From an uncultured Erysipelotrichaceae bacterium (lineage in GTDB: Bacteria; Bacillota_I; Bacilli_A; RFN20; CAG-826), in the NCBI GenBank assembly GCA_902769185.1, contig CACXNV010000005.1:1-56250 (forward strand): a stretch of DNA of 56,250 nt, in the 5' to 3' direction. Below the pieces are notes generated by a model. That model had not been told where the DNA came from. It made no database searches and saw only the letters and a list, made by a program, of their open reading frames with translations. Position numbers and translations under genes: made by a program. This document shows positions 1-56,250 of the stretch, piece after piece. Each line of letters begins with the position of its first letter. Within the stretch, counting starts at the first letter, position 1.

Positions 1-1172
1 TAAAGAATAATATGACTATTGATAAAGATACTTTGATAATATTTGACGAAGTTCAAGAGTGTCTACCTTGTTTAACTTCATTAAAATATTTTTGCCAAGA
101 ATACAAAGACATTCCTGTTATTGCCACTGGAAGCATGGTTAGAACAAAACTAGGCTTTATGAAAAGAAGAAATGATCAAGTGGTGTTAGATAATGAAATT
201 GAACAAATTAGCCAAGATGGGAACAACAATTACATGTTTCCTACTGGTAAAGTTAATGTCTTAAATATGACTTGCTTATCTTTTAATGAATATTTATTTA
301 ATAAAAACAAAGCGCTTTATAAACTACTTGAATCATCATATCTAAATAAGAAACCACTAGATAATGAAATTCACCAGTTAGCAATGACAACATTTTATGA
401 GTACTTAGCAATAGGAGGCATGCCTGAAGTCGTAGATGTGTTTTTTAAAACAAATTCTTTTCTTAAGGCAAGAGATACTTTAAAAGAATTATATTCACGT
501 TATTTAGATGATATGTCTTTGTTTCAGGTTAGCAATGAAACATTATTAAGAACCAAAAATGTTTTTAATAACATCTATAAAGAACTGAATAAAGAAAATA
601 AGAATTTCAAATTTTCTCTAATTGAAAAAGATAAGAAATACAGAGATTATTTCTATGCGATAAAGTGGCTAGAAATAAGTAGAATCATTTATAAATCACG
701 CCAATTAAAACAAAGAGTATCAACTCCTTTACAAGAAGATGAAGATTCATTATTTAGACTATATTTTTCTGATATGGGACTTTTTTCTTTACAAAGCGGT
801 ATTGGCCTAGAAACATTTTTATCAGATTTAAAAGATAATACTTTATCAGGAATATTTTTTGAGAACTATGTAGCAGTAGAACTAGAAAATAGAAACATTC
901 CTTTGTTTTATTGGAAAGGAAAGACTAGTAGTGAGCTAGAATTCCTTTTTGAATATAAAAATGATGTAGTGGTTATTGACGTGAAGAAGAATAAAGGATC
1001 TCTTGATTCATTAGATAAATATCGCGAACTAAATAAGAAAACACTCGCTATAAAAGTAAGCGCAAATAAGTACGGTTACGATAATGAAAAGATGCTATTA
1101 ACATTACCGTTTTATTATCTTGGATTTTATCTTGATGAAAACATCAACGATATCAAAACAGAAACAATATAA
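1..1172 (+). CDS. AAA ATPase with DUF4143 C-terminus (5' end outside window)
   Basis: The reading frame is open to the left edge, so the N-terminus and Walker A lie outside the window. What remains starts at the Walker B motif (LIIFDEVQE) and a sensor-like IATGSM, typical of AAA_14 ATPases. The C-terminal 150 residues look like DUF4143, with a PD-(D/E)XK-like core (ELEFLFEYKNDVVVIDVKK). The family is common in gut bacteria and archaea and its role is not established; several members are thought to be regulators or TA-like elements. The first in-window ATG at 12 is internal, not the start. Family call is good, function open. Confidence 0.8.
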   Translation, partial: KNNMTIDKDTLIIFDEVQECLPCLTSLKYFCQEYKDIPVIATGSMVRTKLGFMKRRNDQVVLDNEIEQISQDGNNNYMFPTGKVNVLNMTCLSFNEYLFNKNKALYKLLESSYLNKKPLDNEIHQLAMTTFYEYLAIGGMPEVVDVFFKTNSFLKARDTLKELYSRYLDDMSLFQVSNETLLRTKNVFNNIYKELNKENKNFKFSLIEKDKKYRDYFYAIKWLEISRIIYKSRQLKQRVSTPLQEDEDSLFRLYFSDMGLFSLQSGIGLETFLSDLKDNTLSGIFFENYVAVELENRNIPLFYWKGKTSSELEFLFEYKNDVVVIDVKKNKGSLDSLDKYRELNKKTLAIKVSANKYGYDNEKMLLTLPFYYLGFYLDENINDIKTETI

Positions 1173-1255
1173 CATCTGTTTTACTATAAAAAATTAATTT
1201 ATATAATCGTGACTAAGCCGCGTTAATAAATCTCCATAGAGAATGAGGATCTTCA

Positions 1256-1399
1256 TTAACTTTCTTTTTGATATATCTCTTTAATAAGAAACTTATGCAT
1301 GATGATCATAAAGATAATTGCGAGACACTTCGCTAAATCTAAGCCTACTTGTCTGCCTTTAATTGGGTATTGATTAGCTTCTATATTATCCATGTCCAT
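1256..1399 (-). pseudogene. N-terminal fragment of a membrane acyltransferase
   Basis: On the minus strand a 47-codon frame reads through a segment like the first transmembrane helix of DUF1624/acyltransferase-3 type membrane acyltransferases (GRQVGLDLAKCLAIIFMIIMH) and then stops. The normal family has ten or so helices, so this is a decayed N-terminal stub. No ribosome-binding site is evident. The rest of 1173-1821 holds no other coding signal I recognise. Confidence 0.4.
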
Positions 1400-1618
1400 A
1401 TCATAGTATTAACTAAGTTATTGGTCATTAATAAGCAGTAGTGTTTCTACATATTATATAGAATTGATCTCGGCAAAAAATACAATGCATTGTTGAAACT
1501 GCCGAATTGAAATTGAGTGAAACTATTTATTCTCCTAAGACAGCATTATTGCACTAAAAATAAGGCGTATGTAAACACCTTAATTGCATCAAATCGTAAC
1601 ATTCTTTGTACTGTTTAT

Positions 1619-1647
1619 AAAGAGGAGCGCTTAATGTGCTTCTTTTT
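1619..1647 (+). terminator. Terminator-like hairpin with T run
   Basis: The arms AGGAGCGC and GTGCTTCT pair with two G-U pairs around a 5-nt loop and are followed by TTTTT. It lies about 450 bp past the AAA gene. It could end that transcript or a short untranslated RNA from the gap. Confidence 0.45.
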
Positions 1648-1753
1648 ATAAGAAACTTTGTTATAGAGCATTTTTTAGACATCTCATAGGTACCAAATCT
1701 AAATAAAAAATAAATAATTTACATATATTTAGGTCTATATGTTCTTACACACG

Positions 1754-1787
1754 TTGGAATTTTATAACTTTTTGTATTTGTTAAAAT
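1754..1787 (+). promoter_or_regulatory. Putative promoter/box TTGGAATTTT...TAAAAT
   Basis: TTGGAA (1754-1759) and TAAAAT (1782-1787) are 22 bp apart, upstream of a three-gene operon. The same TTGGAATTTT word with TAATAT 23 bp downstream precedes the paralogous operon at 4405. The spacing is long for a sigma-A -35 box, so TTGGAATTTT may be a regulator site. Confidence 0.4.
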
Positions 1788-1821
1788 GATTGTGTTGCTA
1801 TAGAAAAGGAGACTAATAACA

Positions 1822-1971
1822 ATGAGAAAAGATATAGATCATAAATATCCTAATAATAAAGAAGCAGAGCGCTGCTCAGGTATTGTTAGATGGGGTTTAC
1901 CTGGAGTGATTAAATTCTTCACTGAATCATATAACCCTAAAAAGCATGGGCATGTAAAGCCTATTAAATAG
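1822..1971 (+). CDS. Small protein, 49 aa, unknown
   Basis: A 49-residue frame starts at ATG 1822 behind a clear AAAGGAGA site and ends 11 bp before the next start. The product is basic and His-rich at its end (KKHGHVKPIK) with a central RWGLPGVIKFF stretch. No family recognised. It is the first gene of a short operon with the two genes that follow. The ribosome-binding site and spacing are the main support. Confidence 0.6.
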   Translation: MRKDIDHKYPNNKEAERCSGIVRWGLPGVIKFFTESYNPKKHGHVKPIK

Positions 1972-1982
1972 GAGTAATTACG

Positions 1983-2258
1983 ATGTTTATAGTTGGTTTT
2001 GTAATTATTTTAATAGGCTCTATCGCCTTACTTTATTTTTTGATTAAATCTATTAGGTCATATGTTACTTATAAAGCTATGATCAAATATCCAGATAGTT
2101 TTGCTAAAGGATGTTTAGAAGCAATTGAAGAAGAGAATTCATCTTTAACTGTGGAAGATATTTTTCATGAAACAAAAAGAACAGTGGAAAAACATATGAT
2201 AGGAGTGATTATGTCTTTGGTCATCATTCTTTTAGGTTTGCTATTTTTATTTAAATAA
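1983..2258 (+). CDS. Small two-helix membrane protein
   Basis: A 91-residue protein with a hydrophobic helix at residues 2-22 and another at about 72-90, joined by a polar, acidic loop (EAIEEENSSLTVEDIF). AGGAG sits just before the ATG. It is operon-linked with the 49-residue gene upstream and the unknown gene downstream (16-bp gap, AGGAGAAGG). Probably sits in the membrane with the loop on one side. No family recognised. Confidence 0.6.
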   Translation: MFIVGFVIILIGSIALLYFLIKSIRSYVTYKAMIKYPDSFAKGCLEAIEEENSSLTVEDIFHETKRTVEKHMIGVIMSLVIILLGLLFLFK

Positions 2259-2274
2259 TAAGGAGAAGGAAGCT

Positions 2275-3081
2275 ATGGTAAAGAATATTAAATATAGTAA
2301 AGAAGAGTGGTTAAAAATATTAATATCCTCATCTAAACAATATGGTCTAAATATTAGTGAATATGATTTAGAAAATACATATATGTATATAATGATAGGC
2401 TCTGACTTTTCTGGTGGTGTTATTAATATCGATGAAAAGAAAACAGTATTAGCACCCAATACTAAATATTATGTTTTAGAAATCCCCCACAATGATAATT
2501 ACAAATTAATTAATAAGAAATTTGTTTCTTTATTATCTGAAGTTGGAGTAGATAGTCCGTTCATGCTTTTAAGTTATTGTTATTATTTTAATTCTCCTTG
2601 GCCAGAATATTATTATCATGGTTCTTTTAAGGCTAATATTGAAAATGAACAATATAATATATTGTTTTTAAAGATAAAACCAAAAACGTATAAAGCTCAT
2701 TTTAATCAATTTGATTCTTATGGCACTAGAAGAGAATCAATCATTCGATTAAGAAATGAAAAATATATTCCAATAAACAAAAGATACTGTAAAACTGACA
2801 AAGGAATTTATCCTTTTGATTATGAGAATATGCTCGTTTTAAACGGCCATTTAATATTCGATGGATATTATGATGATTTAAGATATGTCACTTTTGATTT
2901 CGGAAAAGTTATTTCTTATTCCAATTCATTAGAAGAATTATTAGATGAAGTAACTAATGACGAGATTCAATTAGGAATTTATAAAAATAATCAAGTTGCC
3001 TATAAAACAAAAAGCAAGGATTGGATATTTTTTAATTATTTGTCTTGCGCACTAGATAACAGTAAATATTATTCTAAATAA
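2275..3081 (+). CDS. Unknown protein, paralogue of the gene at 4405
   Basis: A 268-residue soluble protein rich in Tyr, Asn and Asp. Its first 90 residues match the protein at 4405: YGLNISEYDLENT against YGINLAEYNIEDI, a conserved SGG/SGT turn, and YYVLEIPH against YEVYEIPH. A second shared word is FDSYG/FDSSG near residues 145-150. The two are therefore paralogues of an unrecognised family. It is the last gene of its operon and its stop lies 1 bp from the stop of the convergent WYL gene. Confidence 0.65.
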   Translation: MVKNIKYSKEEWLKILISSSKQYGLNISEYDLENTYMYIMIGSDFSGGVINIDEKKTVLAPNTKYYVLEIPHNDNYKLINKKFVSLLSEVGVDSPFMLLSYCYYFNSPWPEYYYHGSFKANIENEQYNILFLKIKPKTYKAHFNQFDSYGTRRESIIRLRNEKYIPINKRYCKTDKGIYPFDYENMLVLNGHLIFDGYYDDLRYVTFDFGKVISYSNSLEELLDEVTNDEIQLGIYKNNQVAYKTKSKDWIFFNYLSCALDNSKYYSK

Positions 3082-3082
3082 T

Positions 3083-4168
3083 CTATTTTGTATCTAAGAT
3101 TTCCTTAGCTTTATGTTTGAATTCTTCTTCTAATTCAATAGGAGAGACAATAGTGACTTCTGGTAACAATCGCCAAAAATAATTTCTCGCTATTTCTTTT
3201 GGGCAAGAGAATTCATAAATACCATCGCTTAATTTTTGGAAGTTGTTTGGTCTACCATGCACTATTCTAGAAAATCTTTCTAATCCAAGCTGTGTGAATT
3301 TAACTTGGACAGTGATGACCTTGTTTTCCATTGCAGGACCATATTTATTAAACGCTTCATCAAGAGCAATTTTATTACTAGAAGAGATGAAATCACCAAA
3401 CGATCCAGTGTCGGATATTCTTTGAATCATATCAATCCTAAAGCATCTTGGTTTAAACGATATATTTTTATCTCTTCCTTTTTCTGATCTAGCCATTCCT
3501 AGAACGTATAAAGTGTCTTTAGCAACGTTAGTCACTATCTTATATGGCTTAACTTCAAATTTCTGAGTTTCAGGTTTAGTAACGTTATTGTCGCTTTCAT
3601 CTTTTCTAATAGTGGTGTGTTGAACAATTCTTATTCCTCTATTAGATGTAATTGCGCTTTCAATGACATTAATAATGTCTTTATAGTATATTCTTTGTCT
3701 TTCACTAGGATTTAATAATGAATACTCTTCTAATATTATCTTTATGAAATTGCCTACTGATCCGGCATATTCAATTTCTTCATCAAGATCTTCGATAATA
3801 TCTTGGTTCTCGTTATTAATGCGATATTTCTTGCCGAAAAATTTAGGATAACTAGAATTCTCTTTAATTAATTCTTCTTTATATTTATTTAAGAGGTTAT
3901 TAATAAGTTTGTTTTTATCAGCGTCTGAAATATGACTATATTCTTTTTGAGATAATTTATCTTCTATTTCTTTTTTCTTTTTACTAACTTGATAAGAAAC
4001 ATTAGCTTTTGATTCACCATAAAAATTAGTGAATATTCTATTAATAAAACCAGTGATAGATATTTCATCACCATATATCCCATGACTTAATCTATCTAAT
4101 TCAATAACTTCTAAACAATGTTCTGATAAATTGATATGAACTTTTTCATCTACAAAATATACACCCAT
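3083..4168 (-). CDS. WYL-domain protein, probable transcriptional regulator
   Basis: 361 residues. The C-terminal half fits the WYL sensor domain: VKPYKIVTNVAKDTLYVLGMARSE, a basic strand with KPRCFRIDMIQRI, and the WCX-like end with VQVKFTQLGLERF and WRLLPEVTIVSPIELEEEF. The N-terminal third is charged and helical with no clear HTH. WYL proteins are usually ligand-sensing regulators, many beside defence genes. Lying between two operons with paralogous genes and similar promoter words, it is a natural candidate for controlling both. Domain call good, target inferred. Confidence 0.7.
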   Translation of the reverse strand: MGVYFVDEKVHINLSEHCLEVIELDRLSHGIYGDEISITGFINRIFTNFYGESKANVSYQVSKKKKEIEDKLSQKEYSHISDADKNKLINNLLNKYKEELIKENSSYPKFFGKKYRINNENQDIIEDLDEEIEYAGSVGNFIKIILEEYSLLNPSERQRIYYKDIINVIESAITSNRGIRIVQHTTIRKDESDNNVTKPETQKFEVKPYKIVTNVAKDTLYVLGMARSEKGRDKNISFKPRCFRIDMIQRISDTGSFGDFISSSNKIALDEAFNKYGPAMENKVITVQVKFTQLGLERFSRIVHGRPNNFQKLSDGIYEFSCPKEIARNYFWRLLPEVTIVSPIELEEEFKHKAKEILDTK

Positions 4169-4276
4169 ATAAAAAAACCTCGTTTTGATTATAACATATG
4201 TACCGTTAATGGTACTTAAAATCTTATAAAAATTATGTAAAACTTACTAAAATAGGTCTTTTTTATATAGTGAACA

Positions 4277-4311
4277 TTGGAATTTTTCGTTTTATTAATT
4301 ATTGCTAATAT
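4277..4311 (+). promoter_or_regulatory. Putative promoter/box TTGGAATTTT...TAATAT
   Basis: TTGGAA at 4277-4282 and TAATAT at 4306-4311 are 23 bp apart and match the arrangement at 1754. The predicted transcript start (about 4318) falls at the beginning of the hairpin at 4316-4346. Confidence 0.4.
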
Positions 4312-4315
4312 AGTG

Positions 4316-4346
4316 GTGTCAGTTAATTAAGAAAGGAGACTGACAC
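4316..4346 (+). promoter_or_regulatory. 5'-leader hairpin with an SD-like loop
   Basis: A perfect 8-bp inverted repeat (GTGTCAGT / ACTGACAC) encloses a 15-nt loop containing AAGGAG. It would form at the very 5' end of the mRNA for the gene at 4405. No ATG follows the SD-like loop at usable distance, so it may be an RNA-stabilising or regulatory hairpin, or the relic of a lost small gene like the one at 1822. Confidence 0.5.
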
Positions 4347-4404
4347 TAGATAATCTCATATACACAATATGTAGATCATCTAAATAAAAAAAGAAGAAAA
4401 GAAT

Positions 4405-4989
4405 ATGAAAAAGATTTATAACAATGTCCGATATAGAAGACTTAAAACTATTATTAAAGAAGTAGCGCGTGTTTACGGCATTAATCTAGCCGAATATAAC
4501 ATAGAAGACATCACAGCATATGAAACTACTGGTAAAAATCTAAGTGGTACTTTTGAAAATGTATCCGAACCATATACACCATTTGTGCACAACAATAAAT
4601 ATGAGGTCTACGAAATTCCGCATATAGGCAATAATAAAACCAGTAAGGAATTTGGAAAATTCTTAATGATAGCGTATTGTCCAGACTCTAACGTTGATGA
4701 ATATTTAGTTCTCCGTTTAAAGACTTTTATGCGCGGAAATTATATTGACGCAACATTCCGTTTTATTGGTTTGTTTAAAATAACATTCTTATCTAGCTAC
4801 AAAGTGAATGTTAGAAAGTTTGACTCCAGTGGCGCTCATGATTACAAATATAAAGATAAATTCGATTGCTTTAAGACAAGGTATAGTGCATATCTTGGTC
4901 ATTATAGAGAGAACTCTGCTCTAAGAACAATTGGACGTTCTAATTACTTTAAGCCATGCGCTAGAAGTAGACAAAGAATCTATAACTAA
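4405..4989 (+). CDS. Unknown protein, paralogue of the gene at 2275
   Basis: A 194-residue basic protein whose core aligns with residues 10-150 of the protein at 2275 (YGINLAEYNIED, SGTFENV, KYEVYEIPH, KFDSSG). The tail is Arg-rich (SRQRIYN). The start follows an A-rich stretch with only a weak ribosome-binding site. It forms an operon with the small gene 14 bp downstream. Family and role not recognised. Confidence 0.6.
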   Translation: MKKIYNNVRYRRLKTIIKEVARVYGINLAEYNIEDITAYETTGKNLSGTFENVSEPYTPFVHNNKYEVYEIPHIGNNKTSKEFGKFLMIAYCPDSNVDEYLVLRLKTFMRGNYIDATFRFIGLFKITFLSSYKVNVRKFDSSGAHDYKYKDKFDCFKTRYSAYLGHYRENSALRTIGRSNYFKPCARSRQRIYN

Positions 4990-5003
4990 TAAGGAGGATA
5001 AGC

Positions 5004-5270
5004 ATGAATTTAGAGTATGCGTTTATAGACTATTTTTGTAGATTAGAGATTTTGTGTTTTCGTAAGTATAAAGAAGAAAGCATAGAAAGCTCTTTTGATA
5101 AGTATTTAGAATATCTAAATAAAACTCAAAGAAGAAAGCTCTTAAAATTAAGAAAAATTAAAAATAGTCTTTTTACGTGTACATATAAAGGACAATTAAA
5201 GCCCTCTAACGTTGATATGTTAGTTGAACAGATTCAAAATGTTCAGAGCGTTAATATAGCAAGTCCGTAA
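5004..5270 (+). CDS. Small unknown protein, 88 aa
   Basis: Begins at an ATG behind a near-perfect AAGGAGG site, 14 bp after the previous stop. The product is Lys/Arg-rich and mostly helical (YLEYLNKTQRRKLLKLRKIKNSL), so it could bind nucleic acid or protein. Its 3' end overlaps the convergent gene at 5251 by 20 bp. No family recognised. Confidence 0.6.
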   Translation: MNLEYAFIDYFCRLEILCFRKYKEESIESSFDKYLEYLNKTQRRKLLKLRKIKNSLFTCTYKGQLKPSNVDMLVEQIQNVQSVNIASP

Positions 5271-5508
5271 CAAATTCTTGAGATAATTTGAGGACAATTA
5301 ATCCTGATCTAATTGAATTAGCAAGATTTTCAATAGAGCAGAATATTGAATTACATAAATGGTCAGCTACTCTAATAGAGTCTACTGCATCAATATATTC
5401 CACGTTGTAATAGTAAATATTATTGAGTGTTATAAAGTAGATATCTTTGTCATTATGAGGCTGAATGCAAACATACCTTAGATATTGTTCAATAGTTTTA
5501 ATTATCAT
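5251..5508 (-). CDS. Small unknown protein, 85 aa
   Basis: The minus-strand start has a strong site (TTGGAGG, 7 bp before ATG), which supports a real gene although it overlaps the 3' end of the plus-strand gene. The sequence is mixed hydrophobic and beta-rich in the middle (DIYFITLNNIYYYNVEYIDAV). No family recognised. The 3'-to-3' overlap allows antisense interaction between the two messages. Confidence 0.55.
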   Translation of the reverse strand: MIIKTIEQYLRYVCIQPHNDKDIYFITLNNIYYYNVEYIDAVDSIRVADHLCNSIFCSIENLANSIRSGLIVLKLSQEFVTDLLY

Positions 5509-5603
5509 GAGTTAAACCTCCAATTTATAATTAATTGTTCTGCGATTTATTATGTGTGTATAAAGATTAATGATTAACTATGGTTATCTAAGTTAAGAAG
5601 TAA

Positions 5604-7547
5604 ATGTATAATAGTTATAGTCTTATGGAAGAAAATAAATTTTTAGAAATAAAAAAGAACGCAGAAAATGGCGACCCTAAGGCTCAATTCGAGCTAGGTG
5701 CTTATTATTTTAATGGTGTGTTTGTCAATCAATCCTATGAACAAGCAGTGTATTGGTTTACAAAAGCCGCAGAACAAGATGATTCTGATGGTCAAACCGC
5801 ACTTGGAACATGCTATTACTTTGGCTATGGAGTAAAGAAGTCATATGAGGAAGCCTTTAATTTATTTACTTTGGCTGCCAACAAAGGAAATATTTTAGCT
5901 CAAGTGAAGTTGGCTTTAGTATATGAAAGTGGGCACGGTGTAGAACAGTCCTATGAACAAGCAGAGTATTGGTTTAAAAAAGCTGCTGAAAAAGGTCATA
6001 TTGATTCTCAAGAAGCGTTAGCTATTCGATATTTTTTTGGAGAAGATTGGATTGAACAATCTTATGAAAAATCTATCTTTTGGGCAAATAAAGCTGCTGA
6101 GCAAGGTGATCCTAATGCACAATATATTTTAGGCTATTGTTATGAAGATGGAAAAGGTGTAGAACAATCCTATGAACAAGCATTTTATTGGTATAAGAAA
6201 GCTGCTGAGCAAGGTAATACATTGTGCGAATGTAATTTAGGTGTTTTTTATGAAGAAGGCACCGGTGTAGAACAATCCTATGAACAAGCAGAGTATTGGT
6301 TTAAAAAAGCCGCAAATCAAGATGATGAACGTGGTATTTGGGAATTAGCATTTCTATTTTTTGAAAAACCAGACCCAGATTATAAAAAAGCAAAAACTTA
6401 CATCGAAAAATACATAAGCATTGCACCTAAAGACACTCCTTTTTTCACGGCTACTATGCTTAGTAGACTTGCTACCTATTACACCGAATTTGATAAAGAG
6501 AACGGAAAAGTAGTTAACTACTTCAAAGCTAAAGAATTACTTGAGCAATCCTTAGAATATTATAAAAAAGCAGGTGAAGAACCAGATTCAGATTTAATTG
6601 CTTTATTAGAAACCGTTAATCATATGTTAAACATTGATGATGGCAATAATAATAAGATGGGATTTTTTGCTAAAGATATTATAGAGAAGAATATCCCTGT
6701 CAAAGATTTATTTAGTGAAGTAGAAAAAGTATTAAAAGATAAGTTTAAAAACTTATATGAACTCATAAAACCATATTCAGTTACATGTTTGACTACAGCC
6801 TTATTAGCGTATATTTCATTAGCCAATGTTGGAGAAGAAAATTACGATAAATTAGATTTCTCTAGTGTTATTAGCCCGATGATAAAAATGTGTGAAATCG
6901 AATTAGGTAGAGTATTTCACCACGGCTTTATGAAATATCTAAAAGATAATAATATTCCTGCAACAGAATTTGATCCTGAATTACAAAAGTTTGTTGTTGA
7001 GAAGAAAAATAGTGTTCCACCATTGGTGAAACTAGACAATAGCGAACTTAATCAAGAAACCGTTAATACAGCGGAATATGATTACTATAAAAGAAAAAAA
7101 TATAATCCTGATTCCGTAATTAAATATATTCCTGATAGCCAATTTGGAGGATTTACATTAGGTGGCATTCAGAAGTATTTGAATATTAGGCAAATCAATA
7201 AACCTATTCTTGGAGTTGGATTTACTGATAAAAAAGGTAAGTCAGTTTCATTTACTGAGAAACGAATTGAGATGGATGTGCATCTATTAGATTATTTTGA
7301 TTTAATCTTTAAGGACGAATTATTTAAAGGCAATAACCGTAGAGAATTAATTAAGAAATATTTATATAGATTCTCACAAAAAGTTAAAAACATAGCTTTT
7401 GAATTAAGAAATCCTTCTAGTCACACTCAAGTTATGCCTTATTGGAAGGCTATTTATTGTGGCAATATCCTCTTTATGAAAGATAACTTTATTGTCGATT
7501 TCTTAAGTAAAGTTAAACCTGAATATTTAATTAGTAACGAAGATTAA
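5604..7547 (+). CDS. Sel1-repeat protein with HEPN-like C-terminus
   Basis: 647 residues. Residues 17-245 are six well-formed Sel1/TPR-like repeats of 36 residues (core GVEQSYEQAEYWFKKAAEQG) plus a seventh degenerate one to about 275. The remaining 370 residues form a helical region ending in a domain with FELRNPSSHT near residue 600. R-N-x3-H is the catalytic signature of HEPN ribonucleases, with a long helix (YLYRFSQKVKNIAF) just before it as expected. A reasonable reading is a Sel1 interaction scaffold fused to a HEPN effector. The HEPN call rests on motif and position only. The start has no clear SD; ATG 5625 is an alternative. Confidence 0.65.
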   Translation: MYNSYSLMEENKFLEIKKNAENGDPKAQFELGAYYFNGVFVNQSYEQAVYWFTKAAEQDDSDGQTALGTCYYFGYGVKKSYEEAFNLFTLAANKGNILAQVKLALVYESGHGVEQSYEQAEYWFKKAAEKGHIDSQEALAIRYFFGEDWIEQSYEKSIFWANKAAEQGDPNAQYILGYCYEDGKGVEQSYEQAFYWYKKAAEQGNTLCECNLGVFYEEGTGVEQSYEQAEYWFKKAANQDDERGIWELAFLFFEKPDPDYKKAKTYIEKYISIAPKDTPFFTATMLSRLATYYTEFDKENGKVVNYFKAKELLEQSLEYYKKAGEEPDSDLIALLETVNHMLNIDDGNNNKMGFFAKDIIEKNIPVKDLFSEVEKVLKDKFKNLYELIKPYSVTCLTTALLAYISLANVGEENYDKLDFSSVISPMIKMCEIELGRVFHHGFMKYLKDNNIPATEFDPELQKFVVEKKNSVPPLVKLDNSELNQETVNTAEYDYYKRKKYNPDSVIKYIPDSQFGGFTLGGIQKYLNIRQINKPILGVGFTDKKGKSVSFTEKRIEMDVHLLDYFDLIFKDELFKGNNRRELIKKYLYRFSQKVKNIAFELRNPSSHTQVMPYWKAIYCGNILFMKDNFIVDFLSKVKPEYLISNED

Positions 7548-7571
7548 AACAATTAAAGCAAAGTATTAAAA

Positions 7572-7622
7572 GAAGCTTCTTTAACTGGATTCCTCCAAGT
7601 ATCTATGTTAGGGGCTTTTTTT
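7572..7622 (+). terminator. Structured terminator, first copy of the UCCUCC-loop element
   Basis: Follows the Sel1 gene by 25 bp. AAGC/GCTT plus TTAAC/GTTAG arms enclose a loop containing GGATTCCTCCAAGTATCT and run into a T tract. The 40-nt core is nearly identical to 15452-15498. Here it seems to act directly as a terminator. Confidence 0.6.
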
Positions 7623-7658
7623 ATTTTCGTTTTTTTCTTTATTATATAAAATAGATTT

Positions 7659-8498
7659 ATGCCTGAAGAAAGAAACCTTTTTGGAATGCTAGATGAAATT
7701 TCAGCTGGACAAGCTGAGATTTTAAATGAAATTGCTGGTGTTAAAACACATGTTAGTGACACTGATTCTAGGATTGCTGAAATTGAAAAAGAATTACAAG
7801 CGCTTAAAGCTAAGCCAGTGGCTCATAATTCGCAAGTAAGAACCGCTCCAAAAATGAGTGATAAGGAGATATTGCAAACATTTTTGAAACAAGCAAAAAA
7901 GAGTTTGATGTGGTTCGGTAATAATGCCGACTTTATGAGATGGAAGACACTCGCTATTGTATCTTCGTTACTGTTATTAGTAGTTGGGCTTATTACAACT
8001 ATCGTATCTTCAGTTTGTGTCAGAATATATAGTCTGTTTACTTTCTTTGAAAATGTTTGGATGGTTTTTGGCATTATCTATTTGGTGTATGCCACAAAAT
8101 CACAAAAGATATATGAAGTTAATGCTCTAGCGGCAAACTCATCTTTGAACAATAAAAAAGATAATGTAGGCATGATATTTTTTAATAAAGAAAAAGCAGT
8201 CTTTAGAGTTTTTAGATGGCTCGCGATTATATCTGTTATTGGTAATATCGTTGCTATTTGGGCTGGCATGGGTAAATCAAATCAAGCACTTGCAACTATA
8301 ATGGAAATTCTTTTCTTAGGAGCTATTATTTTTGCTTTCTTTATGAATTTGAATCTATTTGCTCAATATTCAATTATTTATGTAGAGGGTCACAACTTAA
8401 CCACTAAAGAAAAAGTGGTTTTAGTCCTTCCACCTGGTGCAAAAGGACTCATGCCTGTAGAAGAATTTAAACAAAAGATGCCGTATTTCTTTGAATAG
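7659..8498 (+). CDS. Four-helix membrane protein with N-terminal coiled coil
   Basis: 279 residues. Residues 10-50 are heptad-like (LDEISAGQAEILNEIAGVKTHV...IAEIEKELQAL) and predict a coiled coil. Transmembrane segments fall near 93-115, 118-142, 188-206 and 213-236, followed by a soluble tail of about 40 residues. There is no signal peptide. Only 8 bp separate it from the ATPase gene downstream, so the two are co-translated and likely act as a pair. The architecture recalls membrane effectors of two-gene defence modules, but I recognise no family. Confidence 0.6.
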   Translation: MPEERNLFGMLDEISAGQAEILNEIAGVKTHVSDTDSRIAEIEKELQALKAKPVAHNSQVRTAPKMSDKEILQTFLKQAKKSLMWFGNNADFMRWKTLAIVSSLLLLVVGLITTIVSSVCVRIYSLFTFFENVWMVFGIIYLVYATKSQKIYEVNALAANSSLNNKKDNVGMIFFNKEKAVFRVFRWLAIISVIGNIVAIWAGMGKSNQALATIMEILFLGAIIFAFFMNLNLFAQYSIIYVEGHNLTTKEKVVLVLPPGAKGLMPVEEFKQKMPYFFE

Positions 8499-8506
8499 GA
8501 GGACTT

Positions 8507-9709
8507 ATGTATTTAACTCATTTACACATTAAGAATCATCCAATACTTAAAGATTTAGAAATTGACTTAGTTAATCCTAAAACTGGAATGCCATATGCAG
8601 TGGTAGCTTTTGTTGGCGAAAATGGATGTGGCAAAACAACTATATTAAATGAGATTTTTAACTATGAGAAATCAGAATTTATCTTAGATAAACAAACTCC
8701 ATATACAATAGTTTCGAAGCCATTTGATGCTCTTTATCTTAGACAAGGCAGCCTTCATAGAAACGCTATGAAAGAAGTTAGAAAACTTATTGACGGTCAA
8801 GAGATGTATCCAACCAATAGTGCAACCTATACTGGTGGTGCAAATCCGTTTGGATTAAGAAGTAATAACGCAGTTAATCGAATTAGCGAAGGCTTAAAAC
8901 TTTTAGAAAAACTTGGCGATGACGAAATAACAAAAATCTTCAAAGAAAATCACATTGATGAAGTTTGGTGCAGTAATGAAGTTACAAAAAAGATTGATGG
9001 CAAGGAACACGGCTACAGCATTACCAATTATTCATCTGGTCAACAAGAAATTTTATTAAAAATAAAAGATATTCGAAAAATGGCGTCCGGCACTGATTGT
9101 GTGCTCTTAGATGAACCAGAGACATCTCTTCATCCTAGATGGCAAAAAGAAATAGTGAATCTTATTGAGCTGATGCTAACCGATGTTGACGGAAATGTCC
9201 CACAAATCTTCTTGGCTACACACTCTGAAAAGGTGCTCGAGTCATTAATTGCAAGAGACGATGTACTGATTATTAGATTGTCAAAACAAGATGGCAAAAT
9301 CAAAACTGAGACAATTGATGAAATGGATTTACGTTTGCCAACTCCAACATTCGCAGAATTAGATTATGTAGTGTTTCATATTCCATCTCTTGATTATCAC
9401 GATGAATTATTTAATTATTTTCAGTTTTTGATTGGCAAAAATAGTACTATCGCTGTAGATGAAAAGATTCAATTCTATGGAACAAAATTATATAAAGATG
9501 AAATGAAGAGTTTTGAAAAAACACGGGTCTATATCGTTCATAATAAATTAAATACAACAAACACAATACCAACATATATTAGAGATTTTTTTCATCACCC
9601 AAATGAAATAACCCCTCCGACGGATGATGAATTGGTCAAATCTATCATATTTTTAAGAAGATTAATAAAGTATCTAGTCGCTAGAGGCTTTGATAGAAAA
9701 GAGAAATAA
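8507..9709 (+). CDS. SMC/ABC-type AAA ATPase (AAA_21-like)
   Basis: 400 residues with a full ABC/SMC ATPase core: Walker A GENGCGKTT near residue 39, signature YSSGQQE near 180, Walker B VLLDEPETSLHPRWQ near 205, and H-switch LATHSEK near 240. The insert between Walker A and the signature is short (about 130 residues), too short for an SMC coiled coil. The C-terminal 130 residues carry no recognised TOPRIM or nuclease motif, unlike OLD proteins. A strong AGGAGG precedes the ATG. Pairing with a membrane protein suggests an ATP-gated sensor with a membrane effector; that is inference. Confidence 0.75.
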   Translation: MYLTHLHIKNHPILKDLEIDLVNPKTGMPYAVVAFVGENGCGKTTILNEIFNYEKSEFILDKQTPYTIVSKPFDALYLRQGSLHRNAMKEVRKLIDGQEMYPTNSATYTGGANPFGLRSNNAVNRISEGLKLLEKLGDDEITKIFKENHIDEVWCSNEVTKKIDGKEHGYSITNYSSGQQEILLKIKDIRKMASGTDCVLLDEPETSLHPRWQKEIVNLIELMLTDVDGNVPQIFLATHSEKVLESLIARDDVLIIRLSKQDGKIKTETIDEMDLRLPTPTFAELDYVVFHIPSLDYHDELFNYFQFLIGKNSTIAVDEKIQFYGTKLYKDEMKSFEKTRVYIVHNKLNTTNTIPTYIRDFFHHPNEITPPTDDELVKSIIFLRRLIKYLVARGFDRKEK

Positions 9710-9779
9710 GTGATATAATATTTGAGCCAGTAGGTGCGTCCTTTGTTTAGAAATAAACGAGTGGAGGAGGTACTGCTAT

Positions 9780-10001
9780 ATGAGCTTCAATACTGGCACA
9801 TGCTCTTCCACTAATGTTATGGAAGAAATCCGAGAACTTATTAAAGATAATAGGTTATCCGTTTCTAAGCTCGCTCAAGAAATTGGCATAAGCCGTAAGG
9901 CGTTTAGTCGTATTATTAACGAGCACAACAAATTTGTAGATATGGATATCCTTGTCTACTTATGCAAGAAACTCGGAATTAAGGCAATTGTTATCGATTA
10001 A
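9780..10001 (+). CDS. XRE-family HTH regulator, 73 aa
   Basis: A single-domain Cro/CI-type HTH: IRELIKDNRLSVSKLAQEIGISRKAFSRIINEHN, with recognition helix RKAFSRII. The ATG follows GGAGGAGG about 10 bp upstream. Unlike its neighbours it uses CGT/CGA arginine codons, hinting at recent arrival. A terminator follows directly. It may control the flanking small operons that share an ATTTTGGGACA word. Confidence 0.8.
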   Translation: MSFNTGTCSSTNVMEEIRELIKDNRLSVSKLAQEIGISRKAFSRIINEHNKFVDMDILVYLCKKLGIKAIVID

Positions 10002-10006
10002 CTTCG

Positions 10007-10030
10007 GTGGCGGTTGCCACTTTTTATTTT
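10007..10030 (+). terminator. Rho-independent terminator after the XRE gene
   Basis: GTGGC/GCCAC with a GGTT tetraloop followed by TTTTTATTTT, 5 bp past the XRE stop. Confidence 0.8.
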
Positions 10031-10037
10031 GTTACCA

Positions 10038-10048
10038 ATTTTGGGACA
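10038..10048 (+). promoter_or_regulatory. ATTTTGGGACA box, first copy
   Basis: The 11-mer ATTTTGGGACA occurs here and again at 13727-13737, each upstream of one of two paralogous genes (10115 and 13813). A plausible promoter (TTGTCG 10057-10062, TATATA 10079-10084, 16-bp spacing) follows. Likely an operator or activator site. Confidence 0.4.
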
Positions 10049-10114
10049 TTTTTATCTTGTCGATTATTTTCAATTTACTATATAGGAGCCATGAGGCAGA
10101 AAGCAGAAAACAAA

Positions 10115-10459
10115 ATGAAGCAAATTGAAGCAAAAGAAGTAATTAAAACATTGAATTGGATTGCTCAAGCCGATGATGATGGCCAATCAGTCCTAGAACC
10201 AAAACGCAATAGAAACGGAATTTATGAATGTTTGGTTCATCTCCCATTGATTGAAAAAACAGTAATAGGCATTGGCGACTATAAATTAGAGTCAATCGAT
10301 AATGCCACAAAGCAATCATCCAAACTGATAGATGAATATCTTGAAGAAAATCCGAATTGTGAAGTTAAAAACATGTTCGGTGACTCGAGATACGTCTTAG
10401 AAGAAGATGATAACGGATATTTATGCATTCACTTAATGCAAGAAGGAGCATATTGCTAA
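10115..10459 (+). CDS. Small acidic protein, paralogue of the gene at 13813
   Basis: 114 residues from ATG 10115 (MKQIEAKEV). The frame is open further upstream, but a terminator and promoter lie there; ATG 10091 is an alternative start. The core LPLIEKTVIGIG...SKLIDEYLEENP...DDNGYLC aligns with the first 115 residues of the protein at 13813 (LPLINKTVESIS...SILIDEYMKEHH...DEDGRYVC), so the two are paralogues. The family resembles phage- or plasmid-associated small proteins of unknown role. Its stop overlaps the next start by one base. Confidence 0.6.
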   Translation: MKQIEAKEVIKTLNWIAQADDDGQSVLEPKRNRNGIYECLVHLPLIEKTVIGIGDYKLESIDNATKQSSKLIDEYLEENPNCEVKNMFGDSRYVLEEDDNGYLCIHLMQEGAYC

Positions 10460-10635
10460 TGGAAATTTCACCAGTATTCACAATCTTAGGAATTATTAAC
10501 ACAGTCATCAGCACGATTGCTTGTCCAATTATTGCTGGCTATAAAAACAGAAGCATTGTTGGATGGATATTCGGTGGATTATTCCTTGGACTAATCGGTT
10601 TAATAATTGTTGCCTGCCTTCCACGAAAAGATTAA
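10459..10635 (+). CDS. Small two-helix membrane protein, 58 aa
   Basis: Starts at the ATG overlapping the previous stop (TAATG), with GAAGGAG upstream. Two hydrophobic helices flank a short basic turn (GYKNRS), and the end is a GLFLGLIGLIIVACLPRKD hairpin, a layout common to very small bacterial membrane proteins. Translational coupling with the upstream gene suggests a joint function. Confidence 0.6.
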   Translation: MEISPVFTILGIINTVISTIACPIIAGYKNRSIVGWIFGGLFLGLIGLIIVACLPRKD

Positions 10636-10641
10636 TCGCTA

Positions 10642-10720
10642 GAGCCGCGATGTAACATACATGCCTCCTTAAAATTTATACGGCACACCATCTTAATAGC
10701 GGCGTTAGGGTGGGTGCCAG
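10642..10720 (+). ncRNA. GC-rich structured RNA candidate
   Basis: An island far richer in G+C than its surroundings, between two operons and without an ORF. GCCGC (about 10646) can pair with GCGGC (about 10698) and GGCAC (about 10682) with GTGCC (about 10714). These stems interleave, so a pseudoknot is possible. A small ATGT/ACAT hairpin lies inside the first. No poly-T follows, so it is not a simple terminator. No Rfam class recognised. Confidence 0.35.
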
Positions 10721-10747
10721 CCAATTTACGAGATACATCATTAGATG

Positions 10748-10871
10748 TGATATAATATCGGTAGATTAATAATTGATTAAAAATGATTAGATACGATATT
10801 TGTCTCGGTACCGTATCTAGTCGGCCGATGACTGGTAATTTAATTATTAATCACCAGAAAGGGACTCTTTT
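10748..10871 (+). promoter_or_regulatory. Extended -10 promoter and structured leader of the ABC importer operon
   Basis: TGATATAAT (10748-10756) is a textbook extended -10. The roughly 110-nt leader contains an 11-bp stem (GATTAGATACG / CGTATCTAGTC) with a 16-nt loop, and a second hairpin (CTGGT / ACCAG, with inner TTAAT/ATTAA) that ends just before the AAAGGGA ribosome-binding site. This layout suits a riboswitch or protein-bound leader for a nutrient importer. I could not match it to a known cobalamin, NiCo or other class. Confidence 0.5.
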
Positions 10872-11936
10872 ATGTATAAAAAGACATTTGTGCCACTTCT
10901 AGTAGCACTAGCCTCAGTTGGAGCTTTTACAGGTTGCTCTAATTCAGGTAATCAAAACAATCAAATATCTGTAACCGATATGGTCGGTACAACCATAACA
11001 ATTAATAAAAACCCTAAAAAGGTTGCTTGCATCTCTAGGACAACATATGACTTGTTAGTAGCATATGGTCTTGGAGATAAAATCGATGGAGCGTATAAAG
11101 GCACATTAAATAATAGTTGGGTACCGCTTATCTATCCTGAAAGCAAAAATCATTACGTATATGAATATAACAATAGTGCTGAGCTCTTCTTGTCTAGAGG
11201 AGTTGATTTAGTCTTAGCTCCAGAAAAATATATGGCAGATGATTTAAATGCCCATGGAGTACCTGCTTTATGTGTTTCGTTATATGGTAATCCAACATTT
11301 GATAGTTATGTAACATTCTTGTCTCAATTAGTTACTAAGATTTGGGATGGAGATGATATCAAAACTAAAGCATCTGCGTGGGAAAATAAAGTTAACACCG
11401 CCATTAATGATGTTAAAACCGAATTAGCAAAACATGAACTATCAAAAAAGAAAGTATTTTATGTTCGTGGCGACAAAGATAGAGGTGTTTGTTATACCGA
11501 CACCAAGGGATCTTTTACAGAATATGCATATCGAACTTTAGGATTTGATTTTGTCGGATCTACTTTATCAACCACTCAACCTTCTAAAGAAGAGATAGTA
11601 GCACAAAATCCTGATATCTTTGTGTGTGGTGGACAATACCAAAACAAAAATATCAATATCTTAAAAACAGAAGAACCATATATCAATCTAGACGCAGTTA
11701 AGAATAACAAAGTCTATAACATTCCTATTGGATTTACCGCTTTTGAGCAATTATCAGTTATGACTCCAATATTCTTCTATGATCAAGCTAATAAGATCTA
11801 CCCTAAATACTTTGATTATGATATTTCATCGATGGTAAAGTCATCTATCAAAGAATACTTTGGAACCGATGTCACTAATGATCAAGTATCTTATATGTTA
11901 AATGGACTAAATCCAGAAGGTGGTTCATTATACTAA
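10872..11936 (+). CDS. ABC importer substrate-binding lipoprotein (iron-complex/B12 type)
   Basis: 354 residues with a lipoprotein signal (lipobox FTGC, Cys22). The body has the periplasmic-binding-protein type II hallmarks of the BtuF/FhuD family: VTDMVGTTITINKNPKKVACISRTTYDLLVAYGLGDKI, and VDLVLAPE for the hinge region. It would capture a siderophore, heme or cobamide outside the membrane and deliver it to the permease. The stop overlaps the permease start (TAATG). Ligand cannot be told from sequence. Confidence 0.85.
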   Translation: MYKKTFVPLLVALASVGAFTGCSNSGNQNNQISVTDMVGTTITINKNPKKVACISRTTYDLLVAYGLGDKIDGAYKGTLNNSWVPLIYPESKNHYVYEYNNSAELFLSRGVDLVLAPEKYMADDLNAHGVPALCVSLYGNPTFDSYVTFLSQLVTKIWDGDDIKTKASAWENKVNTAINDVKTELAKHELSKKKVFYVRGDKDRGVCYTDTKGSFTEYAYRTLGFDFVGSTLSTTQPSKEEIVAQNPDIFVCGGQYQNKNINILKTEEPYINLDAVKNNKVYNIPIGFTAFEQLSVMTPIFFYDQANKIYPKYFDYDISSMVKSSIKEYFGTDVTNDQVSYMLNGLNPEGGSLY

Positions 11937-12961
11937 TGAACGATAAAAAAATTAAAAAACGCACGATTATATTTCTTACTGCTTCAATAGTTGCGCTTCT
12001 AATCTTCTTTATTCTTGGATTAATGTTAGGAAGATTTAACATCGCTATTGATGATTTCTTTAAAGCTATCTTCACTAGTGATGCTTCATTAGATACCCAA
12101 AGAAGCATCATCGTTAATCTAAGATTACCTAGAACAATAATGGCAGCATTCGTTGGAATGGGTCTATCACTTTCAGGACTACTATATCAAGAAACATTTA
12201 GAAATAAATTAGTATCTCCTGATTTATTAGGTGTAAGTACTGGTGCATCTGTTGGTGCTGCAATCGCTATTGTTCTTGGTTTATCTTCAGCGTTTATTAG
12301 TATCTTTGCATTCCTAATGGGATTATTGACTGTATTTGTCACAGTGATGATATCAAAACTATTTAGAAATGGTTCGTCCACAATACTTCTATTATCAGGA
12401 ATTATTGTTGGTGGATTTATGTCAGCAATATTGTCGCTCATCAAATATATGTCTGGTGATATCACTACATTAGCAAGCATTACTTATTGGTTAATGGGAT
12501 CGTTTGAAAGTGCAAATATGAGTCGAGACTATATTCTTATGGGAGTAGTAGTTGTCTGTATCGTTGTTCTACTTCTTATCACACACCCAATTAATCTAGT
12601 TAATCAAGGCAAAGCTGAAGCACAAACTAAAGGCATTAATTATAACTTCTATCGTGGTTTGATTATTGTTTTATCAACAGTGTTAACTGCGATATCAGTA
12701 TGCTTCTGTGGAACAGTTTCTTGGATTGGATTAGTCATTCCGCACATTGTTAGACTAATAGCAGGAAGAGATGCAAAAAGGACTATTCCTTTATGTATCA
12801 CTTTTGGAGCAACATTCATGATAGTAGTAGATATTTTATCTAGAACTTTTACAGATTCAGAGATTCCTTTAAGTGCAGTTACTGGTCTTTTAGGCACTGT
12901 AATATTTGTCATCATTCTAATTATTAAAAGGAGGAAGTTAAATGAACATAAAGACATCTAA
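11936..12961 (+). CDS. FecCD-type ABC importer permease
   Basis: 341 residues with about ten transmembrane helices and FecCD motifs (LRLPRTIMAAFVGMGLSLSGLLYQ, LLGVSTGASVGAA, VSWIGLVIPHIVRLIAGRD). The last is the cytoplasmic coupling region that contacts the ATPase. Translationally coupled to the binding protein upstream and overlapping the ATPase gene by 20 bp. One permease gene implies a homodimeric channel. Confidence 0.92.
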   Translation: MNDKKIKKRTIIFLTASIVALLIFFILGLMLGRFNIAIDDFFKAIFTSDASLDTQRSIIVNLRLPRTIMAAFVGMGLSLSGLLYQETFRNKLVSPDLLGVSTGASVGAAIAIVLGLSSAFISIFAFLMGLLTVFVTVMISKLFRNGSSTILLLSGIIVGGFMSAILSLIKYMSGDITTLASITYWLMGSFESANMSRDYILMGVVVVCIVVLLLITHPINLVNQGKAEAQTKGINYNFYRGLIIVLSTVLTAISVCFCGTVSWIGLVIPHIVRLIAGRDAKRTIPLCITFGATFMIVVDILSRTFTDSEIPLSAVTGLLGTVIFVIILIIKRRKLNEHKDI

Positions 12962-13712
12962 TTTATCCTTTAAATATGATAAAAAAGCAGCAAAACCCGT
13001 CTTAAATCATTTAAATTTAGATATTAAAGAAGGAACTGTTAATGTTTTGCTTGGTTTAAATGGATGTGGGAAAACTACATTAATTAAACTATTAGCGGGA
13101 TTAGAAAAACCTACCGAAGGATCTGTTATCTATGGGGATAAAAATCTTAAAGATATAAAGATTAGAGACAGAGCTAAAATATTCGCTTATGTTCCTCAAC
13201 AGGCTAATGTCACAAATGATATTCCAGTCAGACAATATTTATCTTATGGAACAACTAATACGCTCGCTTTTTATGAACATCCTGGAAAAGAAGAAATGGA
13301 GAAAGTCGAAGCTACTGCTAATAGACTTGGTATCTCTCATTTATTAGAAAAGAATTTAGGTGAAATTAGTGGTGGTGAACTTCAAATAGTGTTAATTGCC
13401 TGTGCCTTAATTCAAAATACTGAAATCCTTTTATTGGATGAGCCAACATCTGCGTTAGATATGAAAAACCAAAATCTTGTTTTATCAATTCTTAAAAGTG
13501 TGGCTAAAGAAGGTAAAACAATTATTTTGTCATCGCATAATCCTAACCACGCACTATTCTTAGACTCTAATGTTATTCTAATCAATAATGGTGTTGTTTG
13601 TGATGAAGGAAAAGCGAAAGAACTCATAAAAGTAAATAAGCTTATTCCAATCTATGGAGAACATGTATGTGTTTCTAAAGATTTGGGATACGAAGAAATA
13701 TCATTTAAATAA
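12942..13712 (+). CDS. ABC importer ATPase (FecE/BtuD type)
   Basis: 256 residues, normal for the family. Walker A GLNGCGKTT near residue 39, Q-loop YVPQQ near 85, signature ISGGELQ near 143, Walker B LLLDEPTSALD near 165 and H-loop LSSHNPNHA near 195. It powers the importer with the two genes upstream. The signature has GGE in place of the usual GGQ/GGE(R) variants and is still functional-looking. Confidence 0.93.
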   Translation: MNIKTSNLSFKYDKKAAKPVLNHLNLDIKEGTVNVLLGLNGCGKTTLIKLLAGLEKPTEGSVIYGDKNLKDIKIRDRAKIFAYVPQQANVTNDIPVRQYLSYGTTNTLAFYEHPGKEEMEKVEATANRLGISHLLEKNLGEISGGELQIVLIACALIQNTEILLLDEPTSALDMKNQNLVLSILKSVAKEGKTIILSSHNPNHALFLDSNVILINNGVVCDEGKAKELIKVNKLIPIYGEHVCVSKDLGYEEISFK

Positions 13713-13726
13713 AATAGCTGTTACTT

Positions 13727-13737
13727 ATTTTGGGACA
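13727..13737 (+). promoter_or_regulatory. ATTTTGGGACA box, second copy
   Basis: Identical 11-mer to 10038-10048, here upstream of the paralogous gene at 13813. A -10-like region follows around 13760-13772 but no strong promoter hexamers are visible. Confidence 0.4.
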
Positions 13738-13812
13738 AAAACGTTTTACTAATTGTTTTAGTTATACATTATTGATGTCGATAAGAGATCGACAGAAAGA
13801 AGGATAGCTAAG

Positions 13813-14460
13813 ATGAAAAAAATAGCAATTAGAAAAAACGCCAATAACATGATGTGGGTGGAGTACTGGATCAACAAGGCCCATCCATCAAATGCAGATC
13901 AAGAAATCTACGCTGAAAAATATGATGAATCTAGATGGATTTGTAAAATTGACCTCCCTCTAATCAATAAAACGGTAGAATCAATATCGACTAAAGAAAT
14001 TGATGCGATGCTAAATGCCTCAAAAAAAGCATCAATCCTCATCGATGAATATATGAAAGAACATCATGAGTTAGTAATCATCAATAGATTCAAAGGTAAA
14101 CGCTGGGAAATCTGTGGTGATGAAGATGGCAGATACGTCTGTTCAGGTATGAGCAATGCTTGGAGACAAGAACAGGCTAAGCAAATCCAAAAGATGGATG
14201 AAGAAGCAATAGAAGCTGTTAAAAAATCAATTAAGAAGATATCTAAAATTAGAGGCAGTGATAATAACTTATTCATCCAAGTCTTAGATCATTCACTCTT
14301 CGATAACGATGCATCAATAGATGACATCATAGAAGAAGCAAGTGAAAAAATTCAAAAAGAATACCATATTGTCAGTCTAATGGTTACTTACGATAAAGAA
14401 AGCAGAAGTGTAATCGCAGTCGGTTACACTCTTGCTTCTATAGAAGGAGGTTTAAATTAA
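13813..14460 (+). CDS. Unknown protein, longer paralogue of the gene at 10115
   Basis: 215 residues. The N-terminal half matches the protein at 10115. The C-terminal half (about 140-215: DDIIEEASEKIQKEYHIVSLMVTYDKESRSVIAVGYTLASIEGG) is a compact alpha/beta stretch missing from the paralogue. AAGGATAG precedes the ATG. It ends 1 bp before the exonuclease gene, so the two are co-translated. Not recognised; association with a nuclease suggests nucleic-acid business. Confidence 0.6.
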   Translation: MKKIAIRKNANNMMWVEYWINKAHPSNADQEIYAEKYDESRWICKIDLPLINKTVESISTKEIDAMLNASKKASILIDEYMKEHHELVIINRFKGKRWEICGDEDGRYVCSGMSNAWRQEQAKQIQKMDEEAIEAVKKSIKKISKIRGSDNNLFIQVLDHSLFDNDASIDDIIEEASEKIQKEYHIVSLMVTYDKESRSVIAVGYTLASIEGGLN

Positions 14461-14461
14461 T

Positions 14462-15418
14462 ATGAAATACCTATTCTTCGATATTGAATGCTCCAACTGC
14501 TTTAATGGAGTTGGGAAGATGTGTGAATTCGGCTATGTACTAACCGATGAAAAATTTAATGTCATAAGTTCTGATGATATACCTATGTCTCCTGGAAAAG
14601 ATAGAGAATCAAGATTCTACTTAAAAGGTCGTAAGCATGAAAAAGATTTAGAATTAGCGTATGACTATGAGTTCTACTATAGCCAACCAGAATTCAACTT
14701 CTTCTATAATCGAATTAGAAAACTTGTAGAAGATCCTAGTACTATTTGCTTTGCTTACTCAATGGATAATGACATTCCTCATTTATATCACGCCTGTAAA
14801 AGATATAAAAAAGAACCATTTAATTATGAATGTTATGATGTTCAAAAACTTGTAGCTGCTTATCTAGAAAAGAAAGGACAAATGTCATTACATAATGCAT
14901 GTAAAGAAATAGTGGGACCTCACTCAATTATTAAATTACATGAACACCTATCTAGAGATGACGCAATGATGGAAAAATTAATTTTTGAAGCGATATGTGA
15001 ATTAACTCAAATAGATTCAATAACCTTATTAGAGCAATCACAATTTGCTAGAACAAACTCTATTGAATATATGGATAAAATTATTAATAGAGAAAAAAGA
15101 AAAAGAATTAAAACTGCAGGACATGAGTTATATAACTCTTTAGCAGTTAAAGATGATGAACTAGACAAAGAAGAAAATATCGGTAGAAGATACAATATAA
15201 GCGCCGAACTAAAAAAAGATTTAGAAGCCTTAAAAACAATTATTAGTATTATTCAAAATAGAAATGGTATTCTATGTAACAAAATTAGCAAAAGTGACTA
15301 CTTTATTGTCTATGATGATAAAAATAGAGAAGAAATCTTAAAAGGCTTCAAACATCCATTTGAAGGAAAGCTAATTACATATCAAGAATTATTGAATTCA
15401 GAAACTAAAAATAATTAG
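14462..15418 (+). CDS. DEDDh-type 3'-5' exonuclease (DNA polymerase III epsilon-like)
   Basis: 318 residues. The first 180 form an RNase H-fold exonuclease: motif I FFDIECSN (DxE), motif II YSMDNDIPHL with Asp, motif III HLSRDDAMM (H-x4-D). These supply the four acidic ligands and the general base for two-metal hydrolysis of 3' ends. The remaining 140 residues are Lys/Glu-rich and not recognised. It is coupled to the gene at 13813. Chromosomal epsilon subunits are shorter and sit elsewhere, so this is probably an accessory exonuclease. Confidence 0.75.
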   Translation: MKYLFFDIECSNCFNGVGKMCEFGYVLTDEKFNVISSDDIPMSPGKDRESRFYLKGRKHEKDLELAYDYEFYYSQPEFNFFYNRIRKLVEDPSTICFAYSMDNDIPHLYHACKRYKKEPFNYECYDVQKLVAAYLEKKGQMSLHNACKEIVGPHSIIKLHEHLSRDDAMMEKLIFEAICELTQIDSITLLEQSQFARTNSIEYMDKIINREKRKRIKTAGHELYNSLAVKDDELDKEENIGRRYNISAELKKDLEALKTIISIIQNRNGILCNKISKSDYFIVYDDKNREEILKGFKHPFEGKLITYQELLNSETKNN

Positions 15419-15444
15419 TTTTGTAAAATATCAGATGTTATAAT
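15415..15444 (+). promoter_or_regulatory. Promoter of the small RNA
   Basis: TTAGTT (15415-15420), 18-bp spacer, consensus TATAAT (15439-15444). The predicted start (about 15451) is the first base of the conserved hairpin element. Confidence 0.5.
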
Positions 15445-15450
15445 AACCAT

Positions 15451-15541
15451 CGAAGCTTCCTTAACTGGATTCCTCCAAGTATCTTTGTTAGAAGCTTCAC
15501 GCTCCTAAAGACTGATGACCGTGTATCACATCAGTCTTTTT
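15451..15541 (+). ncRNA. Candidate small RNA with a UCCUCC loop
   Basis: About 90 nt from promoter to terminator with no ORF. A 5' hairpin (GAAGCTT 15452-15458 with AAGCTTC 15492-15498, plus TAAC/GTTA inside) displays the loop GGATTCCTCCAAGTATCT. UCCUCC is an anti-Shine-Dalgarno motif, as in many Gram-positive regulatory RNAs that block ribosome binding. The 3' end is a strong terminator. The loop is conserved in the copy at 7572. Function inferred. Confidence 0.55.
15507..15541 (+). terminator. Rho-independent terminator
   Basis: A perfect 11-bp stem AAAGACTGATG / CATCAGTCTTT (15507-15517 with 15529-15539) ending in TTTTT. Confidence 0.85.
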
Positions 15542-15637
15542 GTTATATTTTATTGTTTTGTGCAATATCGTGAGCTGGTCTTTCTTTATAAAAGAATAGT
15601 GAGAATATATAATGTAAACAAATAAGAAGGTGACAAT

Positions 15638-15802
15638 ATGATTACTGAATATAAAGTTGAAACATCTAGCGTTGGGGATGCTGAAAGAATAATGAATGAT
15701 ATGGCAAGATATGGATGGAAAGTTGTCGCTGTTACACCTAATATCTTTAAAGGACATGGAATAATTATTACTTTTGAAAGAAATAGGGAAAGTAAATTAT
15801 GA
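15638..15802 (+). CDS. DUF4177-like small protein, 54 aa
   Basis: A 54-residue frame with AGAAGGTGAC before the ATG and a TGA stop. The sequence (ITEYKVETS...AERIMNDMARYGWKVVAVTPN) has the form of DUF4177: beta strand, helix ending in GW(K/E)V, second strand, third strand with ITFERN. These domains are small and often accompany membrane proteins. The stop overlaps the start of the gene fragment at 15799. Confidence 0.55.
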   Translation: MITEYKVETSSVGDAERIMNDMARYGWKVVAVTPNIFKGHGIIITFERNRESKL

Positions 15803-15894
15803 AAGTCTTTTTAAGGTTTGCTGCTGTTATTGAATTTGATTATTCTAAGAGTTACACTGCAGTGAATATAAAAGAGGATATCGATAATAACTAA
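15799..15894 (+). pseudogene. Truncated copy of the start of the gene at 16117
   Basis: A 31-codon frame beginning MKVFLRFAAVIEF, nearly the same as MKGFLRFAGVIEF at 16117; about 38 of the first 41 bases match. After that the copy diverges and stops. It looks like a relic of a tandem duplication or a failed gene start. Confidence 0.5.
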
Positions 15895-15912
15895 TAATAG
15901 CGAAGAATATAT

Positions 15913-16113
15913 ATGGCTGCTCAAAGTGGATTAGTAGAATTAGCAAGAATATTCATTGCCTTTATCATTATTAAATGGATGATTAAATTAGCAATATTCT
16001 TTGTTTTATTTGTTTTTGCCTTAATTGCAACGCCTATTTGTTTAATTGCAAAAAGCACATTTAATCCATGGAGTATAGTGCTATTTCCATTTATCGGAAG
16101 GTCGAGGTATTAA
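15913..16113 (+). CDS. Small membrane protein, 66 aa
   Basis: One long hydrophobic stretch (about residues 10-50, probably two helices split by KWMIK) in a 66-residue frame ending 3 bp before the next gene. The ribosome-binding site is weak. Co-transcription with the membrane protein at 16117 is likely. No family recognised. Confidence 0.5.
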   Translation: MAAQSGLVELARIFIAFIIIKWMIKLAIFFVLFVFALIATPICLIAKSTFNPWSIVLFPFIGRSRY

Positions 16114-16116
16114 TTT

Positions 16117-16665
16117 ATGAAAGGCTTTTTAAGGTTTGCTGGTGTTATTGAATTTTTATTATATATAGCAGGCGTAATCATTTATGCATTTAATGTACCA
16201 CTAGTGGGTGTTAACATTTTCTATTTCATTTTATTTATTGTTTTAGGACCAACGATTGCAGTTTTATTATTTGCTGTAGCACAAATTCTAGAGAATACCG
16301 AAGTTAATGACAGTAAACTAGATAAGCTTAATAAGAAAGTAGATTTACTTGTTGATAAACTAGTGGATGATCCTTCATTTGAACAAAACAATGAAGAAGG
16401 TAACAGTAACATTAAAAAAGATTTATATTGCCCAGATTGTGAAAGCTATTTTGGCGATATACAATGTGATCCAAATTATTCTTACCGTTATTGCGATAGT
16501 GATATTGTTGTCCCACATCAGGATGTATTAAGGAATGCCATTAACACTTATGCAAAAAATATTATCAAAGAGACTCAAGATGCAGGAGAAGAGCTTGACC
16601 AAATATCTGAGATTGTTACTATAAGATTCTTAGTTAAGAAGAAAAAAATAAATGAAAAGAAATAA
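16117..16665 (+). CDS. Membrane protein with cytoplasmic Cys-rich motif
   Basis: 182 residues. Two transmembrane helices at about 7-27 and 30-56, then a short coiled coil (LDKLNKKVDLLVDKLVDD) and a Cys pair region (YCPDCESYFGDIQCD...YRYCDSD) that could bind zinc. The tail is basic. The first 13 codons are duplicated at 15799. Probably a membrane-tethered signalling or scaffold protein; not recognised. Confidence 0.55.
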   Translation: MKGFLRFAGVIEFLLYIAGVIIYAFNVPLVGVNIFYFILFIVLGPTIAVLLFAVAQILENTEVNDSKLDKLNKKVDLLVDKLVDDPSFEQNNEEGNSNIKKDLYCPDCESYFGDIQCDPNYSYRYCDSDIVVPHQDVLRNAINTYAKNIIKETQDAGEELDQISEIVTIRFLVKKKKINEKK

Positions 16666-16689
16666 CGATAAAATTTTTAAGGAGAAGTT

Positions 16690-16926
16690 ATGACAAAGTA
16701 TAAATTTATATTATATTTTCCAAATGGTGACACAATTGATTCATATAGTAAAGGAGAACCGTTGTTTGATTACTATGATGCCGCAGTTGATATGGCTTTG
16801 GAATGGATAGGTGGCTATCGTCTAGGCGGTGAAATATTGCATTTAAGCAATCCTGGAGATTACGATGAACCAGATGAAGACGAAAAAATTGAATATGATA
16901 TTGAGGAAGTAGAAGTCGACGAATAA
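16690..16926 (+). CDS. Small acidic protein, 78 aa
   Basis: An AAGGAG site 6 bp before the ATG supports translation. An N-terminal alpha/beta part (KYKFILYFPNGDTIDSY...ALEWIGGYRLGGEIL) is followed by a very acidic tail from residue 57 on (DEPDEDEKIEYDIEEVEVDE). Acidic tails of this sort occur in inhibitors and DNA-mimic proteins, but nothing specific can be claimed. Confidence 0.55.
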   Translation: MTKYKFILYFPNGDTIDSYSKGEPLFDYYDAAVDMALEWIGGYRLGGEILHLSNPGDYDEPDEDEKIEYDIEEVEVDE

Positions 16927-17131
16927 TTTCGTTTGTTAAAAAAGACTTCGCTTATTTGATTTCTTAAACTATAAGTACAGCCCCCTATTCTATTATATAT
17001 TTGTATTATATTTATAATTACTTTGTATTCACTAAGTGAATACTTCATAATTATTCATTAATTATTCTTTATATAATAGAATAAAGAAAACAAGAGTTTT
17101 AATGCATTCAAATTTCCTGTATATTTAATGC

Positions 17132-17344
17132 ATGGAAACAACAAAAATATTATTTGAAACAATCTACAACGTTTTGATATTTATACCTAAGCTATTATTG
17201 GCTATTTTTCCTATGTACAACACATTAAGTAATTTTAACCAAAACTTGATTGCAGCTGCATTAGGAGTGTCGCCATTTTTTATTTTTATTATAGTTAAAG
17301 TTGTGAAAATTATTTTAAAACAACTCAACTTGAGCATGAGGTAA
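17132..17344 (+). CDS. Small two-helix membrane protein, 70 aa
   Basis: Two hydrophobic helices (about 10-28 and 40-58) with a basic tail. It ends 4 bp before the next gene, a TIR/deoxyribosyltransferase-like protein, so the pair are probably co-expressed. Small membrane partners next to NAD- or nucleotide-acting proteins are a recurring theme in phage defence. No SD is obvious. Not recognised. Confidence 0.5.
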   Translation: METTKILFETIYNVLIFIPKLLLAIFPMYNTLSNFNQNLIAAALGVSPFFIFIIVKVVKIILKQLNLSMR

Positions 17345-17348
17345 ACCT

Positions 17349-18383
17349 ATGGAACAAGAAAAATATATATTTAATAAGTATTATTCATCAGAATATGATG
17401 TGGATCCTGTTTTTAAGACTAAAGACTTCGACTTATTTGGGAATGCTGGAGCTCTAAGTGATGAGCCTGATTTATTTGAAGTATATTTAAATCCAAGGCG
17501 ATTTAGATATTGTTTAATTGAACCTAGAAAAATTTGCGGAAACGAGCAAGTGCTACTCAAAATAAAAAGATATTTGCTTTCGCATGAGGACAATGAAGAT
17601 TTAAACAATCCAATTAATACTTATTTTATTGGGGAAATGAAGAAATCTATTGAAGTGTCAAGTGAGTTTACGAATCAAAACATAATTTTGGTAACTTACG
17701 AGATGATAGAACAATGGTATCCAAAGAGAATGAAAGATATCTTCAATGTTATTATTCGTCATATTTTAAAAAAACAAAAATATCCTGGAGAGCTAAGGTT
17801 CTTTCTTTCATTAGATAATGACATTGTTTTTGTAGACCCTAGTTTAAATGATTCTCAAAAAAGAGACTATAAGCTCTATATGATGAAATGCATGAAAGAG
17901 GAAGGGTTAATATCAATGATTAATGATGGAATGCACATTGACTGTTTTACTCTTACTGCTAAAGCTGTTGATTCTATTGAAAATTTAGAGGCAAGTAACA
18001 GCAGGATGGCTTTTATTGCTATAAAATTTGATAAAAACGAAGAACGAATTAATGCTATTCAAAACGCAATATCATTAGCAGGATATGAACCAATAGTGAT
18101 GAATCAAGTAGAAACGAATGACTGGATTATGCCAGAAATATTCTTCCAGATAAAAAATAGTAAATTCGTGGTTGCAGATTTTAGTTTGCCTTGTGATGGT
18201 GCGTATTATGAAGCAGGATATGCTGCTGCATTAGATAAACCAGTAATACATCTTTTTGATAAAAGAGAAGAAGGTAACAATAAACTTCACTTTGATATCG
18301 CTCAAAAATCAACAATATTTTATAACGACTATAACGAACTAAAAGGAAGACTCATAAAAAGAATTAAAGCTACAATTAAATAA
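17349..18383 (+). CDS. TIR/nucleoside 2-deoxyribosyltransferase-like protein
   Basis: 344 residues. Residues 1-210 are an unrecognised region. Residues 213-340 form a Rossmann-like fold typical of nucleoside 2-deoxyribosyltransferase/TIR-like domains: MAFIAIKFD, a helix, GYEPIVMNQVE, IKNSKFVVADFS, and GAYYEAGYAAALDKPVIHLF. The YEAGYA element carries the Glu that acts as nucleophile in this fold. Relatives are widespread in defence loci as sensors or NAD/nucleotide-cleaving effectors. Here it lies just upstream of the DISARM operon. Domain call good, activity inferred. Confidence 0.65.
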   Translation: MEQEKYIFNKYYSSEYDVDPVFKTKDFDLFGNAGALSDEPDLFEVYLNPRRFRYCLIEPRKICGNEQVLLKIKRYLLSHEDNEDLNNPINTYFIGEMKKSIEVSSEFTNQNIILVTYEMIEQWYPKRMKDIFNVIIRHILKKQKYPGELRFFLSLDNDIVFVDPSLNDSQKRDYKLYMMKCMKEEGLISMINDGMHIDCFTLTAKAVDSIENLEASNSRMAFIAIKFDKNEERINAIQNAISLAGYEPIVMNQVETNDWIMPEIFFQIKNSKFVVADFSLPCDGAYYEAGYAAALDKPVIHLFDKREEGNNKLHFDIAQKSTIFYNDYNELKGRLIKRIKATIK

Positions 18384-18388
18384 ATTTT

Positions 18389-18730
18389 ATGAAGCGCATG
18401 ACAATGAAAATCAAACCCTGTTTTCTTGAACTAATAAAAGCAGGCAAAAAGAAACATGAATATAGATTAAACACTCCAGATAGAAGGAATCTTTCTATTG
18501 GAGATCAAATAATATTAGTGTCTAATGAAAACCCTAAAGACACTTTAGTGGTAACAATAACAGATATATCAATGCATCCTAATTGGGTAGATGCATTAAA
18601 AGATTTTTGGAAAGAAGACTTTGATGGATTGTTTGATAATCTCGACGATTTAATCCATGAATGTAATAAATTCTATTCTCCTGAACAAGTTAAGGAGTAT
18701 GGAATTGTTAGATTTGGAATAAAAGTATAA
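18389..18730 (+). CDS. ASCH-domain protein, 113 aa
   Basis: MKIKPCFLELIKAGKKKHEYRLNTPDRRNLSIGDQIILVS fits the ASCH fold (PUA-like), with the conserved I..G.K..EyR and GD.I motifs. ASCH and the related EVE/YTH domains bind RNA or modified bases. It begins 5 bp after the TIR-like gene and lies 96 bp before the cytosine methyltransferase. A modified-base reader here would make sense beside a two-methylase defence system; that link is inference. Confidence 0.7.
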   Translation: MKRMTMKIKPCFLELIKAGKKKHEYRLNTPDRRNLSIGDQIILVSNENPKDTLVVTITDISMHPNWVDALKDFWKEDFDGLFDNLDDLIHECNKFYSPEQVKEYGIVRFGIKV

Positions 18731-18735
18731 TCATT

Positions 18736-18796
18736 TTGCGTGCGCATGAAGTTTCGCGCGGAAATAGTTAAAAACTCTTTCTTCCTGTGCTAAACT
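18736..18796 (+). promoter_or_regulatory. DISARM operon promoter with upstream palindromes
   Basis: TTAAAA (18768-18773), 17-bp spacer, extended -10 TGcTAAACT (-10 at 18791-18796). Directly upstream lie two short GC-rich palindromes, TGCGTGCGCA (gapped) and TTTCGCGCGGAAA, striking in AT-rich DNA. They could be operator sites or methylation-sensitive sites for autoregulation by the methyltransferases. Confidence 0.5.
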
Positions 18797-18826
18797 TTTA
18801 TGTAACCTGTTTTGGTTTGGGTATGG

Positions 18827-20104
18827 ATGAGTAAAAGGAAGTTAAACTTTATTGATTTGTTTGCTGGAGCAGGCGGATTATCAGAAGGTTTTGTTAATGC
18901 TGGCTTTCTGCCTGTTGCGCATGTTGAGATGAATCACGATGCTATTGAAACTCTCAAGTCTAGAGAAGTTTTTCATTATTGCTTAAATCATAACTTAACC
19001 ACACTTTATAATTCTTACCTTCGAGGATCAGTTTCCAAGGATAATATTAGAAATCGTATACCATCAATAATTTTAGAACGCGTTATCGAAAAAGAGATGA
19101 GCGAAGACAATCTTGGTGAACTTTTTACCAAAATCGATGCTTTGATGAAAATGCAAAATATACGCAAAGTGGTGGATGTAATAATTGGTGGACCACCTTG
19201 CCAAGCATATTCTTTGATAGGTCGACCAACCAACAAGGATAAAGAAGACGACAAACGCCTTTATCTTTATAAGGTTTATACAAAGTTCTTGGAAAGATAT
19301 CAACCCAAGATGTTTGTTTTTGAAAATGTCCCAGGGATTTTATCTTGTACATCTGATGGGCATTCACATTTTGAAGATATCAAAAACTGTTTTACCGAAG
19401 TTGGATATGAAATTGAACATAGAGTGCTTTGCGCGAAGGATTATGGAGTTCTTCAAAACAGAAAACGTGTCATTTTGATTGGTTGGAAAAATGGTTCTGA
19501 ATGGCATTATCCAGAAATTGAAAAAAAAGAATACGATGCTGTAATAAGCGATTTACTTGCTGATCTCCCCCCAGTTCAGCCGGGAGAGTCAAGTAATAAG
19601 TATCGTCGCGGGAATTATAGTAGCTATTTAAAGGAAGCGTCCATAAGAAAACCTGGTGATGTTTTAACATGGCATTTAGCTAGACCAAATAGAGAACTTG
19701 ACAGAGATATTTATAGATGTGCTATTCAACTTTGGAATAACAAACATCAAAGACTCAATTACAACGATTTACCAGACAATTTAAAAACTCACAAGAATCG
19801 TTCATCTTTTACCGATAGGTTTAAAGTTGTTCCAGCTGATTTGGAATCTTGCCAAACTATCATGGCCCACATTTCTAAAGATGGTCATTATTTTATCCAT
19901 CCTGATATTAATCAAGCTCGTTCCCTTACGGTTAGAGAAGCAGCTAGAATTCAATCTTTCCCAGACAATTTCTACTTTGAAGGTAGTCGTACCTCTGCAT
20001 TTGTTCAAATTGGAAATGCTGTTCCACCTTTATTAGCGGAAGCAATTGCAAAAGGGATTAAGAATCTTCTCGTTTCTAAATTAAAGGAGAAAGCTAATGA
20101 GTAA
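18827..20104 (+). CDS. drmMII: DISARM cytosine-5 DNA methyltransferase (DrmMII-like)
   Basis: 425 residues from ATG 18827. Motif I FIDLFAGAGGLSEGF (residues 8-22) binds S-adenosylmethionine; motif IV GGPPCQAYS holds the catalytic Cys125; motif VI FENVPG at 165-170; and the C-terminal motifs REAARIQSFP and IGNAVPP are all present, so the enzyme looks active. It methylates C5 of cytosine in host DNA, marking self. In class 2 DISARM this enzyme is DrmMII. Its stop overlaps the SNF2 gene by 8 bp, placing it first in the operon. DISARM role follows from context. Confidence 0.88.
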   Translation: MSKRKLNFIDLFAGAGGLSEGFVNAGFLPVAHVEMNHDAIETLKSREVFHYCLNHNLTTLYNSYLRGSVSKDNIRNRIPSIILERVIEKEMSEDNLGELFTKIDALMKMQNIRKVVDVIIGGPPCQAYSLIGRPTNKDKEDDKRLYLYKVYTKFLERYQPKMFVFENVPGILSCTSDGHSHFEDIKNCFTEVGYEIEHRVLCAKDYGVLQNRKRVILIGWKNGSEWHYPEIEKKEYDAVISDLLADLPPVQPGESSNKYRRGNYSSYLKEASIRKPGDVLTWHLARPNRELDRDIYRCAIQLWNNKHQRLNYNDLPDNLKTHKNRSSFTDRFKVVPADLESCQTIMAHISKDGHYFIHPDINQARSLTVREAARIQSFPDNFYFEGSRTSAFVQIGNAVPPLLAEAIAKGIKNLLVSKLKEKANE

Positions 20105-22724
20105 CACGATTATCGAACAATATGGCGTTACCAAAAAGCAAGCTTTGAAGGCTTCTCCTTTTAGTTGCTTTGATGAAAGTGATATTGAACCACAGCCACA
20201 TCAAATTGACGCTTTTATTAGAGCCATCAAATCCTTAGATACGGGAGGACTTGTTTTGGCTGACGAAGTTGGTCTTGGAAAAACCATTGAAGCTGGTTTG
20301 ACTTTGAAATACTTAATCAATGGTGGCGCAAAAAAGATTGTAATTGCTGTTCCAAATACCTTGCGAAAGCAATGGCAAATTGAATTGGATGAGAAATTTG
20401 ATATCAAGTCAGAAATCATAGATAGACAAGCTCTAACATCTGAAAACACAAGATATGTTGTTCAAAGGCACATTGATGATAATGAATATGTCCTTGTTGC
20501 CATCACTTCTTATTATTATGCTTCCCAACTTATTAAACGAGCTACAAACAACGCTTGGGATTTTGTGATTATTGATGAAGCTCATAATCTTAGAAATGCA
20601 TTTAGAGGCGCAAAAAGGTATCAACGTCTCTATGAAGCCACTAAAAATATTCCTAAGCTTTTGCTTACCGCTACTCCAATTCAAAATAACATTGGAGATT
20701 TATATGGCTTGATCTCTTTTATTGATCCTAAAATTTTTGGAGATGAAAAATTGTTCAATATGTATGTTGCTAGCAACACTTATGAACCAATAAAAGATGC
20801 AATTAAATCAGTTGTTCAAAGAACGTTAAGAAGAGATGTAGGAAAATATCTCCAATTCAAAAAGAGAACATCCAAGACATTTGATTTTTGCTTATCTAAA
20901 GATGAAAAGTTGCTCTATAGCTTAGTTGATAAGTATTTGAAGAGAGACATTAGCTACGGCTTCCCAAACACAAATAACAGGAATCTTTTGTTGCTCGTTG
21001 TTAGAAAGATGCTTGCATCTTCATCTAAAGCCTTAATAGAAACTTTTGAGGTTATTAAAACAAGATTGCATAAACTGCAACAAGGTACTAAATCAATCAA
21101 TGCACAACAAGGTTTTGACAAATTTTTAAGTTATCTTGATGAAGATGATGAAGACGAGGATGTTTTAGAAACAAAAGAGGATGAATCATTAACAATTAGA
21201 CTTAATGCTATTGAAGAAGAAATAGGCATTGTTGATGACATTATTAACTTAGCTGAAAGAATTCAAGTTAACGCTAAGATGGAAAAACTTTTAGAAGCAG
21301 TAGAATATGCTTTTGAATATCAACGAGCTAATCATTTGCCAGAAAAGGCAGTTATCTTTACTGAATCCAAGAGAACACAACGTTACATAAGACAGACTTT
21401 AATTGATTGGGGATTTACTGATAATGAAATTGTCATTTTTAATGGCGATATGACAGATGAAAAGAGCAAGAGAATATATAATAACTGGAAAGCGTTGAAC
21501 TATAGCAAAAAGAACTATGGTCCTCAAATCGAATTTAGACATGCTATGGTGGACTATTTCCAAAAGAAGGGAAAAGTATTCATTTCAACCGATGCTGGTT
21601 CTGAAGGTTTGAACTTACAATTTTGCAATATCATTATTAACTATGACTTGCCTTGGAACCCAATGAAGATTGAACAAAGAATTGGCCGTTGTCATAGATA
21701 TGGGCAACTTCATGATGTTTTAGCTATCAACTTCTTAAATACTGAAAACGAAGCTGATAAACGCGTTTATGACATCCTTTCTAAAAAGTTCCAATTGTTT
21801 GAAGGCATTTTTGGTGCGTCAGACAAGGCGTTGGAGATATTGGAAAGCGGAAATAACTTCGAAAAAGAAATCTTCGATATTTATCAAACATCCAATTCTA
21901 CTTTAGAAATTAAACGTCGATTTGATGCATTGGATAAATCTCTCGATAAAAAGAGAAATAGAGTTGCAAATACTTTACGTACCTTATTAGAAACCAAAAC
22001 CGCCGAAGAAAAAACTGAAACATTTGATAAAGCTTATACCGACATCATTAACTATCTTGATGAAGTTAATTATTGGGATAGTATCGAAAAGCCAGAAAAG
22101 GTTTCCCCAGGATTATCACTAAAGTTGAAGAAGAATCCATTTGATATTTATGGAATTAAATCTGGTTACATCTTATTTGGCGGATTGATTGTTGGAAACA
22201 TTCTTGAAAGGTCTCTAGCAATTCTTACAGATAATAGTGGAAGTACTTTAGGATTAACCGAAAAAGAAATAATCAATGCAATAAAAGATATTGATAATTC
22301 CGATATTGAAACTTTTAAAGCTAATGGCAGTGAAATGCAAACAATAGTGGATGTCATCAATAAAGCCGAATCATCGGCGGCTTATGACTTTGAAAAAGAA
22401 TCGGTCGACATCATTGAATATAACAAAAAGAAGATGGAGAACTGGGTAACCATACAAGAATCTCTATTACAGATTGAATTAACCGAAAAGAAAAACGAAA
22501 TCGATAGAATGAAGGAAGAAATGTCTCAGATGACTAACTTCTTACAGAAAGTTGATTATCGAGAAAAAATAGAAAAGAAACAGCATGCTTTAGAAAAAGA
22601 ACAAAATCGATATTACCAAGCTATTGATGCAATCAAGAAAACTGCTCAAAAGCAAATCGATGAGTTTAATAAGAAGTATTATAAAAAAGCCTCACTTTTA
22701 GTGAGAATAGTTGTGAAATTTTAG
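20097..22724 (+). CDS. drmD: SNF2/RapA-type helicase (DrmD-like)
   Basis: 875 residues. Motif I DEVGLGKTIEAG (residues 56-67), motif II DEAH at 160-163, motif III LTATPIQN, and a complete C-terminal RecA lobe with STDAGSEGLNLQF and QRIGRCHRYGQ. This is a Swi2/Snf2 translocase like DrmD of class 1 DISARM. The last 250 residues are coiled-coil-like (LQIELTEKKNEIDRMKEEMSQM). SNF2 proteins pump along double-stranded DNA. The start overlaps the cytosine methyltransferase stop, so translation is coupled. Confidence 0.85.
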   Translation: MSNTIIEQYGVTKKQALKASPFSCFDESDIEPQPHQIDAFIRAIKSLDTGGLVLADEVGLGKTIEAGLTLKYLINGGAKKIVIAVPNTLRKQWQIELDEKFDIKSEIIDRQALTSENTRYVVQRHIDDNEYVLVAITSYYYASQLIKRATNNAWDFVIIDEAHNLRNAFRGAKRYQRLYEATKNIPKLLLTATPIQNNIGDLYGLISFIDPKIFGDEKLFNMYVASNTYEPIKDAIKSVVQRTLRRDVGKYLQFKKRTSKTFDFCLSKDEKLLYSLVDKYLKRDISYGFPNTNNRNLLLLVVRKMLASSSKALIETFEVIKTRLHKLQQGTKSINAQQGFDKFLSYLDEDDEDEDVLETKEDESLTIRLNAIEEEIGIVDDIINLAERIQVNAKMEKLLEAVEYAFEYQRANHLPEKAVIFTESKRTQRYIRQTLIDWGFTDNEIVIFNGDMTDEKSKRIYNNWKALNYSKKNYGPQIEFRHAMVDYFQKKGKVFISTDAGSEGLNLQFCNIIINYDLPWNPMKIEQRIGRCHRYGQLHDVLAINFLNTENEADKRVYDILSKKFQLFEGIFGASDKALEILESGNNFEKEIFDIYQTSNSTLEIKRRFDALDKSLDKKRNRVANTLRTLLETKTAEEKTETFDKAYTDIINYLDEVNYWDSIEKPEKVSPGLSLKLKKNPFDIYGIKSGYILFGGLIVGNILERSLAILTDNSGSTLGLTEKEIINAIKDIDNSDIETFKANGSEMQTIVDVINKAESSAAYDFEKESVDIIEYNKKKMENWVTIQESLLQIELTEKKNEIDRMKEEMSQMTNFLQKVDYREKIEKKQHALEKEQNRYYQAIDAIKKTAQKQIDEFNKKYYKKASLLVRIVVKF

Positions 22725-22736
22725 GAGGGACATCAT

Positions 22737-24272
22737 ATGAAATATTCTGGAAAATTAGAATTAACTTGGGTTAATAAAGACAAAGATGTTGCTGACTTGA
22801 TGAAAATCGAGCCAAGAATTCTTGTTGAAGATAGAACAAAATCTTACGGTGATCCCAAATCTGAAAATGTATTAATTCATGGCGATAATTTAGTTGCTCT
22901 AAAAGCCTTAGAAAGAGATTATGCAGGAAAGATAAAATGCATCTATATTGATCCTCCTTATAATACAGGTTCAGCTTTTGAGCACTATGATGACAATGTC
23001 GAACATAGTACTTGGCTTTCTTTAATGTATGCTAGATTACACCTATTAAGAAATTTACTTACTGATGATGGGACTATTTGGATAAGCATCGATGCTGATG
23101 AAAGTCATTATTTAAAAGTACTTTGCGACGAAATATTTGGCAGAAAAAACTTTATTGATGAAATTGTGTGGCAAAGAGCTTATGCCCCAATCAATTTAAA
23201 AAAGACGCTTTCTAGGGCACATGATACTATCCTTGTGTATGCAAAGAATTATTCAATGGATTTTAAATTAAATACTTTACCTAGAAGCGGTGAAGCATTA
23301 TCGAGATATAAAAACCCAGACAACGATCCAAGAGGATTATGGCAGTCCGATAATCTTTGGTGCGGGCCTAGAGTTGAAGCAAATGTATTTGAAATTATCA
23401 CACCGTCTGGCAGGAGCATTTTTCCTCCTGACGGATATTCTTCTCGATTGTCTAAAGAACGTTTTGAAGAATATGTACGAGATAATCGCATTTGGTTTGG
23501 CCCAAAGGGAGATAACACGCCTCGTATTAAAAGATTTTTATCAGAAGTCAAATCTGGTGTTGTTGCAATGACTTGGTGGACTAGAGAGGAAATTGGAGAC
23601 AATCAGGAGGCCAAGCGTGAAATAAAAGCTCTTGGATTGTCTGATAAACCTTTTGATACGCCGAAACCAGAACGCTTAATAGAAAGAATATTGACAATAG
23701 CAACTAACGAAGGTGATTTTGTTTTAGATTCTTTTTTGGGATCTGGGACAACAATAGCTGTCGCACATAAAATGAAACGCAAATGGATTGGAATTGAATT
23801 AATGGACACGGCATATTCATATTGCAAGCCTAGAATGGATTTAATTATCAACGGAAACGAACCTGGCGGAGTTACTAAATCTACTGGTTGGATTTCAGGT
23901 GGTGGCTACAAGTTTTATGAGTTGGCCGATCCGTTATTGGTGAAAAATCCAATTATTCCAGTTTATGATGTTAATCCTACTTATACATTTGAAATGGTTT
24001 GTGAGGCTATTTGTAAGATTGAATCTTTCACTTATGCCCCAGCTGATTTCTATCATGGTTATTCGACAGAAAATAGATTTATCCACGTCACACTTGAATA
24101 CGTAAATGGCGAATATGTGTCTGATTTAGCATCAAAGCTAAGTGATAAACAATCACTAATTATCTACTGCTTGAAACATCAGCGAGATATAGCTTTGCCA
24201 GACAATATTGAAATAAGACGTATCCCTAAAGATATACAAGAGAAATGCAACTTTGAAAGTGAGAAGGAATAG
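22737..24272 (+). CDS. N6-adenine DNA methyltransferase, type III Mod-like (beta class)
   Basis: 511 residues. The catalytic DPPYNTG (residues 72-78) precedes the SAM-binding FLGSGTT near 330, the beta-class order of type III Mod subunits. There is a target-recognition stretch between them and a conserved start (VLIHGDNLVALKAL). AGGAGGG precedes the ATG. The next gene encodes the matching Res-like subunit, so this looks like a type III modification enzyme. It takes the position of DrmMI of class 1 DISARM, but that enzyme is, as I recall, of a different adenine methylase family, so I leave the symbol empty. Confidence 0.85.
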   Translation: MKYSGKLELTWVNKDKDVADLMKIEPRILVEDRTKSYGDPKSENVLIHGDNLVALKALERDYAGKIKCIYIDPPYNTGSAFEHYDDNVEHSTWLSLMYARLHLLRNLLTDDGTIWISIDADESHYLKVLCDEIFGRKNFIDEIVWQRAYAPINLKKTLSRAHDTILVYAKNYSMDFKLNTLPRSGEALSRYKNPDNDPRGLWQSDNLWCGPRVEANVFEIITPSGRSIFPPDGYSSRLSKERFEEYVRDNRIWFGPKGDNTPRIKRFLSEVKSGVVAMTWWTREEIGDNQEAKREIKALGLSDKPFDTPKPERLIERILTIATNEGDFVLDSFLGSGTTIAVAHKMKRKWIGIELMDTAYSYCKPRMDLIINGNEPGGVTKSTGWISGGGYKFYELADPLLVKNPIIPVYDVNPTYTFEMVCEAICKIESFTYAPADFYHGYSTENRFIHVTLEYVNGEYVSDLASKLSDKQSLIIYCLKHQRDIALPDNIEIRRIPKDIQEKCNFESEKE

Positions 24273-24273
24273 T

Positions 24274-26907
24274 ATGAATAAGGTAGTTAAATATGTCTCT
24301 CAAGCTATGAGCTTCAGAGATCCGCAAGAAGAAGCTTTAGACTATTTTTCACAAATTTCTGACTTATCAGATTTCAAAAAACAATCCAAAGAGCAATTAG
24401 AAAAGATTGCTAGTGAAAACTGTGAAGGTCACCATACAATCAAAGTTGATAGTCATTTTGACTTTGTATCATATTGCTTCTCAATGGCAACAGGTATTGG
24501 TAAAACCCGTTTAATGGGTGGCTTAATTTATTATCTTTGGAAGACAAAAGGATATAAGCACTTCTTCATACTTGCTCCAGGAAACACAATATACGACAAG
24601 CTTAGAAGAGAATCTCAAATTGGCCATCCTAAATATTTATTTAAAGGTCTTGAATCTGAGATGGGTAATCCTAGAATTTGGGATGGAGAGAACTATACAA
24701 CATATAAAACCACTAGTGGAGTTCAAATGCTTGCTTCTGGTAAAGAATCTGAAGTTGAAATCTTTATCTTTAACATTGGAAAGATTTTTAATCGTGGTGA
24801 CGTGCAATTCAATTTCCACGCATATAAGGAAACGTTAGGATCTTCGTTCGCGGATATTTTATCTGGGTTTGATGACTTAGTCATTTGCATGGATGAGGCT
24901 CATAGATATTATGCTCCAGCTTCAATGAAAGCCATCAACTACTTAAAACCAGTATTGGGATTAGAATTTACAGCCACCCCAAAAGACGTTAATAAAAATA
25001 TTATCTACACATATGGCATCACTAAAGGTGCTGGCAAGTATCTGAAGATTCCAGTTGTAATGGGCAGAACGAATATGGCTGGATATGATGAAAAAGCCAT
25101 TGAAGAAATGAAGATTAGAGATGGTTTAGACTTACACGAAAAGAGAAAGAAAGCCATCCTTGAGTATGTTTCTAATCATCAAGATGAAGGTGTTAAATAC
25201 GTTAAGCCTATTGTTCTTATTGCATGTAAAGACACTAATCATGCTAAAGAAGTAAGAACTTTTATTGATAGTGATGAGTTTAGAGGCGGAAAATACAAAG
25301 GAAAAGTTATTGAAGTTCACTCAAATATGACTGGAGAAGAATCTGAAGAAAACATTAAGTTACTTCTATCTGTTGAAAAGAATGATAACCCAGTTGAAAT
25401 CATCCTCCATGTATATAAGCTCAAAGAAGGATGGGATGTTAATAACTTATTTACAATCATTCCTCTTAATGCCGCAAAGAGTGATATATTAGCTCTTCAA
25501 ACAATTGGTAGAGGCCTTAGATTACCATTTGGACATATAACCGGTGATGAAACAATTGATACATTAGATATTGTCGCTCATGAGCATTACCGAGAATTGG
25601 TTAATGAAATTAAAGCTGGCGGAGTGTTTAGAACAAGAAACTTGGATGACGAGCCAGTTGAAGAAACCGAAAGTGTTAAACTTGAATGTAATTTGTTTGA
25701 TGACGATGAATTGGAAAGATTAGAAGAAGCATCTAAAAACGCTGGCTTCAGTCTCTCTTCAGATTTAGACGACCCAGATGTACAAAATAAGTTATATGAG
25801 GAATATCAAAAAACTTATGGACCTGTCCCAGTCAAACAAAAGAAGGTAGAAAAAGACGATGGTCAAATGTCGCTGTTCGATGATTTGCCAGAGGAAGAAG
25901 AGAAGTTAAATATACAACAAGAAACTCCAAAAGTTGAACCAAAGATTAAAACCAAAGAGGAATTCATAAACAAAGTCAAAGCGTACCAAGTGAAAGCTAT
26001 TCAGGTGCCAAGAATATCTATATTCGCTTCCACACAAAGACAAATGAGTGTTTTTGTTGTAGTAAGGAATATTAAGGACTTTGATGTTGAAGCGTCAAAA
26101 ATAGAAAGATATGACGCAATTAATCAAAAGCTTATTGATTCAATCCCTGCTGAGGTTTTATTAGACCCAAATCCAGTAAATACGTTGGCGTGTATGCTTT
26201 TTGATGCTGTCGAAGAATTTAGTTCAGAAGATGCTCAATATATCTTAAAGCTAGTTAATGATTATTTGGCTTTGATTGATGGCGATGAAGAATATAAGAA
26301 ACAAGTTGTTAGAAGATATGCGTCATTAATCGTTAATGATATTGCTAATCAAATTAGAGAACATTGTGTTTCAACAACGACTCACACCTATAAGATTCAA
26401 AAAGACTTCATATGTTTTAGACAAGTTTCCAAAACAATTAAGAGCGGTGGCTCTTTGTTGTTCAAAAACCCATTCAACGATAAACAAAATATCAAAAAAT
26501 ACATTTTTAATGGATATAAGAAATCTTATTATCCTGAGAATGCTTTTGATAGTGACCCTGAAAGAGTATTCTCCATTATTCTTGAGGAAGATGGAAAAGT
26601 TGTTAGATGGATTAAACCTCCTTTAAATCAGCTAGGTATTTTCTGGAGAGCTGGTGAGCAATATAACCCTGATTTCTTAGTTGAAACAGAAACCGATAAG
26701 TATATGGTTGAAGTCAAAGCTAAAAAAGACGTTAAAAATGAAGAAGTTTTAGAAAAAGCGAGAGTGGGCATTAGATGGTGCAGTTATGCATCTACTTGTG
26801 ACCCAGATGGCAAAAAATGGCATTACTTCATGGTTGCGGACGAAAATATTAAAGAAGGGAATTCCCTTAAGTACACTTTAGGCTTAGCGGAATCTGTAGG
26901 TGAATAA
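24274..26907 (+). CDS. Type III Res-like helicase-nuclease
   Basis: 877 residues from ATG 24274 (GAAGGA upstream), starting 1 bp after the methyltransferase stop. Walker A MATGIGKTRL near 75, DEAH motif CMDEAHRYY near 205, FTATP, and motif VI LQTIGRGLRLP form an SF2 helicase of the type III Res class. The C-terminus carries a PD-(D/E)XK nuclease (NPDFLV...YMVEVKAKKD near 800-820). With the adjacent Mod-like protein it would recognise and cut unmodified DNA after ATP-driven diffusion. Not a standard DISARM component. Confidence 0.82.
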   Translation: MNKVVKYVSQAMSFRDPQEEALDYFSQISDLSDFKKQSKEQLEKIASENCEGHHTIKVDSHFDFVSYCFSMATGIGKTRLMGGLIYYLWKTKGYKHFFILAPGNTIYDKLRRESQIGHPKYLFKGLESEMGNPRIWDGENYTTYKTTSGVQMLASGKESEVEIFIFNIGKIFNRGDVQFNFHAYKETLGSSFADILSGFDDLVICMDEAHRYYAPASMKAINYLKPVLGLEFTATPKDVNKNIIYTYGITKGAGKYLKIPVVMGRTNMAGYDEKAIEEMKIRDGLDLHEKRKKAILEYVSNHQDEGVKYVKPIVLIACKDTNHAKEVRTFIDSDEFRGGKYKGKVIEVHSNMTGEESEENIKLLLSVEKNDNPVEIILHVYKLKEGWDVNNLFTIIPLNAAKSDILALQTIGRGLRLPFGHITGDETIDTLDIVAHEHYRELVNEIKAGGVFRTRNLDDEPVEETESVKLECNLFDDDELERLEEASKNAGFSLSSDLDDPDVQNKLYEEYQKTYGPVPVKQKKVEKDDGQMSLFDDLPEEEEKLNIQQETPKVEPKIKTKEEFINKVKAYQVKAIQVPRISIFASTQRQMSVFVVVRNIKDFDVEASKIERYDAINQKLIDSIPAEVLLDPNPVNTLACMLFDAVEEFSSEDAQYILKLVNDYLALIDGDEEYKKQVVRRYASLIVNDIANQIREHCVSTTTHTYKIQKDFICFRQVSKTIKSGGSLLFKNPFNDKQNIKKYIFNGYKKSYYPENAFDSDPERVFSIILEEDGKVVRWIKPPLNQLGIFWRAGEQYNPDFLVETETDKYMVEVKAKKDVKNEEVLEKARVGIRWCSYASTCDPDGKKWHYFMVADENIKEGNSLKYTLGLAESVGE

Positions 26908-26908
26908 T

Positions 26909-29900
26909 ATGGCAGATAGGTTTCAAGAAGCTAAGCTAAGAGACAACATTGTTGATTTTGTCAAAAAGGATTTAGTTGGTCCTGCGGATGAAAATGAAAT
27001 TTTAAATGAAAGCCCAATGTTTGCATACTTAACTGGGATGATTTATCCAAAAGGTGCAGCATACGGTGAAGCTTCAGAACAAGAAATTGGTTTTGATGTG
27101 GATATGGAAGAAGCTGCCGATTACAGCCAAGACGACGATGAGGATGATGGTCAAGCAATGACGACCACGAAATTCAAACAACAAACATCTATTGGCGCAA
27201 CGTTCTATTTGAAAAAAACAGCTAAGTCTTTCAACATCAAAGTTAATTGGGGTGACTATACACTTTTAGATGAAGTTGAAAACGATTCAGAAGAAGTTGA
27301 CCTTTTGGAATATGCTGAAGAGGAAGACGTTAAAAAGAAAAAGACTCATAGAAGATATCTAAGATATCCTCAAAGCGAGACAATTAAGATTGAAATGGAT
27401 AAAATACCATCCAGCAACGAATTCCTTCTTAAAACAGATTCTAAACTCAAATTAAAGTTAAATATTTTTGGATTAACTAATGAATATCAAGTGGTGAGCG
27501 CATTTATTTCTAATGAAAGAAGCGTTGGAGATGATGCGACTGATAGTGTTATGTTCCAAGTCGAATTAGAGATTATTGCTGATGAAGACTTATTCTATGC
27601 GGAAAACATCTGTAGAGATTCCTTAGCAGAAAGTGAATATTTATATTCACAAAGGCCGGTATTTGCTAGAGGCAGAGGGTGTGCTGTAACTTGGAATAAC
27701 CTTACCAACGAAGAAACTAATTACATAAGAACAACATTTATTCCTGAACATGAAATATGCGGAGTGAGTGCATCGTTTAAAGAATTTCAACCAGATTATT
27801 TTTCAACACTATTCTTTGCAAAAAACTCTAATAAAGAAAAGACTTTAGAAAGACTTCGTGGATTAACTTCTTCATATGAAGAATGGATTAATAAACTAAG
27901 AAGTGATCCTAAGATGTCTGATAAAGATTTTTACAATAAAGTCGGCAGAGATGTTATTGAAAAATGTTCGAATGCTTTAAAACGAATGAAAGAAGGCATT
28001 AATATTCTTGAAAGAAACGCCACGGCTTTTAGTGCATTCACGTTTATGAATGTGTGCATGCGTTTGCAGAAGAATATTGCCGCATATTCAAAGAAACATG
28101 GTCAAGGGATTGAATGTAATTTTGGAGAATTTACGGATACATCTAAACCAGAAAACGATATGACATGGTATCCGTTCCAAATTGCCTTTATTTTAATGAA
28201 TATCAATTCGATTGTTTATCCTGAATGTGAAGATAGAAATGTTGTCGATTTACTTTACTTCCCAACTGGTGGCGGAAAGACTGAAGCTTATTTAGGTCTT
28301 ATTGCTTTTACTATTGCTCACAGAAGAATGTCTAGAAGTCCGAATGATCAATACAATAAAGATGGTGGGGTTACAGCCTTCTTGCGTTACACATTAAGAT
28401 TATTGACCACTCAACAAAGAGATAGAATTACCAGAATGATTGTTGCTGCCGAATACTTAAGACGCAAAAAACCAGATGTTTTAGGTAGTGAACCGATTTC
28501 AATCGGCTTCTGGGTTGGTGGAGATGTTACTCCAAACTCTTACAAAGATTTTATGGGTGATGACATTCCAAGAATAAAAGAAGCTAAACGTAAAATATCT
28601 AATCAGTTATTAACGTGTCCATTTTGTGGAAGGCCGTTGGAGCAAGAATCTTTTAGATATAATGACACTACCGAGGAAATAGAAATTTATTGTGAAGATA
28701 AAAATTGTATCTTTTACAAATATCCAGATAATCCAGACGATATGATTCCTATGCCAATATACTTGATAGATGAACAAATCTATAGGCGTTGTCCAACTGT
28801 TGTTTTGGCCACTGTTGATAAATTTGCAAGGCTTCCATGGGATCCAAAGACAAATGCATTGTTTGGACGCGTTAACAAAAAATGCACAAGACATGGATAT
28901 GTTGCGATTGGTGAATATCATCCGTACAAGCACCTGAAAACAGATCTTTATCCAGATGCCCATTGTGTTGGAGTTAAGATGTTTGCTCCTCCAGAATTAA
29001 TTGTCCAAGACGAGTTACATTTAATTACTGGTCCTCTAGGAACAATTTATGGTGGGTATGAAACATTAATCGAGGATCTGTGTTCTTATGAATTGAATGG
29101 CAAAAAAATCAAACCAAAATATGTTTGTTCAACTGCAACAATCAAGAATGCTGATGAACAGATTAAATGTCTCTATGGCAGGAAGAAAACTAACATTTTT
29201 CCATCAAGAGGTTTACTTATTGGTGATTCATATTTTATCAGGGACGAATCGCTGAAATCAAAACCGTTTAGAAAGTATGTTGGCGTTTGTGCACATGGTC
29301 AATCCATGAAAACAACTCTTTTGAGAACATATGCTGCCATTTTGCAATATACCTTTGAATTATCAAAAGACCCTGCAAATCTTAACTGTATTGACCCTTA
29401 TTTCTCTCTAGTTGGTTATTTCAACTCAATTCGTGAACTTGGTGGTACAGTACGTTTGTTACAAGACGACATTCCAAAGAGAATGAACCGAATTAGAAAT
29501 AGATATAAGTTTGAAAAAGTCCGACCTCTATTTGCTGCAAAGCAAGAGGAAATCACGTCTCGTATAAATTCGAGAGATATTGCTAGGAAACTTCAAAAGC
29601 TTGAAACCCCTTTTGACAATAAAGAGTGTATTGATACTGCTGTTGCAACCAATATGATTGCGGTTGGCATGGACGTTGATAGACTTGGTTTGATGACTGT
29701 TATGGGTCAGCCAAAACTTAATTCCGAATATATTCAAGCAACATCTCGTATCGGAAGGAAACATCCAGGGCTAGTTTTTACTATCTATAATCCATATCGT
29801 CCTAGAGACCTTTCTCATTATGAGAATTTCACCGGTTATCATTTACAACTTTATAGATATGTTGAAGGCACAACCGCAACTCCTTTCTCAGCTAGAGCAA

Positions 29901-30280
29901 GAGATAGATTTATTCATGCGATTATCATTGCTGTTTTAAGAATGAAATATTCAAATATGGCTGGAAACCCAGAGAAGATTTTGGAGCTTAGTGATGATGA
30001 ACTAAATGCATTTACCAAGATTATTGAGGAGAGAATCCAATTAATTAATCCTAGAGGCAAGGATGAAGCTATGAGGGAGATTAGAGTCTTCTTGGCTAAT
30101 TGGAAGAGAATTGCTTCTACGAAGAAAATGAAATATTCTGGTGAACCTGATTCAACCACTGAAGTTCTTATGGTTGGCTTTGAGGAAAAGAATAGATTAG
30201 GGCAATCTAAGAGTACATTAAACTCAATGCGTGAAGTTGAGAGTGGCTCTGAACTTTATTACGATGAGGGGGTTATCTAA
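26909..30280 (+). CDS. drmA: DISARM helicase DrmA
   Basis: 1123 residues from ATG 26909 (GGTGA upstream; a GTG at 26900 is in frame). The N-terminal 430 residues are acidic and unrecognised. Walker A YFPTGGGKTEAYLG lies near 450, a Cys4 zinc motif (CPFCGRPL...CEDKNC) near 570-600, the motif II region VQDELHLITGPLG near 700, and the second lobe with ATNMIAVGMDVDRLG and QATSRIGR near 915-950. The size and the DELHLI/GPLG signature match DrmA. DrmA-DrmB is the core complex that loads on unmodified, 5'-overhang phage DNA. Confidence 0.88.
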   Translation: MADRFQEAKLRDNIVDFVKKDLVGPADENEILNESPMFAYLTGMIYPKGAAYGEASEQEIGFDVDMEEAADYSQDDDEDDGQAMTTTKFKQQTSIGATFYLKKTAKSFNIKVNWGDYTLLDEVENDSEEVDLLEYAEEEDVKKKKTHRRYLRYPQSETIKIEMDKIPSSNEFLLKTDSKLKLKLNIFGLTNEYQVVSAFISNERSVGDDATDSVMFQVELEIIADEDLFYAENICRDSLAESEYLYSQRPVFARGRGCAVTWNNLTNEETNYIRTTFIPEHEICGVSASFKEFQPDYFSTLFFAKNSNKEKTLERLRGLTSSYEEWINKLRSDPKMSDKDFYNKVGRDVIEKCSNALKRMKEGINILERNATAFSAFTFMNVCMRLQKNIAAYSKKHGQGIECNFGEFTDTSKPENDMTWYPFQIAFILMNINSIVYPECEDRNVVDLLYFPTGGGKTEAYLGLIAFTIAHRRMSRSPNDQYNKDGGVTAFLRYTLRLLTTQQRDRITRMIVAAEYLRRKKPDVLGSEPISIGFWVGGDVTPNSYKDFMGDDIPRIKEAKRKISNQLLTCPFCGRPLEQESFRYNDTTEEIEIYCEDKNCIFYKYPDNPDDMIPMPIYLIDEQIYRRCPTVVLATVDKFARLPWDPKTNALFGRVNKKCTRHGYVAIGEYHPYKHLKTDLYPDAHCVGVKMFAPPELIVQDELHLITGPLGTIYGGYETLIEDLCSYELNGKKIKPKYVCSTATIKNADEQIKCLYGRKKTNIFPSRGLLIGDSYFIRDESLKSKPFRKYVGVCAHGQSMKTTLLRTYAAILQYTFELSKDPANLNCIDPYFSLVGYFNSIRELGGTVRLLQDDIPKRMNRIRNRYKFEKVRPLFAAKQEEITSRINSRDIARKLQKLETPFDNKECIDTAVATNMIAVGMDVDRLGLMTVMGQPKLNSEYIQATSRIGRKHPGLVFTIYNPYRPRDLSHYENFTGYHLQLYRYVEGTTATPFSARARDRFIHAIIIAVLRMKYSNMAGNPEKILELSDDELNAFTKIIEERIQLINPRGKDEAMREIRVFLANWKRIASTKKMKYSGEPDSTTEVLMVGFEEKNRLGQSKSTLNSMREVESGSELYYDEGVI

Positions 30281-32055
30281 TGGCTAAGAAAAGATTTTTT
30301 AATCCGGATAGGATTGGTGAAATAAGACCTGGTCAAATTATTACTACTTTTGGTCCGGGAGCTATTACTGATGCAAGAAAAGATTCTGTTACCGTTCTTG
30401 ATATTAATTATTGGGGGAGAAACGGAACAAAGATTTTTGATACACGTCTAGCCTCTTATTTAAATGTCGACTATTTTAAATGTCCACCTACGGATGGATC
30501 AAACGATGTTCCAGTAGTTTCATTCCCAAAAGTACACGTTTGTTCTAATCCAAAATGTGGAAGAATTTTTAATATAGAAGAACATTTTGATAGGGACAAC
30601 TATTTGAGAATGGGCCCTAGATGCCCAGATTGCGGAGCTCCAGCATACCCTTCTAGATTTATTATGATGTGTGAATGTGGACACTTAGATGATTTTCCTT
30701 GGAGAGAATGGGTTCATGGCGGAAAGACTGATTGTGAAGGCCATTTAAGACTAAAATCTACCGGTTTGACATCAACTTTAGCTGATTTAAGAATTGAATG
30801 CGATGAATGTGGCGCAAAGAAAACCATGAGTGGTGCCATGCAAGAAGACAATTTCTTAAGATATAAATGCACTGGACGTCATCCATTTAGACCTAATACT
30901 CAATACGAAAGATGTAACAAGACAATGAGAGCTTCTCAAAGAGGTGCTTCAAATGTCTATTTCCCAGTTATTAGAAGTGCTTTATCCATTCCACCTTGGA
31001 TTGATCCGCTTTTTAACTTAATTGATGAGCATTACCGTGACATCATAAATTATCGAATTGATTTTGGAGAAGCTGGTGTTCATAAAATTTATGAAAGATT
31101 CTTTGCTGATAAATATAGTGAGACTGAGTTTAACGAAGCACTTCGTAAAAAAGATTTAAATATTCAAGAATACATGATGATTAAAGAAATGGAGTACAAA
31201 GCTTTTACCCATCACAACTCACCAATCTATTCTAAAGAAGAATATCGCAAATACTTTATGGCTGAAGAAGAACCTGTTTCTGCTGCGTTGTCTCCTTATT
31301 TCTCAAGAATTATTCAAATCAATAGACTTAGAGAAATCATGGTCTTGCTTGGATTCACTAGATTAGATGCACCAGACCCAGATGCTGATGAGCAAAAGAA
31401 TATTGTCTATCTCACCAAAGAAAGTGGTGGAGAAAGATGGCTTCCTGGCGTTGAAATAAATGGCGAGGGTATCTTTATTGAATTTAATCATCACACTGTT
31501 GAAAAATGGCTTTCTAATAGTAGCGTGGCTAAGCTTTCAAAGATTTACAGCGATGGCTATGTTAGCTATTGTGAATCTAGAGGATGGACAAGTAAAAATA
31601 TCAAGGATGGCAAGTATGTTTTGCTTCATACATTTGCTCACTTATTAATAAAAGAAATGTCTCTTTCTTCTGGTTATTCAACTTCCGCAATTAAAGAAAG
31701 GATTTATTCTGGTGATAAGATGTGCGGCATTTTGCTGTACACAGGTAGCTCAGATAAAGAAGGCTCCCTTGGCGGTTTGGTTGAACTTGGTAAAGAGGAA
31801 AAATTACTCCCAATTATTAAAGCTGCTCTTGAAAATGCTTTAGTTTGTACAAGTGACCCAGAATGTATGTCGCATACTCCGACTATTGATGACATAAATG
31901 GTGCATCTTGCCATGCTTGTACAATGATTTCAGAAACAGCTTGTGAAAATGGCAATAGATTATTGGATAGAGGTTTTGTTGTTCCGTTACCTCAAAAAGA
32001 AGATACTGCGTATTTTAAGGAGCTTGTTAGAGATTTATGTGGGATAGAGATTTAA
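30280..32055 (+). CDS. drmB: DISARM DUF1998 protein DrmB
   Basis: 591 residues, start overlapping the drmA stop (TAATG). The N-terminal part has several Cys pairs (CSNPKCGRIF, CPDCGAPAYP, CECGHLDDF, CDECGAKK) expected to bind zinc. The DUF1998 part follows with LLHTFAHLLIKEMSLSSGYSTSAIKERIY near 445-475, then the conserved CHACTMISETACENGNRLLDR near 550-570. DrmB binds DrmA and helps open its DNA channel. The overlap order drmA-drmB-drmC is the DISARM core. Confidence 0.88.
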   Translation: MAKKRFFNPDRIGEIRPGQIITTFGPGAITDARKDSVTVLDINYWGRNGTKIFDTRLASYLNVDYFKCPPTDGSNDVPVVSFPKVHVCSNPKCGRIFNIEEHFDRDNYLRMGPRCPDCGAPAYPSRFIMMCECGHLDDFPWREWVHGGKTDCEGHLRLKSTGLTSTLADLRIECDECGAKKTMSGAMQEDNFLRYKCTGRHPFRPNTQYERCNKTMRASQRGASNVYFPVIRSALSIPPWIDPLFNLIDEHYRDIINYRIDFGEAGVHKIYERFFADKYSETEFNEALRKKDLNIQEYMMIKEMEYKAFTHHNSPIYSKEEYRKYFMAEEEPVSAALSPYFSRIIQINRLREIMVLLGFTRLDAPDPDADEQKNIVYLTKESGGERWLPGVEINGEGIFIEFNHHTVEKWLSNSSVAKLSKIYSDGYVSYCESRGWTSKNIKDGKYVLLHTFAHLLIKEMSLSSGYSTSAIKERIYSGDKMCGILLYTGSSDKEGSLGGLVELGKEEKLLPIIKAALENALVCTSDPECMSHTPTIDDINGASCHACTMISETACENGNRLLDRGFVVPLPQKEDTAYFKELVRDLCGIEI

Positions 32056-32729
32056 AGGCTCAAATACTAGCTAATTTTATCATTACAGATATTGAAAAGC
32101 TTGTTGCTAATAACGACCCAAACGCTATGCAACATCCTTTGGATGTGCTGCATGAAACATTTCCAAATTTAAGCGATGGAGAATTAGTCGACTTACTAAA
32201 TCTTATTGCTCATGTTTATAACATGAAGCACACTGAAAAAGTTGACTTAGTTGCCACTTTACCATCACATTACAAAACACAAGCGTTGCCAACGATTTCT
32301 GTCATTTCAGACTTAATTAATTCAGCTATGCAGATAATTATTATTACTGGCTATTCTATTTCTGACTATGCCGAAGATTTGCTTTTGAAGATTATTGATA
32401 AAAGCAGAAGTGGAGTCATGGTAAAAATATTTGTTAATAGATTTGAACCAAGCGAGTCTCCAATAATTAATAAACTTGATTTATACAAAGGACGTTATCT
32501 TGAAATTTACAATTATGTGGATCGTGAAGATGATATGGCGGCCTTACATGCAAAGACAATTTCAGTAGATGATACAAAATCTTTAATTACATCTGCTAAC
32601 TTATCTTTTCATGGATTAGAGAAGAATATTGAACTAGGATGTTTAATTGATTCATCAGATTACGCTAAGAAGCTTCATTTGCTTTTTAGTGACCTTATTG
32701 AAACAAGAAAAGTAAAAAAAGTTTACTAA
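32037..32729 (+). CDS. drmC: DISARM phospholipase-D-like protein DrmC
   Basis: 230 residues, overlapping drmB by 19 bp. One HKD motif (LHAKTISVDDTKSLITSANLS near 170-190) followed by GLEKNIELG, typical of PLD-family nucleases that work as dimers. The N-terminal 90 residues are helical. In known systems DrmC is a PLD protein that is not always essential to protection. Last gene of the coupled operon. Confidence 0.88.
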   Translation: MWDRDLKAQILANFIITDIEKLVANNDPNAMQHPLDVLHETFPNLSDGELVDLLNLIAHVYNMKHTEKVDLVATLPSHYKTQALPTISVISDLINSAMQIIIITGYSISDYAEDLLLKIIDKSRSGVMVKIFVNRFEPSESPIINKLDLYKGRYLEIYNYVDREDDMAALHAKTISVDDTKSLITSANLSFHGLEKNIELGCLIDSSDYAKKLHLLFSDLIETRKVKKVY

Positions 32730-32740
32730 TGCATAATGCA

Positions 32741-32764
32741 TGCACGTGCACGATATCACGTGCA
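32741..32764. repeat. GC-rich inverted repeat between drmC and the AIPR gene
   Basis: TGCACGTG (32741-32748) and CACGTGCA (32757-32764) form a perfect 8-bp inverted repeat with an 8-bp spacer, preceded by ATGCAT repeats. No T run follows, so it is more likely an operator than a terminator. It lies about 57 bp before the AIPR start. Confidence 0.6.
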
Positions 32765-32820
32765 AATAACATTTGATCCCCAGATCTTCGTGTGATCTAA
32801 TATTAAAGAGGTTAGATGTT

Positions 32821-34944
32821 ATGGATTTATCGAATTACTTCTTGGCAGCACCAAGTGATTTGCACCTTTTAGGCAGGGAAAAAGAACTTCAATTATTAAA
32901 AGTTTATGCCTTCAATGCGTACTTTAATGCTGATCCTTTATACACAGATAATGTGAATAATGGATGCACTTATAGAAGAGATGCTCATGGTGGAATCGAT
33001 GGTGTTTTTATTAACGAAACTTTAGAAGAAAACACAATTGAATGTCTTCATTCTTATTTTGTTGGTGAAGGACCATTTGTTTTGAACGAAGTCTTCAATT
33101 TCTTGAACAGGATTTCAGCTGAATTAGATGATGTTAGAAAAGGACGTTTTGTTAATAACAAAGAAGCCGATGATTTACTAAGAGAGTATTTAGATGAATC
33201 TGAAAACAAAAAGGTAATCATTAGAGTTATTACTGATTATTCTTGTGATCCAACTGAAAAATATAATTTAAATAAGAAAATCGAAGCTTTCAGTGTTAGC
33301 GTTAAAAACCTTGAAGTTTCAGCCGTGGTTGCTTTTGGCGATGACGTAAAAGCTGTTATCGAGAGTAATAGAGCACCATTTGATTGGGTTGAAGAAGGAA
33401 AAGTAGTTCTTGATGAAGCTGACAACTTCTTGAGATTTAAAGACCATAGTATCGTTTGCAATATCTCAGCAAAATCATTAAAAAAATTATGGGAAGATGA
33501 AGGTGATAGAGGTTTATTAGCCATGAACCTTCGTTATTACATTAAATCTACTAATATCGATAATAAAATTGAAGAATCTATCTTATTTGATGGAAAAGAC
33601 TTCTGGTATTTAAACAACGGTATCATTATTGTTTGCAACGATTATAAAGTTGTCGGAAACGAAGTTTGGTTAAAACAATTCTCAATCGTCAATGGTGGCC
33701 AAACATCTAGGATGATTGGAACTATACCGTTCAATGATGACTTCTTTATTAGCTGTAAAATTATTAAAAATGTTTTTGAAACAGCGCAAGAGAAAAACTT
33801 GTTTATCTCTAAAGTTGCCGAAGCATCCAACACGCAAAAACCAATTAAGGCAAAAGATATCATCGCTAACAGAATAGAACAAAGGAATCTCAAATCCTTA
33901 ATGCAAGAAAATGGAGTATTCATTGAAATCAAGCGTGGTGAAAAATGTAATCATGAGATTTATCCAGAAGCGTGGCAACGCACCAAAAACAACGAGTTAG
34001 CTCAAGACCTATATTCATTTGTATTTATGGAACCAGGCCCAGCTCGTAACAGTGTTTCTTCTATGCTTTCAAACGAAGAGAAATATAATGTCATTTTTAG
34101 AGAACATGAATATTCATTTGATTTCTTGCGTGACGTCTTATTCTTAGAAAAGGCTTATAAGGAATATCAAAAGAAAATTAACAAAGACAAAGATGACTAT
34201 GGTGATAGTTCAATTAAGAAAGGCCTTGTTAAAAACGGCTTATGGTATTGCTTAGCAACAATTGGCTATGTTTTAAAACTCTATTACAATAAAGAATATA
34301 GAAATAACATGTATCAATATCGTAATCAGGATTTAAAATATTCGCTCTATTCACCAGAACTTGCATTTATGCATGGTTTCATTGATAGAGAATACTCTTA
34401 CAAAGAATTTAGAGATTCTGCTTTTGAATTATTCGATTTAGTTTTCGCTCAGTTAATTGTCAATCAATTCAAACTTGCTCGTGATAGTAGCCCTTCGCTT
34501 GCTTATTCAAACTGGACAAAATCAAACACTGGCTTCAATGGAATTAGGTCGATGATTAACTTAATTACATTCGACAATAAACAAGAGTTCTTAATCAACG
34601 CTATTGCTAAGTACTTCGTTAAGATAGACGAGGATACTATGAATAAGAACATCGATAGATATGTTGATTACTGCAAAAAGAATAAGAAGATTAAAGCTAA
34701 AGATAATCTTGGCAATGAATTATCTGAAAACGATGAAGCATTAAGAAACGAATTGATGGTCTTTAGACTTAATTATTCGACTCAAAAGCATATTCCAGAA
34801 AGAAATATCTATACAGATAAGATGATAGATAGAATGGTAATAGAAAAGCCTGTTACTGATATCGAGCTGAAAAAGATTGTTAGTACAAATACTGTATACT
34901 TCTGTGGAAAGAAAATTCTAGAAATCATTATCAAATATATTTAG
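32821..34944 (+). CDS. AIPR family (abortive infection phage resistance) protein
   Basis: 707 residues from ATG 32821 with AAAGAGG upstream; upstream in-frame TTG codons are less likely. The AIPR core is clear: FWYLNNGIIIVCNDY near residue 260 and FSIVNGGQTSRMIG near 290, followed by the conserved EASNTQKPIKAKDII and WQRTKNNELAQDLYSF. AIPR proteins often accompany restriction-modification and other defence loci; their activity is not settled. Separated from drmC by a palindrome, so possibly regulated on its own. Confidence 0.85.
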   Translation: MDLSNYFLAAPSDLHLLGREKELQLLKVYAFNAYFNADPLYTDNVNNGCTYRRDAHGGIDGVFINETLEENTIECLHSYFVGEGPFVLNEVFNFLNRISAELDDVRKGRFVNNKEADDLLREYLDESENKKVIIRVITDYSCDPTEKYNLNKKIEAFSVSVKNLEVSAVVAFGDDVKAVIESNRAPFDWVEEGKVVLDEADNFLRFKDHSIVCNISAKSLKKLWEDEGDRGLLAMNLRYYIKSTNIDNKIEESILFDGKDFWYLNNGIIIVCNDYKVVGNEVWLKQFSIVNGGQTSRMIGTIPFNDDFFISCKIIKNVFETAQEKNLFISKVAEASNTQKPIKAKDIIANRIEQRNLKSLMQENGVFIEIKRGEKCNHEIYPEAWQRTKNNELAQDLYSFVFMEPGPARNSVSSMLSNEEKYNVIFREHEYSFDFLRDVLFLEKAYKEYQKKINKDKDDYGDSSIKKGLVKNGLWYCLATIGYVLKLYYNKEYRNNMYQYRNQDLKYSLYSPELAFMHGFIDREYSYKEFRDSAFELFDLVFAQLIVNQFKLARDSSPSLAYSNWTKSNTGFNGIRSMINLITFDNKQEFLINAIAKYFVKIDEDTMNKNIDRYVDYCKKNKKIKAKDNLGNELSENDEALRNELMVFRLNYSTQKHIPERNIYTDKMIDRMVIEKPVTDIELKKIVSTNTVYFCGKKILEIIIKYI

Positions 34945-34949
34945 AAAAC

Positions 34950-34976
34950 TAGCGGCCTTAAAATGGTCGCTTTTCT
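34950..34976 (+). terminator. Rho-independent terminator after the AIPR gene
   Basis: AGCGGCC / GGTCGCT (one G-U pair) around a 7-nt loop, followed by TTTTCTATTG, 6 bp after the AIPR stop. Confidence 0.75.
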
Positions 34977-35160
34977 ATTGTTTCCTTCAAGGAAAAATGT
35001 ATCAAAACTAGTAGGATTTCATCCTGTACGAGAGAATAGGTTTATTATATTTTAATAGAATTTTTCAGTAACATATATCATTATCAATCAACCAATTCAA
35101 AACTAGGATATTTCTAGTGTTTTGTTTAAGATATAATGATTTAAAGTGAATTAAATATTT

Positions 35161-35430
35161 ATGGATTCGAGATTTGATAGAGTGTACTTCATTTATCTTA
35201 AATATAAAGACTCAGATAATAACCTTGAGAGAATGAAGAAGTTTTGTGAGGAATATAACATTAAAGATAATGGGGTATTTAAAGGCGCTACTTGTTGGCA
35301 TTTTGCTTATGGGATTGGTCCAGATGGATTAATATATATTTCTCCAACGACATTTATACATAAGACACCAGACTTTTATTCTATAGAAGAAATAGAAACA
35401 TTTTTGGATAAGTTTACTACCGTTAATTAG
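35161..35430 (+). CDS. Small unknown protein, 89 aa
   Basis: A well-formed 89-residue frame with an alpha/beta pattern (RVYFIYLKYKDSDNN, a helix, TCWHFAYGIGPDGLIYISPT) but no clear ribosome-binding site. No family recognised. It stands alone between the DISARM terminator and the next gene. Confidence 0.5.
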   Translation: MDSRFDRVYFIYLKYKDSDNNLERMKKFCEEYNIKDNGVFKGATCWHFAYGIGPDGLIYISPTTFIHKTPDFYSIEEIETFLDKFTTVN

Positions 35431-35534
35431 TGAAAAACCGCGGCAACATATATCAGTATTTAGTTAAGTATTTAAAACTTTGATACATGTTGCTTTTATT
35501 TATATGGTGATGGATATGCTATCATAAGATAGAT

Positions 35535-36872
35535 ATGTTTAAGAAATATTACATAAATCCAAATAGTGAATTTAATAAATCGTTAATCCTTTCTTTAATT
35601 GAACCTGGAGAAAGAGGTTTTAAGATATCAGGATTATCTGAAGGAGAATATAAAGACTTATTTTCTATTAGAAACATTAGATTTATTAATAATGAAGTAG
35701 ATTTTAAAAGTATTACTACTAAAGTAGAAGTTATCTATCTAGATGACTATTTACATCTAAAAGCCTTAGTTTTATCCTCTAGTAGTGGTTTCTTCTATCT
35801 ATTTAAGATAGATCATCAAAATGAACATAAATTAAACATTAATCAAAAATATATTTCTACTCATCTGGATGATTTACTTTTAGATTTTGAATCTCACTCT
35901 AAAAGTAAGGGAAAGATTAATTATTATGGAGAAGGTGATTCTTCTTTAATAGAGAATATTAATTATTTTGAAAATCTATATAGTAATGATATTAAAGATA
36001 ATATCGATTTAGATTCAGATATCTATAGACTATTATTTGAGTCTAATAACTTATTCACTGTTGATTTTATCTATTTATGTAATAACCACTCGATAAGGAT
36101 AACTAATAGTAATGAGTTATCTAATAAAGTATTAAATCTAGAAATGATGAGAAAGAATAATTCTCATCGTAAAGACTGCTTATTTATTAATGCAGTTAGT
36201 AAAGATATTGAATACTTTATATTCACTTATAAAGAACACTTTATCAATCATTATTATCTATTTAAGAATCTTGGTAATGATGAATTCTTATTTATTAAAG
36301 AAGATATCTCTTTTAATAGATTATTAGCGTCAAGCGAATTAAAAGATATTAAATATAAAAAGGCTAGTAATTTAGCCTCTAAAGAGTTCGCTAAAAAGAA
36401 ATATGATAACTTCTATAATGAATATACTTCTTTTGAAGCTGAGGAAGAATTTGAAACTGATATCATTAAAGAATTCAATATCTTAGAGTTTGGCAAGATC
36501 AAAGCCAAAGCCAAACTCCTTGAATTCATTAATGAGTTTAAATCTATCTATAAGGCTAAACACTATAAGAGTGATATAGGAGTGACCTTCCACGGTCATA
36601 CCCGTATATTAGAAAGAATTGGTCAACTTGAAGATAGTGAAATGCTAATACTTGCTAAAGTTGCTTATGAAGAAGGGAAGAACTCTGTTAATTATTTTGA
36701 GAGTGATCCTAAGATGTTTAAGTTTTTACAATATCAACAAAATAAGAAAAGAGGTAAGACTCTTAGATTATATAAAGATTATCTATTCTTCTATTCTATG
36801 GAACCACCTCATGATTTAGTGACTTGCTTTCCGTTCAATAGTAGTTTTGAGATGTATTCAAAGAATAACTAG
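35535..36872 (+). CDS. Unknown 445-aa protein with RelE/BECR-like C-terminus
   Basis: Most of the protein is an unrecognised Asp/Asn/Leu-rich region. The last 100 residues (VTFHGHTRILERIGQ, helix, KRGKTLRLYKDYLFFYSMEPPHDLVTCFPFN) have the layout of DUF4258/RelE-type toxin folds: H-x3-R-x2-ER followed by strands and a final LVT-hydrophobic strand. This suggests a nuclease or toxin-like tip but no catalytic proof. The last 168 bp are duplicated at 38441-38608, beyond the AlbA_2 gene. Confidence 0.5.
   Translation: MFKKYYINPNSEFNKSLILSLIEPGERGFKISGLSEGEYKDLFSIRNIRFINNEVDFKSITTKVEVIYLDDYLHLKALVLSSSSGFFYLFKIDHQNEHKLNINQKYISTHLDDLLLDFESHSKSKGKINYYGEGDSSLIENINYFENLYSNDIKDNIDLDSDIYRLLFESNNLFTVDFIYLCNNHSIRITNSNELSNKVLNLEMMRKNNSHRKDCLFINAVSKDIEYFIFTYKEHFINHYYLFKNLGNDEFLFIKEDISFNRLLASSELKDIKYKKASNLASKEFAKKKYDNFYNEYTSFEAEEEFETDIIKEFNILEFGKIKAKAKLLEFINEFKSIYKAKHYKSDIGVTFHGHTRILERIGQLEDSEMLILAKVAYEEGKNSVNYFESDPKMFKFLQYQQNKKRGKTLRLYKDYLFFYSMEPPHDLVTCFPFNSSFEMYSKNN
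36705..36872 (+). repeat. 170-bp direct repeat, copy 1 (gene 3' end)
   Basis: The 3' end of the gene at 35535 matches 38441-38608 at roughly 90 percent, including the stop codon; similarity ends right after CTAG. The copies flank a 1.57-kb segment with the AlbA_2 gene. A short third match (ggaacacctcatgatttag) lies at 39506-39524. Confidence 0.85.
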
Positions 36873-36890
36873 GATTTTTTCTTAATTAGA

Positions 36891-36924
36891 TGTCCAAAAA
36901 TATGCAATTTTTAACTATTCAATT
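36891..36924 (+). repeat. Short direct repeat, copy 1 (TGTCcAAAAAtATGCAATTTTT...)
   Basis: The 34 bp starting TGTCCAAAAATATGCAA match 40419-40452 with about three differences. The two lie 3.5 kb apart in the same orientation, bracketing the AlbA_2, type III TA and AbiEi genes. Confidence 0.7.
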
Positions 36925-36981
36925 GAGCCAGAAGTCCATATAAGTACACAATCCTTGATACCAATTTGTGTTGAGGATTTT

Positions 36982-37027
36982 TTGTATCAAAATTATTGTT
37001 TGATGATACAATAAATGATACAATAAA
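36982..37027 (+). promoter_or_regulatory. Probable autoregulatory operator of the AlbA_2 gene
   Basis: TTGTATCA (36982-36989) is inverted relative to two TGATACAATAAA units at 37004-37015 and 37016-37027. TTGTAT could serve as -35 with GATACA (37005-37010) as -10 at 17-bp spacing, so the repeats overlap the promoter. Identical units recur inside the gene (38150-38185). Confidence 0.55.
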
Positions 37028-37043
37028 TTTGCGAGGTAAAAAA

Positions 37044-38378
37044 ATGGAAAATCGTGAATCAGAAACAGTCGAATTTAAAAAAAGTACATCAGAATTGAAA
37101 CAAGGAATTATATCTCTATCTTCCATGCTCAATAAGTCAGGTAGTGGAGTTTTGTATTTTGGGGTATTAAACGATTCGACAGTAATGGGTCAACAAATAG
37201 GAAAAGACACTACACACGATATTTCTGTTGAAGTTAAATGTCACATTAAGCCTGAAGTTATTCCAATAGTCGAATTAATAAATATTGGGGATAAGCAAAT
37301 TATAAAAGTATCTGTTGCTGGTGATAAGAAGCCTTATTCCGCTTACGGAAGATACTACATTAGAAGCGACGACGAAGATATATTGATGAGCAATGAAGTA
37401 CTTGAGCAGTTTTTCAAAGATGACTCTATTGATTATTCAAAATGGGAAAATGCAATTACTGAATGGACAATTGATGATATTGATGAAGAGAGATTAATTA
37501 AATATTTTAATGAAGCCAACGAATGTGGAAGATTAAATTATGTTTATAAAGACAGCATTGATGCTTTAACAAAATTAGGTCTTTATAAGAATAATCATTT
37601 AAATAACGCAGGATACTACCTTTTTTCAAAAAATAAACCACTCAAATTGAAATTAGCTGTTTTTAACACTGATGAAAGATTATCTTTTTCTGACATCAAA
37701 TTATTTGAAGGTAATATATTTGATTGCATTGAAGAAGGAATTCGCTATATTTCTGAAAGAATGAGATGGAATGCTAAGATTGTCGGGAGCAAGAGAATAG
37801 AAACTCCAGAGATACCGTTAGAAGCAATTAGAGAAATTGTTGTTAATAGTTTCGCTCATATGAAGGTGAATCCAGCTATTTTAAACGAAATCTATTTGAC
37901 TCCTACCAAAATAAAAATCAGTAATCCTGGTAATATAGCAAAAAATATTGATCCGATTGAATTCGCAGCAGGAAAACAAAGTCCGATATTAAGGAACCCA
38001 CTGATTGATATGACTTTATATAAAAATAATACTATTGACTCTTTTGCTACAGGCTTTGAAAGAACTTTCAAACTCTGCAAGGAAGCAGGGATAAAATGGG
38101 AATATGAAAATACTAAAACGTCATTCAGCTTTACATTTATTAGATCAAATGATACAACAAATGATACAACAAATGATACAATAAAAAATCGCCAAAGCGA
38201 TATTATTAGTCTAATTAAAAAAACTCCTTCAATAACAAGAAAAGAGATAGCACAGACATTAAACATTTCAGAGCCAACGGTTGCTCGAGATTTAAAAATG
38301 TTGCAAGAAATTGGTGCCATCAAAAGAAATGGGCCAAACAAAACAGGCTATTGGGAGATACTAAAAGATGGCAAATAA
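37044..38378 (+). CDS. AlbA_2/Schlafen-like ATP-binding transcriptional regulator
   Basis: 444 residues from ATG 37044 (GAGG 8 bp upstream). The N-terminus is an AlbA_2 domain (ESETVEFKKSTSELKQGIISLSSMLNKSGSGVLYFGVLND, then YRRYYIRSDDE-type strand). The middle is the HATPase_c_4 domain (PLEAIREIVVNSFAHM, IYLTPTKIKISNPGN, RNPLI). The C-terminus is a winged helix (ISLIKKTPSITRKEIAQTLNISEPTVARDLKMLQEIGAIKRNG). A linker of three NDT repeats joins the last two. Related proteins are putative regulators; some lie in defence regions. Overlaps a truncated gene at its 3' end. Confidence 0.8.
   Translation: MENRESETVEFKKSTSELKQGIISLSSMLNKSGSGVLYFGVLNDSTVMGQQIGKDTTHDISVEVKCHIKPEVIPIVELINIGDKQIIKVSVAGDKKPYSAYGRYYIRSDDEDILMSNEVLEQFFKDDSIDYSKWENAITEWTIDDIDEERLIKYFNEANECGRLNYVYKDSIDALTKLGLYKNNHLNNAGYYLFSKNKPLKLKLAVFNTDERLSFSDIKLFEGNIFDCIEEGIRYISERMRWNAKIVGSKRIETPEIPLEAIREIVVNSFAHMKVNPAILNEIYLTPTKIKISNPGNIAKNIDPIEFAAGKQSPILRNPLIDMTLYKNNTIDSFATGFERTFKLCKEAGIKWEYENTKTSFSFTFIRSNDTTNDTTNDTIKNRQSDIISLIKKTPSITRKEIAQTLNISEPTVARDLKMLQEIGAIKRNGPNKTGYWEILKDGK
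38150..38185 (+). repeat. Three 12-bp repeats (TGATACAACAAA) inside the AlbA_2 gene
   Basis: TGATACAA occurs at 38150, 38162 and 38174, 12 bp apart, followed by CAAA, CAAA and TAAA. They encode NDT-T/NDT-T/NDT-I and are the same unit as the operator repeats at 37004 and 37016. Confidence 0.85.
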
Positions 38379-38448
38379 AGAATTTAAAAACATTGAAGAA
38401 TTTATTGAAGGATTCACTAGAAATGGTCCTACTCCTGAGCGATCCTAA
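38368..38448 (+). pseudogene. Truncated second gene of the AlbA_2 operon
   Basis: The ATG overlaps the AlbA_2 stop (ATGGCAAATAA), a typical operon overlap. The frame reads MANKEFKNIEEFIEGFTRNG and ends after 26 codons where the duplicated 3' segment begins. The rest of the gene is missing, so it was cut by the recombination that made the duplication. Confidence 0.5.
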
Positions 38449-38608
38449 GATGTTTAAGTTCCTTCAATATCAACAGAATAAGAAAAGAGGTAAGACTCTT
38501 AGATTATATAAAGATTGTCTATTCTTCTATTCTATGGAACCACCTCATGATTTAGTGACCTGTTTCCCATTCAATAGTAGCTTTGAGATGTATTCAAAGA
38601 ATAACTAG
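38438..38608 (+). pseudogene. 170-bp direct repeat, copy 2 (orphan gene 3' end)
   Basis: A copy of the last 56 codons of the gene at 35535 with the stop, without the rest of the gene. Differences are mostly silent (AAA/AAG, TTT/TTC), which suggests the copy came from a related functional gene, or diverged under selection before it was orphaned. Confidence 0.7.
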
Positions 38609-38812
38609 TCCCAATATCACGAAAAAAAGCTGATAAAAAACAAAGAAATATTACTTATTATTTATATAATAGTACAACATATGTAACCTCTACCCTATAT
38701 ATAAATAATAAGTAAATTTTTCGTATAAAAATTTTGCTTGTAAACAGTATGATTTGTCTTTTACTATAAGTATGTCATAACGCGGATTAAACGCATCAGC
38801 TGTAAATATTTG

Positions 38813-38843
38813 TTGAAAAATGCCGACCTGTAATGAATAATAT
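38813..38843 (+). promoter_or_regulatory. Putative promoter of the type III TA operon
   Basis: TTGAAA (38813-38818) and TAATAT (38838-38843) with a 19-bp spacer; transcription would begin about 15 bp before the first 46-bp repeat. Confidence 0.4.
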
Positions 38844-38864
38844 AGTTGTAGCAGGAAACTGTTA

Positions 38865-38963
38865 CAAAAATATGTGTCGCTCCTCGGTATGCGTCTCACA
38901 AATGGCCGAGCAAAAATATGTGTCGCTCCTCGGTATGCGTCTCACAAATGGCCGAGTTTTTTT
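38865..38963 (+). ncRNA. Type III antitoxin RNA candidate: two 46-bp tandem repeats
   Basis: Two identical 46-bp repeats (38865-38910 and 38911-38956) each end in a CTCGG...CCGAG inverted repeat; the second is followed by seven T. In type III systems the antitoxin is an RNA of tandem pseudoknot-forming repeats, ending in a leaky terminator before the toxin. Known CptI RNAs have about two repeats of about 45 nt, which fits well. Identity rests on repeat size, number, position and the toxin downstream. Confidence 0.65.
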
Positions 38964-38969
38964 ATTAAT

Positions 38970-39470
38970 ATGAACATTGTTGTCAAACACTTCTATTTTA
39001 TAAAAGATGAATTCTACAAATTTGCAGAAGATCCTTTGCTAATGGAGAATAAAGAAAACGGAAACAAACGACCATGCTTTTTAGCAATAAAAGATGATAA
39101 GAATATTATTTGGTTAATTCCTGTTACTTCAAAATATGAAAAGTTCAAAAATATTTATAATTATAAAATTAGAAAATATGGTTCGTGTGAAACAATTGTT
39201 CTTGGACAACTATTAGGAAAAGATTGTGCTTTTCTTATTCAAAATATGTTCCCGATAATTGAAGATTACATTGAAAGCGAATATGTTCAATCTTCAAATA
39301 ATGTTCCAGTTTCTATTTCTGAACCATTAGCTAATAATATTGTTTCCAAATATAAAAAAGTTTTGGCCTTGGTTAGAGCAGGAGTGAAAGGCTTAGTGTT
39401 CCCAGATATTTTAAGAATAGAAAATAACTTAAAAACAAAATTAGAAACAAACAATATGTTAAAACATTAA
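38970..39470 (+). CDS. ToxN/CptN/AbiQ-like type III toxin endoribonuclease
   Basis: 166 residues from ATG 38970; the frame continues upstream through the repeats but that part is RNA. HFYFIKDEFYKFAEDPLL followed by KRPCFLAI, NIIWLIPVTSKYEKF, and ILGQLLGKDCAFLIQNMFPI resembles the compact beta-barrel of ToxN/CptN toxins: strand-helix start, RPYxxx strand, hydrophobic P(F/V)(R/T)S strand, then the C-terminal helices. These toxins cut their own antitoxin RNA and cell mRNA and cause abortive phage infection. Family assignment is from pattern and context, not an alignment. Confidence 0.6.
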   Translation: MNIVVKHFYFIKDEFYKFAEDPLLMENKENGNKRPCFLAIKDDKNIIWLIPVTSKYEKFKNIYNYKIRKYGSCETIVLGQLLGKDCAFLIQNMFPIIEDYIESEYVQSSNNVPVSISEPLANNIVSKYKKVLALVRAGVKGLVFPDILRIENNLKTKLETNNMLKH

Positions 39471-39520
39471 TCGAATAGGCGACAGAAAAGTGCCGTTAAT
39501 TTGTGGGAACACCTCATGAT

Positions 39521-40255
39521 TTAGGATATTTCTTCTGGCATGCTTCTTTCTACTGACACCATTAGTTTCCATTTATTTACTAATTTGGCAAAACCTACTT
39601 TTGATTCAAAGTATTGGATTTTATTGCCTGACTTAGACAAACATAATTGATAGAAGGACTCTGGCACTCTATTACCAAAGTGTTTTTCGAATAGATAGCC
39701 AACTTTTTGATATAGATACGCCTTATCATAGAATTCAAGCATCTTGATAACTTTTTCTAAATGCAAATCTCTACAAGCATCTAGAGCGTATTCTATTTCT
39801 TCTAATCCACCTGCATAGCCAGGATTATCGATTGAATCAATAATCGCGCGTTCTAATGAAACCACTCTAATTCCATTCTCTTTCATATGATCAATTATTT
39901 CTAAATTGCACATGCTCATTTTTGAAGAGTAGACAATGTTTTCAAACTCCAAATCATTCACATACACATGCGTTAGGTATGTGAAACGTGACACAAATAC
40001 TTGAGTTGTTAGACCATAATATTCAAGTGCCTCATGATAGGAAAAATATGAGTCGTTAAACAAGCGAGATGCTATTTGAAATCTAGAAACATATATCCCA
40101 CCTGTTGAACGATCCACTAAGGCATATAAGCCTTTCTTTATTTTCTTTATTTCTCCTCTTTTTGTGGCGCGATTCACGAATGCATAAAAGTTTTTTATAT
40201 TTGGATACAATTCTTCAACATCTTCATAAGTAAATAATTCTGGTAATATTTTCAT
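39521..40255 (-). CDS. AbiEi-like antitoxin/regulator (orphan)
   Basis: 244 residues from ATG 40255. The N-terminal winged helix (LFTYEDVEELYPNIKNFYAFVNRATKRGEIKKIKKGLYALVDR) and following SRFQIASRLFNDSYFSYHEALEYYGLTTQ match AbiEi, the DNA-binding antitoxin of type IV systems. The central SLERAIIDSIDNPGYAGGLEEIEYALD is also typical. Normally the nucleotidyltransferase toxin AbiEii follows directly; here the stop codon lies in a repeat scar and no AbiEii is present. It converges on the type III toxin gene. Confidence 0.7.
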   Translation of the reverse strand: MKILPELFTYEDVEELYPNIKNFYAFVNRATKRGEIKKIKKGLYALVDRSTGGIYVSRFQIASRLFNDSYFSYHEALEYYGLTTQVFVSRFTYLTHVYVNDLEFENIVYSSKMSMCNLEIIDHMKENGIRVVSLERAIIDSIDNPGYAGGLEEIEYALDACRDLHLEKVIKMLEFYDKAYLYQKVGYLFEKHFGNRVPESFYQLCLSKSGNKIQYFESKVGFAKLVNKWKLMVSVERSMPEEIS

Positions 40256-40385
40256 ACCACAATTTAAGCACAACTCTGCAGATATGTAAAGTTATACTGA
40301 GAATTTGGCATATTTAACGTTTGAATAATTATTGATATTTATAAGATGTAGATAAGGCAAAGGCCACCATAATTATCTATTTGAA

Positions 40386-40466
40386 TGTCGAAATATATGC
40401 AAATTTCATTAAAACAGGTGTCGAAAAACATGCAATTTTTAACTATTCAATAGTCCAAAAACATGC
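40386..40466 (+). repeat. Repeat family A (TGTCGAAAAACATGCAA-like), three units
   Basis: TGTCGAAATATATGCAAA (40386), TGTCGAAAAACATGCAAT (40419) and AGTCCAAAAACATGC (40452) lie 33 bp apart. The second is the partner of 36891-36924. Begins the long gene-free stretch 40256-40874. Confidence 0.7.
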
Positions 40467-40513
40467 TAGCAGCACGCCATTACAACCTTTTGCGATATTG
40501 TGTCATCATTGAT

Positions 40514-40753
40514 AAAAATACTTTTTAGTTTGTGCAGAAAAAATGAAAAAATACTTTTTAATTTGTGCGTTTTGTCATTTTAAAATCCCATAACTTGTTG
40601 CTAGTTAACAGGACATATCACAAATTAGCGCAGTTGTGAAAATGAGTATTGATTTTAGTGGCGCAATTGTGAAAATAATGATGGCAAAATTATTCAAAAC
40701 ACCGAATCAGTTTTATTCAAAACACCGAAAATATTTTATTCAAAACACCGAAA
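40514..40753 (+). repeat. Three further short-repeat families in one intergenic tract
   Basis: Family B AAAATACTTTTTAGTTTGTGC at 40515 and 40548 (33 bp apart). Family C GCGCAATTGTGAAAAT at 40628 and 40661 (33 bp apart). Family D TTATTCAAAACACCGAA at 40690, 40713 and 40737 (23-24 bp apart). No ORF is associated. A few tens of bases of AT-rich spacer and a weak promoter region for the subtilisin gene follow. Confidence 0.75.
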
Positions 40754-40874
40754 ATGGTTGCACATTTCCCTTTTTTATATTTTATATAAGTGATGTTAGC
40801 TGACTTATAGAAATTCTTTTATATAAATTATTCAATTTGCTTATAAAAATACGATAATATATTTAAGCGTGTAT

Positions 40875-43001
40875 ATGAGAATTAAATCATTATTAACTTT
40901 ATTACTATCTACTTTTTTATTATGTAGCTGTGGTAGTGAACCTAGCTATGTTGATAAATCACTAACTAAGATTAAATTATCTGGAGATTATCAAACTTCT
41001 TTTACTGTTGGAGAAGAGTTTAATTATGATGGACTAGTAGTTACTGCCTATTATAGTGATTCTACTTATAAAGAAGTAAATAACTATGTTGTATCCTCTC
41101 CTAATATGAATAAAGTAGGTAGTCAAAGTGTAACAGTTACATATATAGAAAATAATGTTTCTAAATCAGCCTATTATGCGATCTCTATTAGTGAAGTAAC
41201 TCCTACTTTAGTGTCTATATCTTTAAGTGGAACTTATCGAACTGATTATCAAGTTGGTGATATTTTTTCTTATGCTGGATTAGTTGTGACCGCTTACTAC
41301 TCTAATGGTAGTAGTAAAGTAGTCACTAACTACAGTGTCTCTACCCCCAATATGTCTATAGTGGGCACCCAAAGTGTCACTGTCACTTATAGCGAAAATA
41401 ACGTCACTAAATCTACTTCATATCTAATTAATATTTCAGAAGTAGAAGTAGTAACATTATCTTCGATATCTTTAAGTGGTACCTATCAAACTACATTTGA
41501 ATATAATGAAACCTTTAACTATACCGGATTAGTGGTGACCGCTAAATACTCTGATGGATCTAGTAAGGCAGTAACAAGTTATACAGTGTCTAGTCCAGAT
41601 ATGACTAAAACAGGAACACAAAGTGTCACAGTGACATATAAAGAGAATAATATCTCTAAAAGCGCTAGTTATAACATCACTGTTAAAGAAGAGATTATTG
41701 AACTAGAAACAATATATAAAGAACCTTATTTAGGCAAACAAGTTTATCTTAATCATATTGGAGATATATTTACCTCTTTAAAGAGTTATCGAGGTAAAGG
41801 AATTACTATCGCTGTTATCGATAGTGCATTTGACACGACTCACGAAGAATTTGTTAATTTAGACGGCTCTAGCAAGATATCTAATAAAAGTGCATCTTTT
41901 ACATATAGCGGATCTAGTGTAACTACTCAAGTTGGCAAAAGCTATGCTCATGATTTAAGCGATTCACATGGTACGTTCTGTGCTGGTGTAGTAGGAGCAG
42001 CTTTAAACCATAAAGGCGTACTAGGTATCGCTCCTGAATGTGAATTAATGTTACTAAAGACTGATAAGAAACCTAAAAGTATCGCTGAAGCATTTAAATA
42101 CGCGGCTGATAATGGAGCGAAAGTCATTACTATCTCTATTGGCTCATATAATGGATATGGCACTGATGGAGATTTAGTTAATGATGGTAGTGATTTAACT
42201 ACTGTCTTTAATGAACCAGTTAGTTATTGTAGATCTAAAGGAGTCGCAGTGATCTCTGCTGGAGGAAATGGTGGAGGTACATATAGAGCGACTGAATATA
42301 CTTATCCAGGAGCCACTACTGGAGTAATAGGTTGTGGTGGTTTAGCGTTTAACTCTAATGAACAAATCTGGAGTGGTTCATCTTATAACTATAATACCTC
42401 TAGTCAATTTATTGATGTCTTTGCTCCAAGTGAAGAGATGTTTGGCGTTTGTAACTTCTATAGAGATGGAGTTCACTATACTTATGATGGAGGATGGGAA
42501 GGTACTTCCTTTGCTTCTCCTATAGTAGCGGGTTTAGCAGCCTTATATTTTGAAAAGAATCCTAATAAGACTGTTAGTGAATTTGAATCTAGTTTATATA
42601 ATTCATGCCATAAATTAAATCATGAAGAAACTCATACATTATCTCAGTTAGGTAACGGTAGAGTAGACGCTTTAAAGTTATTAGGTTTATCTAATGATTA
42701 TGAAGTCACTATTAAGATTAAATCTAATTGGTCTAGTTGCTATATCTATGCGTTTAATAGTGATTTGTCACTAGAAAAAGAATTAGCCTCTTGGCCGGGT
42801 AAAGCAATGAGTAAAGTGAATAATTATTATACTTATACTTTGAAAGTTAGTGATTATGACACGATTATTGTTAATAACAACAATAACGGCTTACAGACTA
42901 TTGATATATTATCCTCATCATTTAATGATGGATATATCTATGACATCACCTCTAATTATTCAATTAATAATAGATTAATAGGTAATTATATTTATTCATA
43001 A
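40875..43001 (+). CDS. Surface subtilisin lipoprotein with Ig-like and CBM26-like domains
   Basis: 708 residues from ATG 40875. Lipoprotein signal (Cys19). Three bacterial Ig-like repeats of about 78 residues at 30-275 (core SISLSGTYQTTFEYNETFNYTGLVVTAKYSDGS). Subtilisin S8 domain about 300-605 with the triad Asp316 (AVIDSAFD), His365 (SHGTFCAGV) and Ser545 (GTSFASP). The C-terminal 80 residues (YIYAFNS...WPGKAM...YDTIIVNNNN) resemble starch-binding module CBM26. A cell-surface protease, perhaps tethered to starch granules or a glycan. No SD visible. Confidence 0.85.
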   Translation: MRIKSLLTLLLSTFLLCSCGSEPSYVDKSLTKIKLSGDYQTSFTVGEEFNYDGLVVTAYYSDSTYKEVNNYVVSSPNMNKVGSQSVTVTYIENNVSKSAYYAISISEVTPTLVSISLSGTYRTDYQVGDIFSYAGLVVTAYYSNGSSKVVTNYSVSTPNMSIVGTQSVTVTYSENNVTKSTSYLINISEVEVVTLSSISLSGTYQTTFEYNETFNYTGLVVTAKYSDGSSKAVTSYTVSSPDMTKTGTQSVTVTYKENNISKSASYNITVKEEIIELETIYKEPYLGKQVYLNHIGDIFTSLKSYRGKGITIAVIDSAFDTTHEEFVNLDGSSKISNKSASFTYSGSSVTTQVGKSYAHDLSDSHGTFCAGVVGAALNHKGVLGIAPECELMLLKTDKKPKSIAEAFKYAADNGAKVITISIGSYNGYGTDGDLVNDGSDLTTVFNEPVSYCRSKGVAVISAGGNGGGTYRATEYTYPGATTGVIGCGGLAFNSNEQIWSGSSYNYNTSSQFIDVFAPSEEMFGVCNFYRDGVHYTYDGGWEGTSFASPIVAGLAALYFEKNPNKTVSEFESSLYNSCHKLNHEETHTLSQLGNGRVDALKLLGLSNDYEVTIKIKSNWSSCYIYAFNSDLSLEKELASWPGKAMSKVNNYYTYTLKVSDYDTIIVNNNNNGLQTIDILSSSFNDGYIYDITSNYSINNRLIGNYIYS

Positions 43002-43012
43002 ATTATAAAAAG

Positions 43013-43056
43013 CGATTCGTTGTGTTGCGGCGAATTAGAATTTTTTTTCGTAAACA
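43013..43056 (+). terminator. Probable terminator after the subtilisin gene
   Basis: GATTCG / CGAATT around an 11-nt loop, followed after a few bases by eight T, 10 bp beyond the stop. Confidence 0.55.
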
Positions 43057-43057
43057 A

Positions 43058-43137
43058 TAATTATGTTATCTATTTTGAATTATGTTAATTTATGTTGAAT
43101 TATGTTAATTTATGTTGCTAAATAGCAATTATGTTAT
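43058..43137 (+). repeat. AATTATGTTA repeat array before the AAA gene
   Basis: Two perfect adjoining copies of a 20-bp unit GAATTATGTTAATTTATGTT (43077 and 43097), flanked by half units AATTATGTTA at 43058 and 43127. They span the expected promoter of the gene at 43165 and look like an operator array. Confidence 0.7.
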
Positions 43138-43164
43138 ATAATTAAGTTAACTAGGAGGTTTGTT

Positions 43165-44220
43165 ATGAGCAACCCATTTACTTTGTCGTTTGGAAAAGAG
43201 CCACAAGAATATATTAAAAGAATAAACGAATATGATGAAATAATTGAAACCTTTAATTCAAACAACCCAATGACTAATTTATTCATTATTACTGGAGTAA
43301 GAGGTGCTGGCAAAACCGTTCTTTTGAGCTCTCTTTATAAATATTTTGATAATAATGATGATTATATAGCTATAGATATAAACACTACGGTAAATATGCT
43401 AGAAGATTTCTCGGCTAAGCTATATGACAAGACCCCTAAAAAAATTAAATCCTTAAAGGCTGAATTTAGTTTTTCTTTTCATGGGTTAACCATTTCGCTA
43501 AAAGGCGAAGAACCAGTTAGCAGTGTTTCATTATTACTAGAGAAAATGCTTAATAAAATTAAAAAGACTGGTAAGAAAGTCGTGATTACGGTTGATGATA
43601 TTGACACTGGCGATTACATGAAATCTTTTGTGAAGGAATTCCAATCCTTGTTTAGAAAAGATCTTCCAATTTATCTAATTGTCACTGGACTTTATAATGT
43701 TGTTGACACTTTAGAAAAACAAGAAGGATTAACATTTTTACAAAGAGGACAAAAAAGATACCTTACCCCTTTGAATAGACGATATATAATTAGTTCCTAT
43801 AAAGAAATATTTAATATAGATGATAAACTTGCTTGCTCCTTAGCGGATCTAACTAAAGGATATGCTTTTGCTTTTCAGACACTAGGCTATTTGTTTTATG
43901 AAAGTGATAAGAGGGAAATTAACGCCACTTTATTAAAAGAATACGATTATTATTTAGAAGAATATGTATATCGAAGACTATATGCAGAGCTTAGTGAAAA
44001 AGAAAAAAATATCCTTAAGCATATATCTTTGTCAAATCTTGAATCCAACAAAGAATTAGTGGAAGCAGGAGTGGTAACAAATCAAGAAATATCTAATTAC
44101 AAAGAAAAATTGTTTAAAAGAGGAATATGCGATATTAAAGAAAGGGGAAAGATAACTATTATTCTTCCTCGCTTTAAAGAATATATTGTGTATCGTACAA
44201 GCGAAGAAAACAGTTATTAG
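43165..44220 (+). CDS. AAA+ ATPase (AAA_16/archaeal-type)
   Basis: 351 residues with a strong AGGAGG site. Walker A GVRGAGKTVLLSSL near residue 45, Walker B VVITVDDIDTGD near 140, and sensor-like YLIVTGLYNVVD near 173. The C-terminal part (LAYLTKGYAFAFQTLGYLF, then a winged-helix-like EKEKNILKHISLSNLE) fits STAND/ORC-type ATPases that regulate or sense. Such genes are common as isolated accessory genes. Its product has no DUF4143. Role unknown. Confidence 0.75.
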   Translation: MSNPFTLSFGKEPQEYIKRINEYDEIIETFNSNNPMTNLFIITGVRGAGKTVLLSSLYKYFDNNDDYIAIDINTTVNMLEDFSAKLYDKTPKKIKSLKAEFSFSFHGLTISLKGEEPVSSVSLLLEKMLNKIKKTGKKVVITVDDIDTGDYMKSFVKEFQSLFRKDLPIYLIVTGLYNVVDTLEKQEGLTFLQRGQKRYLTPLNRRYIISSYKEIFNIDDKLACSLADLTKGYAFAFQTLGYLFYESDKREINATLLKEYDYYLEEYVYRRLYAELSEKEKNILKHISLSNLESNKELVEAGVVTNQEISNYKEKLFKRGICDIKERGKITIILPRFKEYIVYRTSEENSY

Positions 44221-44221
44221 A

Positions 44222-44298
44222 TTTTTCTAATGACTATAAAGCCACGATTAAGATTTAATCTAATTGTTCTAGTTGTTATATTTTTGTGATTTTTAATA
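44222..44298 (+). pseudogene. Decayed fragment of a subtilisin-type CBM26-like tail
   Basis: About 75 bp align with 42690-42765 of the subtilisin gene at roughly 80 percent, covering the codons for LSNDYEVTIKIKSNWSSCYIYAFNS. The copy has an in-frame stop and no gene around it. It starts 2 bp past the AAA stop. The remainder of 44221-44628 has repeats (next entry) and no ORF. Confidence 0.65.
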
Positions 44299-44362
44299 TA
44301 AAATCTTTAAGAATTTTGTGATTTTTTGTCTTAAAAATGCCAGAATTTTGTGATAACACCAT
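44281..44362 (+). repeat. ATTTTGTGAT repeat array without a gene
   Basis: TTTTTGTGATTTTT (44281), GAATTTTGTGATTTTT (44311) and GAATTTTGTGATAACA (44343) are about 31 bp apart; TTTTGTGATAAC recurs near 44538. A separate GTGGAA(A/T) series lies at 44393-44428. Neither has a recognisable downstream regulator; the next gene is a surface protein. Confidence 0.6.
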
Positions 44363-44628
44363 AATATAGACATGAATGTCTATAACTTTTCATGGTGGAA
44401 AATGGTGGAATTCGTGGAAAAGTGGAATAAAACGCATTTATAAAAAAATAGTGATTGTTTGTATCTTTTCACAGGTTTTTCGAGTAACTTATTATTCCTT
44501 TTTTGGAATCTTATCTATATCTTCTTTTTCTTTATCTTTTTTGTGATAACTTGCAAACATAAAATATATATTTCTTATGTGTGGCACATATGTGACACAT
44601 GCGCGTATATTATAATATGAGGTAATAC

Positions 44629-46713
44629 ATGATGAAAAAAAGACATATTATATTATCCGGTAGCCTATTATCACTTCTTTTAGGTTTAGGTATTGGATTA
44701 TTTTCTAATAATAAAACAAACACAAACATTGAAACAAAAGCAGAAGTAGAAACTAGATATGTTTATTTAGACTGCACCAAATTCCCAGATTATTTTGGAC
44801 GTAACACACGCATTGCATTCTCAGGTAACATAGATATCCCAATGTTGAATACTGTTAAGGCTGATGTATATAAATACCCTGTACCTATAGATACTCAAAT
44901 TGTCTCTTTCTATACAATTTGGGGAGATGAATATACAAAAGCAGAATTATCAGACTCTGTAGTTCCACTAGAAATCCCAAACGATATAAATAAAAGAACT
45001 TATCAGGTAACTTCATATAACGTTGGTAGCGGAGTAGATGTTGATTATTTTAAAGGTAAATGGATTGATAACTATGATATGCCTGATGAAGAAGGGTATT
45101 ACATAGTTAACAGCTCTAATGATTATGAATATGAAGGTGCAATTAAAATGGACGAAGGTGTCTCTGGAGATAAAGCACAATCCATTCTATATCACGGAAC
45201 AAAAGATCAATATATTAAAGTGAGATCGTATATAGATAACACTGACACCACATACCCAAGTAGTGGTAAAGGTTATAAATTTTCTAATGACAAAGATGTT
45301 AACGTGTATATTGACGAAAATAATGAATTCCTTGTCGAAGATTATGTAATTCCACCTGAAGAAGACGGATATTATGTTTTTGGTTCATTTAATTCAGAGA
45401 CTATTGATGAATATAAAAGTGAATATAAAACAACTTCCTTTGTGGATGAGTCTCTTGATTATATTGAAGTATATGATAATTTGGCTTTAGATTTGAACGA
45501 TGTCATATCTATTAGACAACATTCTTCATCGACTCACCCAAGAGATAAGTATATAGCCCCTGTATCATATCTTAGCGAACTATATTTTAAAATTGATGGT
45601 AATGATGTCACTATCAAATATCAATTTGGAGTAAGGCATTATGATATTTTTATTGTTCAAACTGATGATGGAACTTATTTCTTACCAAAGTTCCATGAAG
45701 ATAAATGTTTTAATAAAATAACTGCGGTATTTTTTGATGTTAATGGTGAGAAAACCGGAACACAACCTTTACCTGATCAAATATCTTATGATTATTTGGT
45801 CCCAGCTTTTCCTAATATTGACGGCAAATACTGTTTAAGAAAAGCATATGTAGATGAAGACTGCACAGTTGAATATTCTGGAGAAGCCATCGATACTCCA
45901 ACAAATATTTATCTTAAATACTATAATTCTGGATATTATCTTTTACCGAGGATTGTTAAAAGCGAAGGCGCTACAACTACTTATAAAACTGTCTACGATG
46001 TTGGTATTAAAATGGAAACCACAAATCTAGAAGAAGGTAGCTTAGCGGAAATAACAATTAATCCAATGCCTGAAGGTGAAGGACCATATGACTTTGCCTA
46101 CTTATATTATGATGAAGACGGTAAGATGACTTACTATCAATATCACACGATAAGTGATGATTACGCTCGTAGCGAATGGTTTAGTGATCACTATTCTGTT
46201 GAAGTCCATTATGGGAATCGCGGAAAATATTTCCGTGCCTTCATTAAATACGATGAGGATAGTAAAGAAAACCGTGTTTTCTTAAAAGACGCAGGATCAG
46301 GATTCTGTAATGATTTTATGAGTAAGATTGCTAATATTTGTGATTCTACTGGAGTTAACACTAATATAGAGGATTTACAAACTGAATGGGCCAATCAATA
46401 TGAAGCATATTGTAACGTTGAATATAAACAAGAAATAGTTAAATTAGGGTTTAATTATTTTGAAGATCCACAAAATATTTATGAAGAGATGATGAATAAG
46501 TACTATTACATTATCAATAAATATGGGAGTGAGACATTTGAAAATTTCATCTTCCCTGATATGGATCCAGTATTACCAAATGGTATAGATAATAATGTAT
46601 TTCTAAAATATAACGATGCGGCAATTTTTGCCGCTGTGATATCTATCTCTGTCGTAGGTGTTTCTTTACTTGTAACATTATTAGTCTTTAAAAAGAAAAA
46701 GAAGAATAAATAG
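44629..46713 (+). CDS. Membrane-anchored surface protein, 694 aa
   Basis: GAGGT lies before the ATG. N-terminal signal (KKRHIILSGSLLSLLLGLGIGLF) and a C-terminal anchor (about residues 665-688, FAAVISISVVGVSLLVTLLVF, then Lys-rich stop-transfer), so the body faces outside. The first 100 mature residues (RYVYLDCTKFPDYFG...IPMLNTVKADVYKYPV) recall starch-binding-module folds but are not certain. No catalytic motif. Large surface proteins of this form are common in gut Bacillota. Confidence 0.65.
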   Translation: MMKKRHIILSGSLLSLLLGLGIGLFSNNKTNTNIETKAEVETRYVYLDCTKFPDYFGRNTRIAFSGNIDIPMLNTVKADVYKYPVPIDTQIVSFYTIWGDEYTKAELSDSVVPLEIPNDINKRTYQVTSYNVGSGVDVDYFKGKWIDNYDMPDEEGYYIVNSSNDYEYEGAIKMDEGVSGDKAQSILYHGTKDQYIKVRSYIDNTDTTYPSSGKGYKFSNDKDVNVYIDENNEFLVEDYVIPPEEDGYYVFGSFNSETIDEYKSEYKTTSFVDESLDYIEVYDNLALDLNDVISIRQHSSSTHPRDKYIAPVSYLSELYFKIDGNDVTIKYQFGVRHYDIFIVQTDDGTYFLPKFHEDKCFNKITAVFFDVNGEKTGTQPLPDQISYDYLVPAFPNIDGKYCLRKAYVDEDCTVEYSGEAIDTPTNIYLKYYNSGYYLLPRIVKSEGATTTYKTVYDVGIKMETTNLEEGSLAEITINPMPEGEGPYDFAYLYYDEDGKMTYYQYHTISDDYARSEWFSDHYSVEVHYGNRGKYFRAFIKYDEDSKENRVFLKDAGSGFCNDFMSKIANICDSTGVNTNIEDLQTEWANQYEAYCNVEYKQEIVKLGFNYFEDPQNIYEEMMNKYYYIINKYGSETFENFIFPDMDPVLPNGIDNNVFLKYNDAAIFAAVISISVVGVSLLVTLLVFKKKKKNK

Positions 46714-46734
46714 TTCATTGTTTAATGAAAATTA

Positions 46735-46766
46735 GGGTGAAATGAATGAATGTTTCACCCCTTTTT
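46735..46766 (+). terminator. Rho-independent terminator
   Basis: GGGTGAAA / TTTCACCC with a 10-nt loop, then CTTTTTC. Confidence 0.85.
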
Positions 46767-46890
46767 CTATTTCTATTAATAGATGCCAAATAGGTGCCAG
46801 TAAACAAATTGTAGCAAATGCTACATTTAATTTTGTACAGCAATATCAATATTGATATAATTAATGTAGATATTCGGAGGAATATAGTAT

Positions 46891-49245
46891 ATGAAAAAGC
46901 TTAACCTTTTATTTGGCTTATCCATTTTTGCTATGGCGTTAACTAGTTGTGGAAGTAGCCCAGAACCAGAACATGAACATAAGTGGGGAAGCCCATCTTA
47001 TTCTTGGACAAGTGATTATTCTAAATGCACCGCTAGAAGAGTGTGCGAACTAAATAGTAGTCACGTAGATAGCGAGACAGTTAGCTCTACTTACAAAGTA
47101 ACTACAGAGCCAACTGAAAGTAGTGATGGAGTAGGAGTATATACCGCGACATTCTCTAAAGAATATTTTGAGGTTCAAACACACACTGTTGATATCCCTC
47201 CTATTGGGCATGAACATACATTTAGTGAAGATTATGAATATAATGAAACCACTCACTGGCATCCTGCGACTTGTGGGCATGATGTCAAAGGTGGAGAAGC
47301 TACTCACGCTTTTGATGAAATAGTAGAAGAAGGAGTTACTACTTATACATGTATTTGTGGCTATTCTTATTCTATAGGTGGAGATCCAGCTTATAAATAT
47401 GAAGATAACTATGAATTAGTGAAGAAATATCCAGAACTTAACTCAGCTTTAAAAACTTTATTAAATAGTAAGAGTTTTACCTTAGAACATTCTCAAGTCT
47501 TTACTCCTGAGACACCTTATTATAATAAGTATTCTGATCGTCCAGTTGTTTTACTTGCTAATGGCAACGCTAAAAACGTAATGAAGTTTACTGAAAGAGA
47601 TTTGGAACAAACTGTTTCCTTTACTGGTGAAGTATATACTTCTTTACAATTACTTTTATCTATATATTCAGTTTCTAGTTGGTCTGAATTATTACAAAAT
47701 CAAGATAAGTTGTCACATTTTAAAAATCAAATTTATGAAGCTTTATCAGGAGCGGGAGATCTTGCTGAACTTCGAACTTATATAGATTTATCTAATGCAG
47801 TTATTGATGAAGATAAAGTTACTTTATTAAGTAATGTCAATATTGTAAACGCTCAATTATATGATGAAGAAGCTAAACAATATTTAATGGCTGCCACAGA
47901 TGGAAAAGAGTCTAGAAGCCTATATATTGTTCCAGATAATTATCAATTCCAGAATATTGACGTCAAATATTCAGTATTAGAACAAATGAGATTATACGGC
48001 CATACTTTTTCAATGGGCACTGGAGATTTTGAATTTAAATATGATGAAGAAACTCATACTTATGATAGAGAATACTGGGGAAGTGGATCTTCTAGATTAG
48101 ATTTCAGATTTATTTGTCCAATTGTTGTGGAAAATGGCGCAATCACTTCTTTAAGAAAAATGACTGTTAAAGATATTGGAACAACCTCAATTACTAGTAA
48201 AGTTGTTGCTCCAGTTTGTGATCACTCTCATGGCGCTCATCAATTCTGGTATAGTGAGCAATTCCATGCAGATTATTGTGATGATTGCGGCAAAGTGTTA
48301 GGAAAGCATAGTCACGCTATTCATAATGACCATGGTTTCTGTGTTGAATGCGTTAACTTTACGCATGGTTTACATGAAAAAGATGGCTTTGAACTTTATC
48401 ATCCAAATTCTGATGAACTATTGGATAGAGATATTTATATAAATCCAAAAACAGGAAAGAAATATATTAAGGATTATGCTTCTAGCGCTCCAGCATCTCC
48501 AAGTATTACTGGTAAAGATGGAAAAATATATACACATTTTATAGTTGCTCCAGTTGATGGGCAAGTCAGTGAGATTACATTTGCCACTAATGGAAATAAG
48601 CATTTTCTAGAAGATAATACATGTTTCTTTGTTTTAGAATACGCTATTACTAAATCGACATACGACATGACCTATTTAGCTTTAACTGACGAAACAATTC
48701 CAGAACAAATCTATAATGATCCAGAATATATGAAAGAGCATTATTTCAATGTTACTAAAGAAAAAGTAGGCTCAGAAGTTGTCGATACAGCGTATTCGTT
48801 CCCAAATTGTGAACACGAACAACTCGATGCTAATACTAACTTTACTGTTATTTCTCTAGAACAAATGGCTAAAGAATGCACTTATGCATATGTATCATTC
48901 AAATTTGATAGTATCGATTCAGATAAATTCACATTCCTTAAGACAACATGTAAACACTGTCACAAAGCCTTATATTCAGCGGTCAGAGAAAACGGACAAG
49001 GTGCAGTTTTTGATACTTTTGGAGCACGTGTAAGAAGTCAATATCTTACTATCACATATTCTTGGAACGCTGAGTACACTGAATGTGTTGGTAAATTGAT
49101 TCTATTAACTTATGTTGAATACGAACAAGTACCTACTACATTAGTGGAAGAATCCGCTACTGTAGTTACAGATACTGAACAAGGTATTACAACCGCGACA
49201 TTCACTAATCCAATATTTAAAACACAAACAGAATATTTCTATTAA
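46891..49245 (+). CDS. Large surface lipoprotein with His/Cys-rich repeats
   Basis: 784 residues; CGGAGGA before the ATG, lipobox LTSC (Cys20). Repeats of the form HEHxW...YSWTSDYSKCTARRVCELN and HEHTFSEDYEYNETTHWHPATCGHD, and a central HSHGAHQFWYSEQFHADYCDDCGKVLGKHSHAIH block, are typical of Bacilli surface proteins and could bind metal. A paralogue-like repeat recurs at the C-terminus (LTITYSWNAEYTECVGK). The stop overlaps the carbonic anhydrase start (TAATG). Function unknown. Confidence 0.65.
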   Translation: MKKLNLLFGLSIFAMALTSCGSSPEPEHEHKWGSPSYSWTSDYSKCTARRVCELNSSHVDSETVSSTYKVTTEPTESSDGVGVYTATFSKEYFEVQTHTVDIPPIGHEHTFSEDYEYNETTHWHPATCGHDVKGGEATHAFDEIVEEGVTTYTCICGYSYSIGGDPAYKYEDNYELVKKYPELNSALKTLLNSKSFTLEHSQVFTPETPYYNKYSDRPVVLLANGNAKNVMKFTERDLEQTVSFTGEVYTSLQLLLSIYSVSSWSELLQNQDKLSHFKNQIYEALSGAGDLAELRTYIDLSNAVIDEDKVTLLSNVNIVNAQLYDEEAKQYLMAATDGKESRSLYIVPDNYQFQNIDVKYSVLEQMRLYGHTFSMGTGDFEFKYDEETHTYDREYWGSGSSRLDFRFICPIVVENGAITSLRKMTVKDIGTTSITSKVVAPVCDHSHGAHQFWYSEQFHADYCDDCGKVLGKHSHAIHNDHGFCVECVNFTHGLHEKDGFELYHPNSDELLDRDIYINPKTGKKYIKDYASSAPASPSITGKDGKIYTHFIVAPVDGQVSEITFATNGNKHFLEDNTCFFVLEYAITKSTYDMTYLALTDETIPEQIYNDPEYMKEHYFNVTKEKVGSEVVDTAYSFPNCEHEQLDANTNFTVISLEQMAKECTYAYVSFKFDSIDSDKFTFLKTTCKHCHKALYSAVRENGQGAVFDTFGARVRSQYLTITYSWNAEYTECVGKLILLTYVEYEQVPTTLVEESATVVTDTEQGITTATFTNPIFKTQTEYFY

Positions 49246-49748
49246 TGGACATCAAAAAAAGAAACCAACAATTCTTATCTGAATTAGATAATAATAAAGA
49301 ACTAAAAACAACTAGAGATAATCTAGTTAAAGGACAGCATCCATCTTTATTAGTGGTCTGTTGCTCTGATTCTAGAGTGGTCCCTGAAAAGATATTATCT
49401 TGCTCTTTAGGAGAGATATTTGTAATTAGAACCGCAGGTAATGTAATTAATGAAGGTGAACTCGCTAGTATCTCTTATGCGATAGAGCATTTACATATTA
49501 ATCATATTTTAATTATGGGTCATACCCACTGTGGGGCGATTCACGCAGTTATTCATAATGAAGAATTTTTATACTCTGATCCAATAGCTAAAAGAATTAA
49601 GCATAATATCTTAGATATAGAAGACGAAAAAACCGCTAGTGAAGTTAATGCTTCTAAAGAAGTTGAATACTTAAAAGAAAAGTTCCCTGATTATCAAGGA
49701 ACTATAGAATATAAAATATACGACATAGAAACATCTATTTTGTATTAG
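49245..49748 (+). CDS. Beta-carbonic anhydrase
   Basis: 167 residues. Zinc ligands Cys40, His93 and Cys96 (CCSDSR and GHTHCG) and the Asp42-Arg44 dyad are all present, so the enzyme should interconvert CO2 and bicarbonate. It is at the short end for the family. The start overlaps the lipoprotein stop by one base, and the lipoprotein ORF supplies the only nearby ribosome-binding context. Cytoplasmic, no signal. Confidence 0.9.
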   Translation: MDIKKRNQQFLSELDNNKELKTTRDNLVKGQHPSLLVVCCSDSRVVPEKILSCSLGEIFVIRTAGNVINEGELASISYAIEHLHINHILIMGHTHCGAIHAVIHNEEFLYSDPIAKRIKHNILDIEDEKTASEVNASKEVEYLKEKFPDYQGTIEYKIYDIETSILY

Positions 49749-49812
49749 AAGTGTTTAAAAATAGCAAAATTCCGTATTACAGTACGAAAAAACCGATGAA
49801 AGTGATATTTTT

Positions 49813-49974
49813 ATGAAAAAAGCAAAATATAAAACTATAGAAGAAAAAATCGATCAAGCGATATATGAATCAGAAAAAGAAGTTGCTGAAGGCGCCAAAC
49901 CTATATCATTTAAAGAAGCTAAAAAGAAACTAGACGATGAGTCTTATGGGACAAGTGTTAACCATAATAAATAG
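49813..49974 (+). CDS. Small charged protein, 53 aa
   Basis: MKKAKYKTIEEKIDQAIYES then EGAKPISFKEAKKKLDDESYG. Helical and charged, like the C-terminal halves of RelB/antitoxin-type proteins, but no partner toxin adjoins. No SD visible. Reported as a possible small gene between the carbonic anhydrase and the terminator at 50016. Confidence 0.35.
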   Translation: MKKAKYKTIEEKIDQAIYESEKEVAEGAKPISFKEAKKKLDDESYGTSVNHNK

Positions 49975-50015
49975 TGATAGTAATTACGATTAAATAGTTA
50001 AAAGCAAAACACCCA

Positions 50016-50049
50016 AAAGAAAAAGACGATAATTCGTCAATTTCTTTTC
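50016..50049. terminator. Bidirectional terminator hairpin
   Basis: AAAGAAA-aa-GACGA / TTCGTC-aa-TTTCTTT forms a long hairpin with A and T flanks on both sides, between convergent genes. Confidence 0.6.
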
Positions 50050-50053
50050 GCTG

Positions 50054-50242
50054 CTAACGGTCTTCATATTTCTTTAAATCTTCTAATGACATTTTTATAA
50101 ATTGATGATTAATGATTTGATTGATGCTTTCATTTAATCTTTTTACCATAGCAGGATTAGACATAATGAAAAGATTCTCTTTCATGTTGCTATATTCTTC
50201 TTCAGAAGTCAAAACAACGTTTCCATCTTTAGCAGAAATCAT
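50054..50242 (-). CDS. Short Phd/YefM-type antitoxin-like protein
   Basis: AGGAGGAC directly before ATG 50242 fixes the start, giving 62 residues. MISAKDGNVVLTSEEEYSNMKENLFIMSNPAMVKRLNESINQI is the central and C-terminal part of the Phd/YefM fold (xxGxxVVLxSxEEYxxLxETLYLLSNPxNxxRL). The usual N-terminal half (DNA-binding) is missing, and no YoeB/RelE toxin follows. Either a truncated relic that still has a good ribosome-binding site or a stand-alone short form. Confidence 0.55.
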   Translation of the reverse strand: MISAKDGNVVLTSEEEYSNMKENLFIMSNPAMVKRLNESINQIINHQFIKMSLEDLKKYEDR

Positions 50243-50322
50243 ACTAGTCCTCCTGTGCAAACTCTTGTACGTTTCCATTATAACGAACTAAATCAAATAT
50301 ATCGATTATTTGGTAAAGAAAA

Positions 50323-50338
50323 ACCGAGTGAGCTCGGT
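50323..50338 (-). terminator. Terminator of the Fic operon
   Basis: ACCGAG / CTCGGT with a TGAG loop; on the minus strand it is followed by TTTTTC. It lies 65 bp past the fic stop. Confidence 0.65.
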
Positions 50339-50403
50339 AAATCTTTCTATATGTTGTCTATTTTTCTTTTTCTTGATGATTAATATTTTGAATAACATTG
50401 TAA

Positions 50404-51126
50404 TTATTTTTTCCAATCGGAAGGCTTCTCAATTGTTTTTATTTTTTCTATTGTGTGATTTGTATAGCTATATTTATCAACCTCATAGCCATCAATTGTT
50501 TCATATTTTTTGCTAGACACATTTTTAATAGAAACAGAGTCTTTTACAATTCCTAATAACAATTCTGGTTTTGAGGAACTATATAAGCAAGATAACACCA
50601 ATGCGTTTCTAAAATATTTCCCGTTCTTTTGAAGAAAGTTTAGATTGACGTGTAGTCCTGCCTTCTTAATAAGAAAATATAACATTAATGAAGACGTTCT
50701 TGTGTTTCCTTCTCTAAAAGGATGAATATGCCAAAATTCAGATACGAAATAGCAAATCTTCTGAATTTTTTCCTCGTTATTAAGGCTATCCCAGTTTACT
50801 GATTTGAATTCTTTGTCTAAATCAAGTATTGCCTGATTGATATACGAAGAAAAAACATAATCTATCGATCTACCATCTAATATTGATTCGCCCTTAAATA
50901 TATCTATTGTTCTAGGATTTCCTGCCCACTCATAAATATCTTCAAAAATGATTTTATGGATTGTAAAAACATCAAAAATCGATTTTAACTCGAAATCACT
51001 ATTTTTTAAGGCATCAATATTAATAATGGCGTATCCAGATTCAACCGAATCAAGTTTTTGTTCGTCATGTATATCAAGCAAATTTTTAAGAACATTCGTT
51101 CCTTCGTATAGATAGGGATCTTTCAT
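50404..51126 (-). CDS. fic: Fic-domain AMPylase toxin
   Basis: 240 residues. Fic motif HPFREGNTR at 135-143 (catalytic His135, anion-binding EGN and Arg143) with the flap IHKIIFEDIYEWAGNPRTI upstream, so it should transfer AMP from ATP to target proteins. The antitoxin gene upstream overlaps the start by 4 bp (ATGA), a normal toxin-antitoxin order. There is no inhibitory alpha helix inside the protein, so inhibition must come from the separate antitoxin (class I Fic). Confidence 0.85.
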   Translation of the reverse strand: MKDPYLYEGTNVLKNLLDIHDEQKLDSVESGYAIINIDALKNSDFELKSIFDVFTIHKIIFEDIYEWAGNPRTIDIFKGESILDGRSIDYVFSSYINQAILDLDKEFKSVNWDSLNNEEKIQKICYFVSEFWHIHPFREGNTRTSSLMLYFLIKKAGLHVNLNFLQKNGKYFRNALVLSCLYSSSKPELLLGIVKDSVSIKNVSSKKYETIDGYEVDKYSYTNHTIEKIKTIEKPSDWKK

Positions 51127-51443
51127 TTTGTATACATCCCTTTAAGAATATATTTTGCGGTTTTTATATCAATAATGCCTTTTTTATATAGACGAAATAT
51201 TTCTTTTGCGTCTTCGCTTGGTTCAACTCCATCCACTGTTGCAATTGCAGTTGCAAACGCTAAATCTTCTTCTGTTTTAGAAGGAATAGTTAATTCAAAG
51301 GGCATTCCGTTTTTATTAACAGCAGCAGTTAAAAATAGTGTAATTGCCTGACTAGTTGTTAAACCAAGTCTAGAAAAAATAGAGTCCGCTTGTTGTTTTA
51401 TATCGTGAGTGACTCTTGTATGAACTGTTTCTGTTTTAGCCAT
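51123..51443 (-). CDS. DinJ/RelB-like antitoxin with VbhA-like tail, partner of Fic
   Basis: 106 residues. Residues 1-55 are a RelB/DinJ ribbon-helix-helix (HTRVTHDIKQQADSIFSRLGLTTSQAITLFL). The rest (EEDLAFATAIATVDGVEPSEDAKEIFRLYKKGIIDIKTAKYIL) resembles VbhA-type Fic inhibitors: a helix followed by PSEDAKE...Y..G.I. The canonical (S/T)xxxE(G/N) reads IxxxDG, so the Ser/Thr is lost and Glu is replaced by Asp. Binds its own promoter and Fic. GAGGA precedes the ATG. Confidence 0.7.
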   Translation of the reverse strand: MAKTETVHTRVTHDIKQQADSIFSRLGLTTSQAITLFLTAAVNKNGMPFELTIPSKTEEDLAFATAIATVDGVEPSEDAKEIFRLYKKGIIDIKTAKYILKGMYTK

Positions 51444-51529
51444 AATTTTTCCTCGACATTATTGTATCACGATTGCGACACAATTTGTATTAATTATAAA
51501 AAAACTTTATCTATGACGGGTAAAAGAAA

Positions 51530-51545
51530 ACTGGGATATCCCAGT
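51530..51545 (-). terminator. Palindromic terminator
   Basis: ACTGGGATATCCCAGT is a perfect palindrome; on the minus strand it is followed by TTTTCTTTTA, ending the gene at 51551. Confidence 0.6.
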
Positions 51546-51550
51546 ATTTC

Positions 51551-52081
51551 TTAGTCCTCACCAGTGATTCTTTTGAGTTTGTTTCTAACAATCTCTTTAG
51601 CTTCAGTGGCGTGATCTTCGGTTTTAAATTTTCTAACAGCGATCACTTTCGGATTTTCAATATCGTAATCATCTACTAGAACGTAGCCAACTTCTTCTAG
51701 AACTCTATAGGTTCCGTTTTTAATGATCGCTCTAGTGTCCTTCGCTAAGGTTTTTACTTTAGCAGGGTCAACGACAAAGTAGATTCTTTTGCCATCTTCT
51801 TTTTCAACTTTCTCTACGTAGTCTCCATTAACTTGATAAACATCTTTATAGAAGTTAGGTCTAATTTCTTTGACTAATTTATCTTCTTTTAAGGTGGATA
51901 AATCTCTATCATCGATATATCTATATCGAGGTGAGCCGTCTTTATTAGTCATTGGCTTTCCTTCTTTATCGCGCATCTGCTCGATAATAGCTTCATAGAC
52001 TGTATATGAGCCAACAATCTTATAATCCCCATATTCTTTGATGTAAGATTCATCATGGGCTAGTTCTTTTCCAAATAACAT
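51551..52081 (-). CDS. Unknown 176-aa protein
   Basis: AAGGAAG precedes the ATG at a fair distance. The product is charged, with beta-rich, repeated words (YKIVGSYTVYEAIIEQM, RYIDDRDL, GKRIYFVVDPAK, VGYVLVDDYDIENPKVIAVRKF) and no signal or helix. No family recognised; typical of conserved Bacilli hypotheticals. Confidence 0.55.
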   Translation of the reverse strand: MLFGKELAHDESYIKEYGDYKIVGSYTVYEAIIEQMRDKEGKPMTNKDGSPRYRYIDDRDLSTLKEDKLVKEIRPNFYKDVYQVNGDYVEKVEKEDGKRIYFVVDPAKVKTLAKDTRAIIKNGTYRVLEEVGYVLVDDYDIENPKVIAVRKFKTEDHATEAKEIVRNKLKRITGED

Positions 52082-52133
52082 ATATTTATATATCTTCCTT
52101 TTTCCTTATTTATTGTAGTATTCTATTTGCGTT

Positions 52134-52781
52134 ATGAATAGATTATTTAAATATTTTTCATTTTTTGGAATCTTATTAGTCTTTGCGGCTTATTTCTTTA
52201 GGTTATTTGAAGTGAACGGCTTTGTGAGATATATATCTCAACAAGAAGATCCAAGTGTCTATTTAAAGACCATGGGAATTATCTATAAGATTGATTATTT
52301 CTTTATTGCTTTAATCATGGTGTCTTGCTTAGTGAGCTTCATTCTAATGAACAAAGATAAAAAGATGCCTTTATTTAGTGTTTCTATTATCCCTATTGGA
52401 GTGGCGATCTTAGAAAGATTATATTTTGTTAGTGGTAGTGCGATTGTCGCTAAAAGGACAATGGACTCTAATATCTCTATTGTCAGCATTGTTAATATCG
52501 TCATATTAGCTTTAGGCTTATTATCAATTATTAATTCCATCTTAGTGGAGAGATTTTTAGAAAATAAGCAGTTAAGCTTTGCGTTTTCTATGTTTGGAGT
52601 CCTCTCTATTACCGCATCAACTTTAATAAGCGTTTACGCTTCAATTATTAATAAGGCCACAATTCACTTTATTCTATACGCTATTTTCTTCCTACTAGCG
52701 GTAGTTTTATTAGTGATCGAATTTATTCTCAAATTTAAAAATAATCCAATTGAAGAAACAGCTACTAAGGTAAAAGAATAA
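52134..52781 (+). CDS. Six-helix membrane protein
   Basis: 215 residues with hydrophobic segments near 8-26, 50-75, 82-100, 118-140, 150-172 and 176-200, then a short charged tail. No catalytic or transport motif recognised. The start is an ATG without a clear SD. Divergent from the gene at 51551 and ended by the terminator at 52785. Confidence 0.6.
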   Translation: MNRLFKYFSFFGILLVFAAYFFRLFEVNGFVRYISQQEDPSVYLKTMGIIYKIDYFFIALIMVSCLVSFILMNKDKKMPLFSVSIIPIGVAILERLYFVSGSAIVAKRTMDSNISIVSIVNIVILALGLLSIINSILVERFLENKQLSFAFSMFGVLSITASTLISVYASIINKATIHFILYAIFFLLAVVLLVIEFILKFKNNPIEETATKVKE

Positions 52782-52784
52782 TAA

Positions 52785-52816
52785 AAATCATCGCATTTGA
52801 AGAGCGATGATTTTTT
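52785..52816. terminator. Bidirectional Rho-independent terminator
   Basis: AAATCATCGC / GCGATGATTT around a 9-nt loop, T run on the plus side and A run on the other. It serves the membrane gene and the convergent GGDEF gene. Confidence 0.85.
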
Positions 52817-54038
52817 ATATTAAGTTACCATCTAAGCAAGAGACGTCTTTTCCAGACCCTTTAGCTTGATAGAGATATTTATCAACTAGTGCGATTTCTT
52901 TTTCAAAATCGAATTTATCAATGTTTTTAATTAGACTTCCTCCTATAGAGATAGTGACCATCTTCTTAGGTGCTCCTTTAGGGGAGTCAATATTTAATTC
53001 TTCAACAGCGGTTCTAGCTTTTTCTAAAAATCTTCTTGCGTACATAGGGTTATCTAGTTCAAAGAAAAGGATGAATTCTTCTCCGCCATAACGGAAGAAG
53101 TCAAGATTTGGAGAAGGGAAAGCTTTTCTAATCGCATCAGCAATAGTTTTTAAGCAGTAATCACCCGCTAAATGGGAGAATTGATCGTTATAGTCTTTAA
53201 AGTTATCAATATCAAACATCGCGATTAATAAATTAAGATCGTCACTAGCTTCCCATTCTTTAACATTTTCATCTAAAAACATTTTTAAGGCGTGGCGATT
53301 CTTACAATGTGTTAAATCATCATAATATGCTTTGTTAGTTAATCTTTCATTTTCTACTGCTTCTTTATAGTTTTGACATTCAGCGTAGAACAAAAGAGTA
53401 ATAATGAAATACGCACAAAGTGGGAAGGCTAAAGAGATAATGATGTAGTAATGTAATGAGGTCATACTCATTGTGGCACTACAATAGACTGATAAACCAA
53501 TAGTGGAAATCGTAGTGGCTAAATCCAAAATTAATGCTTCAGTCCAGTAGGCAGGCTGAATTACTAATAAGGCCGCTAAAAAGATAATCGAGGCTGATAA
53601 AGATTCACTTTGTGTGGTGAAACCCATTTGGCAGTCAGCGTACATTCCAAATAACATTTGAAGTGCAACGCCTAAATATAAAATTAACCCGGCAATTCTA
53701 TTTAAGTTAATTAATGTTTTTTCTTTTTTTACAAAGTAAGAGACACTCATTAAAATAATTGAGGCTAAATAGAATAGCAATGATGAGGCATGAGCGACAA
53801 CACTAGTTACTCCATAAACTTCAATTTGTCTCCAGCCTGTTCTTAGATTCATCATCAAGAACATGCCGAAAGCAACAAGCATTAATAAAATCGCGACAAT
53901 TAATCGAATAACAGTCATATTTAAAGAAATGTTATCTTTAATAATCCTTAAATCTCTTCTTGATAAGTGATTATTTTTAATAACTCTATGAGGGTAGAGA
54001 AATTCTGAACGTTTTCTAAACTTATTTCTTGCTTTCAT
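52815..54038 (-). CDS. Membrane-bound diguanylate cyclase (GGDEF domain)
   Basis: 407 residues. About six transmembrane helices (50-225), then a GGDEF domain with YYDDLTHCKNRHALKMFL, AMFDIDNFKDYND, and the A-site RYGGEEFILFF near 315; all residues for GTP binding and catalysis are present. It would make cyclic di-GMP from two GTP at the inner membrane in response to a membrane signal. No I-site RxxD and no EAL domain are visible. Confidence 0.88.
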   Translation of the reverse strand: MKARNKFRKRSEFLYPHRVIKNNHLSRRDLRIIKDNISLNMTVIRLIVAILLMLVAFGMFLMMNLRTGWRQIEVYGVTSVVAHASSLLFYLASIILMSVSYFVKKEKTLINLNRIAGLILYLGVALQMLFGMYADCQMGFTTQSESLSASIIFLAALLVIQPAYWTEALILDLATTISTIGLSVYCSATMSMTSLHYYIIISLAFPLCAYFIITLLFYAECQNYKEAVENERLTNKAYYDDLTHCKNRHALKMFLDENVKEWEASDDLNLLIAMFDIDNFKDYNDQFSHLAGDYCLKTIADAIRKAFPSPNLDFFRYGGEEFILFFELDNPMYARRFLEKARTAVEELNIDSPKGAPKKMVTISIGGSLIKNIDKFDFEKEIALVDKYLYQAKGSGKDVSCLDGNLI

Positions 54039-54094
54039 GATTCTATAATTATAATAATTATTTAATTTTTTTCAAATTTCTTGCTTCTAGTAGA

Positions 54095-54757
54095 CTACTT
54101 TTGAAAGGCTTTAAATAGTAGCACCCCTGGAATAGTGCCTATGGAATTACAGATTGTCGCTAAAGCGATATTTAAGAATGCGTAGCCCGTCCAAGAATTT
54201 GCAAAGCTAAAGTAATACATATTGGCGACACAGTGATCTCCACCTATATAAACAAAGATGAAAATGAAGACAAATATTAATAAAACACCAATGATTTTAT
54301 TTCTAATAAGTCCATAAGATTTCACTGCCAAATAGACACATAATCCAGTGATTAATGATTTAACTATCATCATTAGATAATATTCATATCCAGTGTCAAA
54401 GTTTGTTTTGTTTGCGGCAATCGCACTGATTCTAGAGAACAAGTCAGTGTTTCTAAATATCGCATAGCAAATATAACCTAAGATTAATGAGCCTATAATG
54501 TTACCGATATACATAAGCGGGAGATTGATATAAAAGACTTTTGTTTGTGTACCTTCAAAAACTAAACCAATCTTTCCAGTAAATAGGAATAATTTAAATA
54601 TGCAGACAACACTTAATCCAATAGGGAAGAGTAACGCTCCTAAGATTTTTCCTAACTCATTAGGTAAGGCATAAGTCATAAGAGTAAACAAGAATCCACC
54701 TAATCCAATAGCTAGACCCGCTAAAACGCCTTTAAAGATTGCTAATAAATATTTCAT
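54095..54757 (-). CDS. Formate/nitrite transporter family channel
   Basis: 220 residues with six helices. The two half-repeats and the narrow-pore motif are recognisable: FIFVYIGGDHCVANMYYFSFANSW matches the conserved G-x-x-H-(S/C)-V-A-N-M of FNT channels, whose His gates anion passage. Pentamers pass formate, nitrite or related small anions. The family is usually a little longer (250-280). Substrate not decided. Confidence 0.85.
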   Translation of the reverse strand: MKYLLAIFKGVLAGLAIGLGGFLFTLMTYALPNELGKILGALLFPIGLSVVCIFKLFLFTGKIGLVFEGTQTKVFYINLPLMYIGNIIGSLILGYICYAIFRNTDLFSRISAIAANKTNFDTGYEYYLMMIVKSLITGLCVYLAVKSYGLIRNKIIGVLLIFVFIFIFVYIGGDHCVANMYYFSFANSWTGYAFLNIALATICNSIGTIPGVLLFKAFQK

Positions 54758-54890
54758 AATTTATTCAGTGTGCCTACCTTAAATTGTATAAATAGTATAT
54801 GTAAATCGAATATTTGTAAAACAAAATTCGAAAGAATAATAAGATAAATTCCCTTATCTGTGTAATAATAGTGATATAGAGGTGACGTGT

Positions 54891-55685
54891 ATGAATAAAG
54901 CCAAATATATCATTGCATCAGTTTTAAGTGGAGCAATTGCTTTTGCTTACATCTTTTATTTTGTAAATAGTATCCAGGGGTTTGTGAATTTAGGCTCTTC
55001 AGGCGCTACAGGTAGTTTAGTAACCTCGAGTATCATCTTATCTGTTATTTCTTTACTAGTAGCAATTGCCGCTTTTGTTATTTTACTAGTAGCGTTATTT
55101 AAACTTGCTGGTAGGGCACATTATGGTAATCCTATTTCCTTGTTCCTTTTGGGTTTAGTGTTTGTCTCTTTAGAGAAAGTTATTAATTCAGTGGGATTAA
55201 TGATTATTATGCAAACCTATTATCCTGGAGTAAGTTTAGGCGGTGGAACAATTGTCGCTATGGCGTTTTTAGCAGTCTCTTTAATCTTATTTGTAGTTTC
55301 TTTTGCATTAAGCAAAACTAAAACTAAAGGTGTAGTGGGAATTGCTGGTTTATTAGGATCCATATTCTTTATCATTCCATTATTTATGTCATTTTCTGAA
55401 GGCGCTCAAGCACTTTCATTAGTCTACATTGTTATTTTACTTATCTCCTTTATCGGAGTATTTGGCTATTTCATTTTTGACGCTGTTACTGACTTTATGT
55501 CTAGTCCGGTTTTATCTCCTGTTAAAGAAGATAGTGAACCAGTAGTGAGTGAAAAAGTGAAATCTACATACACTAACACCAATACTGAACAAGCCTTGTT
55601 AAGATTAAAAAGATTATTAGATCAAGGTGTGATTAGTGAAGAAGAATATAACGAAAAAAGAAAGAAATACGTTGATTCTTTATAG
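54891..55685 (+). CDS. Membrane protein with C-terminal SHOCT domain
   Basis: 264 residues from ATG 54891 behind GAGGTG; a GTG at 54882 is in frame. Six hydrophobic segments (8-28, 40-70, 78-100, 108-128, 136-152, 160-185), then a linker and a SHOCT motif (ALLRLKRLLDQGVISEEEYNEKRKKYVDSL). SHOCT is a short oligomerisation module at the C-terminus of many membrane proteins. Eight bases separate it from the transferase gene downstream. Confidence 0.75.
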   Translation: MNKAKYIIASVLSGAIAFAYIFYFVNSIQGFVNLGSSGATGSLVTSSIILSVISLLVAIAAFVILLVALFKLAGRAHYGNPISLFLLGLVFVSLEKVINSVGLMIIMQTYYPGVSLGGGTIVAMAFLAVSLILFVVSFALSKTKTKGVVGIAGLLGSIFFIIPLFMSFSEGAQALSLVYIVILLISFIGVFGYFIFDAVTDFMSSPVLSPVKEDSEPVVSEKVKSTYTNTNTEQALLRLKRLLDQGVISEEEYNEKRKKYVDSL

Positions 55686-55693
55686 GACAATTT

Positions 55694-56250
55694 ATGGAAA
55701 AAGTATTATTAAGAATTGTGGACTCTAAACCGTATAAGTTAGATGAACTTTTAAATAATCCTCTTCTTTCGGAAAAGGATGAAGCTGATTCTTTAAAATA
55801 TTTAAGAACAGAGAACAAAAAAGAAAGAGCGGTCGCTAATATATTGAGAAATAAATATATTGGTAAATGCACTATTTCTAGTAGAGGCAAACCTTTAGCG
55901 AAAGGTAAGCACTTTAATATCTCTCACTCTAAAGGAATTGTCTGTTTAGCCACTTCTAATAAAGATGTTGGAGTGGATTTAGAAGTAATTAGACCAGTAG
56001 ATATTGATTTTAAAGAATTTATTGCTTCTAAGGATGAAAAGAAATTAATTCATGATGATGAGACATTCTTCATGATTTGGACTAATAAAGAATCACTTTT
56101 GAAGTGTATGGGTTTAGGAATGAAATCTTCTATGGATAAAGTTCCTTCTTTACCTTTTAACAATATTAAGTTTTTTGATAAACAATATTTCTATTCGAAA
56201 TCTATAAAATATAAAGACTCTATTATCACGGTTACTAGAGCGTCTACTGA
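55694..56250 (+). CDS. Sfp-type 4'-phosphopantetheinyl transferase (3' end outside window)
   Basis: 185 codons run to the right edge without a stop. Family motifs are in order: SSRGKPLAKGKHFNISHSKG near 70-85, DVGVDLEVIRP with the Mg-binding Asp/Glu near 95-105, and FMIWTNKESLLKCMGLGM near 135-152 (W-x-x-K-E-x-x-x-K). The enzyme moves 4'-phosphopantetheine from CoA to carrier proteins. Co-transcription with the SHOCT gene is likely. No carrier protein or synthase is in view, so the target could be fatty acid ACP or an assembly line elsewhere. Confidence 0.85.
   Translation, partial: MEKVLLRIVDSKPYKLDELLNNPLLSEKDEADSLKYLRTENKKERAVANILRNKYIGKCTISSRGKPLAKGKHFNISHSKGIVCLATSNKDVGVDLEVIRPVDIDFKEFIASKDEKKLIHDDETFFMIWTNKESLLKCMGLGMKSSMDKVPSLPFNNIKFFDKQYFYSKSIKYKDSIITVTRAST

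Follow-up and report, generated by a model that had tools for sequence, protein, structure and literature searches.

In an uncultured Erysipelotrichaceae bacterium, two adjacent genes for a DNA methyltransferase and a restriction helicase lie inside a DISARM operon, exactly where DrmMI would be. The initial annotation took them for a complete type III restriction system, raising the question of whether such a system was captured in place of DrmMI or whether the locus represents a separate DISARM class. We analysed the 56,250-nt stretch of contig CACXNV010000005.1 that carries the locus (hereafter, the window), together with related loci, to which we refer as hybrid loci.

Composition of the hybrid locus

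The block consists of seven genes on the + strand, in the order DrmMII, SNF2, Mod, Res, DrmA, DrmB and DrmC, with intact Mod and Res genes flanked by an SNF2 helicase gene and by DrmA-DrmB-DrmC. At its front is a DrmMII-type cytosine-5 DNA methyltransferase (18812..20104; PADLOC DrmMII PDLC02649, 548 bits; Pfam DNA_methylase), whose likely start, from reading the start region, is an in-frame ATG at 18827; the SNF2 gene follows at 20097..22724.

Mod (22737..24272; 511 aa) is a type III modification subunit of the beta class of adenine methyltransferases, matching PADLOC MTase_III (541 bits) and also Pfam N6_N4_Mtase (172 bits); by profile, its closest solved relatives are 6k0w Mod, EcoP15I Mod (4zcf) and Mbo45V (7dsu). 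The beta-class assignment, first made because DPPY precedes FLGSGTT, agrees with the MTase_III match and with the positions of both motifs (residues 72-75 and 333-339, the permuted order). A hypervariable region, residues 140-305 (23154..23651), constitutes the target recognition domain, with boundaries placed by eye on the alignment.

The Res frame was listed from a TTG at 24253, and counting from the in-frame ATG at 24274 (MNKVVKYV..) confirms the annotated spacing of 1 bp from the Mod stop. Res (24274..26907; PADLOC REase_III, 360 bits; Pfam ResIII) contains a Walker A motif (TGIGKT), and the predicted DEAH box and PD-(D/E)XK end were located at residues 207-210 and at P799, D800, E813 and K815, respectively, the latter residues being invariant across 11 aligned Res proteins. 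Scores against C-terminal endonuclease profiles (RE_endonuc, TnsA-like) fell slightly under the cut-offs. A beta-class Mod hence adjoins a Res with SF2 helicase and nuclease parts and intact motifs, and motifs, profile matches and gene order concur in a complete type III pair within the DISARM operon. It resembles EcoP15I in the Mod-Res pairing, the recognition domain inserted in a beta-class Mod and the SF2 Res with a PD-ExK end, but differs in being embedded among SNF2 and DISARM genes, and the profile alignment to EcoP15I Res (4zcf; 7e-12) spans only about 50 residues.

The DISARM core lies 3' of Res, on the same strand and with overlapping genes. The DrmA helicase (26900..30280; NF038325 DISARM_DrmAS, 1185 bits, cut-off 950; related to Serratia DrmA, 7s9v) and DrmB (DUF1998/MZB; 30280..32055; NF038324 DrmB_fam, 569 bits, cut-off 240; PADLOC DrmB) both score above the NCBIfam cut-offs. 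DrmC, a phospholipase-D-type nuclease with one HKD-like motif (32037..32729), is recognized by PADLOC (PDLC02616, 248 bits) and scores 104 bits with NCBIfam DrmC_I, under the cut-off of 133. Residue V1113 of DrmA, conserved in 14 of 14 cases, aligns with the methylation-sensing V1296 of the Serratia protein. An AIPR/AbiU-like gene directly 3' of DrmC (32773..34944, + strand; Pfam AIPR, 96.5 bits) is probably a neighbour and not part of the operon, because it has no counterpart in the other hybrid loci; ASCH and Nuc_deoxyrib_tr-like neighbours, also considered as system parts, likewise had no match there. Promoter and terminator scans gave counts close to, or under, those of shuffled sequences.

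Origin of the SNF2-Mod-Res genes

The SNF2 gene had been taken for a class-1 DrmD, which would imply that class-1 DrmD was kept and only DrmMI replaced. Both ideas are ruled out: the protein scores 261 bits with the class-1 model NF038317 (cut-off 610) and 1080.7 bits with NF038318 (DISARM_DrmD_b; cut-off 950); pairwise scores reach 375-455 bits against most full-length helicases of stand-alone SNF2-Mod-Res loci versus 80-128 bits against class-1 DrmD; and an AU test on a 38-row tree rejects a clade of hybrid SNF2 and class-1 DrmD (p 1.6e-5). With NF038318, five of five hybrid SNF2 proteins scored 1079-1397 bits (above 950) and four of four stand-alone ones 629-698. NCBIfam thus already holds this lineage as DrmD_b, and PADLOC also labels the hybrid SNF2 DrmD, through PDLC02619. 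Both models describe the SNF2 lineage of the hybrid; among the matches seen, neither lists Mod or Res among the components of DISARM, and we found no text that does so for Mod-Res.

The free-standing SNF2-Mod-Res module, for which we found no formal name, occurs in many phyla without drm genes. Where a stand-alone locus had 6.5 kb or more of upstream sequence, SNF2 was present in 36 of 40 cases, often separated from Mod by accessory genes; where it had 6 kb or more of downstream sequence, DrmA was present in 0 of 37. All three proteins are homologous to those of the hybrid over their length (Res, 32-35% identity), and the hybrid locus itself carries Mod, Res and an SNF2 of the same lineage; the module differs in the absence of drm genes and in a more distant Mod core (mean identity 51% between hybrid and stand-alone, 70% among hybrids; the cut-off or interrupted L049, L057 and L058 were omitted from Mod comparisons, and L061 and L062 from the stand-alone group). 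The C-terminal third of SNF2 is poorly conserved (13% identity to stand-alone), and we considered it as a hybrid-specific domain; hhalign of the C-terminal parts of hybrid and stand-alone proteins (99.6%) indicates that they are still homologous.

Since the SNF2 belongs to the free-standing module, the whole three-gene module was taken up, and Mod-Res was not substituted for DrmMI. The proposed replacement therefore does not hold as stated: the pair arrived with its own SNF2 helicase.

Common descent and exchange of recognition domains

The same block was found in 14 named Bacillota genomes and two virus-collection contigs; isolates that carry it include Lachnoanaerobaculum OBRC5-5 (L060) and Clostridium cibarium (L055). 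In the Res scan of named genomes the drm block was present in 14 of 80 retained loci, and in those alone; these 80 are the best of 566 relatives, and stand-alone diversity is under-sampled. Such a set is biased to Res carriers, a bias from which sets found by DrmA are free. A DrmA-only search of 397 Lachnospiraceae genomes recovered the block in all six DrmA-bearing ones, and in a 392-genome sample it was present in three of three genomes with a DrmA more than 50% identical, the other five matches being distant; in these DrmA-found sets, no DrmABC of the hybrid clade was found without a type III pair. In total, 22 drm-linked loci were counted, including the window, most of the genomes being metagenome-assembled. 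Res was absent from all phage records searched.

Quick trees on subsets, with SH-aLRT support only, placed the drm-linked sequences in one clade each for Mod cores (14/14; 56 Mods, with 42 of 84 stand-alone), SNF2 (13/13; 44 rows) and DrmA plus DrmB (18/18). The 15 drm-linked Res proteins fell in one branch (66 of the available rows), together with one truncated Res whose context was not seen. As the initial annotation had proposed to check, the Mod-Res of drmABC-linked loci branch together, apart from their stand-alone relatives, and such loci are many; its alternative of a separate DISARM class is supported.

Gene order is fixed in hybrid loci, with tiny gaps or overlaps. In the three pairs computable for all genes, of five tried, the Mod core had a dN/dS of 0.09-0.10, and DrmMII, SNF2, Res (about 0.03), DrmA, DrmB and DrmC had values of 0.02-0.07. 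The PD-ExK residues are intact in 13 of 14 hybrid Res, the exception (L060) having ExR and lacking the catalytic lysine; interrupted frames in L057 (Mod and Res) and L253 (Mod) are possibly assembly errors. Sequence comparisons demonstrate conserved gene order, common descent, near-universal intact catalytic motifs and strong purifying selection. The seven genes are joined as one unit, inherited together across gut bacteria.

Recognition domains, taken from alignment columns for comparisons across Mods, show a mean identity among hybrids of 19%, versus 70% for the Mod core. In operons that share 92-99% identity in Res, DrmA and DrmB, the Mod recognition domains are just 12-27% identical and match domains of stand-alone type III systems. 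The recognition-domain tree requires 12 changes of label, versus 12.6 at random and one in the Mod-core tree, and in a set of 98 Mods the best match was a stand-alone Mod for 9 of 14 hybrids. With five further loci included, of which four had usable Mods, this became 7 of 18, because hybrid recognition domains match one another too. As judged from these alignments, the recognition domain has been swapped repeatedly while the rest of the operon stayed nearly constant. One virus-collection contig (L220) lacks the cognate Mod-Res; its operon begins with an unrelated type III pair, whose Res-like protein gives a weak PADLOC REase_III match (45 bits) and has no clean ExK.

Class, putative mechanism and alternatives

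Taking PADLOC types I and II as classes 1 and 2, the hybrid locus fits neither. It shares DrmA (31-35% identical), DrmB and DrmC homologues with class 1 (DrmD-DrmMI-DrmA-DrmB-DrmC), whose SNF2 helicase and adenine methyltransferase genes hold the same positions, but its SNF2 is of another lineage and a Mod-Res nuclease pair stands instead of DrmMI, for which PDLC02643 found no match in the window's genome or three hybrid genomes. With class 2 (DrmA, DrmB, DrmC, DrmE, DrmMII) it has DrmMII in common and lacks DrmE (no PDLC02636 match in the window's genome; PF24957 in none of four genomes, the window's and three hybrid).

With a probability of roughly 0.7, we interpret the locus as a conserved seven-gene hybrid defence operon of DrmMII, an SNF2-Mod-Res set from the widespread free-standing module, and DrmA-DrmB-DrmC, in which cutting by Mod-Res would feed DrmAB. 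Mod would place m6A on host DNA, at a short asymmetric site that its recognition domain selects, and DrmMII would add 5mC. On unmarked phage DNA, Mod-Res would scan from its own sites and then cut, a step for which type III enzymes require ATP and two unmodified sites in inverted orientation; SNF2 may clear or remodel the DNA. The resulting ends, or else phage ends or replication intermediates, could load DrmAB, which would sense unmethylated 5' overhangs, with DrmC or Res then degrading the DNA. According to PMC9142583, DrmAB prefers such overhangs, and the authors of its structure consider nuclease recruitment unsolved and DrmC dispensable. The type III part may thereby give a sequence-independent DrmAB machine a sequence-specific, re-targetable initiation. 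More tentatively, and at somewhat less than even odds, the operon may be a third DISARM class in which the recognition domains of a type III Mod-Res behave like cassettes, come from a pool that stand-alone type III systems in other phyla also use, and make the initiation of DrmAB re-programmable; a classical restriction cut would then be coupled, within one operon, to the loading and degradation steps of DISARM.

That the trio occurs without drm genes (SNF2 in 36/40, DrmA in 0/37) would also be expected of two independent systems, type III with its SNF2 helper and the DISARM core, transported together and acting in parallel. We consider this unlikely, given the constant gene order, in which neighbours overlap or lie a tiny distance apart, the single clade per component, the lack of a hybrid-clade DrmABC found without a type III pair, and the nonorthologous replacement in L220. 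The same replacement, again by a Mod plus Res-like pair, argues with the 13 of 14 intact PD-ExK motifs and the Res dN/dS against a still less probable alternative, that Mod was kept solely for self-marking in DrmMI's stead and Res is a nuclease passenger or mere translocase, to which the lysine-less Res of L060 and the matching positions in class 1 lend some weight. A recent accidental insertion, the case that the annotation named against itself, has precedents elsewhere (in Cutibacterium acnes DSM 16379 drmMI is interrupted by an island that includes a type III system, according to PMC7365801), but is refuted for the hybrid family by its 22 drm-linked loci (window included), monophyly and purifying selection, and we regard it as extremely improbable.

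Our preferred reading, a hybrid operon in which Mod-Res feeds DrmAB, points to DrmAB as a common core to which different front-end modules are added. With its true restriction nuclease and exchangeable specificity domain, a natural hybrid of this kind makes it possible to test the choice of nuclease and of targets in DISARM. The DrmA and DrmB trees, with three groups only and no outside root, are compatible with either class as the nearest to the hybrid core; L038, the initial class-2 stand-in, gave no PADLOC DrmE match at 1e-10. We also considered a class-2 chassis in which the trio takes the place of DrmE; the DrmMII is class-2-like and is 58% identical to its counterpart on L224, a contig where DISARM genes occur with a DrmE_C domain.

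Composition of the operon and affiliation of its SNF2 gene

Open reading frame calls, together with profile and motif checks, confirmed that the Mod and Res genes recognized in the initial annotation are real, intact and placed as it stated. On the forward strand, the operon comprises DrmMII (18812-20104), SNF2 (20097-22724), Mod (22737-24272), Res (ATG at 24274, between Mod and DrmA), DrmA (26900-30280), DrmB (30280-32055) and DrmC (32037-32729), with the reported 1-bp spacing between Mod and Res. Mod shows the beta-class order, DPPY preceding FLGSGTT, and Res contains TGIGKT besides the DEAH and C-terminal PD-..-ExK motifs already noticed; P-D, E and K of the latter are invariant in an alignment of 11 Res proteins. 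The genome containing the window amounts to 1.34 Mb in 67 contigs. Defence-like neighbours (window 17349-18730 and 32773-40273) are Nuc_deoxyrib_tr-like, ASCH, AIPR/AbiU-like, AlbA_2 and AbiEi-like genes.

The SNF2 gene, at first called DrmD, does not group with class-1 DrmD: most full-length SNF2 proteins of stand-alone SNF2-Mod-Res trios match it at 375-455 bits, and class-1 DrmD at 80-128 bits. Such trios, sometimes with other genes intervening, occur without drm genes in each of the six plasmids examined (Ketogulonicigenium, Roseomonas, Deinococcus, Sphingopyxis, Salmonella and Paracoccus). In a quick tree with other SNF2 families, containing some long branches, DISARM-linked (hybrid) and stand-alone proteins fell on one side with an SH-aLRT support of 99; a clade of hybrid SNF2 plus class-1 DrmD was rejected (AU p 1.6e-5, quick tree with some long branches). 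The variant is already catalogued as NCBIfam DrmD_b and PADLOC PDLC02619, and NCBIfam DISARM_DrmD_b represents the same SNF2 lineage, with 5/5 hybrids above its cut-off and 4/4 stand-alone proteins below it.

Profile searches found neither DrmMI nor DrmE in the window's genome or in three other hybrid genomes, and under the PADLOC definitions, as excerpted from PMC9252829, the locus fits neither DISARM class 1 nor class 2. The closest outside DrmMII seen over most of its length (58% identical) belongs to L224, a DISARM contig that also encodes a DrmE_C domain. In the literature excerpts searched, which did not include the original DISARM paper and thus leave absence unproven, we found no text with Mod-Res as a DISARM component and no third DISARM class; excerpts of the ARMADA/YprA preprint (PMC12458937) likewise contained no Mod-Res in DISARM.

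Conservation and descent of the block

A scan of named genomes with a Res profile gave 566 relatives, of which the best 80 loci were kept; these divided sharply by Res identity and drm content. Among these best 80 of 566, drmA, drmB and drmC were present in 14 hybrid loci (L048-L060 and L063; Res 54-60% identical), and neither DrmA nor DrmB in the remaining 64 (Res 31-36%). The latter contained the SNF2 gene in 36/40 cases with at least 6.5 kb upstream, and Mod in 46/46 with at least 2.5 kb upstream. The short stretches available for L062, whose truncated Res has 556 aa, and for L061, an orphan Res from Elusimicrobia (42%), contained no drm genes.

Twelve of the 14 hybrid loci were long enough for all seven genes to be visible, and 11 of these 12 maintain the window's order, the single exception being L055, with DrmMII relocated behind DrmC. 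Hybrid genes mostly overlap or are separated by a few bases, DrmB and DrmC sharing the same 19-base overlap in 14/14 loci, and flanks vary between loci.

So that sampling was not limited to Res carriers, we also used DrmA as query. A sample of 392 genomes of the window's phylum yielded eight matches, three of them more than 50% identical (the window, G533 with L052 and G424 with L057), and all three carry the block. Among 397 genomes of the family to which G766 belongs (Lachnospiraceae by treekit placement; G766 carries L059 and is recorded as Eisenbergiella), six contained DrmA at E <= 1e-100, all with DrmMII-SNF2-Mod-Res-DrmA-DrmB; three retrieved stretches end within DrmB, with DrmC beyond view. 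Five of these loci were new and differ from the earlier ones (best DNA identity 67-91%). A virus-contig collection contributed three DrmA loci with more than 50% identity: L171 and L172, with the same block, and L220. Cognate Mod-Res loci thus total 22 (the window, 14, 5 and 2), including L058, whose contig begins inside Res and leaves Mod out of view.

In the phylogeny against stand-alone Mods proposed in the initial annotation, drm-linked Mods did form one clade (Mod core outside the recognition domain, 14 rows), as did drm-linked SNF2 (13 rows) and DrmA+DrmB of the hybrid group (18 rows), all with SH-aLRT support on quick trees. Drm-linked Res (15 rows) also formed one clade so supported, including L062, with L061 as sister. 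This Elusimicrobia Res (L061, 394-3629) lies behind a HEC-01B-like gene, Mod and drm genes both being absent from the visible stretch. Operon copies from Oscillospiraceae, Lachnospiraceae and Erysipelotrichales were interleaved on short branches, indicating that the hybrid operon travels as a block.

In the three pairs with all genes computable, DrmMII, SNF2, Res, DrmA, DrmB and DrmC had dN/dS values of 0.02-0.07, the Mod core having values of 0.09-0.10; two additional pairs were saturated for most genes. All 14 loci retain DPPY/F, FxGSG, Walker A, DEAH/DESH and the PD motif, and 13/14 retain ExK, L060 having ExR. Frames are interrupted in Mod and Res of L057 and in Mod of L253.

Replacement of the type III pair and exchange of its recognition domain

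L220 lacks Mod-Res between SNF2 and DrmA, which are only a few bases apart, and its DrmA and DrmB are nested within the hybrid clade (SH-aLRT 96 and 100, quick trees). The front of its operon contains a different type III Mod of 695 aa, which matches PADLOC MTase_III PDLC03645 at 510 bits, and a helicase of 947 aa with a ResIII domain, which scores 56 bits with Pfam ResIII and only 45 bits with PADLOC REase_III and in which a clean ExK was not found; DrmMII follows directly. This one contig suggests that type III pairs are required, beyond being merely inherited.

Type III Mods are generally known to exchange recognition domains (residues 140-305 in the window's Mod, delimited by eye on the alignment). 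Four operons (L051, L052, L053 and L059) are 92-96% identical in Res, 95-98% in DrmA, 94-99% in DrmB and 88-96% in DrmMII, with 77-78% in the Mod core and 12-27% in the recognition domain. Over the 91 pairs of 14 loci, mean identity was 19% for the recognition domain, 70% for the Mod core and 55-73% for other genes. The nearest Mod core was always another hybrid (14/14; 18/18 with the new loci), and the nearest recognition domain was a stand-alone Mod in 9/14 (7/18 with the new loci), reaching 83% identity between L254 and L183. The hybrid label changes 12 times on the recognition-domain tree (random, 12.6) and once on that of the Mod core. In these hybrid loci, recognition domains are exchanged inside DISARM, the cytosine methyltransferase meanwhile staying constant. 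Additionally, synonymous distances were larger, pair by pair, for the Mod core (1.9-2.0) than for Res (0.7-0.9), indicating that bigger portions of Mod were exchanged as well. Two stand-alone Mod-Res pairs, L044 (G028) and L045 (G175), come from separate families within the window's order; they are nearly identical in Res and Mod C-terminal halves and differ in recognition domains, so swapping is not confined to DISARM.

Possible coupling to DrmAB and other partners

Type III cuts give short 5' overhangs. As excerpted from PMC9142583, a trigger loop restrains DrmAB, unmethylated 5' overhangs activate it, DrmA V1296 contacts a DNA base and 5mC reduces ATPase activity; EcoP15I requires ATP and two inverted sites (PMC4490356, excerpt). 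The equivalent valine of the window DrmA, V1113, is kept in 14/14 hybrids, and the N-terminal region of the window DrmA has an acidic stretch. We infer that coupling of Mod-Res to DrmAB-DrmC would be the simplest joint model: Mod-Res, supported by SNF2, would attack specific sequences and provide DNA ends, DrmAB-DrmC would complete the attack, and the methylations by Mod and DrmMII would both protect the host. Double marking is not new, because class-1 DISARM from Serratia likewise has cytosine and adenine methyltransferases.

A Vsr mismatch endonuclease gene, expected alongside an active cytosine-5 methyltransferase, was not found in the window; it lies about 100 bases or less after DrmC in L049, L057, L171, L172 and L220, and L056 has a weaker match farther off.

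L165, L166, L168 and L170 contain DrmA-DrmB cores with UvrD helicases (4/4) and, in the last three, NERD-domain proteins; no DrmD or DrmE was annotated with these cores, and DrmAB thus seems able to combine with various partner modules. In L142 (G321:C25, 2123-9109), an EcoP15I-type Mod-Res (PADLOC 702 and 1153 bits) precedes a UvrD-type helicase and a distant DrmA, and L143, on a separate contig (G321:C34), holds the remainder of a DrmA plus DrmB, possibly a separate pairing of type III with DrmAB.

An LmuA/LmuB-like pair (Lamassu-like, weak PADLOC scores) lies just upstream of DrmMII in L171 (1230-4310), L048, L059 and L172. On the virus-collection contig of L171, a large serine recombinase (20348-21922) follows the hybrid operon at a distance of about 2 kb and hints at a mobile element.

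Follow-up and report, generated by a model that had tools for sequence, protein, structure and literature searches.

A CptIN type III toxin-antitoxin locus in which the last antitoxin pseudoknot probably doubles as the terminator

A 56,250-nt stretch of DNA from an uncultured Erysipelotrichaceae bacterium, hereafter the window, carries a CptIN type III toxin-antitoxin locus whose antitoxin and terminator are probably fused. A first-pass annotation of the sequence had stressed the toxin-antitoxin call; the terminator is the more unusual part. The repeats described there, two identical 46-bp tandem copies closing with CTCGG...CCGAG, were recovered by TRF (38865-38956, period 46, 2.0 copies, 100% match; its score ranks second in the window) and by a separate repeat search. 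Both copies close with CTCGGT...GCCGAG, and 6 bp (ATTAAT) separate the T7 run behind them from the ATG of a 166-aa ORF, again as had been described. The features are collected in Table 1.

Table 1. Features of the locus, its surroundings and related loci. Positions refer to the window unless a locus is named.
Feature	Position	Strand	Remarks
Restriction-enzyme-like 884-aa protein	24253-26907		just before the DISARM genes
DISARM drmA, drmB, drmC	26900-32729
AIPR/AbiU-like gene	32773-34944		after the DISARM genes
Schlafen/AlbA_2 protein	36996-38378
Candidate sigma-70 promoter, TTGAAA-17-AATAAT	38813..38841	+	10/12 matches; placement fits the downstream leader hairpin
5' leader hairpin, UUGUAGCAG-GAAA-CUGUUACAA	38846..38867	+	-11.0 kcal/mol, z -6.0
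CptI antitoxin repeat 1	38865..38910	+	46 nt; model match E=1.5e-10
Repeat 1 pseudoknot	S1 38876-38880/38891-38895, S2 38883-38888/38905-38910	+	both stems covary
Repeat 1 L2	38896-38904	+	UCACAAAUG
CAAAAA processing-type sequence	directly 3' of repeat 1	+
CptI antitoxin repeat 2	38911..38956	+	same as repeat 1 over all 46 nt; model match E=7.8e-11
Repeat 2 pseudoknot	S1 38922-38926/38937-38941, S2 38929-38934/38951-38956	+	S2 doubles as putative terminator stem
T7 run	38957..38963	+	putative intrinsic terminator tail; abuts S2 of repeat 2
cptN	38970..39470	+	166-aa CptIN-family toxin, without Shine-Dalgarno
AbiEi-like antitoxin gene	39521-40273	-	PADLOC 6.8e-57
Stand-alone CptI mini-genes of genus g27	L163 5712-6930; L164 6476-6640; L162 6239-6275; L165 2211-2250
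Loci with the fused layout			window, L002, L003, L004, L006, L101=L019, L107=L020, L111

Families of this kind, CptIN among them, are delimited by toxin sequence (PMC4627078). The protein, which had been called ToxN/CptN-like, scored 186.1 bits against the NCBIfam equivalog for CptIN toxins (NF047359, cut-off 90) and matched CptN of Eubacterium rectale (4RMO) in phmmer with E=1e-22 (residues 6-154); no match for it was found in Pfam or by PADLOC. An AlphaFold model (pLDDT 90, pTM 0.85) compared with the PDB gave 4RMO as the top match (E=6.8e-12, TM 0.79/0.84), AbiQ (4GLK) as the second and then MazF/CcdB folds, so that the family-model and structure comparisons suggested in the first-pass annotation both led to CptN. 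The active site of CptN comprises [Ser]-[Ser/Thr]-[Arg], Tyr104 and Asp81/Ser85 (PMC4627078). T53-S54-K55 of the window toxin aligns where the E. rectale protein has S-S-R, a lysine at the third position being common among relatives, and Y105 aligns with the scissile-base tyrosine (Tyr104). Ser85 is replaced by Cys86, and Asp81 falls in a gap, without a direct counterpart. Sequence and modelled fold together support assignment to the CptN family. The type III systems ToxIN and AbiQ resemble the window locus in having a Kid-like RNase fold and an upstream repeat RNA antitoxin, but their toxins belong to another sequence family, their repeats are 34-36 nt long and their terminator is separate (PMC5086642, PMC8860590).

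The CptIN locus of E. rectale (4RMO, PMC4627078) has, besides a homologous toxin, two tandem repeats of ~45 nt; the window likewise has 2.0 copies of 46 nt directly 5' of the toxin, in line with the repeat number and length that had been recognized as those of CptIN. The CptI_Er repeat, taken from the primer table of PMC4627078, reads ACCAC-UG-ACCGAU-AU-GUGGU-AUAUAAAUG-GUCGGG and aligns without gaps with the window repeat, GUCGC-UC-CUCGGU-AU-GCGUC-UCACAAAUG-GCCGAG, with equal stem and loop lengths. Both sequences fit an H-type pseudoknot in which S1 has 5 bp and S2 has 5-6 bp, while L2 is 9 nt long, A-rich and ends in AAAUG. The S1 and S2 stems of the crystal were imposed on 17 aligned repeats, most of which came from the window's relatives; 94% of cells paired. 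Double changes numbered 36 as compared with 11.7 in shuffled alignments, and the covariation score was 0.596, against 0.285 in shuffles and 0.03-0.16 when partners were slid by 1-3 columns. A covariance model of the repeat matched only the two window copies in the whole genome; no family in Rfam release 15 recognized CptI in these loci. The alignment thus supports the window repeat as a CptI H-type pseudoknot, and the toxin family model, the 4RMO match, the fold, and the geometry and covariation of the pseudoknot identify the locus as CptIN.

Type III loci ordinarily carry a separate Rho-independent hairpin between repeats and toxin, and surveys require it (PMC5086642, PMC8860590). The window lacks this element: a standard scan for hairpin terminators (loop 3-8) across 38600-39600 found none, and S2 of repeat 2, with a 16-nt loop and -6.3 kcal/mol, is the only stem that adjoins the T-run. 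The locus is nevertheless filed as CptIN, because the hairpin describes operon layout whereas homology of toxin and antitoxin decides kinship. It differs from the E. rectale locus in its 46-nt unit, in its lack of a Shine-Dalgarno sequence, and in having U7 after the last repeat instead of a GA/AA processing motif and a separate hairpin. T7 occurs only nine times on the + strand of the 56,250 bases, so that the probability of one falling by chance right where the repeats stop is ~1.6e-4. As a statement about sequence, the earlier proposal that the last repeat itself supplies the terminator therefore holds. The S2 hairpin is far weaker than the separate terminators of other CptIN loci (mean -14.8 kcal/mol, n=59), which implies either that termination is leaky or that the full pseudoknot, or the CptN-bound pseudoknot, is required.

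CptN relatives, mostly metagenome-assembled, were gathered from whole genomes, a genome-contig scan, viral contigs and plasmids, and their upstream regions were searched for CptI-like pseudoknots; counts of pseudoknots are approximate because the finder works by thresholds, and some Lachnospiraceae copies obvious on inspection escape it. Neither scanning IMG/VR for close relatives nor searching a phage collection at the protein level gave a match; a profile scan of viral contigs yielded nine CptIN loci, none with a fused terminator. Nearly all loci of Clostridia, other Bacilli, Negativicutes, Planococcaceae, Bacillaceae, Fusobacteria, viral contigs and plasmids had the ordinary layout, in which the pseudoknots, as a rule two or three, are followed by a strong hairpin of its own and usually by a Shine-Dalgarno sequence. 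The fused layout was found in eight loci, all of the window's order and spread over five genera (g1, g9, g17, g18, g53) and two families; here two or three pseudoknots are present, and the last S2 runs straight into T6-7 in every case. This comparison supports a last-repeat terminator common to eight loci of the window's order and nearly no others, which bears out its description as unusual. We regard the fused layout as a new operon variant of known CptIN, one that the founding survey (Blower et al., 2012) may already mention.

The toxin start also differs between the layouts. A Shine-Dalgarno sequence preceded the toxin in 61 of 68 ordinary loci as compared with one of eight fused loci (Fisher p=1e-5), and that one lies inside the pseudoknot. 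As 25 of the 32 long ORFs of the window have such a sequence, the organism evidently uses it. With the start codon 13 nt past the pseudoknot of repeat 2, and with ~7-15 nt between pseudoknot and ATG across the fused loci, within ribosome-footprint distance, it could be argued that there is no terminator at all, the T-run being an A/T spacer and the pseudoknot setting the toxin level by blocking ribosome entry at a start without a Shine-Dalgarno sequence. The weakness of the S2 hairpin would fit. We consider this quite improbable, given that T6-7 abuts S2 exactly in 8/8 loci despite the rarity of T7 on the strand, and that the mini-genes of genus g27, described below, end with S2 and a T-run without a close ORF start.

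The A-rich processing motif was present 3' of the last repeat in 54 of 58 loci elsewhere and in none of the eight fused loci, a count that partly follows from choosing these loci by their T-run; 3' of their earlier repeats it was present in 8/9 cases. The last copy, lacking this motif, might have lost antitoxin function and serve as a terminator only, all antitoxin then coming from repeat 1, and the E. rectale toxin does contact the 3' end of its antitoxin, at G44/A45 (PMC4627078). Such a loss seems unlikely when the two copies in the window do not differ at any of their 46 nt and the last copies of the relatives retain S1 and an A-rich L2, neither of which would be required for termination alone. 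In one of them (L003_r3) a U-U mismatch of S1 has even given way to a pair, and in g27 no CptI units other than single U-tailed pseudoknots were seen close to the toxins. A special strengthening of S2 in fused last repeats was looked for and set aside: the difference is modest (-8.9 vs -7.0 elsewhere, p=0.008), and a gain from earlier to last repeat occurs in ordinary loci too, giving the idea weak support.

In genus g27 of the window's family (G066, G100), CptN-family toxins with a Shine-Dalgarno sequence of their own, unlike cptN of the window, have single CptI pseudoknots nearby. Each unit consists of a promoter-like sequence, a leader hairpin, one pseudoknot, and S2 with a T-run. The units resemble the window in that S2 leads directly into the T-run beside a CptN-family toxin, but they form no tandem array; they lie both upstream and downstream of the toxin, ~115-155 nt apart where serial. 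In 363 kb of shuffled sequence, no high-scoring pseudoknot followed by a T-run of this kind turned up. We propose these units as candidate single-repeat type III antitoxins. On the toxin tree, g27 forms its own clade (98/92), sister to a locus of ordinary layout (L009), and the eight fused loci are placed elsewhere; because the two lie apart, antitoxin and terminator were probably fused on at least two occasions. The eight fused loci fall in a 12-row clade together with four ordinary loci (L008, L061, L022, L122) rather than in a strict clade, a mixture that fits one gain with losses as well as several gains.

Upstream of the repeats, the first-pass annotation had placed a promoter. A TTGAAA/AATAAT pair is indeed present, but matches of this quality are not above chance in the window (7 vs 6.1 in shuffles), so that the promoter is only plausible. 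The leader hairpin lies directly 5' of repeat 1, its final 3 nt overlapping it. Leader hairpins, often with a GAAA-like loop, recur 5' of the first pseudoknot in CptIN loci (mean z -1.7, 72 loci) and possibly protect the 5' end.

The surroundings of the locus form a defence island, with DISARM close by; no AbiEii partner was noticed next to the AbiEi-like gene. The 3' end of a 445-aa gene is duplicated over 172 nt (94%), at 36701-36872 and 38437-38608, with a third copy of 28 nt after cptN (39497-39524), and a 36-nt direct repeat (92%; 36888-36923 and 40416-40451) flanks the whole AlbA_2-cptIN-abiEi segment. These sequences suggest traces of insertion or duplication. Together with the finding of a single locus in the genome and its absence from the 18 congeners searched, the small direct repeats could also point to the degenerate remains of a CptIN locus, tandemly duplicated, the structure being decayed or due to chance. 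This is very unlikely in view of an intact toxin ORF with conserved core residues, identical repeats, covarying stems and an architecture common to several genera.

Further loci were seen in the course of the searches. G060 and G151 contain CptI repeats close to which no CptN ORF was seen (L174 2973, - strand; L175 2043-2120, + strand; L176 ~2196, - strand). The copy in G060 hardly differs from the window repeat and may be either a remnant or an orphan antitoxin protecting against such toxins. At L153 and L156 (G584:C1), a CptI pseudoknot is followed closely by a CptN-like frame with many stops, a decaying duplicate; another CptN-like copy lies ~two kilobases away. Three 42-nt repeats ending in T7 (L166 4591-4709, - strand) lie upstream of a distant CptN homologue and match Rfam RF02920 (Fusobacteriales-1 RNA), which suggests from sequence that this RNA is a type III antitoxin.

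We infer a working of the fused antitoxin-terminator that takes in termination, processing, RNase activity, neutralization and poor translation. Transcription would begin near 38848 and produce the leader hairpin followed by two identical 46-nt CptI pseudoknots; S2 of the second, with U7, would stop most transcripts, and antitoxin RNA would therefore exceed toxin mRNA. CptN, an RNase of the ToxN/Kid fold, would cleave the precursor at the A-rich stretch that precedes each pseudoknot, and the product would keep CptN inactive. With U7 in place of the processing motif at the 3' end, one canonical and one U-tailed unit would arise per transcript. Rare read-through transcripts would carry the toxin ORF, and toxin synthesis from them would be poor owing to the start so close behind the pseudoknot without a Shine-Dalgarno sequence.

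A bolder proposal, which we put forward as speculation and think unlikely to hold in full, is that the last CptI pseudoknot combines the roles of antitoxin, terminator and translational operator. S2 alone being too weak to terminate well, free CptN, binding the nascent pseudoknot or the one that lies 13 nt ahead of the cptN start codon, would shut off further toxin expression, a direct feedback with the toxin acting as the ligand of a riboswitch-like terminator. In g27 this would have gone further, to stand-alone antitoxin genes whose 3' end is made by termination, not cleavage. The HMP-PP (thiS) riboswitch, to judge by the title of its description (PMC6478431), likewise embeds a ligand-binding RNA fold in a terminator; it is a metabolite riboswitch, non-homologous and not an antitoxin. 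AbiF/RCd22 (PMC12373285) has, as is proposed for the window, a repeated-motif RNA antitoxin, a terminator before the toxin ORF and direct neutralization of the toxin by RNA, but its Abi_2/AbiF toxin and RNA motif are unrelated and its terminator is an ordinary, separate one.

Loci like that of the window, and still more the g27 mini-genes, would escape searches whose rule is tandem repeats plus a separate hairpin (PMC5086642, PMC8860590). If the antitoxin is the terminator, then RNA folding, transcription stop and toxin expression would be mechanically coupled, which would offer a simple, testable model for the setting of the antitoxin:toxin ratio in a type III system and would suggest that cleavage by the toxin is dispensable for the 3' end of some antitoxin units.
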